Of a stretch of DNA of 46,857 nt, positions 1 to 46,857 are shown piece by piece; the first letter of the stretch is position 1; each line of letters opens with the position of its first letter. Source of the DNA: Microbacteriaceae bacterium (GTDB lineage: Bacteria; Actinomycetota; Actinomycetes; Actinomycetales; Microbacteriaceae); assembly GCA_947453465.1 (NCBI GenBank), contig CANGGL010000006.1:1-46857 (forward strand). Direction: 5' to 3'. The notes beneath the pieces are model-generated. The model saw only the letters and a list, made by a program, of their open reading frames with translations, ran no database searches and was not told the origin of the DNA. The translations under genes were made by a program, and so were the position numbers.

Positions 1-926
1 ACGCTGTGGTGTTGAAGCCGGCTCGAAGCACCCCGCTGACCTCATTGGCAATCGCACAGTGCTTCATCGACGCCGGCTTGCCCGAAGGGGTGCTCTCGGT
101 GATCACCGGTTCTGGCTCGTTGCTTGGTGACGCATTGGTTAGCGACAAACGCGTTCGCAAGGTTTCATTCACTGGCTCAACTAAGACTGGCGAGCACATT
201 GCCCGTGTTGCCGGCGTGAAAAAGCTTTCGCTCGAATTGGGTGCTTCAGGCCCGGTGATCATTATGGGAGATGCCGACATCGAATATGCGGCAAACGCGA
301 TTTCCTTGGGTGGTTACATTAATGCCGGCCAGGTTTGCATATCAGCCCAGCGCGTCATCGTCGAAGAGTCTGTGATGGAAGAATTCTTGGCTGCGCTTCA
401 GCCGAAGGTTGAGGCTATTAAGGTCGGCGACCCATTCGCTGCCGACACCAAGGTTGGCGCACTGATTTCAAAGACCGAGGCCGACCGTGTGTCTCAGGCG
501 ATTCGTTCGGCTGTCGCCGACGGTGCAACCTTGCTAACGGGAGGTGAGCAGGATGGCACGATTATCACGCCTGCAATCGTCACCAATGTCGACCCATACT
601 CGGCTTTTGCCCAGGATGAACTCTTTGGCCCGGCGGTTGCAGTCAGCGCGGCGCGTGATGCAACTCATGCCATCGAACTAGCGAACAGCACCATATATGG
701 GCTCGGCGCTGGAATTTTCACCAACAACATGAACACGGCCGTTCAAGCTATGCGCAAAATTGATTCGGGCGTGGTGCACATCAACTGGACACAGCTCTGG
801 CGTGCTGATCTGATGCCTTATGGCGGTTTCAAGTCGAGCGGAATTGGCAAAGAAGGCCTGCGCTCAGCTGTCGAAGAAATGACCGAAGTAAAAACCATCA
901 TCATGCACGGCCAGGCCTGGAACTAG
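1..926 (+). CDS. Aldehyde dehydrogenase family protein, 5'-truncated by window edge
   Basis: Open frame runs through the left edge (codon gct at 3-5 precedes the listed start). ALDH motifs FTGSTKTGEHIA, LELGASGP (general-base Glu) and NAGQVCISAQRV (catalytic Cys). Confidence 0.9.
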   Translation, partial: AVVLKPARSTPLTSLAIAQCFIDAGLPEGVLSVITGSGSLLGDALVSDKRVRKVSFTGSTKTGEHIARVAGVKKLSLELGASGPVIIMGDADIEYAANAISLGGYINAGQVCISAQRVIVEESVMEEFLAALQPKVEAIKVGDPFAADTKVGALISKTEADRVSQAIRSAVADGATLLTGGEQDGTIITPAIVTNVDPYSAFAQDELFGPAVAVSAARDATHAIELANSTIYGLGAGIFTNNMNTAVQAMRKIDSGVVHINWTQLWRADLMPYGGFKSSGIGKEGLRSAVEEMTEVKTIIMHGQAWN

Positions 927-940
927 GAGCGACAGACAAA

Positions 941-2914
941 ATGGTTCAACCAAACTATGGCGAAACGATTCGACTGACCGTAGCCCAGGCAGTGGTCAAG
1001 TACATCGCCGCTCAATACTCGGTTACCGATGGCGTTCGCAAGCGCTTCATCCCAGCCGCGATGGGCATCTTCGGACACGGCAATGTCGCCGGTCTAGGCC
1101 AAGCCCTTGACCAGCTAAGCGATGAGCTGCCTTTCGTGCAGGGTCGCAACGAGCAGGCCCTTGGCCACGCAGCTATGGCATTTGCAAAGCACACTCGCCG
1201 CACCCAGGCAATCGCTGTCACCGCGTCAATCGGCCCAGGTGCCTTGAACCTGATTACCGCCGCCGGAACCGCAACTGTGAACCGCATACCGGTCTTGCTA
1301 TTGCCAGGCGACACCTACGCAACCCGCCGCCAGGGCCCAGTGCTCCAGCAGCTCGAGAACCCAAGCGCACCTGACCTAACCGTCAACGATGCTTTCCGCC
1401 CGGTGTCGCGCTTCTTCGATCGCATCAACCGCCCAGAGCAGCTGCTTTACTCGCTGCCAAAGGCTTTCCGCGTCCTAGCGAACCCGGTCGAGACCGGCGC
1501 CGTTGTGATTTCTCTGCCTCAGGACGTTCAGTCACACGCCTTCGACTTCCCGAAGAGCTTCTTCGAGCCACACGACTGGAAGATTCGTCGCCCAGAACCT
1601 AGTGCCGATGAAATTGCTGAAGTTGCCGCCATGATCAAGCAGGCGAAGTACCCGCTAATCATCGCCGGTGGTGGAATCATCTATTCGAACGCGACCGCAG
1701 AGCTAGAAGCGTTGGCCGATGCAACTGGCATCCCAGTCACCGAAACTTTTGGAGGCAAGGGTGCCGTTCAGAAGAAAGCCGAATGGGCCGCATGGGGCAT
1801 TGGCCTAGAGGGTTCGCCTGAGACCAACAAGTTGGCCAATAAGGCTGACCTAATCGTTCACATCGGAACCCGTCTCACCGACTTCGCAACCGCTTCGCAG
1901 TCGATCTTCCAGAATCCAAACGTGAAGTTTGCCTCGATCAACGTTTCAGAATTCGATGGAATCAAGCAGGGTGCAACCACCATCGTGGCCGATGCCAAGC
2001 TAGCCATCGCAGCTCTCACCAAGGCCGTTGCCGGTTATAAGGTGCCTGCTGAGTGGACCGCAGAGGTTATTGAGAAGAACGCAGTATGGGTTAAGGCCCG
2101 CAACGCGGCGCTCGACGTGAACTACACCTTCGACAAGTCGACTCTGGACCCAGCATTCTCTGAAGACACCGATGCAATCATGACCCAGGGTCAATTGCTC
2201 GGCGTGCTTCAGAACCACAGCCGTTCGGGCGACGTAATCATCGCTGGTGCCGGAGGCCCTCCGGGTGACGTTCAGAAGGTTTGGGATGCAACCGCAGGTC
2301 GCTTTGCGCACCTCGAGTTCGGCTTCTCTTGCATGGGTTACGAACTGCCTGCCGCGATCGGTGTGCGTTTGGCAAACCCAAACCCAGCCAACCGAATCAC
2401 CACCTTCATCGGTGACGGCACTTGGACCATGGCTCCTACCGAGTTGGTAACGGCAGCCCAGGAGCGGCTGCCACTAACCATCGTTGTGTCTGAGAACCAC
2501 GGTTACCAGGTAATCCGTCGTCTGCAGATGTGGCGAGTTGGCAACAGCTTTGGCAACGAGTTCCGCTATCGCCAGGATGGACCAATGGTCACCGAGTCTG
2601 CAGAGGCAGCCGGCAAGGCTCCTCGCCTCGAGGGTGACTTCCTGTTCCTTGACATCGTGAAGATGGCCGAGGGCATGGGCGCCAAGGCGTTCCGCCCAAT
2701 GACCACAACCGAATTTGCCAAGGTCTTGGATGACACCCGCAACGAGTCAGGCCCAGTTGTGATCGTGGTTCCGACCATCCCTCACGCTAACCTCCCTGCT
2801 TCAAATGTTTGGTGGGATGTCGCACCGGCAGAGGTTCACGAGAACTCGCCATGGATTCAGGCCACCTCGGATGACTACAACGCCGGTCTAAAGACTCAGA
2901 GATTCCACTACTAA
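941..2914 (+). CDS. iolD: 3D-(3,5/4)-trihydroxycyclohexane-1,2-dione acylhydrolase (ThDP-dependent)
   Basis: 657 aa ThDP enzyme: RNEQALGHAAMAFAKHTRR, GDGTWTMAPTELVTAAQE cofactor motif, IolD-like length and context next to iolE/iolG. Confidence 0.9.
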   Translation: MVQPNYGETIRLTVAQAVVKYIAAQYSVTDGVRKRFIPAAMGIFGHGNVAGLGQALDQLSDELPFVQGRNEQALGHAAMAFAKHTRRTQAIAVTASIGPGALNLITAAGTATVNRIPVLLLPGDTYATRRQGPVLQQLENPSAPDLTVNDAFRPVSRFFDRINRPEQLLYSLPKAFRVLANPVETGAVVISLPQDVQSHAFDFPKSFFEPHDWKIRRPEPSADEIAEVAAMIKQAKYPLIIAGGGIIYSNATAELEALADATGIPVTETFGGKGAVQKKAEWAAWGIGLEGSPETNKLANKADLIVHIGTRLTDFATASQSIFQNPNVKFASINVSEFDGIKQGATTIVADAKLAIAALTKAVAGYKVPAEWTAEVIEKNAVWVKARNAALDVNYTFDKSTLDPAFSEDTDAIMTQGQLLGVLQNHSRSGDVIIAGAGGPPGDVQKVWDATAGRFAHLEFGFSCMGYELPAAIGVRLANPNPANRITTFIGDGTWTMAPTELVTAAQERLPLTIVVSENHGYQVIRRLQMWRVGNSFGNEFRYRQDGPMVTESAEAAGKAPRLEGDFLFLDIVKMAEGMGAKAFRPMTTTEFAKVLDDTRNESGPVVIVVPTIPHANLPASNVWWDVAPAEVHENSPWIQATSDDYNAGLKTQRFHY

Positions 2915-3681
2915 TGGCATCTCCGCTAAGCCGCGGCGGCTTCCTAGAAACCCTAAAGCAGGGCCAACTGACCGTTGGCACCTTCCTGGGTTTGGCATCC
3001 CCGCTGGCTGCCGAAGTTGCCGCGGTTAGCGGTGTCGACTGGGTCTTGCTCGACCTCGAGCACGGCGGCGGTGGCGAAGAGCAAGTTTCGCCAACCGTCG
3101 TTGCTTCCGGTGGATACGGCGTGCCGACTTTGGTGCGCGTCGAATCATCCGAGCGAATTCGCATTGGCCGAGTGCTTGACTCTGGTGTTGCCGGTTTGAT
3201 GCTTCCTCGCGTTGACACCGTTGAGCAGGTTGAAGTGGCAGTTCGTCACATGAGTTACCCGCCAAACGGTGACCGGGGCGTTGCAACCTACAATCGCGCG
3301 GTTGCCTGGGGCAAAGACTTGGATGCGCTTGCACCACAGCCAAAGTCGGCTTTGATCGTGCAAATCGAAACTCTTGGCGCACTGGCAGCGGTAGAAAAAA
3401 TTGCAGCGGTGCCCGGCGTTGACGCGCTCTTTGTTGGGCCACTTGATTTGAGCTATGCGCTTGGCGTGCCACGTGACTTCAAGAACTCAAAGTTCCTTGA
3501 GGCGCTTCAGAAGGTCTTGGCAGCAGCGAACTCTCAAAACAAGGTCGCCGGCATCCTCGCCTCAGACACCACAATCGCTCGTTTCTATGTAGAGATGGGT
3601 TTCAAGTTCATCGCCATTGGTTCAGATTCAACCCTGATGGCAAAAGCAATCACCGACGCTGTAAACGAAATCAGAAAGTAG
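2914..3681 (+). CDS. HpcH/HpaI family aldolase
   Basis: GTFLGLASPLAAEVAAVSGVDWVLLDLEHGGG, VRVESSERIRIGRVLDSGVAGLMLPRVDTVEQVE, FVGPLDLSYALG. Start codon overlaps the iolD stop (TAATG). Confidence 0.88.
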   Translation: MASPLSRGGFLETLKQGQLTVGTFLGLASPLAAEVAAVSGVDWVLLDLEHGGGGEEQVSPTVVASGGYGVPTLVRVESSERIRIGRVLDSGVAGLMLPRVDTVEQVEVAVRHMSYPPNGDRGVATYNRAVAWGKDLDALAPQPKSALIVQIETLGALAAVEKIAAVPGVDALFVGPLDLSYALGVPRDFKNSKFLEALQKVLAAANSQNKVAGILASDTTIARFYVEMGFKFIAIGSDSTLMAKAITDAVNEIRK

Positions 3682-3684
3682 AAC

Positions 3685-4896
3685 ATGTCAAACACACCTC
3701 GCACCGTTGGCGTTGGCCTAATCAGTGTTGGCTGGATGGGTAAAGTACACAGTCGTGCTTACCAGGCCCTGCCAGTTGTTTACCCTGAGCTAGGAATCAA
3801 ACCTCGCCTAATCATCGCTGCCGACACCGCTCAAGACCGCGCCGACTATGCCGTTGACGTTTTGGGTTACGAGCAGGGCACCCTTGACTACCACGATGTA
3901 TTGAACCACCCTGAGGTTGAGGTTGTTTCAATCTGTGCTCCAAACTTCTTGCACGCCGAGATCGGCATCGCTGCCGCTAAGGCCGGAAAGGCTTTCTGGA
4001 TTGAGAAGCCAGTCGGCCGTGGTGCAGCCGAGACCGAGGCCGTTGAGGCCGCAGCCAAGGAAGCCGGAGTTATCTCAACTATCGGCTTCAACTATCGCAA
4101 CGCACCTGCCGTTGAGCACGCCAAGAAGATAATCGCCGAGGGCCAGCTTGGCCGCATCACCAACCTGCGGGGCACCTTCTTCGCAGACTATTCGTCAGAG
4201 CCAAACGGTGCTTTGTCATGGCGCTTCATCCGCAAGCTTGCGGGTTCAGGTGTGCTTGGAGACCTAATGGGTCACCTAGCCGACCTCATGCACTACGTTG
4301 TTGGCCCTATCGCTGAAGTATCAGCAATCAGCAAGACCGTTTACACCGAGCGCCCAATCCAGCAGATGGGTGTTGGAACTCACTTTGACGTCATCGAAGG
4401 CGGAGAAAAGGGCCCTGTGGAGAACGAGGACTACGGAGGCATGTTGGTTCGCTTCGCCGACAACGCAGTTGCCGCCGGCGCAGTTGGAACCCTTGAGGCT
4501 TCACGCGTTTCAGTTGGTCCACGTGCGAGCTACAACTTCGAGATTTATGGCACCGAGGGTTCACTAAAGTGGGACTTCGAGCGCATGAACGAGCTTGAAA
4601 TCGCAATCGGCCGCACCGGCCAGCACATTGGCTATCAGCGAGTTATGGTTGGCGCCGGCTTCGGCGACTTCTCACACTTCCAGCCAGGTGCCGGTACCGG
4701 TATGGGTTATGACGACCTAAAGACCATCGAGGCACGCAAGTTCCTTGAGTCATACGTCGGTGGCCCTTCACTGAACTCAAATATCCACGACGCTGTTGCT
4801 TCGGCACGCGTGATCTCTGCAGCTGAGAAGTCAGCCGAGACCAAGCAGTGGGTCACGGTTGAGCCAGTTGCTGGAACCACAGCTGCAAAGAAGTAA
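3685..4896 (+). CDS. Gfo/Idh/MocA family oxidoreductase
   Basis: N-terminal Rossmann GLISVGWMGKVHSRAYQ and EKPVGRGAAET motif. Confidence 0.88.
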   Translation: MSNTPRTVGVGLISVGWMGKVHSRAYQALPVVYPELGIKPRLIIAADTAQDRADYAVDVLGYEQGTLDYHDVLNHPEVEVVSICAPNFLHAEIGIAAAKAGKAFWIEKPVGRGAAETEAVEAAAKEAGVISTIGFNYRNAPAVEHAKKIIAEGQLGRITNLRGTFFADYSSEPNGALSWRFIRKLAGSGVLGDLMGHLADLMHYVVGPIAEVSAISKTVYTERPIQQMGVGTHFDVIEGGEKGPVENEDYGGMLVRFADNAVAAGAVGTLEASRVSVGPRASYNFEIYGTEGSLKWDFERMNELEIAIGRTGQHIGYQRVMVGAGFGDFSHFQPGAGTGMGYDDLKTIEARKFLESYVGGPSLNSNIHDAVASARVISAAEKSAETKQWVTVEPVAGTTAAKK

Positions 4897-4900
4897 TCAA

Positions 4901-5815
4901 ATGCAAATCGTTGTTGGCCTTGGGCCGGTCGAAACCGATGTGGTTCAGCCGGTCCTTGGCGGCGATATTCGTTTTATCGAGTCACCGACCGAGGCCGAAA
5001 TTGCCGAGGCCGCAGGCGCAATCGTTCGAGCAGCTTTTGTTTTTGACGCTGCTCAGTTTGCCAAAATGCCAAACCTCAAAGTTGTGGCGCGCACCGGTGT
5101 GGGCACTGATCTTGTCGACCTCGATGAGGCCTCGCAGCGTAGCATCCCTGTGGTCATCACCCCGGGTAGCAACACCAATGCCGTTGCCGAGGGTGCAATT
5201 GCGCACGCACTTCACCTGACCAAACGGCTTGGCCCGCTGCACCGATTGGTTTCCGGCGGCGGCTGGAACGACCGGACAAAATACCCGGTTGGAGATTTTG
5301 AATCAAAGACCATCGGCATCGTGGGTTTCGGCCGAATCGGCCGTCGGGTCGCAAAGCTTGCCGAGGCGTTTGACATGAGTGTCTTGGCCTATGACCCGTT
5401 CGCGGACATCCCGGCGGAAAATTCCGTGAAAGACATCGTTGATTTGGTGAGTCGAAGCGATGTTGTCTCTTTGCATGTGCCGCTCACCGCTGAGACGAAC
5501 CAGATGGTCAACGCAGCACTGCTGGCCAGCTTCAAGTCGGGAGCGGTCTTGGTGAACTGCGGCCGAGGTGCGTTGATTGACCTGGAAGCAGCGTTGGTGG
5601 CACTGAACAATAGGCAGCTCGGCGGCCTTGGGCTTGATGTCTTTGACCCGGAACCTCCGTCACACCACGCTCTCTTTGATCACGAAAATGTCGTTTTAAC
5701 CCCGCACGTGATGGGTCTGAGCGTTCAGTCAACCGCCCAAACCTTCATTGACGCTGCCCTCGGCGTACGTGATGTTTTGGAGGGGCGCCGACCCCGTGCG
5801 ATAGCAAACACTTAG
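4901..5815 (+). CDS. D-2-hydroxyacid dehydrogenase (phosphoglycerate dehydrogenase-like)
   Basis: GIVGFGRIGRRVAKLAEAFDMSVLAYDPF and NCGRGALIDLEAL motifs. Start moved to ATG 4901, after the upstream stop, rather than the overlapping 4859 start. Confidence 0.88.
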   Translation: MQIVVGLGPVETDVVQPVLGGDIRFIESPTEAEIAEAAGAIVRAAFVFDAAQFAKMPNLKVVARTGVGTDLVDLDEASQRSIPVVITPGSNTNAVAEGAIAHALHLTKRLGPLHRLVSGGGWNDRTKYPVGDFESKTIGIVGFGRIGRRVAKLAEAFDMSVLAYDPFADIPAENSVKDIVDLVSRSDVVSLHVPLTAETNQMVNAALLASFKSGAVLVNCGRGALIDLEAALVALNNRQLGGLGLDVFDPEPPSHHALFDHENVVLTPHVMGLSVQSTAQTFIDAALGVRDVLEGRRPRAIANT

Positions 5816-5873
5816 CATCAAAGAAATCAAAAAATCCGATAAAACCAACCGACCAACAAACAAAAGGCACAAC

Positions 5874-6770
5874 ATGTCAGCAAAAAACGTAAAGATCGCC
5901 GGAGCACCAATTTCTTGGGGTGTGTGCGAGGTTCCGAACTGGGGTCACCAGATGACCCCCGATCGAGTGCTAACTGAAATGGCCGAACTGGGTCTTGGTG
6001 CAACCGAGTTTGGCCCACTGGGCTTCTTGCCGGTTGAGCCATCGGACCGCGCGGCGGCACTGGCCAAGCACGGCATGGAGGCCGTCGGTGGCTTCTTCCC
6101 GATCGTCATCCACAACCCCGACTTCGACCCGATTCCGGCAGTGCTCGAAGAGCTGAAGAGCTATGCTGCTTCGGGCGCAAAGACTCTGGTGCTTTCGGCC
6201 GAGACTGGTCTAGAAGGCTATGACACCAAGCGCCCAGACCTCGACGCGGCAGGTTGGGCAACCGTGTTCAAGAACCTTGAACGCATCAAGGATGCCGCGG
6301 CAGCGCAGGGCGTAACCACGGTGCTGCACCCGCACGTTGGCACCATGGTTGAGACCGAAGCCGATGTCATGCAAGTGCTAAATGGTTCGACCATTAAGTT
6401 CTGTCTAGACACCGGCCACATGATTATCGGTGGCACCGACCCCGTTGCCTTCGCCAAAAACCACGCCGATCGTGTCGCCCACTCGCACCTCAAGGATGTA
6501 AACCTAGCCGTTGCCGACCGCGTTCAGTCTGGTGAAATCACTTACTACCAGGGCATTCTCGAGGGCATGTATGTGCCGCTGGGTACCGGAGACGTTGACG
6601 TTCGCTCAATCGTTCGCAGCCTAATTCAGGCCGACTATGACGGCTGGTTCGTGCTCGAGCAAGACAACGTGATTATTACCGAGCCAGGTGAGGGCCAAGG
6701 CCCATTCGCTGATGCAAAGGCGAGCGTTGAGTTCATTCGCGCAGTGGCAGCGGAGCTCGCCGCCGAATAA
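5874..6770 (+). CDS. iolE: Inosose dehydratase-like sugar phosphate isomerase/epimerase
   Basis: APISWGVCEVPNWGHQM N-terminus typical of IolE; xylose-isomerase-like TIM barrel (HSHLKDVN). Confidence 0.85.
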   Translation: MSAKNVKIAGAPISWGVCEVPNWGHQMTPDRVLTEMAELGLGATEFGPLGFLPVEPSDRAAALAKHGMEAVGGFFPIVIHNPDFDPIPAVLEELKSYAASGAKTLVLSAETGLEGYDTKRPDLDAAGWATVFKNLERIKDAAAAQGVTTVLHPHVGTMVETEADVMQVLNGSTIKFCLDTGHMIIGGTDPVAFAKNHADRVAHSHLKDVNLAVADRVQSGEITYYQGILEGMYVPLGTGDVDVRSIVRSLIQADYDGWFVLEQDNVIITEPGEGQGPFADAKASVEFIRAVAAELAAE

Positions 6771-6833
6771 CAAAAAGACTTAGGAGCGCCATACTCCTAG
6801 TAAGCGAGACGGTTCCCAAATTGCTCTCGAAAA

Positions 6834-6863
6834 GAAAGGGCCTGGCTTTCGCCAGGCCCTTTC
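6834..6863. terminator. Bidirectional intrinsic terminator between convergent iolE and iolG
   Basis: Perfect stem gaaagggcctggc / gccaggccctttc with tttc loop, between convergent stops. Confidence 0.85.
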
Positions 6864-6888
6864 CCTTTCTTGAAGGACACAACTCGTT

Positions 6889-7899
6889 CTAAGAAAGGTC
6901 TACCTTTACCGCTTGACCGGTTTCGGCAGACAACTGTGCGGCATCAGCCAAAACCAAAGCAGCGCGACCATCCTCGAAGGTTGGGTTTACGTTGTTACCG
7001 GTCTGAATGCCTTCGATGAATAGTTCAAGTTCACGACGGTATGAATAGGCGTATCGCTCGAGGAAGAACTCCATGTATGGAGCGCGAGCCTCGACGACTG
7101 AATTGTTGTATAGCTTGACGGTGGTCGGTGAGACGTTGGTTGCCAATAGCGCACCCTTGTCACCGAAAGCCTCGAGGCGCTGGTCGTAACCGTATGAGGC
7201 GTGACGAGAGTTGGTGATCGAAACCAATTCACCGTTGGCGCCACGGAGTGTGACCACGGCGCTGTCGAAGTCGCCAATTTCACGAATGTCATCGCTGAAG
7301 GTGTTTGCACCAGCCGCATAGACCTCGACGATGTTTGGAACGAAGAACCGCGCCATGTCAAAGTCGTGAATGGTCATGTCGCGGAAGATTCCGCCCGAGA
7401 CCTCAAGGTATGACTTTGGAGCTGGGCCCGGGTCGCGGCTGATGATGGTTAGTTGCTCAAGATTGCCGATTTCTCCGGCAGCAACGCGACGCTGAATCTC
7501 GTTGAACTGCTGGTCAAATCTGCGGTTGAAACCAAGTGCCACGATGGTCTTTGCATCGCGTGCTTTGGCGCGCAATGTGTCGACGCGGGCAATGTCTAGA
7601 TCAATCGGCTTCTCGCAAAGCACGTGCACGCCAGCGTCGATTGCCGCGCTGATTAGATCGATGTGGGTTGGAGTTGGCGAGGCAACAACAACTGCATCAA
7701 CTTCGCCCGAAGCAAACACGTCGGCAGGGTCGGCGGTGACTTTGCCTCCATACTTGGCAGCTAGCCTTTCGGCGCCTTCGATGAAAACGTCGGCTACGTA
7801 GGTCAGCTCAACGTTCGGGTTTTCGGCGATGCTCATGGCGTGAACCAAGCCAATGCGGCCGGTTCCTAGAAGGCCAATGCGTACTTTCTTGTCGCTCAC
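6889..7899 (-). CDS. iolG: Inositol 2-dehydrogenase-like Gfo/Idh/MocA oxidoreductase
   Basis: VSDKKVRIGLLGTGRIGLVHAMSIAENPN; EKPIDLD; GTG start at 7899 preceded by AGGA. The listed ORF extends 120 codons upstream into the divergent gene, which is unlikely to be coding. Confidence 0.85.
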   Translation of the reverse strand: MSDKKVRIGLLGTGRIGLVHAMSIAENPNVELTYVADVFIEGAERLAAKYGGKVTADPADVFASGEVDAVVVASPTPTHIDLISAAIDAGVHVLCEKPIDLDIARVDTLRAKARDAKTIVALGFNRRFDQQFNEIQRRVAAGEIGNLEQLTIISRDPGPAPKSYLEVSGGIFRDMTIHDFDMARFFVPNIVEVYAAGANTFSDDIREIGDFDSAVVTLRGANGELVSITNSRHASYGYDQRLEAFGDKGALLATNVSPTTVKLYNNSVVEARAPYMEFFLERYAYSYRRELELFIEGIQTGNNVNPTFEDGRAALVLADAAQLSAETGQAVKVDLS

Positions 7900-7952
7900 G
7901 GCTGTTCCTGTCTCGTAAAAAGTCGGTGGGTGTGAAGATAGCCCAGATATTC

Positions 7953-7964
7953 TGGACCGTTCCA
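7953..7964. promoter_or_regulatory. Candidate LacI-type operator TGGACCGTTCCA in divergent iolG/epimerase intergenic region
   Basis: 12-bp near-perfect palindrome with central CG (one mismatched pair) in the 136-bp divergent spacer. Confidence 0.45.
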
Positions 7965-8035
7965 ATGGTATTGTAAGCACAAACTTTCTAACCGAAATCA
8001 AATAGTCCAGTTCAACGTCGAAAAGGAACCAAATC

Positions 8036-8995
8036 GTGACAAAAATCGCCATCACCGGTTCGACCGGCTTCGTCGGTAGCAACATCGCTGCCGTTCTAGT
8101 GAAGTTTGGGCACGAAGTGGTGGGGCTCGGCAGGAAGAGCCCTGAGGTTGCTGCCGGCTGGCCAATCAATGTTGTTGATTTCAACGATGTCGATTCAATC
8201 GCGGGTGCCCTCGACGGTTGCGAGGCAGTCGTCCACTGTGCGATCGCCAATGATTTCAATCGCCTAGTCGACGATCGAGAATTCGCCTACGATGCCTTCG
8301 CAGGTTTGACCCAACGCGTGACTTTGGCGGCCAACAAAGCGGGCGCCCGGCCAATCTTGATTTCAACCGACTGGGTCATGGATGGTACGGGCCACCGTAT
8401 TGCCGAAACCGACCCGGGCAATCCAGTCAACTTCTATGGGGTGCTCAAGGTTTTGAGCGAGCAAGTAATCCGTGACCTAGCTCCACATAACGGAGCCATT
8501 TGCAGAATCGCGGGTGTGATGGGCCGACACCAACTCGCTGAGAGCCCTAGGTCGCAAGACGTTGGCTTTGGCTATTTTGTGCTCTCTTTGGTCGAAGCCC
8601 TCCGTACGGGTGAGCCCTTCACCGTCTGGGGTGGAGATCGGGTAAATCACGTAACCTCACCGTCGCTTGCGGCTGAAATTGGTGCTCAAATAGAGCGGGT
8701 AGTTACGCGAAAGGCTGCGGGCACTTTCCATTTGGTTGGCGATGAAGCTATCGAGCGGAGGGCGTTGGCAAGCTTGGTTTGCGAGGTCTTTGAACTCGAT
8801 GCTTCGCTATTGCGAGAGAGCGAACCACCTGCCGAAGCCTTGTTCCCTGCCGCCGTCCCGGTTGATTCTTCACTTGGCAACGAATTGACCAAAGCACGTC
8901 TTGGAATCGCACCTCAGACACTGAGAGACATTCTCACGGCATTCAAGGTTGAATTGGAAACCGGTGAGATTCAAACATTGACCAAGCCTGAATAG
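8036..8995 (+). CDS. NAD(P)-dependent epimerase / dTDP-4-dehydrorhamnose reductase-like (SDR)
   Basis: GTG start; ITGSTGFVGSNIAAVL Rossmann motif; NFYGVLKVLSEQ (YxxxK). Confidence 0.82.
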   Translation: MTKIAITGSTGFVGSNIAAVLVKFGHEVVGLGRKSPEVAAGWPINVVDFNDVDSIAGALDGCEAVVHCAIANDFNRLVDDREFAYDAFAGLTQRVTLAANKAGARPILISTDWVMDGTGHRIAETDPGNPVNFYGVLKVLSEQVIRDLAPHNGAICRIAGVMGRHQLAESPRSQDVGFGYFVLSLVEALRTGEPFTVWGGDRVNHVTSPSLAAEIGAQIERVVTRKAAGTFHLVGDEAIERRALASLVCEVFELDASLLRESEPPAEALFPAAVPVDSSLGNELTKARLGIAPQTLRDILTAFKVELETGEIQTLTKPE

Positions 8996-9093
8996 GGCGG
9001 CAAGTCATTAACTGGACCAAGATGCTTCTAGAGTCTGCCAAGAAGGCCGGCGTTCGATAGTCTCAAAGTGTACAAAACAACATACAAAGGAGT

Positions 9094-10122
9094 ATGAATT
9101 TGTCAGATTTCAACCTGCGTCAGAGCGCACCGCTAGACCCCGCCCACCCAGACCGTAACCTCGGCATGGAGCTGGTGCGAGCCACCGAAGCCGCCGCAAT
9201 TAAGGCCAGCGCATTTATTGGCCGAGGTGACAAGAATCAGGTCGACGGTGCTGCGGTTGATGCGATGCGCGGATTTCTTGCCACTGTCGATTTTGCCGGA
9301 ACCGTCGTGATCGGCGAAGGTGAAAAAGACGAAGCCCCGATGCTCTTCAATGGTGAGCGCGTTGGCAACGGCAATGGCCCGGAGTGTGACGTTGCGGTTG
9401 ACCCGGTTGATGGCACCAGCGTGACCGCCGCCGGCCGATCGCACGGCATTTCGGTGATCGCCATCGCCGATAAGGGGTCGATGTATAACCCTCAAGACGT
9501 CTTTTATATGGACAAACTGGTTACCCCGGGGGTTGGCGCCGGCAAGGTCAGCCTCAAGCAGTCAGTGGCTGAAAACATTCGTGAATTGGCTCGTGCCCTA
9601 AACAAACCGGTAAGTGAAATCACCGTCGCGATGATTGACCGCCCTCGTCATCGAGGCCTCATGGATGAGGTTCGCGCAGCCGGTGCTCGAACCAGACTCT
9701 TCTTGGATGGCGACGTCGCGGCTAGCATCCTGGCAGTGACCGGCGGTGGCAACATCGACATGTTGCTCGGAACCGGTGGAGCGCCTGAGGGAACCATCGC
9801 AGCCTGTGCAATTAAAGCTTTGGGTGGCTATATGGAAGGCAGAATCAACCCGCTCTCGGCACAGGAACTTGAACGGGCAACCGCCGCAGGGCACGACTTC
9901 GACCGCATTTTCACGGCAAATGATCTGGTTTCGAGTGACAACACATATTTTGTTGCCACCGGTGTTACCGATGGTTTGCTGCTCAATGGGGTTAGCCGCC
10001 ACGGCAACATCGTGCGCACCGAGAGCATGATTCTGCGTTCACATTCAGGAACGATTCGCCGGATTAGCGCCGACCACCAGGCTGACCGGTGGTTGCCGGC
10101 CGCACCTAACGGTGCCTGGTAA
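9094..10122 (+). CDS. glpX: Class II fructose-1,6-bisphosphatase
   Basis: GDKNQVDGAAVDAMR, VVIGEGEKDEAPML, DVAVDPVDGTSVTA, GGAPEGTIAACAIKALGG; SD aaaggag. Confidence 0.95.
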   Translation: MNLSDFNLRQSAPLDPAHPDRNLGMELVRATEAAAIKASAFIGRGDKNQVDGAAVDAMRGFLATVDFAGTVVIGEGEKDEAPMLFNGERVGNGNGPECDVAVDPVDGTSVTAAGRSHGISVIAIADKGSMYNPQDVFYMDKLVTPGVGAGKVSLKQSVAENIRELARALNKPVSEITVAMIDRPRHRGLMDEVRAAGARTRLFLDGDVAASILAVTGGGNIDMLLGTGGAPEGTIAACAIKALGGYMEGRINPLSAQELERATAAGHDFDRIFTANDLVSSDNTYFVATGVTDGLLLNGVSRHGNIVRTESMILRSHSGTIRRISADHQADRWLPAAPNGAW

Positions 10123-10196
10123 AAGAAAGTAAACCCCAACCGAGCCCCCTGTTCCACGGCGCCAAAACAGCACACCCGAGTAGTTTCTAAACAGTT

Positions 10197-10214
10197 TTGG
10201 CACTCGGTTGCCAA
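10197..10214. promoter_or_regulatory. LacI-type operator TTGGCACTCGGTTGCCAA
   Basis: Matches the 18-bp palindrome found three other times in the glucuronide locus. Confidence 0.75.
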
Positions 10215-10275
10215 CGCTACTTTCCTCTATTTATAAGGATTTAACTTACTGTTACTAATTCGTTATCGAAATATC

Positions 10276-10293
10276 TTGTCAACCGGTTGCCAA
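10276..10293. promoter_or_regulatory. LacI-type operator TTGTCAACCGGTTGCCAA overlapping putative -35 (TTGCCA 10287-10292; -10 TAATCT 10311-10316, 18-bp spacer)
   Basis: 18-bp palindrome with one mismatched pair, upstream of the SBP gene. Confidence 0.78.
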
Positions 10294-10382
10294 ACTGTGC
10301 TAACTACCCCTAATCTGATTCCGAGCTGGAAATCGAGAATGTAGTGCCATCCAGCAAAAGTCATTTGAAAGTAGGAAACACA

Positions 10383-11894
10383 ATGAAGCTAACCAAGCGC
10401 ATCACAGCAGCGGCTTCCGCTGTTGCAATCGCCTCGATGGCTCTTGCTGGAAGCACCGCCGCCCAGGCGGCCAGCACCACAACTCTCACAATCGGCAACA
10501 TCATCGACGTAAAGTCTTGGGATCCAAGCCAGGCTGACATCGGCCACCTAGCTCCGCTTTACCAGGCAGCCTATGACAACCTCATTCTGCGCACCCCAAC
10601 CGGTGGCTACAAGGCAAACTTGGCAACCGCCTGGAAGTTGAACTCTGACAACACTCAGATGACACTGACCCTGCGCACCGGCGTAAAGTTCACCGACGGC
10701 GAGATCTTCGACGCAGCTGCCGCCAAAGCAAACCTAGACAACTTCATCAAGGGCAACGGACCACAGGCGGGCACGCTTGCCGGTGCAAGCGTTTCTGTGG
10801 TTAACCCGACCACCATCACCATCACCCTCAAAGACCCAAACCCAGAGCTTGCTTACTACCTATCAACCACCGATAGCTACATGGCGAGCCCAAAGGCTCT
10901 TGGAACCGCTGGTCTAAAGACCAAGCCGGTTGGCTCTGGCCCTTACATCATTGACCCGTCCTCATCGGCTGGTTCGCTGGAGGTCTTCGTGGCCAACCCG
11001 AACTACTGGGACAAGTCAAAGATCAAGTTCAAGAAGGTTGTCTTCAAGATCATGGCAGACACCACTGCTCGACTAAACGCGCTGCTATCTGGCCAGATTG
11101 ACTCGGCCATTCTTGACACCAAGACTTCGGGCACTGCCAAGAAGCGGGGAATGACTCAGTATCTGAACAACGTTGACTGGCAGGGAATCTTGCTGCTTGA
11201 CCGTGCCGGCAAGATCGTCCCTCAGCTAAAGAGCGTCAAGGTTCGTCAGGCCATCGAGTATGCAATCGACCGCCCGGCTCTATTGAAGGCGATGCAGGAT
11301 GGCCAGGGTGAACTGACCAATCAGGTATTCGCCAAGACCTCACCTGCCTTCGACAAGAAGCTCGACAGCACCTACCCGCACGACGTCAAGAAGGCCAAGC
11401 AGTTGCTCACCGAAGGAAACGCATCGGGCGGCTTTGACATCACCATGCCAGCCTGGCCAGACCCAACCATGAACGCGGTGCTTGGCGACCAGCTAAAGGC
11501 AGTCGGCATCAACGTCAACTGGGCGCAGGTTCCGGCAGCTGACTACCGCAACGCAATGAAGTCGGGCAAGTATGGAGCCGGTATTTACCAGTTGTTCCAG
11601 GGCACTCCTTGGGTTGCCATTAACCAGATGGCCACTCCAAACGGTTCATGGAACGTGCTGCACTCGACCGACCCGGTCATCGACAAGGCGCTAAACAGTC
11701 TCAAGGATGACGCTTCGGCCAAGAACCTAAACGCACAGGCCAAGGTAATCAACCGATTCCTTACCGAAAACGCTTGGTACGTGCCGTTCTACCGTGTTCC
11801 TCAGCTCTACTTCACCGGCAAAAAGGTGAAGACCGTGAACCAGGCACAGAACGCAGTGCCTTACCTATACAACTACGCACCAACCGGTAAGTAG
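10383..11894 (+). CDS. ABC transporter substrate-binding protein, family 5 (peptide/opine/oligosaccharide type)
   Basis: Signal peptide MKLTKRITAAASAVAIASMALAGSTAAQA; SBP_bac_5 features (YDNLILRTPTGGYKANLATAWKLNSDNTQMTLTLRTGVKFTDGE). Start moved to ATG 10383. Confidence 0.9.
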   Translation: MKLTKRITAAASAVAIASMALAGSTAAQAASTTTLTIGNIIDVKSWDPSQADIGHLAPLYQAAYDNLILRTPTGGYKANLATAWKLNSDNTQMTLTLRTGVKFTDGEIFDAAAAKANLDNFIKGNGPQAGTLAGASVSVVNPTTITITLKDPNPELAYYLSTTDSYMASPKALGTAGLKTKPVGSGPYIIDPSSSAGSLEVFVANPNYWDKSKIKFKKVVFKIMADTTARLNALLSGQIDSAILDTKTSGTAKKRGMTQYLNNVDWQGILLLDRAGKIVPQLKSVKVRQAIEYAIDRPALLKAMQDGQGELTNQVFAKTSPAFDKKLDSTYPHDVKKAKQLLTEGNASGGFDITMPAWPDPTMNAVLGDQLKAVGINVNWAQVPAADYRNAMKSGKYGAGIYQLFQGTPWVAINQMATPNGSWNVLHSTDPVIDKALNSLKDDASAKNLNAQAKVINRFLTENAWYVPFYRVPQLYFTGKKVKTVNQAQNAVPYLYNYAPTGK

Positions 11895-11925
11895 TTGGCC
11901 GCTGCCGAAGGGCAGCACCCAAAAC

Positions 11926-11968
11926 ACCCGGGTGGGATGGATGGCCGATCCTCCCGTCCCACCCGGGT
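11926..11968 (+). terminator. Intra-operon hairpin after SBP gene (partial terminator/mRNA stabiliser candidate)
   Basis: Perfect 12-bp stem acccgggtggga...tcccacccgggt with 19-nt loop and no T-tract. Confidence 0.6.
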
Positions 11969-12040
11969 TACCACCCCTTTGAACCGCCAGTTTCAGCACC
12001 GCTGATCCCCAGATCACTAAAGCAAAAATCGGAGTAAAAG

Positions 12041-12979
12041 ATGTTTGCATTTATCGCCAGGAGACTTGGCTCAGGAGCACTGTTGCTCTTGGTCATCTCC
12101 ACGATTGCTTACTTCCTAATGTTCTTCAGCACATCAAATGTCGCGATGAACATCCTAGGAGAGGACGCCTCGCCCGAGGCCATCATCGCCAAGCAACAAG
12201 AGCTAGGCCTTGATAAGCCCATCCTTGAGAGATTTTGGGGCTGGTTAACCCACGCGGTCACCGGTGACTTCGGCACCTCTTGGTTCACCAACGAAGAAAT
12301 CATCAAAACCATCTTCAACCGTTTGCCGGTCACCATGACTTTGGTTATCGGAGCAATCCTGATCGCTGCCGTCCTGGCAACCGTGTTGGGTATGACCGCC
12401 GCCGTCAAGGGCGGTGCAATTGACCGCCTGGTTCAGTTTCTGGCCGTTGCCGGTTTTGCCGTCCCAAACTTTGTCGTGGCCATCTTTTTGGTGACACTGT
12501 TTGCAATCAACTTCGCGCTCTTGCCAGCCACCGGTTGGGTTCCAATTCAAGATGACCCGGCGCAGTGGTTCTTGTCGCTGATTCTGCCAACCAGCGCTCT
12601 GGTCATCTCGACCGTCGCATCTGCTGCCCAACAAATTCGTTCGGCCATCAAGGCTGTTCTTGAAAAGGATTGGGTTCGCACTCTGCGCAGCCGCGGAATC
12701 CCGCAGCGAGAGATTCTGTTCAAGCACGTCTTGCGCAGCGCAGCGCCATCGGGCCTAACCGTGCTTAGCCTTCAGTTCGTGGGCATGCTGGGCGGAGCCG
12801 TAATCATCGAATCAATTTTTGCTTTGCCAGGAATCGGCCAACTAGCCGTGGAGAGCACAAGTAAGGGCGATACCCCGGTAGTAATGGGTGTCGTCGTTTA
12901 CACCGTCGTAATCGTCATTGTTGTCAACCTGGTCGTAGACCTTGTAAACGGTTGGCTGAACCCAAAGGTGCGTGTCTAA
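12041..12979 (+). CDS. ABC transporter permease (DppB-like)
   Basis: DppB-type permease; GIPQREILFKHVLRSAAPSGLTVLSLQFVGMLGGAVIIESIFALPGIGQLAVEST. Confidence 0.92.
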   Translation: MFAFIARRLGSGALLLLVISTIAYFLMFFSTSNVAMNILGEDASPEAIIAKQQELGLDKPILERFWGWLTHAVTGDFGTSWFTNEEIIKTIFNRLPVTMTLVIGAILIAAVLATVLGMTAAVKGGAIDRLVQFLAVAGFAVPNFVVAIFLVTLFAINFALLPATGWVPIQDDPAQWFLSLILPTSALVISTVASAAQQIRSAIKAVLEKDWVRTLRSRGIPQREILFKHVLRSAAPSGLTVLSLQFVGMLGGAVIIESIFALPGIGQLAVESTSKGDTPVVMGVVVYTVVIVIVVNLVVDLVNGWLNPKVRV

Positions 12980-14775
12980 TGTCTACTTCAACTGCCGCCG
13001 CAACGCACGGCTCAGCGATCGTTCGCAAGAGCCTCTTCAAGCGCCTTGTCGCCAACCCGATGGGCGCAACCACAGGCGTGTTCCTCCTGCTTGTCGTGAT
13101 CATCGCCTTCATCGCACCACTGATTGCCGGCTTTGACCCAGCTGCCACCGACACTAACAACTTGATGACTGCCCCGGGCGGAGCCCACCTGCTCGGCACC
13201 GACAGCGCCGGCCGCGATGTGCTCGCGCGAATCTTCTTCGGAGCACAGACCACCCTGATCTCCGCTGTTCTAGTGGTTGTCACCTCAATTGCCATCGGTG
13301 TTCCAACCGGCCTCGTCGCCGGTTACTACGGTGGAAAATTTGATGGGATTGCATCCTGGATTGCCAACATGTTAATGTCACTTCCATCCATCATCGTGCT
13401 GCTTGCGGTTCGTGCCGCTCTCGGCCCATCGATCTTTGTTTCAATGGTGGTCTTTGGCATCCTGATTGCACCAGGTTTCTATCGCCTGACCCGCACCGCG
13501 GTGATGTCGGTGCGCAACGAGCTCTATGTTGATGCCGCGAAGGTCTCTGGCCTGAGCGATGTGCGCATCATCGCGAAGCATATCTTCACCGTGGTTCGTG
13601 CACCGATCGTGATTCAGGCGGCCATGATTTCGGGCATCGCAATCTCGATTCAGTCTGGCCTTGAGTTCTTGGGCCTTGGCGATTCATCGATGATCAGCTG
13701 GGGTGTGATGCTCAACGAGGGCTTCCGCAACATCTTCGTCAACCCGCTACTTGTGCTCTGGCCTGGCATTGTCATCTCGCTCACCATCGGCTCATTCGCG
13801 CTGTTCGGCAACGCCATGCGAGATGCGCTTGAAGACAGCCAAAAGATCTCAGCCAAAAACAAGAAGCGCAGCGATGCCTCTGCAGCGGCGAGTTTTGCCG
13901 TCGCAGAAACTGAAGTTCCGGCTGACGCCGACAAGCACCTGCTGACCGTTGGTCACCTGAGTGTCGGTTATCCGCAGGGCGATGGCTCGCTCAAAAAAGT
14001 TGTCTCTGACGTATCATTCTTCGTCGACAAGGGCGAAGTCCTCGGCATCGTTGGCGAGTCCGGTTCGGGCAAGTCTCAGACCGCATTCTCAATCCTCGGT
14101 TTGTTGCCAAGCAACGCCAAGATTGCCTCTGGGCACATCCTGTTCGAGGGCTCAGAGCTAGTAAGCGCAACCGAGGGAGCAATCTCTCAGCAGGCGATGA
14201 CCCAGTTCCGTGGCAAGCGCATCGCCTACATTCCTCAAGAACCGATGAGCAACCTTGACCCGTCTTTCACCATCGGCTACCAGCTAGTCCGCCCGATGAC
14301 CGAGGTGCTTGGCATCTCGAAGAAGGAAGCCAAGGCACGTGCCATCGGCCTACTTGAAACCGTGGGCATCAATAACCCAGAGCGCGTTTTCAAGAGCTAC
14401 CCGCACGAGGTTTCGGGCGGCATGGCTCAGCGCGTGCTGATTGCCGGTGCGGTTTCGTGTGAACCAGACCTGCTTATTGCCGATGAACCAACCACCGCCC
14501 TCGATGTGACGGTTCAGGCTGAAGTGCTTGACCTGCTTCGTGATCTGCAGAAGCGCCTGGGCATGGGCATGGTTTTGGTGACTCACAACTTTGGCGTGGT
14601 TGCTGACCTAGCCGACCGAGTGGTTGTCATGCAGTATGGCCGCGTTGTAGAGACCGGCGATGTGCGCAGCATTCTTCGCAACCCGCAAGAGGAATACACC
14701 CAGGTGCTCCTCAGCTCGATGCTCGAAGGCAAAACCCCAATGACCATGCTTACCGGAAACGCAAAGGAGCAGTAG
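12979..14775 (+). CDS. ABC transporter permease/ATP-binding fusion (DppC-DppD-like)
   Basis: N-terminal DppC permease (HLLGTDSAGRDVLARIFFGAQTTL) continuous in frame with an ATPase (GESGSGKSQT Walker A, SGGMAQRVLIAGAVSCEPDLLIADEPTTALD). Start ATG 12979 overlaps the upstream stop. Confidence 0.93.
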   Translation: MSTSTAAATHGSAIVRKSLFKRLVANPMGATTGVFLLLVVIIAFIAPLIAGFDPAATDTNNLMTAPGGAHLLGTDSAGRDVLARIFFGAQTTLISAVLVVVTSIAIGVPTGLVAGYYGGKFDGIASWIANMLMSLPSIIVLLAVRAALGPSIFVSMVVFGILIAPGFYRLTRTAVMSVRNELYVDAAKVSGLSDVRIIAKHIFTVVRAPIVIQAAMISGIAISIQSGLEFLGLGDSSMISWGVMLNEGFRNIFVNPLLVLWPGIVISLTIGSFALFGNAMRDALEDSQKISAKNKKRSDASAAASFAVAETEVPADADKHLLTVGHLSVGYPQGDGSLKKVVSDVSFFVDKGEVLGIVGESGSGKSQTAFSILGLLPSNAKIASGHILFEGSELVSATEGAISQQAMTQFRGKRIAYIPQEPMSNLDPSFTIGYQLVRPMTEVLGISKKEAKARAIGLLETVGINNPERVFKSYPHEVSGGMAQRVLIAGAVSCEPDLLIADEPTTALDVTVQAEVLDLLRDLQKRLGMGMVLVTHNFGVVADLADRVVVMQYGRVVETGDVRSILRNPQEEYTQVLLSSMLEGKTPMTMLTGNAKEQ

Positions 14776-14777
14776 CC

Positions 14778-15632
14778 ATGAGCAACCTCGTATTAGATGT
14801 GAAGAACCTGGACGTGACCTACCCGGCGGCCGGTTTCGGCAAGAAGCCGTTCAAGGCGCTTCACAACATCAACATCCAGGTTGGCCAGGCTGAAACGCTT
14901 GGCTTGGTTGGTGAATCGGGTTCAGGCAAGACCACTCTTGGCCGCGCGATTCTTGGGTTGGCACCGGTCAGCGCCGGCACCATAGAGTTTCTTGGCAAAG
15001 ACATTAGTCACGCCACCCGCAAAGACCGCCGCGCACTGAGCCGCGATCTTCAGGTGGTCTTCCAAGACCCTTACACCTCACTCAACCCATCGATGGAAAT
15101 TGGCCAGATTTTGGCCGAGCCACTGCAGATTCAGGGTTTGGGCGAGGCCGAGGCCAAGCGCCGAATTGCCGAACTGCTTGACCAGGTTGGTTTGCCAAGC
15201 GATGCTTTGAACCGTTTGCCACGAGAGTTCTCTGGCGGGCAGCGTCAGCGTGTGGCAATTGCCCGAGCGCTCGCGCTCTCGCCAAAGCTGATTGTCTGCG
15301 ATGAGCCGGTTTCGGCGCTTGACCTAACCACCCAAGCCCGCATCCTTGATTTGTTCTTGCAGATTCAGAAGGACACCGGGGTTTCTTACCTTTTTGTCTC
15401 GCACGACCTCGATGTGGTTCGCCACATCAGCCACCGCGTTGCGGTGATGTACAAAGGTGAGATCGTCGAGCAGGGCCCATCGGCCCAAGTCACGGTTAAC
15501 CCAACTCATCCTTATACCCAGCGCCTATTGATGGCATCGCCGGTGCCAGACCCAGACCGTCAAGAAAAGCGCCGCGTTGAGCGAAAGCATTTGCTCGAGC
15601 AGCAAGCACGTGAGTTGCAGTCTCAGGGCTAG
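14778..15632 (+). CDS. ABC transporter ATP-binding protein (DppF/OppF-like)
   Basis: GESGSGKTTLGRAILGL, SGGQRQRVAIARALALSPKLIVCDEPVSALD. Confidence 0.94.
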   Translation: MSNLVLDVKNLDVTYPAAGFGKKPFKALHNINIQVGQAETLGLVGESGSGKTTLGRAILGLAPVSAGTIEFLGKDISHATRKDRRALSRDLQVVFQDPYTSLNPSMEIGQILAEPLQIQGLGEAEAKRRIAELLDQVGLPSDALNRLPREFSGGQRQRVAIARALALSPKLIVCDEPVSALDLTTQARILDLFLQIQKDTGVSYLFVSHDLDVVRHISHRVAVMYKGEIVEQGPSAQVTVNPTHPYTQRLLMASPVPDPDRQEKRRVERKHLLEQQARELQSQG

Positions 15633-15667
15633 AACCACGTAAACCCAGCGCATAGTCAGCGCTAAAC

Positions 15668-15706
15668 TGGCAACAAGTTTCCACTCGTTGCCAAAAGTTG
15701 CCAAAA
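15668..15706. promoter_or_regulatory. Half-site cluster upstream of LacI regulator: TGGCAA plus tandem GTTGCCAAAA GTTGCCAAAA
   Basis: Perfect 10-bp tandem direct repeat at 15687-15706 containing the TTGCCAA half-site of the flanking operators; opposite-orientation TGGCAA at 15668-15673. Confidence 0.55.
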
Positions 15707-15730
15707 CACAACGAGGAGGAGGCCAGGAAG

Positions 15731-16732
15731 ATGCGCGTGAGCAAAAAAGCAGCGACGATTTATGACATCGCCCAGCTTGCCGGGGTTAACCCGTCAACCG
15801 TTTCTCGCGCCCTGACCACCCCTGGCCGAATCAACGCCAAGACCGAAGCCAAGATTCGGGCCGCAGCCACCGAGCTCAATTATCGAGTGAACCCGTTTGC
15901 ACGCGCTTTGCCAACCGGCCGCACCAAGATGCTGGCCGTTATGGTTGCCGACATCACCAACCCGGTCTTCTTCGATGTGGTTCGTGGCGCCGAGAGCGCA
16001 GCTGCCGAAGAGGGTTACACATTGGTGATTGCCGAGTCTCAAGAGTCGAGCATCAACGAGGCCGATGCACTCGAGCGCATCACCCCGGCTGTCGATGGCG
16101 TGATCTTGGCCACTACTCGTCTAGACGACCAGACCATTCAGGGTTTGAATCGCCAAAAGCCAGTGGTACTGGTGAATCGTGAAGTTGAAAACGTCTCTGA
16201 TGTCGTGCCAGATAACTTGCCCGGCATCAAAGAAGCGGTTGAGCATCTAGCGGCCAACGGTCACAAGCACCTTGCGTTCTTGAGCGGCCCATCTGCTTCA
16301 TGGATCAACATTGCCCGCTGGGAGGCGCTGCTTAAGTTTGCCGTTGCCTATGGCATGACCATCGTTGAAATTGGCCCGAACGAGCCAAACCTAGAGGCCG
16401 GCTCAAAGGCCATCGAGCGCATTCAAGCATCGGGCGCCACCGCAGTCTTTACATATAACGACCTAATGGGCATTGGCCTATTGCGGGCGGCCGCCGAGCG
16501 CGGCATCAAGGTGCCGAAAGAGCTAAGCATCATTGGCTTCGACAACATCTTTGGCTCTGACTTCACCACCCCGCCTTTGTCAACGATTGCCCTGCCGCTC
16601 GTGCAGGTGGGTCGCAACGCGGTCGAGGCAGTGCTGCGTCAGCTTGACTCGAATGAGGATGTGGTGCCGCACGGCTCAGATCTTCAAACTGCATTTATTT
16701 TGCGCGGCTCAACTGGCCAGGTAAAGGCCTAA
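15731..16732 (+). CDS. LacI family transcriptional regulator
   Basis: ATIYDIAQLAGVNPSTVSRALTTPGRINAKTEAKIRAAATELNY HTH; periplasmic-binding-like effector domain. Confidence 0.95.
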   Translation: MRVSKKAATIYDIAQLAGVNPSTVSRALTTPGRINAKTEAKIRAAATELNYRVNPFARALPTGRTKMLAVMVADITNPVFFDVVRGAESAAAEEGYTLVIAESQESSINEADALERITPAVDGVILATTRLDDQTIQGLNRQKPVVLVNREVENVSDVVPDNLPGIKEAVEHLAANGHKHLAFLSGPSASWINIARWEALLKFAVAYGMTIVEIGPNEPNLEAGSKAIERIQASGATAVFTYNDLMGIGLLRAAAERGIKVPKELSIIGFDNIFGSDFTTPPLSTIALPLVQVGRNAVEAVLRQLDSNEDVVPHGSDLQTAFILRGSTGQVKA

Positions 16733-16775
16733 AAAATGAAAAAAATAACGATTGAATCACGTCTGCACGATTATT

Positions 16776-16793
16776 TTGGCAATCGGTTGACAA
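16776..16793. promoter_or_regulatory. LacI-type operator TTGGCAATCGGTTGACAA, overlapping TTGACA (-35-like)
   Basis: 18-bp palindrome 28 bp upstream of uxaC; same motif as 10197, 10276 and 19548. Confidence 0.78.
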
Positions 16794-16821
16794 AACTATC
16801 TGAAAGTGGTCGAATCTAATC

Positions 16822-18228
16822 ATGAAGAGCCTCACCCAGTTGAATCCTCAGCGATTGTTTCCAGCTGAGCCGACCGTTCGCGCCGTGACCGAAGAGCTCT
16901 ATGACTCGGTGAAAGATCTCCCAATCGTCTCGCCACACGGCCACGTCGATCTTCAACTCCTGGTTAAAAACGAGCCTTTCAAAAACCCGGCTGATCTCTT
17001 CATCTACTTCGATCACTATGTGACCCGCCTGCTGCACACCCAGGGCTATGACCTGAGTGAACTTGGCAAGGGTGACACCGATGAAGCCGCCGCCCGCAAG
17101 GCATGGAGCATTCTCTGCTCAAACTGGCACATGTTGGCCGGCACCAACTCGGGCTACTGGTTGGCTCACGAGTTCGGCACATTGTTCAACATCGACGAAA
17201 CGCCGAATTCTGAGAATGCGGCCGAGCTCTATGACATCGTGCAAGAGCACCTTGACCAACCAGCGTTCTTGCCGCGCGCGCTCTTCGACCGTTTCAACAT
17301 CGCCTTCTTGGCCACCACCGATGACCCTTGCGATGACCTCGCCGGCCACCGAGACTTGGCAAATGACCCAACGTTCAGCGGTCGAGTCGCGCCGACCTTC
17401 CGTCCAGATGCCTACCTAGATCCTCGCAAACCTGGATGGGCACAGAAGGCCGGAAACCTCATCGCAGCGGCCGGTCTCAATGGCCAGTCCTTCGTAAACT
17501 TCATCGAGGCCTTCCGCATCCGCCGCGAGTTCTTCCAGATCAATGGAGCCGTATCGGTTGATGTGGGTGTGACTGAGCCTTACACCGTGGAGCTCACCGA
17601 GGCTAAGGCAACCGAGCTTTTCGAGCAGGCCCTGGCCGGCAAGATCAGCGAGACCGATGCCCGCGAATTTGCCGGGTTCATGCTCTTCGAGCAGATTCGT
17701 ATGAGTGCTGAGGATGGCCTGGTGCTCACCCTGCACGCCGGTGTGATCCGCAACCACTCAACCACAACCTTCGAGAAGTTCGGCCCAGATACCGGCCAGG
17801 ATATTCCGGTTGCTGTCGAGTTCGTCGAGAACCTTCGCCCAGCCCTCGAGCGCTTCGGCCTCAACAAAAACCTGCACCTAATCCTGTTCAGCATCGATGA
17901 AACTACCTGGTCACGCGAGGTTGCTCCACTTGCCGGTTTCTATCCATCGGTGTTCATTGGTGCCCCTTGGTGGTTCCTTGATGCACCCGATTCACTGCTG
18001 CGCTTCCGTGTTGCAACCACCGAGATCGCCGGCTTCTATCGAGGCTCTGGCTTCATCGATGACACCCGCGCCTTCCTCTCGATTCCGGCCCGCCATGACA
18101 TGGCCCGCCGAGTTGACTGCTCATTCTTGGCGCGTCTTGTTGTCGAAGGCCGCATCACGATGGCGCAGGCCGAAACCATCGCTGTTGACCTTGTCGTGAC
18201 CATCCCAAGGAAGGCGTTCAAACTATGA
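16822..18228 (+). CDS. uxaC: Glucuronate (uronate) isomerase
   Basis: SPHGHVDLQLL...NPADLFIYFDHYVTRLLHTQG; followed by uxuB/uidA. Confidence 0.92.
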   Translation: MKSLTQLNPQRLFPAEPTVRAVTEELYDSVKDLPIVSPHGHVDLQLLVKNEPFKNPADLFIYFDHYVTRLLHTQGYDLSELGKGDTDEAAARKAWSILCSNWHMLAGTNSGYWLAHEFGTLFNIDETPNSENAAELYDIVQEHLDQPAFLPRALFDRFNIAFLATTDDPCDDLAGHRDLANDPTFSGRVAPTFRPDAYLDPRKPGWAQKAGNLIAAAGLNGQSFVNFIEAFRIRREFFQINGAVSVDVGVTEPYTVELTEAKATELFEQALAGKISETDAREFAGFMLFEQIRMSAEDGLVLTLHAGVIRNHSTTTFEKFGPDTGQDIPVAVEFVENLRPALERFGLNKNLHLILFSIDETTWSREVAPLAGFYPSVFIGAPWWFLDAPDSLLRFRVATTEIAGFYRGSGFIDDTRAFLSIPARHDMARRVDCSFLARLVVEGRITMAQAETIAVDLVVTIPRKAFKL

Positions 18229-19538
18229 AGCTGACTCGTGCGAATCTAGAGGTTGCAACTGGCCAGGACTTCAGCCCGGCTCCGGTTCGAATCGTGCACA
18301 TGGGCCTCGGTGCATTTCACCGTGCCCACCAGGCTTGGTATACCGATGAGGTTGATGTTAACCGCGAGTGGGGAATTGCTGCCTTCACCGGCCGCACAGC
18401 TACCGAGGCCGAAAAACTGAACCAGCAAGATGGCTTGTTCACCCTGATCACCCGCGGTGACACCGACAAGTTCGAGGTCATCCAGAGCATCGTTGAGGCC
18501 CACGATGGCAATGACACCCAGGCTTTCACCGATCTGGTGGCCAAACCTTCGACTGCAATTGTCACCTTGACCATCACCGAGGCCGGCTATGGTTTCGATA
18601 AGTCGGGCAAAGTTGACCCGGCCAACCTGGCCCCGGCCATGGCGCGCTTGGCCAAGGCTCTGATTGCTCGCCGCACCCACGGTTCGGCACCAATCGCCGT
18701 GGTCAGCTGTGACAACATCCCGGCAAATGGTGAGCTACTTGGCCGCGCTATGCGTGCCGTTTTTATCGAACTGGGTGACGAGATGCTGGCCTGGTTGAAC
18801 GCCAATGTCAGCTTTGTCTCAACCTCGATCGACCGCATTACGCCAAAGATCACCGATGCAGACCTTGCTATTGTGGCCAGCGCCACAGGTTTTGAAGACG
18901 CCAGCCCAGTGGTCACCGAACCGTTCAGTGACTGGGTGCTAAGCGGTGATTTCCCGGCCGGTCGACCAGCCTGGGAGAAGGCCGGTGCCAAGTTCGTCGA
19001 GAACATCCATGACTTTGAAAACCGCAAGCTTTGGCTGCTCAATGGGTCACACAGCCTGCTGGCCTATGCCGGCCAGCTTCGTGGTCACCAGACGGTGGCT
19101 CAGGCCATCGCCGATGAAGCCTGCCTCGGCTGGGTTCAAGATTTCTGGACCGAGGCGGTGAACAATTTGCCAATCGTGGGCCTCGATCTCGATGTCTATC
19201 GCGCCAATCTTCTTGCGCGCTTTAGCAACGGCAACATTGCTCACCGCCTTGGCCAGATTGCAATTGACGGCTCAACCAAGCTCTCGGTGCGCGTTGCGCC
19301 GATTGCTCTGGCCGAGCTGGCTAAGGGCAACCGAGCCCAAGGCTGCGCGCTAGCGATCGCCGCCTGGGTCAAGTTCGTCAGCAACAACGAATTCACCGAT
19401 AGCCGCAAGGCCGAGGTTGAAGAGGCCAGCGCCGCCTCGGGTGACCGAGTGCAGAACCTGGTGTCTGTGATCAACGAAGAACTCGCTGCAAACTCAAGTT
19501 TCATGGAGGACGTGAAGCGCGCCCTCCAGCTTTTCTAA
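18225..19538 (+). CDS. uxuB: Mannitol dehydrogenase family protein / fructuronate reductase
   Basis: IVHMGLGAFHRAHQAWYTDEV, VSCDNIPANGELL, LLNGSHSLLAYAG; overlaps uxaC by 4 nt. Confidence 0.9.
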   Translation: MKLTRANLEVATGQDFSPAPVRIVHMGLGAFHRAHQAWYTDEVDVNREWGIAAFTGRTATEAEKLNQQDGLFTLITRGDTDKFEVIQSIVEAHDGNDTQAFTDLVAKPSTAIVTLTITEAGYGFDKSGKVDPANLAPAMARLAKALIARRTHGSAPIAVVSCDNIPANGELLGRAMRAVFIELGDEMLAWLNANVSFVSTSIDRITPKITDADLAIVASATGFEDASPVVTEPFSDWVLSGDFPAGRPAWEKAGAKFVENIHDFENRKLWLLNGSHSLLAYAGQLRGHQTVAQAIADEACLGWVQDFWTEAVNNLPIVGLDLDVYRANLLARFSNGNIAHRLGQIAIDGSTKLSVRVAPIALAELAKGNRAQGCALAIAAWVKFVSNNEFTDSRKAEVEEASAASGDRVQNLVSVINEELAANSSFMEDVKRALQLF

Positions 19539-19547
19539 ACACCCTAA

Positions 19548-21383
<1,836 letters not shown>

Positions 21384-21455
21384 CTGGCAGCCCCACCCAA
21401 ACCGAAACTTTGCAAGACCTGCAAACCTAACCAAATCAAATAGAAAGCAACTGAG

Positions 21456-22718
21456 ATGAAAATCGCAAAAGCAGAAGTATTTGTTCACTCACCAGGCCGC
21501 AACTTTGTGACCCTGCGAATCACCACCGATGACGGCCTAGTCGGCCTCGGTGACGCAACGGTCAATGGTCGCGAGCTAGCGGTTGCGGCATACCTGCGTG
21601 ACCACCTAGCCCCGATGTTGATCGGCCGCGATGCTCACAACATCGAAGACACCTGGCAATACTTCTATCGCGGTTCATACTGGCGTCGTGGCCCAATCAC
21701 GATGACCGCAATCGCCGCAATCGATATGGCGCTTTGGGACATCAAGGCAAAGGCCGCCAACATGCCGCTTTATCAGCTGCTCGGTGGCGCAAGCCGTGAG
21801 GGTTGCTTGGCATACGGCCACGCATCTGGTCGCGAGTTCAACGAGATCTTCGACTCGATTCGCGAACACCAAGAAAAGGGCTACAAGGCCATCCGTGTGC
21901 AGACCGCCATCCCTGGTTTGAATTCGGTTTACGGTGTGGCGGCTTCGGCCAACGCATCGGCCGGATCTGGTTCGGGCAAGGGCGCTTCATCAGAGCGCTA
22001 TGACTATGAGCCAGCTCGCCGCTCAACCGTGCCGGTTGAAGAAGAGTGGGACACCCGCGCTTACCTCAACTACATCCCATCGGTGTTCGAAGCGGTTCGC
22101 AACGAGTTCGGCCCAGACCTGCCGTTGCTTCACGACGGTCACCACCGCCTTACTCCGATTCAGGCAGCCCGCCTGGGCAAGTCGCTTGAGCCATACGATC
22201 TGTTCTGGCTTGAAGACCTAACCCCGGCCGAGAACACCGATGCGTTCCGCCTGATTCGCCAGCACACCACCACCCCGCTGGCCGTCGGTGAGATCTTCAA
22301 CACCATCTATGACTACAAGGATCTATTTGAAGAGCAGCTCATCGACTATGTTCGCAGCCCGGTCAGCCACGGTGGCGGCATCACCCCGCTAAAGAAGATC
22401 TTCGATTATGCGGCGGTCTACCAGATCAAGTCAGGCGTTCACGGTCCAACCGACGTTTCACCAATCGGTCACGCCGCTTCGCTGCACCTTGGCATGGCAA
22501 TTCACAACTACGGCATCAGCGAATACATGCAGCACAGCTCAGACACCAACGATGTGTTCCAGCCGGAATACACCTTCAGCGATGGTCTGATTCGCCCGGG
22601 CACCAGCCCAGGCCTCGGTGTTTCTTACGACGAGAAGTTGGCGTCGCAGTTTGAGTATGAGCCTGCCTATCTGCCAGTCAACCGCCTAAAGGTTGATGGC
22701 ACGATGCACGACTGGTAA
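21456..22718 (+). CDS. D-mannonate dehydratase-like enolase-superfamily protein (ManD/RspA type)
   Basis: [58 protein letters not shown]; pathway context uxaC-uxuB. Confidence 0.88.
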
Positions 22719-22722
22719 ACCG

Positions 22723-23259
22723 ATGAACTCCGATACTCTTGTGCCCATCATGCGGATTTTGGTTATGGGAGTTTCGGGCTGTGGGAAGTCCTCGGTCGGC
22801 CATGCGCTAGCCGAGGCACTTTCTCTCACCTTCATCGACGGCGATGACCTGCACCCAAAATCAAACCGCGACAAGATGGCTGGCGGAACCCCGCTGACCG
22901 ACGATGACCGTTGGCCCTGGCTCGACAAGGTCGGTAAGGCACTCGCCGAAGCAGATGCCCCCGGAATTGTGATTGCCTGCTCTGCGCTAAAGCGCACGTA
23001 TCGAGACCGGATTTTGGCCGCCTCGCCAGAGACCGTTTTTGTGCACCTGACCGGTTCACGTGAGTTGTTACTTCAGCGCATGCAAGGCCGAGGCAACCAC
23101 TTTATGAAACCCGAAATGCTCGACTCGCAGCTGGCGATTCTCGAACAGCTGGCCGAGGACGAACCCGGAATCAGCATCGATGTGGCAAAGCCTCTGCGAG
23201 AGATTGTTGCCGCCTCGGTTGATTACGTTTTAGGCGAAAACTCAGGAAAAACCGACTGA
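22723..23259 (+). CDS. Gluconokinase
   Basis: MGVSGCGKSSVGHALAEAL P-loop, FIDGDDLHPKSNRDKMAGGTPLTDDDRWPWL. Start may be 22723 or 22750. Confidence 0.92.
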   Translation: MNSDTLVPIMRILVMGVSGCGKSSVGHALAEALSLTFIDGDDLHPKSNRDKMAGGTPLTDDDRWPWLDKVGKALAEADAPGIVIACSALKRTYRDRILAASPETVFVHLTGSRELLLQRMQGRGNHFMKPEMLDSQLAILEQLAEDEPGISIDVAKPLREIVAASVDYVLGENSGKTD

Positions 23260-23278
23260 CCGCACGCAAAATAGATGC

Positions 23279-23857
23279 ATGACCACACACGAGGACGGGC
23301 CTGACCTAGAGGCCGACCCAGCCATCGAGGCTTGGGGTGGCGATGTCAGCCAACTCGTTGTGGTCAAGGATGGCCAGGCCAAAGTTGGGCACATCCCGTT
23401 CTATAAGTTTCTCTATTACCCCGACGTGCTCGACATGCGCAAGTGTGGCTATGAAGTTGAGGCCTTTCACCCTTTGCTTGATCAGCTTGATAACGCGCAC
23501 ACCTCAAACGCCAAGATCGTGCACCACCTGCTGCACTTGCCTTCAGACATGTATGGCCGGATGGGCGATGGCTCTGGCGGAAATCAGATTTGGAACCCGC
23601 GCCGAGCACGCGAACTTGAGTTCACCGTGCGTGCCGCACTGCACCGATACGGCCTCAGCGACATCGCAATTCTTCTGCGCCGCATGATCGGCAAGGCCTT
23701 CCCCGGCGATTCAATCAGCCACCTTGGCGTTGACCTGCTCAACGTTTTCTTCTGGTCGGCGATGGCTCAGGTGGCCCGCGATTATGCCTGGCGCGACCCG
23801 CGCCTCGAATACGCCGCCGACTACTTGGAATACCCGGTGAAGCGGGCATTTCGCTAA
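23279..23857 (+). CDS. Hypothetical protein, 192 aa, no recognised domain
   Basis: Complete ORF with coding-like composition in the local codon style; no family recognised by eye. Confidence 0.75.
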   Translation: MTTHEDGPDLEADPAIEAWGGDVSQLVVVKDGQAKVGHIPFYKFLYYPDVLDMRKCGYEVEAFHPLLDQLDNAHTSNAKIVHHLLHLPSDMYGRMGDGSGGNQIWNPRRARELEFTVRAALHRYGLSDIAILLRRMIGKAFPGDSISHLGVDLLNVFFWSAMAQVARDYAWRDPRLEYAADYLEYPVKRAFR

Positions 23858-23879
23858 AAACAATCGCAAAATCTACTCT

Positions 23880-23909
23880 TACGATTGTTATTTGCTAAAA
23901 ACAATCGTA
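23880..23909. promoter_or_regulatory. 10-bp perfect inverted repeat TACGATTGTT-N10-AACAATCGTA just upstream of the fic gene
   Basis: Read directly. The right arm is also part of a direct repeat GCTAAAAACAATCG (23853-23866 and 23894-23907). Confidence 0.6.
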
Positions 23910-23919
23910 TGGTTGCCAA

Positions 23920-25110
23920 ATGGAACTAAATTCAGAGTCGAAATGGCCAAAAGTTGGCTCAACTCGAGTTGCCTGGGCTCGAGACTACGAGCAAAATTCC
24001 TCCAGAAAACAAACACTTTTACATCGCGGTTTCTACAACGCGGCCGTAGTTCCCAAGATTGCCAATCTGGACTTCGTAATAAGCAGCCAGTTGCAGAGTC
24101 ACGCGGAAGACGCCGCGGTGGCACTGGCGAGATTCGACGCCGAAGTCGGTCAGATGGTTGCACCATTCGCCGCGATGTTGCTGCGCAGCGAGGCTGCCTC
24201 ATCCTCGCAAATTGAAAACCTCACGGCTTCCCCCGCCACTATCTTGAAAGCCGAATACGGGTTGGGCGAAACGCCAAACTCAGCACTCATCGTCAGCAAT
24301 CAAAAAGCAATGACTGCAGCTATTGCCGTCAGCGGCGAGATGAGCGTGGCCTCAGTGCTGACAATGCATGAAGCTTTGATGGCGCAGGCCGATCCTCGCA
24401 ATGCAGGCATGTTAAGAACCGAGCAAGTATGGATTGGCGGTAGCAACCTATCGCCGCACGGCGCAAAATACATCGCTCCCGAACATGCGGCGGTCCCAGA
24501 GCTTATGGCTGACCTTGTGAACTTCGCGCATCGCTTGGATTTATCCGCGATTGTTCAAGCCTCTCTCGCACATGCTCAATTCGAAACAATCCATCCGTTC
24601 ACTGACGGCAATGGACGAACGGGGCGAGCCCTGGTGCATGCACTACTGCATCGTTTAGGTGTCACAAACTCGGTAACTGTTCCTGTATCTGCGGGGTTAT
24701 TGAAAGACACATCCCGTTACTTTGAGGCATTGGCTAAATATCGAGATGGCGAGATTGAGCCAATAATCAATGTTTTTGCGGATGCCGCATTTGATGCTGT
24801 TGATAATGGCAGGCGGCTTGCACGTGAAATTCAAGAGGCAAGGATGCGATGGCAAACTTTGATTCCAATGCGTGTCGGAGCAGGTGCGACCCGGGTAATG
24901 GAGAATCTGCTTGAACAGCCGATAGTTAGCCGAGGGACCACGAGTGAGCTTCTGGGTACGACGCCCGCCAACGCACAGTTGGCAATTAACCGACTCGTCG
25001 AGGCTGGCATTCTTTCGCAACTTGGCAGCGGCAAACGCAACCGCATTTGGCAGGCCACCGATGTGGTCAATGCGCTTGAGCGTTTTGCCGAGCGCAGCCG
25101 TCGCAGGTAG
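23920..25110 (+). CDS. Fic family protein with C-terminal winged-helix-like domain
   Basis: Fic core HPFTDGNGRTGRALVH; N-terminal inhibitory-like SSQIEN ([S/T]xxxE[G/N]); C-terminal HTH-like LGTTPANAQLAINRLVEAGILSQLGSGKRNRIW. Confidence 0.92.
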   Translation: MELNSESKWPKVGSTRVAWARDYEQNSSRKQTLLHRGFYNAAVVPKIANLDFVISSQLQSHAEDAAVALARFDAEVGQMVAPFAAMLLRSEAASSSQIENLTASPATILKAEYGLGETPNSALIVSNQKAMTAAIAVSGEMSVASVLTMHEALMAQADPRNAGMLRTEQVWIGGSNLSPHGAKYIAPEHAAVPELMADLVNFAHRLDLSAIVQASLAHAQFETIHPFTDGNGRTGRALVHALLHRLGVTNSVTVPVSAGLLKDTSRYFEALAKYRDGEIEPIINVFADAAFDAVDNGRRLAREIQEARMRWQTLIPMRVGAGATRVMENLLEQPIVSRGTTSELLGTTPANAQLAINRLVEAGILSQLGSGKRNRIWQATDVVNALERFAERSRRR

Positions 25111-25134
25111 GAATAAAGCCCCTCTTTACTGAGT

Positions 25135-25152
25135 TGAGTCAACAATGACTCA
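25135..25152. promoter_or_regulatory. Inverted repeat TGAGTCA-ACAA-TGACTCA spanning the MFS start codon
   Basis: 7-bp perfect arms, 4-nt spacer; ATG at 25145-25147 straddles spacer and right arm. Confidence 0.45.
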
Positions 25153-26632
25153 GACACCAGCACGACCAACCTTTGCCCCTGCACCAAGATCATCCTGGTT
25201 GGCACTTGCTGTCTTGCTGGCCGGTTTCTTCATGGCTTTGGTTGACGCAACCATCGTGAACGTTGCTCTGCCAAGCATTCGCACCAGCCTTGATGCCAGC
25301 GAGTCAACTCTGTCTTGGATCATCTCGGGCTATGCCCTGACCTTTGGTCTTGCGCTGATTCCGTCGGGTCGCCTGGGTGACCGCTTCGGTCACAAGTGGG
25401 TTTACATCATCGGCATCGTGCTGTTTACCGCTGCCAGCGCATACTGTGGCATCGCGGCAAATGACTTCGACATCATCATCGGTCGTGTGCTTCAGGGTCT
25501 AGCCGGCGGCATCTTTGTGCCAGCCGTTGGCTCATTCATTCAGCTTTTGTTCAATGGCAAAGAGCGCGGCAAGGCTTTTGCCATCATGGGTTCGGTCATC
25601 GGAATCTCGAGCGCCGTCGGCCAGATTGCCGGTGGTCTTCTAATTCAGGCGTTCGGCGAGGCCGAGGGTTGGCGCTGGGTGTTCTTCGTGAACCTGCCGA
25701 TCGGCATCATCACCGCAATCTTCGCCATTCGCCTGCTTCCGGCAGGCGATGCCCACGCCGACCGCAGCAATCGCATGGACTGGTTTGGTGTACTTCTGCT
25801 CAGTGCCGGCCTGGTCGCGATTCTTGTTCCTCTTATTCAGGGCCAGCAGGATGGCTGGCACGCGTGGACCTGGTGGACAATGGTCGCCGGTGTAGTCGGC
25901 CTAGTCTTGTTTGCGATCTGGCAGGTTGCCTTCACCAAGCGCGGCGGTTCGGCCCTGGTGCCACCGCGCCTATTTCACCACCTGAGCTTCACCTTCGGCA
26001 CGATTCTTGCCCTGGTTTACTTCGCGGGCTTCACCTCAATCTTCTTCACGCTTTCACTGCTATGGCAGGGTGGCTTTGCACACACCGCACTTGAGTCCGG
26101 TTTCCTAACCCTTCCGTTTGCAGTGGGAACCGCGATCTTCTCGTCGCAGAGCTCCAAGTGGGCGGCCAAGATGGGTCGAAGCGTGCTGGTTTATGGTGCG
26201 GCTCTGGTGACCATCGGTCTCGGCGTCACTTGGTTCTTGCTAGCCAACATTGGTGCGGCTGATCTGAACAACTGGATCCTGCTGCCGGGCATCTTTATCG
26301 CCGGTGCCGGAAACGGTTTCTTCTTGGCCCCGAACGTTCAGTTCATCGTCGCAACCGTCGAAAACTCAGAAGCCGGCGCAGCCAGCGGTGTGGTTCAGAC
26401 CGCCCAGCGCGTAGGTTCGGCAATCGGTGTTGCAGTTATCGGCTCGATCTTGTTTGGCACCTTGAACTTCGGTCAGGGTCAGCCAACCCCGCAGATCATT
26501 GCAAACACCTTCAAGGATGGCGCTGCCAACGCAATGCTGATGTCAGCAATCCTTGCCGCGGTCGCCTTCCTCTTGGTGTTCGCGCTACCAAAGCGCATCC
26601 AGTTGCACGGTGCAGCACCAGCAGCAGATTAG
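25145..26632 (+). CDS. MFS transporter, DHA2/EmrB-QacA type
   Basis: FFMALVDATIVNVALPSIRTSLDASESTLSWIISGYALTFGLALIPSGRLGDRFGHK; many TM segments. Confidence 0.93.
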   Translation: MTQTPARPTFAPAPRSSWLALAVLLAGFFMALVDATIVNVALPSIRTSLDASESTLSWIISGYALTFGLALIPSGRLGDRFGHKWVYIIGIVLFTAASAYCGIAANDFDIIIGRVLQGLAGGIFVPAVGSFIQLLFNGKERGKAFAIMGSVIGISSAVGQIAGGLLIQAFGEAEGWRWVFFVNLPIGIITAIFAIRLLPAGDAHADRSNRMDWFGVLLLSAGLVAILVPLIQGQQDGWHAWTWWTMVAGVVGLVLFAIWQVAFTKRGGSALVPPRLFHHLSFTFGTILALVYFAGFTSIFFTLSLLWQGGFAHTALESGFLTLPFAVGTAIFSSQSSKWAAKMGRSVLVYGAALVTIGLGVTWFLLANIGAADLNNWILLPGIFIAGAGNGFFLAPNVQFIVATVENSEAGAASGVVQTAQRVGSAIGVAVIGSILFGTLNFGQGQPTPQIIANTFKDGAANAMLMSAILAAVAFLLVFALPKRIQLHGAAPAAD

Positions 26633-27162
26633 TCGCCGTGAACCGGCTTGCCTTCGTTGCGGGCGGCAATCGCATCCATAAGGGCAAACATCACACCTGA
26701 AACCACAAAGACTAGGTGAATGATTACGCGCCAAATGAGAGAGTTGTCAACTTTGTGACCCTCGCCGAGGCCGATGAAATCTTTGAGCAGTTCGATAACC
26801 GAGATGGCAACCAGTGAGCCAATTAGCTTGAGCTTGAGGCCGGAGAAGTCGATGGTGCCCATCCAGTGTGGGCGGTCTTCAGATTCGTGCGCGGCGTCAA
26901 TCTTTGAGACAAAGTTTTCATAGCCGGCGAAGATCACAATCAGAATCAGGTTGGCAAGCAGCACGATGTCGAGCAGCGCCAATACATCAAGGATGAAGGT
27001 CTTTGACTCATTGGCAAAGACGTGCTGAACGGTTGAGACAAACTCGAAGCCGAAACGAACCAGCACAAGAACGAGCACTGCAACAAGCCCTAGGTATAGC
27101 GGGCTGAGTAGCCAGCGTGACGAGAAAAGAACCTGTTCTAGGGCGTGCGCAAATTTCTTCAT
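26629..27162 (-). CDS. YqhA/UPF0114 family inner-membrane protein
   Basis: RWLLSPLYLGLVAVLVLVLVRF, IDFSGLKLKLIGSLVAISVIELLKDF. Confidence 0.85.
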   Translation of the reverse strand: MKKFAHALEQVLFSSRWLLSPLYLGLVAVLVLVLVRFGFEFVSTVQHVFANESKTFILDVLALLDIVLLANLILIVIFAGYENFVSKIDAAHESEDRPHWMGTIDFSGLKLKLIGSLVAISVIELLKDFIGLGEGHKVDNSLIWRVIIHLVFVVSGVMFALMDAIAARNEGKPVHGD

Positions 27163-27208
27163 GTCACGAGTTTATTGCCGCGGCAAAACATCAGCTAGAA
27201 ATTGACAG

Positions 27209-27940
27209 CTACTTGCGCTTAGTCGAGTTCTTGCGCTTGGTGATGTCGTATTCGAGGCGGTTCAAGAACATGGTTGCCACCGAAACCGCGATCACCGAGA
27301 CAAAGGCCAGGCCGGCAATCATTAGGAAGACCGCGATCATGCGACCCTCAAACGTGACCGGGTAATAGTCGCCATAACCAACCGTTGCCAGGGTCACAAA
27401 GGCCCACCAGGTTGCATCACCAAACTGCTTGATGTTGGCGCCTGGGGCTAGGTGCTCGGCTTCATAAACGCCAAGTGCACAAACATAAATGAGCAGTGGC
27501 AAAATCAACCCGACATAGATGTTGATGCGAGCACTCAGGGTCTTGCCAACGCGAGACAAAAAGCCGAGGGCAATCACCACACGAAACATTCTGAAGGCTC
27601 TGAAGAACGGTAGAACCAGCGAGACAAGCTCGATTGCGTTGGCTCGTAGAAACCGACCTTTTTGGTTGCTCAAGATAAAGCGAGCTAGAAAGTCGACGAT
27701 AAAGATGCCCCAGATGACGTCAGACATGGCGACGAAGTCGAAGAGCACAACGCTGGTCCAGTGACCCAGGACCTCCATTGAATAGAGGCCCAAATACACC
27801 AAAGCCAAAATGGCCAACGGAATAGTCGACCAACGCTCCCATACGTGAACAGCGTGCTCAGCTCGAGTCTCGGTCTCGCCATCGTTCAAAAAGTCAATGG
27901 TGTCTTTACCGTTTAGCGGGTTCCCCTGTGTTGGTGCCAT
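27209..27940 (-). CDS. Voltage-gated-like potassium channel (6TM, GYGD filter)
   Basis: WWAFVTLATVGYGDYYPVTFEGR selectivity filter; S4-like FFRAFRMFRVVIALGFLSRVGK. Confidence 0.9.
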   Translation of the reverse strand: MAPTQGNPLNGKDTIDFLNDGETETRAEHAVHVWERWSTIPLAILALVYLGLYSMEVLGHWTSVVLFDFVAMSDVIWGIFIVDFLARFILSNQKGRFLRANAIELVSLVLPFFRAFRMFRVVIALGFLSRVGKTLSARINIYVGLILPLLIYVCALGVYEAEHLAPGANIKQFGDATWWAFVTLATVGYGDYYPVTFEGRMIAVFLMIAGLAFVSVIAVSVATMFLNRLEYDITKRKNSTKRK

Positions 27941-27996
27941 AGAACTAATCTACCGGCGACAGGTTTCCGATTGGTTAATCGTCAATTCTGAGCGGC

Positions 27997-29157
27997 TTAC
28001 TTCTTAGGTAGGTAACCCTTTGGGCACTTCGGAGCTGCCCCCGAAACCTTGGTTACCAACTTGCCCTTGGCGCAGGTGATTGTTTGAATTTTCAGAGGCT
28101 TCGAAGCCGGAGCGCCGGCGCGAACCAGTTTGATTGTGGGCTTTGAATAGTGGAACCCCGAGGCTGAAACAAAAATCTTTCCATCTTTGTGCGTGACCTG
28201 GTTGATTGCTGTTTGGGTTGTGCCGTCTTCGCTGATGATGCGCACTTCAAGCTTTGGTGAACTTGAGAGGGTGTTTCCTGGCCACTTGCAGTTGATGTAA
28301 TCGTCGCTCGTCCATAGTTTGAAGAAACCAGTGTTGGCGGCTCCGCTGGCTTTTGAGTGTGGAGACTGAATCGCAAAATCCAACGACTGGGTCGCGTTGT
28401 TCCAACTTGGAGAACCAGCCGAGTTCGAGTTAAAGGCTTGAACTGTGTATCCCTTGTCGCCACAGACAGCCGGCCAATAACCGCGAGTCAGGTCTGAGTC
28501 GCCGTGGTGAACGATGAAGTGCAGTGTTGCACTGTCCACATCGGCTTGAGCTGAGAAGTCCTTCTTGTTTGCCGCCGAATAATCGCTGTAGAAGGAAACT
28601 GGAGTGCCCTTGCCCTCAAACATCCAGGTGTTGCCGCCCTTGATTTTGGTCTGTGAGAAGTCAGAGTCTTCGGCCACGAGCTGGACATTCTGTGGGATGA
28701 GGTAACTGGTGCGGATCTTGAATCGGACATGGGTTTGCAAGAGGTTGGCAGATTCAACACTCGGTCGCAGAGATGCGCCGTAGTGCAAGGCGCCATCGGG
28801 GGCCTTGAAGATGACATATTTGGGTGACTGAAGTGGCACATCGAGCGATGCGCTGGCTGCATTCCCATCTACCGTCGCGGTCCAGATGGATTGCTGAATT
28901 TTGAGGGGGTTGTCGTTTTGGCCAACCATCGCTGACAGCGGGGTGTTGGTTGAAGTGGCGGCGACGTACGCGCCGCTCTTGCTGATGAAGCCAAAGGATT
29001 CTATGCAGTCAAGCTCGGCCGGTGTGACGCAGGGTACCAAGTGGTACTCGGTAGAGCCGCTGAAGTCTTTTGCACCGTCAGCGGCAGTGGCTGAGACGGC
29101 TCCGGAAATAGAGATAACAAGTGCAAAAACTGCTGCTGTGGCAATGGATAGTTTCAT
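27997..29157 (-). CDS. Secreted protein S1: shares C-terminal domain and C-x15-C Lys-rich tail with the array
   Basis: Signal peptide MKLSIATAAVFALVISISGAVSATAA; tail TITCAKGKLVTKVSGAAPKCPKGYLPKK; GGGGGAAAA leader before ATG 29157. Confidence 0.85.
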   Translation of the reverse strand: MKLSIATAAVFALVISISGAVSATAADGAKDFSGSTEYHLVPCVTPAELDCIESFGFISKSGAYVAATSTNTPLSAMVGQNDNPLKIQQSIWTATVDGNAASASLDVPLQSPKYVIFKAPDGALHYGASLRPSVESANLLQTHVRFKIRTSYLIPQNVQLVAEDSDFSQTKIKGGNTWMFEGKGTPVSFYSDYSAANKKDFSAQADVDSATLHFIVHHGDSDLTRGYWPAVCGDKGYTVQAFNSNSAGSPSWNNATQSLDFAIQSPHSKASGAANTGFFKLWTSDDYINCKWPGNTLSSSPKLEVRIISEDGTTQTAINQVTHKDGKIFVSASGFHYSKPTIKLVRAGAPASKPLKIQTITCAKGKLVTKVSGAAPKCPKGYLPKK

Positions 29158-29230
29158 TTTTCCCCCGGAGGCAAATCTAACATTGGCACCTCCCAATGGA
29201 CTGCCGCTAATCTAATCCCTGGGGGTTTAG

Positions 29231-29722
29231 TTGCGATACAAATCAAAGGCACGGGCAGTGTTTGCTGCATTCTTGACGATTCTCGCCACGCTGTCACCGA
29301 TTTCGATCGCCCCAGCCCAAGCTGGCCTAAGCACCTTTTACTTGAACAGCAAGCCCGGCTGCTATTCGTTCACCGTGCCGGCCGAAGACAATTACGCCAT
29401 CGAGAACACTCGATACAAACTGCTCTTTAGAGGCAGCTGCGATGATGATCACCACATCCAAATAATTTATTCGGGCCCAATCAAGACCAAAAACGGTTCT
29501 TCGGCAACCGAGACTCAGGTCTATAAGGCATGTGAGGCCTATTACAAGAAGGTTGTGGGCACGACTCCACCGACCACGATTCAAAATAAGAAGCCTTACT
29601 TGCGCTATTGGTGGCCAGATGCCGGGCTTGAAACCCTGAAGTACAACAACAAGATTGTTTGCTACGTGCACCAGGCTGACAAAACTTATACGAATTACGC
29701 CATCATGATTGGCGGCTACTAA
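29231..29722 (+). CDS. Secreted hypothetical protein, 163 aa, four cysteines, TTG start
   Basis: Signal peptide RYKSKARAVFAAFLTILATLSPISIAPAQA; GGGGG leader at 29221; stop overlaps next start. Confidence 0.75.
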   Translation: MRYKSKARAVFAAFLTILATLSPISIAPAQAGLSTFYLNSKPGCYSFTVPAEDNYAIENTRYKLLFRGSCDDDHHIQIIYSGPIKTKNGSSATETQVYKACEAYYKKVVGTTPPTTIQNKKPYLRYWWPDAGLETLKYNNKIVCYVHQADKTYTNYAIMIGGY

Positions 29723-30705
29723 TGGCTAAGAAGCACTTCAAGCGCATTGGTTTTGCGGCCGGTTCCCTGTCAGTTTTAGCCGCTTTTCTACTACTGCTCT
29801 TTTCTGCCGGATCATCCACTTATGCCGCCACGCCAGCATTAGATCGCGACTACACAAAAACTGGCACACCAACCGGCGGTAAAGATGTGGTTAGCCTCGA
29901 GCTTGCCGTCACCAACGTTGACCCAAACTCTTCGGCCTTCGCCATCATCGCAACCCCGCGTCTAGCAGGCAGTTATGGCTCGGTGCTCGGCAACGGCTCG
30001 CTAGTTGAAACCCCTCTTCAGTTTGTCTTTGACGCCTATTCGGGTCAGGGTCGCTGGAGCAACGACGTTGCCGAGATAGCCGGTGGCATGGACATCGCCC
30101 TCAAGTTATTCGGTGATGTTCGCGACTATCCGTTCGACCGCTACAACTCATACCTGATTTCAACCGCTTCAGACATCAGCACTAAGAACCCGGCTCAAAC
30201 CGGCCTCTATATGCAAGACAGTAAAGAGGTTGTGCCCGGCTTCAAAGTTGCCAGCGAACTATTTTCAGTTTCAGCCGACGATAAGGCCAGCAAGAAACTT
30301 ATCGCCAGCACCATCGAAAGAGAACAGGTGATTGGCATCACCGGTGTGAAGTGGACGATTGAACGCAGCTTCGACACCGTTCTAACCGTGCTGCTCATGG
30401 CCTTGCTGATGATTCTCGGCGCCGTGGTCAGCACGCTCATCACAATTGCAATCATCCGTGGCAAACGCCCGCCTTCACTAAACTCGCTTGGTTGGCTGGC
30501 AGCGTTCTTGTTTGCAATGTTCTCGCTGCGCACCCAGTTGCCGGGCAACCCGCCAAACGGCATCCTCTTTGATCTCTGGGTTTTCTATCCGGTGGTTCTA
30601 GTGCTCGTGCTGCTCATCGCGGTCACCGTCACCTCGTGGATTCTTCGCGACGACTGGGACATGGCCAACCCGGTGGTTGCGATTCGCGGCAAGCGAGACG
30701 AATAG
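29722..30705 (+). CDS. DUF4436-like membrane protein 1
   Basis: Extracytoplasmic domain with YPFDRY motif followed by TM segments and RGKRPPSLNSLGWLAAFLFAMFSLRTQLPGNPPNGILFD. Confidence 0.7.
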   Translation: MAKKHFKRIGFAAGSLSVLAAFLLLLFSAGSSTYAATPALDRDYTKTGTPTGGKDVVSLELAVTNVDPNSSAFAIIATPRLAGSYGSVLGNGSLVETPLQFVFDAYSGQGRWSNDVAEIAGGMDIALKLFGDVRDYPFDRYNSYLISTASDISTKNPAQTGLYMQDSKEVVPGFKVASELFSVSADDKASKKLIASTIEREQVIGITGVKWTIERSFDTVLTVLLMALLMILGAVVSTLITIAIIRGKRPPSLNSLGWLAAFLFAMFSLRTQLPGNPPNGILFDLWVFYPVVLVLVLLIAVTVTSWILRDDWDMANPVVAIRGKRDE

Positions 30706-31730
30706 TGCGCAACCTTTTCGGTCACACCCGTGCCACTCGTCTGCCTGGGCTGCTCCTAGTCATCTCGACTATCTTGCTCGCGATCTATGGACTGTTCGCC
30801 GCTGGCTTGCAGACCACCCCGGTGAGCGTCGACAAACATCTCGCCGACAACCGCACCGACATTTGCACCCCCAAATATGTCGAGGGTCTTGACCCAGAGT
30901 TCATTTCAGAGAACGGTTGCCCGAGCGTGGTTCAGGCGCTGGTCACCTTCGACAAGGTTGACGTGGTAAGCGCGAAGCAGGCAAACCTTCGCATCCGCTT
31001 GTTCCCGGATGGCGACCAAGGCATGTCTCTCCATAACGGCGGCGTGCTGTTCGGTGGCACCCTGCTCAGCTTCGACGGCACCGGCCAAACCAACTTCTAT
31101 TTGAACGCGGATGAATGGGCTCAGGCTCAGACGGCGACGGTGCCCCTCAAAAATATGGCGGCCCTATCGGGATATCCGTTCGACAAATATGACGGCAACT
31201 TTTCGATGCTTCTGCAGAGCACCGAAACCGGAGAAACTCTGCCGCTCTGGTTGACCGCGAGCCCGACCGAGGTTCCCGGATACTCGGTGACGTTGAAGAA
31301 GGTGCCGCAACCCGAAGACATGGGCAGGGTTGTTTCGGCCAATACCGTCGGCTATGGCAAGCTCGATTTTCACATCGAACGCTCAACCAGCGACATCTTC
31401 CAGGTAATGCTGCTGATGTTCGTCTTGTTGGTTGGTGCCGCCTCAGCCGCGCTAACCACCTGGTTTATTGTTCGCGGGCACCGTCCACCATCGCTTGGCA
31501 TCCTGGCTTGGTTGGCAACTTATCTGTTCTCACTAATCCAAGTTCGCAATCAGTTTCCGGGCAGTCCGCCACTCGGTCTGAACCTCGACCGCTTCTTTAC
31601 CTTCCCGGCGATTGCGCTTGTGCTGGTCTTCATCCTCATCACCGCTTGGGCCTGGCTTCACCGCGCTGACTGGGATATGGGAAATAACGATGATGACAAA
31701 ACCGTAGATGTGCCAGAGCGGGTTGGATAA
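30705..31730 (+). CDS. DUF4436-like membrane protein 2
   Basis: GTG start overlapping the upstream TAG; YPFDKY and RGHRPPSLGILAWLATYLFSLIQVRNQFPGSPPLGLNLD, paralogous to the preceding ORF. Confidence 0.7.
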   Translation: MRNLFGHTRATRLPGLLLVISTILLAIYGLFAAGLQTTPVSVDKHLADNRTDICTPKYVEGLDPEFISENGCPSVVQALVTFDKVDVVSAKQANLRIRLFPDGDQGMSLHNGGVLFGGTLLSFDGTGQTNFYLNADEWAQAQTATVPLKNMAALSGYPFDKYDGNFSMLLQSTETGETLPLWLTASPTEVPGYSVTLKKVPQPEDMGRVVSANTVGYGKLDFHIERSTSDIFQVMLLMFVLLVGAASAALTTWFIVRGHRPPSLGILAWLATYLFSLIQVRNQFPGSPPLGLNLDRFFTFPAIALVLVFILITAWAWLHRADWDMGNNDDDKTVDVPERVG

Positions 31731-31760
31731 ACTCAAAACACAGTAGTTTTCGGGGGAAAA

Positions 31761-33338
31761 ATGAATAAAATCGTCCGCATCGCGGCCATCATCTCGGCAC
31801 TCGTTCTGGTTCCAGCATTGCCGTCTTTCGCCGCTGGCTTTGTTCCTACTGGAATAAATGAAGACAAGACCGGGAAGGTCGCATTCACAGTCGAAGACCT
31901 GCCTGATGGCGCCCCTTGGATTTCGCTAGCAACTGCGCAAGATGCGCCGGGCACATCACCGACAAACTCGAGCACAATGTGTCACAGCTTCACGAAGGAT
32001 GACTGTGCCACAAGTACTAACATGTTTGGAACCGCGATCATGCCGGTCTGCGGCGAAATAGTTGAAAACTGCATCGCAGGGCTCAAGATTTACAAGGTCG
32101 GCGAAGAGCCGGTTGCCGCTAAGTTCATCAAACAAGTTCAAGGTTTTACTTTCCCAAGTGAGCCACAGTACGGGAATCCGCAAGGATCAACACCTTCGGT
32201 GTGGGAATCAAACGTCGTAAACGCGGGTGGATCAACAAAGTATGTTGTCAGCCCACACATCAACTTCAGTATTACGGCCGGCAGACTTCATTATGCAAAT
32301 TTTTCGGCAAACGTCTTTCCGATTGTCGACAAATTTGCAGCCAACTTCAGGCCATCGGATATTCGTACTGTTACAGAAAATGGCTATCGAGTTTCAAATC
32401 ACGACAACGGTGAAAACACAGGAAATGATCTTTGCGCGGCTACCGAAACTGGCTGGTGCGCCTATCGTTCAGACTTTGCCCCGAACACTCGCGTGGAGCT
32501 CGACTTGAAGCTTTCAAACGCCGTCACCGGTTGGCTTCACGGGCGTCTCACTGCTCCTGAGATTGAAGTGACCAATATCGATGGCAACTTCAATGCCGTT
32601 TCAATTACAGGGAACCCAGTAGAAATCCCGATGATGTACGCCGTGATTGACAAATCAAAGGCATCCGCAGCAGTGCAGGATGCCCTTTCTAGAGGAAACA
32701 ATTCTTGGGGTGGCCTTCACCAAAACGGTGAGCTGTGGCGCAAATACTCGAGCGATAACAGTCTTGCACGCACGCTAATTCCAGAGGTGGCGGCCTCAAT
32801 TAAAGACACCGCCGCTGACAGCAACACCAGCTGGCAAGTGAAGTCGATCCAGACCCAAGGCTACGAAAACGAATGTCTTAAAGACACGAGTCGTTTGATT
32901 GGCCTAGTAACCACTAATGCAATGGCCTATGCTGGCGGGGCACCTGCTTGGGAAAATAACACACTCGCTTACGAAGTGGCCGGCCTCCACTACATGCCAG
33001 ACGGCAAGACCGCTGTCGAGGGAACCTATGATTTGGCGATCCGAAGTGATACTGCACGCTGCTTGTATGGCTTCAGCAAGGCGCCAATTTCCGCGACGAT
33101 CAACGTCACCGGGGCTAATGGAGAGACCAAGACCGCTACGACTGTAGTAAATGAAAAAGACGGTTGGCTCAAGCTCGCCGCTTACGGTTTCACGTTCAGC
33201 TCGCCAACGATCTCAGTGAAGCTAAGCCAAGCCAAGGCGCCGGCCAAGAAGACCACAATCTCCTGCGCAAAGGGCAAGCTCGTCAAGAAGGTAACGGCAG
33301 TTGGCCCTAAGTGCCCTGCCGGTTACAAGAAGAAGTAG
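31761..33338 (+). CDS. Secreted ten-Cys array protein P1 (525 aa)
   Basis: Signal peptide; GWLHGR; VTTNAMAY...RCLYGFSKAPISA; tail ISCAKGKLVKKVTAVGPKCPAGYKKK. Confidence 0.9.
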   Translation: MNKIVRIAAIISALVLVPALPSFAAGFVPTGINEDKTGKVAFTVEDLPDGAPWISLATAQDAPGTSPTNSSTMCHSFTKDDCATSTNMFGTAIMPVCGEIVENCIAGLKIYKVGEEPVAAKFIKQVQGFTFPSEPQYGNPQGSTPSVWESNVVNAGGSTKYVVSPHINFSITAGRLHYANFSANVFPIVDKFAANFRPSDIRTVTENGYRVSNHDNGENTGNDLCAATETGWCAYRSDFAPNTRVELDLKLSNAVTGWLHGRLTAPEIEVTNIDGNFNAVSITGNPVEIPMMYAVIDKSKASAAVQDALSRGNNSWGGLHQNGELWRKYSSDNSLARTLIPEVAASIKDTAADSNTSWQVKSIQTQGYENECLKDTSRLIGLVTTNAMAYAGGAPAWENNTLAYEVAGLHYMPDGKTAVEGTYDLAIRSDTARCLYGFSKAPISATINVTGANGETKTATTVVNEKDGWLKLAAYGFTFSSPTISVKLSQAKAPAKKTTISCAKGKLVKKVTAVGPKCPAGYKKK

Positions 33339-33341
33339 GAC

Positions 33342-34919
33342 ATGAAGAAACTAATCCGCATAGCAGCCGCTGTCGCCGCATTGGCATTGATTCCGGTTCT
33401 TCCGGCTTTCGCGTCAGACTACACCCCGCCAGGCGCAGACGTCACAAAGGGCATGGTCGGCGTTTACATCCCTGACCTGTCTATTGGTGCAATGAATAAT
33501 TCTCTAGTTGTCGACGGTAATTCAGTCCCTGATGCTGCCGGGCTCAGAAAGTTTTGCCCCTCGATGGAAACCGGTGGCTGTGGCCTCACTGGTAACTACT
33601 TTTACAAGGTGATGGCGGTGCTGCCTCCCTGCGGAGCCATTCAGGACAACTGCATCGAATCCGTTGATATTTACAAGGATGGCCAGCAGCCATCGCCCGC
33701 GAAGTACCTCAAGAGTGTCAATGGAATTAGCTTCTCAACTACCCCCGGAATTGGAAATCCAACGGGGTCCACTCCTTCAATTTGGGAAGCAGCGTCCGTA
33801 CCCAATTCCGCAGGATCGACCAAGTATGTCGTTACCCCAGGGCTCAACTACGAGGTCAGGAACGGCAAGTTTACGATCACTAATTTCGGCCTGATGGTTT
33901 CTCCGGTCGTGGATGTTTTAAACGATAATTTCACTCCTGCAAAAATCGGATACAACACCATAAATGGGCAGATAAGCACTCACGTTGAAGATGGAAATAG
34001 GTCAGGAACCATGGAATGCGCGGCAACCGATTCAGGGTACTGTGCTAAAAAGGTGGACTACTCAGACGGAACCAGAGTTCGCGTGTCGCTCCGTCTTTCT
34101 AACAAAGTGACGGGCTGGTTGCACGGTCGTGTCTCAAATCCTTCAATCAGCGTCGAGAAGATATCTGGAGTTTCGAACCGAATCACAATCGATGCAGACC
34201 CAGCCGTCGTGCCGGAAATGTACGCAGAGGTTGATTACCAGGCTCAAACTCCAAGGGTTCAACATGATTTGGATAACATGTACAGCGGCGGAGGAAATGA
34301 CTTCCTCCACAAGACGTGGCGCACGTATCCACCGGAGAGCCCGATGGCATTTGACTTTGTTCAACTCTTTGCTAGCCAGGCAAAAGATACCGTCGCAAAT
34401 GTGAAAACCTCTTGGACAATCGCTTCGTTCGGAGAGGGTACTAGCGACAACGAGTGCCTCAATGACAACTCCAAGTTAGTGGGTGTTGTCACGACCAATG
34501 CGCTTTCGTATGACGGTGGAGCACCACGTTTCGATGGCACTACGTTGAAATATCGAGTAGCTGGACTGCACTGGATGCCGGATGGCAAAACGCCGGTTGA
34601 GGGCACCTATGACCTTACGATGCGAAGTGAAACAGCACGTTGCCTCTATGGATTCAGCAAAGCACCGATCTCGGCATCGATCACTGTCACAGGTGCGAAC
34701 GGGGAATCTAAAGTGGCCACGACCGTGGTTAGCGAAAAGGATGGCTGGCTTCACTTGGCGGCCTATGGGTTCACATTCTCTAGCCCAACTATCTCGGTGA
34801 AACTTAGCCAGGCAGCTGCACCGGCCAAGAAGACCACAATCTCCTGCGCCAAGGGCAAGCTCGTCAAGAAGGTAACGGCAGTTGGCCCTAAGTGCCCTGC
34901 CGGTTACAAGAAGAAGTAA
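33342..34919 (+). CDS. Secreted ten-Cys array protein P2 (525 aa)
   Basis: Same architecture as P1; 3-nt spacer from P1; tail identical to P1. Confidence 0.9.
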   Translation: MKKLIRIAAAVAALALIPVLPAFASDYTPPGADVTKGMVGVYIPDLSIGAMNNSLVVDGNSVPDAAGLRKFCPSMETGGCGLTGNYFYKVMAVLPPCGAIQDNCIESVDIYKDGQQPSPAKYLKSVNGISFSTTPGIGNPTGSTPSIWEAASVPNSAGSTKYVVTPGLNYEVRNGKFTITNFGLMVSPVVDVLNDNFTPAKIGYNTINGQISTHVEDGNRSGTMECAATDSGYCAKKVDYSDGTRVRVSLRLSNKVTGWLHGRVSNPSISVEKISGVSNRITIDADPAVVPEMYAEVDYQAQTPRVQHDLDNMYSGGGNDFLHKTWRTYPPESPMAFDFVQLFASQAKDTVANVKTSWTIASFGEGTSDNECLNDNSKLVGVVTTNALSYDGGAPRFDGTTLKYRVAGLHWMPDGKTPVEGTYDLTMRSETARCLYGFSKAPISASITVTGANGESKVATTVVSEKDGWLHLAAYGFTFSSPTISVKLSQAAAPAKKTTISCAKGKLVKKVTAVGPKCPAGYKKK

Positions 34920-34946
34920 CCAAGCACAGGACGCTCAGTGCCAAAC

Positions 34947-34983
34947 AAGTGATGCCCCGGTCAAATTGACCGGGGCATCACTT
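34947..34983. terminator. Bidirectional intrinsic terminator between P2 and S2
   Basis: Near-continuous palindrome aagtgatgccccggtcaaattgaccggggcatcactt between convergent stops. Confidence 0.88.
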
Positions 34984-35005
34984 TTGAATCGGGAAAGGGT
35001 TCGAT

Positions 35006-36256
35006 TTACTTCTTAGCCTTGCCTGCACCACAGGTGTAAGCGGTGACCTTTGAGACCTTCTTGGTCTTGAGGTCAACACAGGTTAGCTTCGCCTTCACAG
35101 CCCACTTCTTGTACTTAGGGTTGCGGATGATCTTGAAGTTTGGCTTTGAGTAGCTGTAACCAGATGAGTCGATGATGATTTTGTTGTTCTTCACAGCAAC
35201 CTTGGTAAGCGCAGCTGAGCTTCCACCCTCTTCGGTAGTGATCTGAACGGTGAGAGCCGAAGCAGCATCCTTAGGGTTGGTTAGGCCCCAAAGAAGAAGC
35301 GCATCGTTCACCGGAATCGAAGCCTTGTAGAAACCCTTGTTCACGGTCACGCCATCCTTGGCAAAGTGAGGTGCCGACGCTGTCCATGAAAGCGACTTGG
35401 TCGCTTCGTCCCAAACCGGGGTCGAGGTTCCACATGAGCCGTTGGTGCCAACTGCCATGTTGCCTGAAACGCCATCAACACCGAAGCCCATGTCATCGTT
35501 AGCAACGATGATGGTTGCCTGCAGCTGAGAAACGTTGGCGATTGCAACGCCAGCCTCACCTGAGCAAGCACTCACCTTGTCGGCGATTGCAACCGGTACT
35601 GCTGAACCAGAGATGGTCAAGGTGTTGCCCTGAGCATCGGTGCCCTTGGTTACTGAGATTGAGTTGCCGATACCGACAGTTACGTCAGTGATGGCAGCAC
35701 CAACGCGAACCTTGATGGTGATGATGTCATCTGGGCTCAGCGAAACCGCATACTTGGCGTTGTCAGCCTGGTTTGCCTGGGTGGTCGCGTTTGAGGTTGG
35801 GTCAACCTTTACTGGGCGAACATCGAAAAATAGGTGGTTGGTGAAAGCGTTAGCTGCCTTCACATCAACGAAAAGGCCGTCATAACCAAGGGCGTTGCGG
35901 CCATCGGCAGACCAGGTCTCAGTTGACCAGCGGCCTGCAACGGCAGCGCCTGCAACCGAAGTAACAACGGCTGGCTTGTCGGTGGCGTCAGCGGTGCCGG
36001 TGGTTGCCGGTGCTGCCGGAGTGGCCACCGCCCCCAGGGCAACGCCTGACTTAGCGAAGGTAAGTGGCTCGCCCTGAGCCATGCCAAGTGACTGAATCGA
36101 GACTGACTCGACACAGAAGGTGACCCAAGTTTCGTCACAGGCTTTGAATGAAGTTTTTGGCACTGCAAAGGTCGGGGCAGCTGTTGCTGCTGAGACCGGA
36201 GCTAGTGCTGCGCCGACCAAAATGGCCGAGGCAATGATTGCTTTAATGCGGTTCAT
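35006..36256 (-). CDS. Secreted protein S2 (416 aa): shorter relative with array-like C-terminal domain and tail variant
   Basis: Signal peptide MNRIKAIIASAILVGAALAPVSAATAA; CDETWVTFCVESVSI; PVWDEATKSLSW...GYSYSKPNFKII; tail LTCVDLKTKKVSKVTAYTCGAGKAKK. Confidence 0.85.
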   Translation of the reverse strand: MNRIKAIIASAILVGAALAPVSAATAAPTFAVPKTSFKACDETWVTFCVESVSIQSLGMAQGEPLTFAKSGVALGAVATPAAPATTGTADATDKPAVVTSVAGAAVAGRWSTETWSADGRNALGYDGLFVDVKAANAFTNHLFFDVRPVKVDPTSNATTQANQADNAKYAVSLSPDDIITIKVRVGAAITDVTVGIGNSISVTKGTDAQGNTLTISGSAVPVAIADKVSACSGEAGVAIANVSQLQATIIVANDDMGFGVDGVSGNMAVGTNGSCGTSTPVWDEATKSLSWTASAPHFAKDGVTVNKGFYKASIPVNDALLLWGLTNPKDAASALTVQITTEEGGSSAALTKVAVKNNKIIIDSSGYSYSKPNFKIIRNPKYKKWAVKAKLTCVDLKTKKVSKVTAYTCGAGKAKK

Positions 36257-36441
36257 GAATGAAACCCCCAGTTTCTAAAGTGGTGCAAAGCACGTCTGCC
36301 GTGCTTCCCCAAGTTCTGCCTAAACGGGCATTGTTTTAAGCGTAGCGGAAATGCCCAAACCGAGCCGAGTTCGTTATAAAAACGGCATTTTGACGAATCT
36401 CGTAACCGGTAATCTTAAAGTCACGAACTTGGGGGTTTTCG

Positions 36442-38022
36442 ATGAATAAGCGCTCGCGCATCCTTGCTACTGTCACGGCAGTGGCACTAGCCATTGGAGT
36501 TCCGAACGCCGCTGCCTTAGCCGACAGCTGGGCGGTTCCACAGCCAAACACTGCGCCGTCGGATGGCAGCTGGGTAGTCGTGAACGAATCCGGCGGCTTC
36601 GACCTTTGGTCTACTCGAGAATCACACCGAGGTGGCAGCGAGGGATACATTTGCGCAAACGGACTTGGCACGCTGTCTTGCGACTTCACAGATCAGGTTT
36701 GGCATTTCACGGGCTCTCAAATTTTGCCTTTTTGTGTGACAGATGACCAGGAAAACTGCCTCGAGGGCATTTCGGCCATAAAGGCCGACGGCGCAGTTGT
36801 CCAAGGTAAGTTTCTTCACACCGTAGAAGGCGAAAAGTGGAAGGCCGTACCTGAAACTGGTCTTTATGAGGCGACTATGCCTGCCCTTTTCGAAATTCCT
36901 GGCGTGAAGAACAGCAGCGGAGCTGCCACCTACGTTGTTGTTGTTAAGACCAGCCTCGAATTCGACCAGTCAACCAAGAAGTTCGTCACTCGTTCGATGT
37001 CTGCCAATGTTTTTGGCTATTCGACGAAAACTTCAGGCTCCCAACCGACTAGGACTGAGGCGAAAATCGATTCCGACGGCATTAGCCGCATTTATCAGTT
37101 TCATGACCCAAATTGTCTATTCACTGAGACCAACGTGTGTGGAATCGAACAAGATTTCCCTAAGGACACAGCCTTTCAAGTTACGGCGCGAATCCCAAAT
37201 GAGGTGGCCGGTTGGTTCCATGGCCGCATGACCCATCAGGAAATTGCCATTGACAAATTTTCCGCGACAAACAACAAAGTTTCGATAAAGGCGAACCCGG
37301 CAGACGTTGCGCGCATGGCAGTTATTGCTACACGTGCCAACTCTTCAGAAACTGCTCAAGCTATGTTGATGCACCGCGGCGGACACGGCGGTTACACAGC
37401 ATTCAACGGAAATAGCATCAAGGACTTTTGGGCAACCGAGGGCGCTGAGGCATTCTTCGCGCTCAACGAATGGCGAGACGAGATGAAAGACACGGCGGCC
37501 GGAATATCAACGGAATGGAACTTTGCAACCGTTGGCAGTCAACCCGGAAATCAGTGCATGAAGGACACAGCCAAGGTGCTTGGAATGGTGACTACCAACG
37601 CGACGCTTTATAGCGGCGCAGCGCCCGAGTTCACCGGTGGCCAACTGAAGTACACGGTCGGCGGGCTTCATTATCAGCCAGATGGCAGGAGTCTTAACGA
37701 AGGTACTTATGACCTACTTATGCGATCGGATGTTGCCCGATGCCTATATGGCTTCAGCAAGGCCCCAATCTCAGCAACCATTTCAGTCGTCGGCGAAGGT
37801 GGCGAAAGCAAGGTTGCAACGACCGTTTTAAATGAAAAAGATGGTTGGCTGCACCTAGCTGCCTATGGCTTTAGTTTCAGCTCGCCAACGATTTCAGTTA
37901 AGCTCACGCAGGCCGGTTCGACTTCGGCTAAAAAGACCACAGTCACTTGTGCCAAGGGCAAGCTGACCAAGAAGATAACTGCAGTTGGGCCGAAGTGCCC
38001 TGCCGGTTACAAGAAGAAGTAG
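36442..38022 (+). CDS. Secreted ten-Cys array protein P3 (526 aa)
   Basis: Signal peptide; GWFHGR; RCLYGFSKAPISA; tail VTCAKGKLTKKITAVGPKCPAGYKKK. Confidence 0.9.
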   Translation: MNKRSRILATVTAVALAIGVPNAAALADSWAVPQPNTAPSDGSWVVVNESGGFDLWSTRESHRGGSEGYICANGLGTLSCDFTDQVWHFTGSQILPFCVTDDQENCLEGISAIKADGAVVQGKFLHTVEGEKWKAVPETGLYEATMPALFEIPGVKNSSGAATYVVVVKTSLEFDQSTKKFVTRSMSANVFGYSTKTSGSQPTRTEAKIDSDGISRIYQFHDPNCLFTETNVCGIEQDFPKDTAFQVTARIPNEVAGWFHGRMTHQEIAIDKFSATNNKVSIKANPADVARMAVIATRANSSETAQAMLMHRGGHGGYTAFNGNSIKDFWATEGAEAFFALNEWRDEMKDTAAGISTEWNFATVGSQPGNQCMKDTAKVLGMVTTNATLYSGAAPEFTGGQLKYTVGGLHYQPDGRSLNEGTYDLLMRSDVARCLYGFSKAPISATISVVGEGGESKVATTVLNEKDGWLHLAAYGFSFSSPTISVKLTQAGSTSAKKTTVTCAKGKLTKKITAVGPKCPAGYKKK

Positions 38023-38025
38023 GAA

Positions 38026-39621
38026 TTGAACTTGAAGGCATCACATAACCTCATTGCTGGTCTTGCTGGCCTTCTAATGCTCGGCTCAGCCTTGCCTGCA
38101 TTTGCCGCGGATCGCTACAACCCGATGGACACCCCGGCTCAACCTGGAACCCACCAAGGCACTGGCCAGGTCATCACCTCGATCGTCGACGGTGGCGGTG
38201 GCGGTGGCGAAAATGACCTAGTCATTCAACCGGGAGCCGTCGAAGCAGGCGGAACACGCGGAGAGTGGCTTCACTGCTATGGTTCGGGCGACCCAACTTG
38301 TGATTACAACAAGCCTGGCATCGACATTTTGTCTTGGGTCATTTTGCCTAACTGCTCAAATACATCCTCGCCTTATTGTGTGAAATCGCTAGAGGTTGCC
38401 GCGCCGGGCGAAGAGCTGAAACCTGCCGAGTTCCTTGGTGAGGCAAAAAAGGGCCTCATTATCCCGGGCGACCCGGCAACGGGGTTAATCCAGTCCGGTC
38501 GACCATCGCTTTTCGATGCTACAAATGCCGCAAATGCCGGCGGTTCAACAACCTATTCGGTGACAGTAGTTGCCACTTCTCACTTCAATCAGGGAACCAG
38601 GCAATATCAAATAACGGATCTAAACGCCTCAATTGTGGCCTACAAGAACGAGGCGGGGCAATATCAGGCGAGCTACTTCGATAAGAGCCAGAAACCTGGT
38701 ATGGCACGTCGCGGAGGCGGTGACATGTCAGTTTGCGCGTTCTATGAGGATGGCAATTGCGGCCGCATTCAGGATTTCACTTCGGGGACTCGCTTCAAAC
38801 TTCAAATGGTGATTCCTAAGGCTGTCGGCGGTTGGTTCCAGGGCCGAATGAAGGATCCACAGATCGCTGTCGATTCTTCCTCAACTCTTGGCAACGCCGT
38901 GACCATTGAAGCCGAACCAGTGACGGTTCCGCGCATGGCGGTTGTTCGAAACTTCAGCGATTACACCACCGAAGAGAAGACCTGGTTCCAAAACAACGGC
39001 AGTTGGGGCTCCGGTGGCAAAATCGGCACCGGTCCGCTAGCCGGTCAGTACAACGTTTTCGATGTGGTTGATTTCTACCGTCCTTTCGCCAAGGACACGG
39101 CTTCAGGCGTTCAGACTTTCTGGTATCTGGGAACCGTGATGGGAGGTCCGGGTAGCCCATGTCTCTCCGACACTTCAAAACTTATGGGCGTAGTGACAAC
39201 CAACGCTATGGGTTTCGACGGTCGTTCGCCAGCCTTTGAAAACGGCTACCTGAACTACCGGGTTACCGGTTTTCACTTCATGCCAGATGGCACTACCCCG
39301 GTTCAAGGAACATATGACTTATTGATGTCGAGTGACGCTGCCAGATGCCTTTATGGCTTCTCAAAGGCTCCAATCTCGGCAACAGTTTCAGTCGTAGGCG
39401 GTGACTCGAATTCTGTCGCGACCACGGTGGTTAGCGAAAAGAATGGTTGGCTAAAAATGGCCGCCTATGGCTTCACTTTCAGCCAGAAGACACTGAGCGT
39501 GCACATGACACAGGTCAAGGCGCCAGCCGTCAAGAAAACAATTACCTGCGTTAAGGGGAAAGTCACTAAGAAAGTGACGGCGATTAATGCGTCCTGCCCT
39601 GCTGGCTATCAGAAGAAGTAG
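38026..39621 (+). CDS. Secreted ten-Cys array protein P4 (531 aa), TTG start
   Basis: Same architecture; tail ITCVKGKVTKKVTAINASCPAGYQKK. Confidence 0.88.
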   Translation: MNLKASHNLIAGLAGLLMLGSALPAFAADRYNPMDTPAQPGTHQGTGQVITSIVDGGGGGGENDLVIQPGAVEAGGTRGEWLHCYGSGDPTCDYNKPGIDILSWVILPNCSNTSSPYCVKSLEVAAPGEELKPAEFLGEAKKGLIIPGDPATGLIQSGRPSLFDATNAANAGGSTTYSVTVVATSHFNQGTRQYQITDLNASIVAYKNEAGQYQASYFDKSQKPGMARRGGGDMSVCAFYEDGNCGRIQDFTSGTRFKLQMVIPKAVGGWFQGRMKDPQIAVDSSSTLGNAVTIEAEPVTVPRMAVVRNFSDYTTEEKTWFQNNGSWGSGGKIGTGPLAGQYNVFDVVDFYRPFAKDTASGVQTFWYLGTVMGGPGSPCLSDTSKLMGVVTTNAMGFDGRSPAFENGYLNYRVTGFHFMPDGTTPVQGTYDLLMSSDAARCLYGFSKAPISATVSVVGGDSNSVATTVVSEKNGWLKMAAYGFTFSQKTLSVHMTQVKAPAVKKTITCVKGKVTKKVTAINASCPAGYQKK

Positions 39622-39627
39622 GACACT

Positions 39628-41196
39628 TTGCGTAAAAAATCCGCCATCACTCTGGCACTTGTTTCGGCGCTCACGCTCTGTCCTGTTGTGGCTTTAGCGG
39701 CAGATCAGTATGCGCCTGACCGTGTCGAGATGCTGCCACGCGATTCTAAAGTCTTGGTGATGATCACCGAAGAAGGGCTAGTCAACAACGAGTCTGGCAT
39801 GGTCATTCAAAACCGCCAGTTTGACCCAGCGAATCCGCATCCTGGGCCCTGGTGTACCTCAACGAAAGTCTCAACCTGTGACCTTTCAAAAGCAGAGCAG
39901 GACATACTCGCTAGCTCCATCTTGCCAATGTGTGTCGCGGCAAATGACCCGGCATGCATCGAAAAACTTGAACTGGCACCGGCCGGTGGCGATTTTGTAG
40001 AAGCCAAGTATGAACGTACGGCGACTGGTGGGTTTCTCCACGATGCAGATCCAAAGTTGAACCTTCTTCAGGGTGCAGCAGGCTCTATTTTCGATGCGCC
40101 ATCGGTTCCAAGCGCTAGTGGAACCTCTAAATACGCTGTTGTCTTAAAGGTCGGGCAGAATTTTAGTCATGCAGCTGGAAAGTTCAACTCGCCGGAATCC
40201 ATCAAGGCCATGGTTGTTCCGGTGCGCGATGACACCGGTGCCCAGTATGGAAACATCGCTGCTGATGGAAGTGGTGGAGGCGCCACAAACGTGTGTGCCT
40301 ATTTTGACGTTGGGCACTGCGGCATTCCCCAGGATTTCGCGGATGGGACTAAAGTCAGGCTCTCTATTCGCGCACCTAAGACTCTCGGAGGATGGTTTCG
40401 GGGCCGAATCAAAAGTCCGAATATCTCAGTCGAATCAGCAAATAGTTCGAGCAACCGAATTGTGATGGAGGGCGAATCTAACAACGTTGCCCGACTTGCT
40501 TATGTGCAAGAAAAAGTAACTATGACTGATGATGATCGCAACTTCCTCAGCACAACCTCTAACTGGGGAAGTCAGGCAGGAATCGCTTATGGATTCGACG
40601 GTAGTGAACAGAAGGCTCCAGAGCTTATTGACCACTTCCGCACAAAAATGAAAGACACGGCAACCGGCACTAGTTCTTTTTGGACAATGGGCACGATCCC
40701 AGGTGGTTACGGAAGTGGCTGTCTGTCGGACACATCCAAGGTATTGGGGATTGTGACCACCAATGCGATGGCATACGAAGGCTCGGCGCCGTCGTTTAGA
40801 AATGGTGAGTTGGACTACAAGGTAGCCGGTCTTCACTACCTGCCCGATGGCAAGGATGAAGTCCAAGGCTCATACAACTTAGTTTTGCGAAGCGAAACCG
40901 CCCGTTGCCTCTATGGCTTCAACAAGGCGCCAATCTCAGCCAAGATCTCGGTCACCTCAGCATCTGGGGAGGCGAAAGTTGCCACCACGGTTATGTCTGA
41001 AAAAGATGGCTGGGTCAAACTCGCTGCTTATGGCTTCACCTTCAGCTCGCCAACAATTTCGGTGAAACTAACCCAAGAGGGTTCAGCTTCTGCACCATCG
41101 GCCAAGAAGACTACTATCACCTGCACCAACGGCAAACTAACTAAGAAGGTCACCTCGGTTGGCCCTAAGTGCCCAGTCGGATATAAGAAGAAGTAG
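39628..41196 (+). CDS. Secreted ten-Cys array protein P5 (522 aa), TTG start
   Basis: Same architecture; tail ITCTNGKLTKKVTSVGPKCPVGYKKK. Confidence 0.88.
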   Translation: MRKKSAITLALVSALTLCPVVALAADQYAPDRVEMLPRDSKVLVMITEEGLVNNESGMVIQNRQFDPANPHPGPWCTSTKVSTCDLSKAEQDILASSILPMCVAANDPACIEKLELAPAGGDFVEAKYERTATGGFLHDADPKLNLLQGAAGSIFDAPSVPSASGTSKYAVVLKVGQNFSHAAGKFNSPESIKAMVVPVRDDTGAQYGNIAADGSGGGATNVCAYFDVGHCGIPQDFADGTKVRLSIRAPKTLGGWFRGRIKSPNISVESANSSSNRIVMEGESNNVARLAYVQEKVTMTDDDRNFLSTTSNWGSQAGIAYGFDGSEQKAPELIDHFRTKMKDTATGTSSFWTMGTIPGGYGSGCLSDTSKVLGIVTTNAMAYEGSAPSFRNGELDYKVAGLHYLPDGKDEVQGSYNLVLRSETARCLYGFNKAPISAKISVTSASGEAKVATTVMSEKDGWVKLAAYGFTFSSPTISVKLTQEGSASAPSAKKTTITCTNGKLTKKVTSVGPKCPVGYKKK

Positions 41197-41202
41197 GACC
41201 CA

Positions 41203-42780
41203 TTGAAACTCTTAATTCGATCATTGGCGATGGCAGGTGCACTAGTTCTTGTTTCATCAACTACTGCGGTTGCCAAGGATGCCTGGGCTCTAGATAACTA
41301 TCCCGAAGCGACTATGGCGGCTGACATGGCGGCGGGCATTCAGCGGGTAAATGTGTCTGAAGATGGCCAATATGTCACGACCTCAAGCATGTACGCACAG
41401 TGGAAAAGCGCCGACGGTCGCGATGACTTTGGCTTGTGCACAAACGTCGCCAAGGATGATTGCGGAAAATCGAACCTAAGCCGTATCTTCGGAACCTCGC
41501 TGTTGCCAATTTGCGGCGATGTCGTTGAGAGCTGCATCAAGGGCCTAGAGGTCTATAAAGAAGGCGCCGCGCCTGAGGCTGCAAAACTGGTTAAGCAGAT
41601 TCCTACTTTCAAAACCGAGGGTGACCCAAGGGCCGGAATCCCGCAGGGCTCAGGACTGAGCGTATTTTCAGCTCCCAACGCGCCACACACGGGTGGTAGC
41701 GAATACACCGTTATGGCGGCAGTTTCTTGGGAGTTCCGCGATGGAGAGGCTTACATCCAACAGGTTCGGATTAAGGTCTCAGGTACATCGGAGCAAGCAA
41801 ACCAGCAAGCGAGATTGCAATATCCAGGTGTTTGCACCTCTCCTGTCGGCTCAATGAACGCGGGCCAGCGAACTCCTTGCGGTGGCCCTGGGGGGCCAGC
41901 TTGCGTTTATCACCTGGTGGGCTTCTGCGGCAAAGAGCAAGAGCTTTCTCCGAATACCCGCATCAAGCTGAGCTTGCAGGTGCCCAATCAGCTAGTCGGC
42001 TGGTTCCAAGGCCGCCTCAAAGATCCGAGTGTAGAGATTTCGCCAATCGACGCTCACTACAACAAACTGTCGATTGATGCTGCTGCGGTGACTGTGCCAA
42101 GGCTCTTTGTGAAATATGACACTAAGAAGTTTGGCAATGCCCTCGAAGGCGTTTCATACGGCACAAGTGGCCTAGATGTCAAAGAAATTGAGGCGAGCAG
42201 CGACAAGACTCGCGATGTGATTCGCAAGCTAACTCTTGCCGACAATGACACTGCTACGGCAACATCAACTCTCTGGACTGTTGCCACATTAAACTCCGGC
42301 GGTAACCCGTGTTTCGCCGACACCAGCAAGGTTGTCGGAATCGTGACCACTAATGCGATGGCCTACCTGGGTTCCGCTCCGGAGTTCAAGACCGGCTCAC
42401 TGAGCTATCAGGTTGCGGGAACGCACTATCTTCCGGACGGGGTCACCCCTAGCGAGGGCACCTATGACTTGGTTATGCGGTCTGAAACAGCACGCTGCCT
42501 CTATGGCTTTAGCAAGGCTCCGATCTCGGCCACGATCTCTGTGGTGTCTGACAAGGGTGAAAACAAGGTAGCAACAACTGTGATCAGTGAGAAAAATGGA
42601 TGGTTGAAACTAGCTGCCTACGGCTTCACGTTCAGCTCTCCAACTGTCTCGGTGAAACTATCTCAGGCTGGTGCAGTTGCTTCAGCCAAGAAAACCACGA
42701 TCGCCTGTGTTAGGGGAAAGCTCACCAAAAAGATCACCTCTGTTGGGCCGAAGTGCCCTGCCAGTTACAAGAAGAAGTAA
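41203..42780 (+). CDS. Secreted array protein P6 (525 aa), TTG start, twelve Cys
   Basis: Same architecture; extra Cys pair in VCTSPVGSMNAGQRTPC; tail IACVRGKLTKKITSVGPKCPASYKKK. Confidence 0.88.
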   Translation: MKLLIRSLAMAGALVLVSSTTAVAKDAWALDNYPEATMAADMAAGIQRVNVSEDGQYVTTSSMYAQWKSADGRDDFGLCTNVAKDDCGKSNLSRIFGTSLLPICGDVVESCIKGLEVYKEGAAPEAAKLVKQIPTFKTEGDPRAGIPQGSGLSVFSAPNAPHTGGSEYTVMAAVSWEFRDGEAYIQQVRIKVSGTSEQANQQARLQYPGVCTSPVGSMNAGQRTPCGGPGGPACVYHLVGFCGKEQELSPNTRIKLSLQVPNQLVGWFQGRLKDPSVEISPIDAHYNKLSIDAAAVTVPRLFVKYDTKKFGNALEGVSYGTSGLDVKEIEASSDKTRDVIRKLTLADNDTATATSTLWTVATLNSGGNPCFADTSKVVGIVTTNAMAYLGSAPEFKTGSLSYQVAGTHYLPDGVTPSEGTYDLVMRSETARCLYGFSKAPISATISVVSDKGENKVATTVISEKNGWLKLAAYGFTFSSPTVSVKLSQAGAVASAKKTTIACVRGKLTKKITSVGPKCPASYKKK

Positions 42781-42786
42781 CTTACC

Positions 42787-44373
42787 GTGAGTATTAAACG
42801 CCTATTAATTGCAACTTTACTGGCCGCAACTTTAGTCGCCGGTGTGGCATCGGTAAGTACAGCGGATACTTACCACGCACCTATGAACTCGATCCCTCAC
42901 GGTCAGTTAGGCGTTCACATTGTCGACCAGGCCTACTGGGGCGAGGGCGTGTCTGGGATATCGGTTGATCTCAAAGCCGGCGCTAAGTCGGGCACGATCC
43001 TCTGCGGTGGGCAAACTGGAACAGCTTGTGATTTTGACGCACTTGGCGCTTTGCGCATGCGGGCGAACCTGGTTATGCCTAAATGTGCCGATGAGGTTGA
43101 GGAAAACTGTATCGAAGACCTCGCTGTCTACAAAAGTGGCACCACTGCAAAGCCCGCCTCTTTTCTCAGGCAGGTCGAAGGTTCAACAACTGAACCTGAC
43201 TTGGCACAACAGCTGACTCGAGGATCAACTGCATCTCTCTGGAACGCCGAGGGTGTGAGTAATTCCGATGGCGTCGAGACGTACTCAGTCCTGGCCGTCC
43301 TAAATATGCAGCGCAATTCAGCCGCATCGAAATTTAGAGCTGGGTCGCTTAGCATCATGGTGATGCCTTACTTGGAAAAATCTTCGAAGTGGCAAATACC
43401 TGCCTCTGTGGTGCAAAATACCCGGGCTGACGGTTGGAGTACGGTGGGGAATCAGGGCGGAAATCCAGACTGCGCATGGGTAGATCAGGGCAAGTGCGGA
43501 TTTGTTTCAGACTTTGCGCCAGAGACTCGAGTGCGCCTTGCAGTGCGTTTGACGAATAGCCTCGGTGGGTGGTTCAAGGGGCGATTGAACGCTCCTGACA
43601 TCGCAATATCGAATTTCAGTTTGGGGGCCAACAGAGTTGTTCTCGATGCTGAGCCATCATCAGTTCCCCAGTTTTTCAGCCAACTAGATTTGGCGACTGG
43701 GCCAACTGACCTTGTTTCCTATATGCACGCTGGTTCTTCAGCACTAAGCGACCCTCGTGCTCCCGGAGGTACGTCATCGACTTGGTCAGACCAACAAAGT
43801 GCTTTCGATTGGATTAACAAGTTCCGATCCTTCACGAAAGACACCGCCTTTGGGGTATCTACAATCTGGTCAGCTGGAACTATTCAAGGTGGTCAAGGGG
43901 GTAAGTGTCTGAGCGATACCTCAAAGGTGTTGGGAATAGTAAGCACGAATTCGATGGTCTATGAAGGCCAGGCTCCGAGCTTTGATGGAAAAACCCTTGC
44001 CTATAAAGTCGCAGGATTGCACTTCCTTCCTGGCGGTGCTAAGGCGGCCAGAGGCACATACGACTTAGTCATGCGTTCAGATGTGGCTCGCTGCCTCTAC
44101 GGCTTCGGTAAGGCTCCTGTCTCTGCAACTATCTCGGTGGTCTCGGATAGCGGTGAAAACAAAGTTGCCACTACGACCGTGAGCGAAAAAGACGGCTGGT
44201 TGAAACTTGGTGCCTATGGGTTTACGTTTAGTGAAAACTCAATCAAGGCAAAGATCACACAGGCTGGTGCGGCAAGCGCCAAGGTTTCGAACGTTACTTG
44301 CATTAGGGGCAAAGCTTCACGCAAAGTTACTGGAGTGTCCCCTCGGTGCCCAGCGGGCTACAAGAAAAAGTAG
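42787..44373 (+). CDS. Secreted ten-Cys array protein P7 (528 aa), GTG start
   Basis: Same architecture; tail VTCIRGKASRKVTGVSPRCPAGYKKK. Confidence 0.88.
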   Translation: MSIKRLLIATLLAATLVAGVASVSTADTYHAPMNSIPHGQLGVHIVDQAYWGEGVSGISVDLKAGAKSGTILCGGQTGTACDFDALGALRMRANLVMPKCADEVEENCIEDLAVYKSGTTAKPASFLRQVEGSTTEPDLAQQLTRGSTASLWNAEGVSNSDGVETYSVLAVLNMQRNSAASKFRAGSLSIMVMPYLEKSSKWQIPASVVQNTRADGWSTVGNQGGNPDCAWVDQGKCGFVSDFAPETRVRLAVRLTNSLGGWFKGRLNAPDIAISNFSLGANRVVLDAEPSSVPQFFSQLDLATGPTDLVSYMHAGSSALSDPRAPGGTSSTWSDQQSAFDWINKFRSFTKDTAFGVSTIWSAGTIQGGQGGKCLSDTSKVLGIVSTNSMVYEGQAPSFDGKTLAYKVAGLHFLPGGAKAARGTYDLVMRSDVARCLYGFGKAPVSATISVVSDSGENKVATTTVSEKDGWLKLGAYGFTFSENSIKAKITQAGAASAKVSNVTCIRGKASRKVTGVSPRCPAGYKKK

Positions 44374-44544
44374 CTACTGAGGATAAAATGTGCGTATCGC
44401 CTCACGTCTTGCCAACTCACCGGTCTCGTCGGCACTATCCTCATCAATCCATCATTGGCTCAGCTTAATGTGGCTAACCAGATCCTGGTCAACGATGGAT
44501 AGACTCTCAAGTGGGATGTTCTGCGTGCAACCTAAGGGGGAAAA

Positions 44545-44841
44545 ATGAATATTCGTAATCCAAAATCACCTATGTTGCTGTTGGCCGTCACCTTGTTGGT
44601 CGGTTTGATGTCTAACGGTCCCGCCGCGATTGCTATGGATGCTTCATCGCAGGTGCACATTCATACTTGCAGTAAGGGCTATTACAAGAATTCAAACGGC
44701 GCCTGTACGAAGTCCCCAACAGCGTCTATTTCTTGGCCTGCTGGTGCGAGTGCAAAATGCCGTGATGGCTCCTACTCTTTTAGTGCCCACAGAAGTGGCA
44801 CTTGTTCTCGCCACGGAGGGGTAGCGGCTTGGACCAAATAG
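44545..44841 (+). CDS. Small secreted DUF3761-like protein
   Basis: Signal peptide plus AKCRDGSYSFSAHRSGTCSRHGGVAAW; GGGGGAAAA leader before ATG. Confidence 0.8.
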   Translation: MNIRNPKSPMLLLAVTLLVGLMSNGPAAIAMDASSQVHIHTCSKGYYKNSNGACTKSPTASISWPAGASAKCRDGSYSFSAHRSGTCSRHGGVAAWTK

Positions 44842-44844
44842 AAA

Positions 44845-45486
44845 ATGTTCATGTCTTTACTTCGAAAATTAGCCGCTACCTTCGCGCGTAACAGCGGATT
44901 CCTAATAGTTCTAGCAGTTATCTACTTGGCGATTTTTGCTTATCAAGTGATATCTGAACCAAGCGGAAATTTCTCTGCTTGCCTAGATCTCCTTAGTTAT
45001 GCAATCAACTTGATTTTTGTTGTGGATTTTATTTTGCGATTAGCGACCTCGCAAAGTCGAGTCCGTTTTGTTTTCTTGAATTTTATTGAGTTGCTCTCCT
45101 TGGTGTTGCCATTCATAAGAGCACTTCGCGTTTTCAGATTGATCGTCGCAGCCAATGCCATACAAAAACATCTCGGGACGAGACAAGTGCGAGCTGGCGT
45201 TAACTTGGCGATCTCGCTACCGCTCGTAGTGTTTGTGTCTGCACTCGCGATATTGGATGTCGAGAGGCATGCACAAGGAGCAACAATCACAAATTTTCCA
45301 ATTGCCATTTGGTGGAGCGTCGCTACCATGGCGACTGTTGGAGACGGAAGCTTTTCACCCGTCACTTGGGAAGGTCGAGTTGTCGCTTCAGCCCTGATGA
45401 TCGTTGGGATTGGTTTATTCGGCGCAGTGGCAGCACTCTTTGCAGCAAATTTCATCAACCCTAAGATTTCAGAAGAGAACAAATGA
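44845..45486 (+). CDS. Voltage-gated ion channel homolog with non-canonical TVGDGS filter
   Basis: VDFILRLATSQSRVRFVFLNFIELLSLVLPFIRALRVFRLIV; WWSVATMATVGDGSFSPVTWEGR aligns with WWAFVTLATVGYGDYYPVTFEGR at 27209-27940. Confidence 0.85.
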   Translation: MFMSLLRKLAATFARNSGFLIVLAVIYLAIFAYQVISEPSGNFSACLDLLSYAINLIFVVDFILRLATSQSRVRFVFLNFIELLSLVLPFIRALRVFRLIVAANAIQKHLGTRQVRAGVNLAISLPLVVFVSALAILDVERHAQGATITNFPIAIWWSVATMATVGDGSFSPVTWEGRVVASALMIVGIGLFGAVAALFAANFINPKISEENK

Positions 45487-46181
45487 CTGAAGGCCAGTTT
45501 GTATTTGCTGTACTGCTAATTGTGCTGATTGTAGTTTTTATAAAGGCTTCGCAGCGATATCCCAAGTTTGCAGCACTGTTTAAAAGAAGTCGCGGGGTTA
45601 GTTCCGAGACAGTTAGCAACGAACCGAGAATCGCTGAGCTCCGCTTATCAATTCAACTCCTTGATGGCACTGTACTTCAAAAGGATGTTGACGTTTCCAG
45701 CCCAGCAGTTTTGAAAAAAGGTGAATTCATAATTCACCAGACCCAAGGTTATTTACTTGAGTACGTTGAAGGCCCCACTCAGTTCCAAGGCGGTTCAACA
45801 GGGGTGTCGTTCGGTTTGGGTGGCAGCGTCCGAATGAATGTTGGAGGCACTAAAGGCCAAATTCAGCGAGGTCAGGAAACATTGACTGCCGTAGATCAGG
45901 GTTACATCGTATTTACTTCCAAGAGAATTGTCTTCGCGGGTTCTCGAGAGAGCCGAGAATGGACGTTGTCAAAAATATCAAATGCACAAGGTATCGAGGA
46001 TAGAAGCGGCTTCATGATTGGTTACGCGTCGCGAGCAAAACTCGAAGGTCTAAAAAGTCTTGGGTCCGATCCCTTAGTCTGGGCGCTCGAGGCTTCTTCA
46101 GCAGTCAGCCAGGACGATAAAGAGACGGCAAAAACTAAAATCGAAACGGAACTGGTCCGACTGGGGGACCCCCAGAAGTAA
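45483..46181 (+). CDS. Membrane-anchored protein with bacterial PH/GRAM-like domain
   Basis: N-terminal TM FVFAVLLIVLIVVFI; QGYIVFTSKRIVFAGSRESREWTLSKI; ATGA overlap with the upstream channel. Confidence 0.65.
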   Translation: MTEGQFVFAVLLIVLIVVFIKASQRYPKFAALFKRSRGVSSETVSNEPRIAELRLSIQLLDGTVLQKDVDVSSPAVLKKGEFIIHQTQGYLLEYVEGPTQFQGGSTGVSFGLGGSVRMNVGGTKGQIQRGQETLTAVDQGYIVFTSKRIVFAGSRESREWTLSKISNAQGIEDRSGFMIGYASRAKLEGLKSLGSDPLVWALEASSAVSQDDKETAKTKIETELVRLGDPQK

Positions 46182-46196
46182 CCCGAATGCAGAAAT

Positions 46197-46224
46197 CCCG
46201 CCAAGCCCCAAAAGGCCTGGCGGG
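46197..46224. terminator. Bidirectional intrinsic terminator
   Basis: cccgccaagcc-ccaaaa...ggcctggcggg followed by tttt, between convergent stops. Confidence 0.75.
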
Positions 46225-46244
46225 TTTTCTAATTCAACGAGTCA

Positions 46245-46857
46245 CTAGCCAAACAACTCAGCCAAAGTGCCCTTGTGGGCAGAGGCCAAGTCGCCTAGGT
46301 TCCAGTTTGCGATGTCCTGAATTTCTAGGGTGCCTGAGTTGTCGGTGACGCCGATGCGGAGGACTGGGATTCCGCGGGCTTCGCAGAGGCCGACGAACTT
46401 CACGTCATCCTCGCGACCAACAGAAACTAGAACGCGGCCGGTTGACTCTGAGAACAGTGCTGCGGTGCGGTCGACGTTGTCGCGCTCACAGATCTCGCCA
46501 AGCCAGATGCGGGCACCCATGCCAAATCTGAGGCTACACTCAACCACTGCTTGAGCGAGGCCGGCCTCGCTAAGGTCGTGAGCCGAGGCGATTAGACCCT
46601 GCTCGCTGCCGGCGGCGATTGCCTCGGCAAGCTGCTTCTCGAAAGCCAAGTCGACTACCGGTGGGCGACCGCCCAGGTGGCCGTGGATTACCTCTGACCA
46701 AACTGAGCCATCGAGTTCATCCTTGGTGACACCACGAAGGTAGATGTTGTTGCCCTCGTCTTGCCAAGCTGATGGAATGCGGCGAGCAACGTCATCGATC
46801 ACACCGAGCACACCGACCACCGGGGTTGGGTGAATGGCAACGTCACCGGTCTGGTTA
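46245..46857 (-). CDS. purL: Phosphoribosylformylglycinamidine synthase subunit PurL, C-terminal part (truncated by window edge)
   Basis: PVVGVLGVIDDVARRIPSAWQDEG, GGRPPVVDLAFEKQLAEAI, ASAHDLSEAGLAQAVVECSLRFGMGARIWL; frame open to the right edge. Confidence 0.93.
   Translation of the reverse strand, partial: NQTGDVAIHPTPVVGVLGVIDDVARRIPSAWQDEGNNIYLRGVTKDELDGSVWSEVIHGHLGGRPPVVDLAFEKQLAEAIAAGSEQGLIASAHDLSEAGLAQAVVECSLRFGMGARIWLGEICERDNVDRTAALFSESTGRVLVSVGREDDVKFVGLCEARGIPVLRIGVTDNSGTLEIQDIANWNLGDLASAHKGTLAELFG

Follow-up and report, generated by a model that had tools for sequence, protein, structure and literature searches.

What are the seven related secreted proteins encoded close together in this actinobacterial DNA, and with what do they act? 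The window, the whole stretch of 46,857 nucleotides that was analysed, carries seven genes (P1 to P7) that a preliminary description had presented as a tandem array of paralogs. All seven ORFs were found at the coordinates given there, with lengths of 522-531 aa, and a plausible signal peptide is predicted at each N-terminus, as had been claimed. The seven are indeed paralogs. The run is not uninterrupted: a minus-strand gene, COMP, lies between P2 and P3. The extent of the locus had also been drawn too narrowly, omitting the conserved partners COMP and DUF4436. The features are as follows.

27997..29196, minus strand: SHORT, a further relative of the family with the same C-x(7)-CIES motif, C-terminal domain and tail
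29231..29722, plus strand: 163-aa ORF, first in the DUF4436-P1-P2 unit; uncertain whether part of the locus
29722..30705, plus strand: DUF4436 (PF14494) membrane protein, partner gene (Pfam)
30636..31730, plus strand: second DUF4436 membrane protein (Pfam), ending 30 bases before P1
31761..33338, plus strand: P1, array protein, 525 aa (ORF and alignment)
33342..34919, plus strand: P2, array protein, 525 aa (ORF and alignment); AlphaFold2 model m4425ed98b386
34830..34916, plus strand: two-Cys basic tail module, example from P2 (profile and model)
34949..34985, no strand: probable terminator between the convergent P2 and COMP (16-bp perfect inverted repeat, 1-base loop, T run)
35006..36256, minus strand: COMP, a secreted relative transcribed divergently from P3, with homologs beside arrays elsewhere
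36442..38022, plus strand: P3, array protein, 526 aa (ORF and alignment)
38026..39621, plus strand: P4, array protein, 531 aa, TTG start (ORF and alignment)
39628..41196, plus strand: P5, array protein, 522 aa, TTG start (ORF and alignment)
41203..42780, plus strand: P6, array protein, 525 aa, TTG start, 12 mature Cys
42787..44373, plus strand: P7, array protein, 528 aa, GTG start (ORF and alignment)

The intergenic gaps within each array block are 3 or 6 bases, which suggests one transcript for P1-P2 and another for P3-P7; the divergent pair COMP and P3 is separated by 185 bases. A promoter scan found sites no more frequently than in shuffles. GGGGG runs are located a few bases before the start codons at 29231, 31761, 36256 (minus strand), 36442 and 44545. 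These runs are probably ribosome-binding sites, and the genes that they precede seem to head transcription units. The 163-aa ORF matches no known family above cut-off.

A 98-aa exported DUF3761 protein (PF12587, 86 bits; 44545-44841, plus strand), below the 100-aa ORF limit, is encoded just after P7. Ion_trans_2 ion-channel genes flank the locus at both ends (27209-27940, minus strand; 44845-45486, plus strand), and a gene 86% identical to the one at 27209 lies beside the array of another genome, G006. In the left part of the window (1-26632) lie genes for sugar or polyol catabolism, for a transporter of the oligopeptide type, for a Fic protein (23920-25110) and for a GH2 glycosidase; no link between this gene content and the array was seen.

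The cysteine scaffold and its relatives

P1-P7 can be aligned along their whole length with end-to-end identities of 36-52%, and the GW[LF]xGR block, the [KN]DT block, the TTN...RCLYGFxKAP block and the two-Cys tail all occur as previously claimed. The divergence of the N-terminal part relative to the C-terminal third was likewise borne out: identity is about 22-29% in the body versus 63-73% at the C-terminus. All ten mature Cys positions are common to the seven proteins. Nine fall in alignment columns that hold Cys in every member (maximum 0 in 2000 residue shuffles), and the tenth is aligned except in P3, where it is shifted by one column. The mature counts of 10 in six members and 12 in P6 were recovered; the eleventh Cys of P5 lies inside its signal peptide.

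The pairing of these residues was examined through Cys loss in an alignment of 64 homologs. Cys 72/80 and Cys 502/518 are never lost singly, and Cys 226/234 are lost together with one exception. Cys 97, 104, 372 and 434 are never lost, and the pairings 97-104 and 372-434 therefore rest on spacing and elimination. This pattern of paired loss fits, and supports without proving, the five conserved disulfides that the preliminary description had suggested. The genome of the window encodes VKOR, an oxidative-folding gene, which was not found in six of the seven genomes reached via related loci.

No Pfam, NCBIfam, PHROGs, PADLOC or PDB family matches P1-P7 above cut-off, in agreement with the claim that the body belongs to no named Pfam family. 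Across the 64 members, the best Pfam match is to PF14299 PP2 (E 3.9e-5), and scattered NCBIfam matches involve 1-3 members each. Searches of PDB sequences with 7-row and 64-row profiles returned no relative up to E 10, and PADLOC, which covers anti-phage defence, gave no match for P2, P3, P7, COMP, SHORT or the 163-aa ORF. The AlphaFold2 model of P2 (pLDDT 86.9, pTM 0.86) has no full-length Foldseek counterpart among the matches listed from the PDB and BFVD, where the query-normalised TM reaches at most 0.16 and 0.19, respectively. No ligand-binding fold was recognised. No description of the family was found in the literature searched, nor was the tail motif found there written as letters. Set apart by these searches of curated libraries and the PDB, P1-P7 would represent an undescribed family.

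The PP2 match raises the idea that the C-terminal domain is a lectin-like, carbohydrate-binding module that serves the proteins in binding or scavenging polysaccharide found on algae or detritus. PP2 (phloem protein 2 lectin) is a plant family whose profile weakly matches residues 420-498 in 32 of the 64 members, but P1-P7 score 14.3-22.6 bits, all seven under the Pfam gathering cut-off of 25 bits. The C-terminal domain was also modelled alone (pLDDT 82.5). Foldseek aligned it to beta-sandwich domains of carbohydrate-active enzymes in the PDB with a probability of up to 0.99; however, these matches are weak (E 0.014 or worse, TM at most 0.43), as any beta-sandwich might give, and no PP2 entry occurs among the 50 matches listed. 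We consider a carbohydrate-binding role rather unlikely on this balance.

Partner genes and distribution

COMP has the N-terminal Cys-pair motif and the C-terminal domain in common with the array members, and its profile is separate from theirs. It adjoins arrays at 14 loci (the window, L029, L032, L033, L038, L044, L045, L048, L049, L050, L054, L056, G006 and G016), a count biased by the use of the array to find these loci. In the window, L029, G006 and G016, COMP lies on the strand opposite to the array; in the other ten loci it is upstream on the same strand. A SHORT gene sits between COMP and the array in G006, and G021, G069 and G082 carry array members without COMP.

The two membrane proteins upstream of P1 are members of DUF4436 (94.5 and 79.9 bits versus a cut-off of 23.2) and are array partners rather than relatives of P1-P7. 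DUF4436 was searched by its own Pfam family in 19 genomes, of which eight encode nine genes: two in the window and a single copy in each of the others. All nine genes are located at an array cluster, most of them directly adjacent and that of G180 about 5 kb away; as the 19 genomes were mostly picked for carrying arrays, this result shows placement, not co-occurrence. The same Pfam search found none in the array-bearing G006, G016, G021, G092, G093, G095, G117 and G150, and a more divergent DUF4436 homolog flanks an array in G092. No function for DUF4436 was found in the literature searched.

That other freshwater actinobacteria also carry the family had been missed. A check of copy number and synteny, which the preliminary description had proposed, showed that arrays recur in related genomes, as does the neighbourhood of COMP, array and DUF4436 in the Nanopelagicales (acI). 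A scan of GTDB species genomes returned 28 loci, all in actinobacterial records. The named carriers are Planktophila lacus MMS-21-148, IMCC26103 and IMCC19121, and the rest are MAGs; several of the 28 loci bear the title Bifidobacterium breve, which was taken as a naming error. In the genus of the window, 12 of 67 genomes match, with E below 1e-150 in three only (G000, G006 and G016). Of 121 genomes sampled from the order to which P. lacus belongs, 92 match, and the best E is below 1e-100 in 31. Besides the window's own genome, only two in a phylum sample of 397 match, and these by the tail alone. One array gene in G016 (G016:C1:117429-118870; L151:12388-13874) appears split into two ORFs of 252 and 243 aa and is probably a broken copy.

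Large, exported, beta-rich proteins present in many copies in acI genomes could form a coat or lattice resembling an S-layer, in which COMP would supply the main subunit and the array members variant ones. COMP is well conserved (52% mean column identity) and recurs beside the array, which speaks for such a coat. Against a coat of this kind, Pfam scans of the 64 members detected no SLH, CWB2 or other known S-layer domain, and the very unequal copy number and the absence from most of the genus would be odd for an essential structure. We regard such a coat as unlikely.

The portable tail and the history of the array

The array proteins end in the form TITCxKGK...CPxGYKKK. With a 29-position profile of this tail, seven genomes gave 7-23 copies each; the eight matches in the window's genome all belong to this locus. 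Elsewhere the tail occurs, among others, on trypsin-like proteases, on one BIg21 and one YHYH protein, and on a protein with nine Flg_new repeats; an FMN_bind protein is a borderline case. The tail occupies the extreme C-terminus in most carriers, directly follows the signal peptide in L148, and is repeated in 2-4 copies per protein in L126, L117, L146 and L145. By these profile matches, the two-Cys basic tail is a separate portable module. Its occurrence on unrelated exported proteins is what would be expected of the shared export or attachment module proposed earlier. In G016 the array proteins have a short basic stretch at their end in place of the two-Cys tail, which indicates that this module is dispensable.

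Array relatives of 745-766 aa (L126:4498-6798, L117:2390-4627 and L146:8297-10582) carry three or four copies of the tail module, with linkers rich in Pro, Gly and Gln between them. Two small exported proteins from another family of the same phylum (L175 and L176) bear the tail on a different body.

Sortase-anchored (LPxTG-type) proteins are likewise exported and share a C-terminal module across unrelated bodies, but the array tail has neither an LPxTG motif nor a C-terminal membrane helix or hydrophobic segment. No sortase was detected in the 11 array-bearing genomes searched, among which the window's genome is 85% complete, and the search controls were positive; non-sortase retention is thus plausible. 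A sortase is present in two of three complete genomes of the same genus without an array (G005 and G062, corresponding to L174 and L173), although the numbers are small. The tail also resembles the SLH, CWB2 and LysM wall-binding modules, which are short, portable and sometimes repeated on unrelated exported proteins, and none of these was matched by Pfam in the members or tail-bearing proteins scanned.

The extreme C-terminal position in most carriers, and the failure to find a sortase or a known anchor, would also suit an export or processing signal that is removed, releasing the proteins into the water. Such a signal would not be expected directly after a signal peptide or in internal tandem copies, and AlphaFold2 predicts the tail of P2 as a well-ordered hairpin (pLDDT 93-96), unlike a cleaved signal. 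Removal of the tail therefore appears improbable.

The C-terminal module also has a history of its own, as its separation from the body in the preliminary description implied. In the tree of the bodies (residues 30-371), a single clade of P1-P7 is rejected (p-AU 3.5e-6), as is a clade of the five L029 array members tested (p-AU 0.0015). In the C-terminal tree, the L029 members form a clade (97/97) and a P1-P7 clade is not rejected (p-AU 0.155). The C-terminal tree rejects the body pairings of P6 with L029:8385 (0.016) and of P1/P2 with L029:9911 (0.005), for which support in the body tree is moderate (85/79 and 90/67, respectively). These conflicts indicate that body and C-terminus differ in history: body types cross genomes, whereas C-termini tend to resemble those of the same genome. 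For most of the array, the low identity of four-fold silent sites in the C-terminal domain (28-31%) led us to reject recent gene conversion as the source of the C-terminal similarity. The silent sites of paralogs, those of this domain included, are saturated, so that any exchange is old; the exception is the tail of P1 and P2, in which 17 of 19 four-fold silent sites are identical.

Close orthologs are under strong purifying selection, in body and C-terminus alike. Their dN/dS by region is 0.04-0.22 where silent sites are unsaturated and the ratio is measurable, with no consistent excess in the bodies, and no positive selection was found. No homolog was found in phage, plasmid and viral collections, the IMG/VR scan consisting of one peptide pattern. 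Together with the saturated silent sites of the paralogs, these results lend no support to the ongoing or phage-driven diversification of displayed domains that had been suggested. Antigenic-variation style display under phage or grazer pressure, to which the contrast between divergent bodies and conserved C-termini might point, is very improbable given these ratios and body types that are old and common to several genomes.

A candidate envelope system

The reading that we prefer, which we regard as evenly balanced between right and wrong, is that P1-P7 are envelope-retained binding or structural proteins that share a non-sortase retention end and work with COMP and DUF4436. Each would be a beta protein of several domains that is exported, remains at the cell envelope and is braced by five disulfides, mostly short-range ones. 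Their shared C-terminal end, predicted as a beta-sandwich-like domain of about 110 residues followed by the 29-residue basic two-Cys beta-hairpin tail, would serve as the common retention or assembly part. The divergent bodies, old and specialised, may carry different binding functions, and P1-P7 may physically cooperate with secreted COMP and the adjoining DUF4436 membrane protein. Weighing against this reading are the G016 array without the two-Cys tail, the members found without COMP, the array-bearing genomes in which the Pfam search gave no DUF4436, and the fact that no ligand-binding fold was recognised.

A broader proposal, which we advance tentatively and with somewhat less than even confidence, is that freshwater actinobacteria without sortase share the two-Cys hairpin tail as a general envelope-retention module, on which COMP, array and DUF4436 form a dedicated multi-component surface system. 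The source bacterium is a streamlined freshwater organism of the Microbacteriaceae. The family is likewise plentiful in many genomes of the acI actinobacteria, which abound in fresh water, and it occupies a considerable part of streamlined genomes. Its occurrence in many acI genomes, often beside the same two partners, suggests a so far unrecognised cell-envelope system and not an oddity of a single genome. The neighbourhood shared by two freshwater actinobacterial groups, together with the portable tail, provides handles on how proteins may be retained without sortase.
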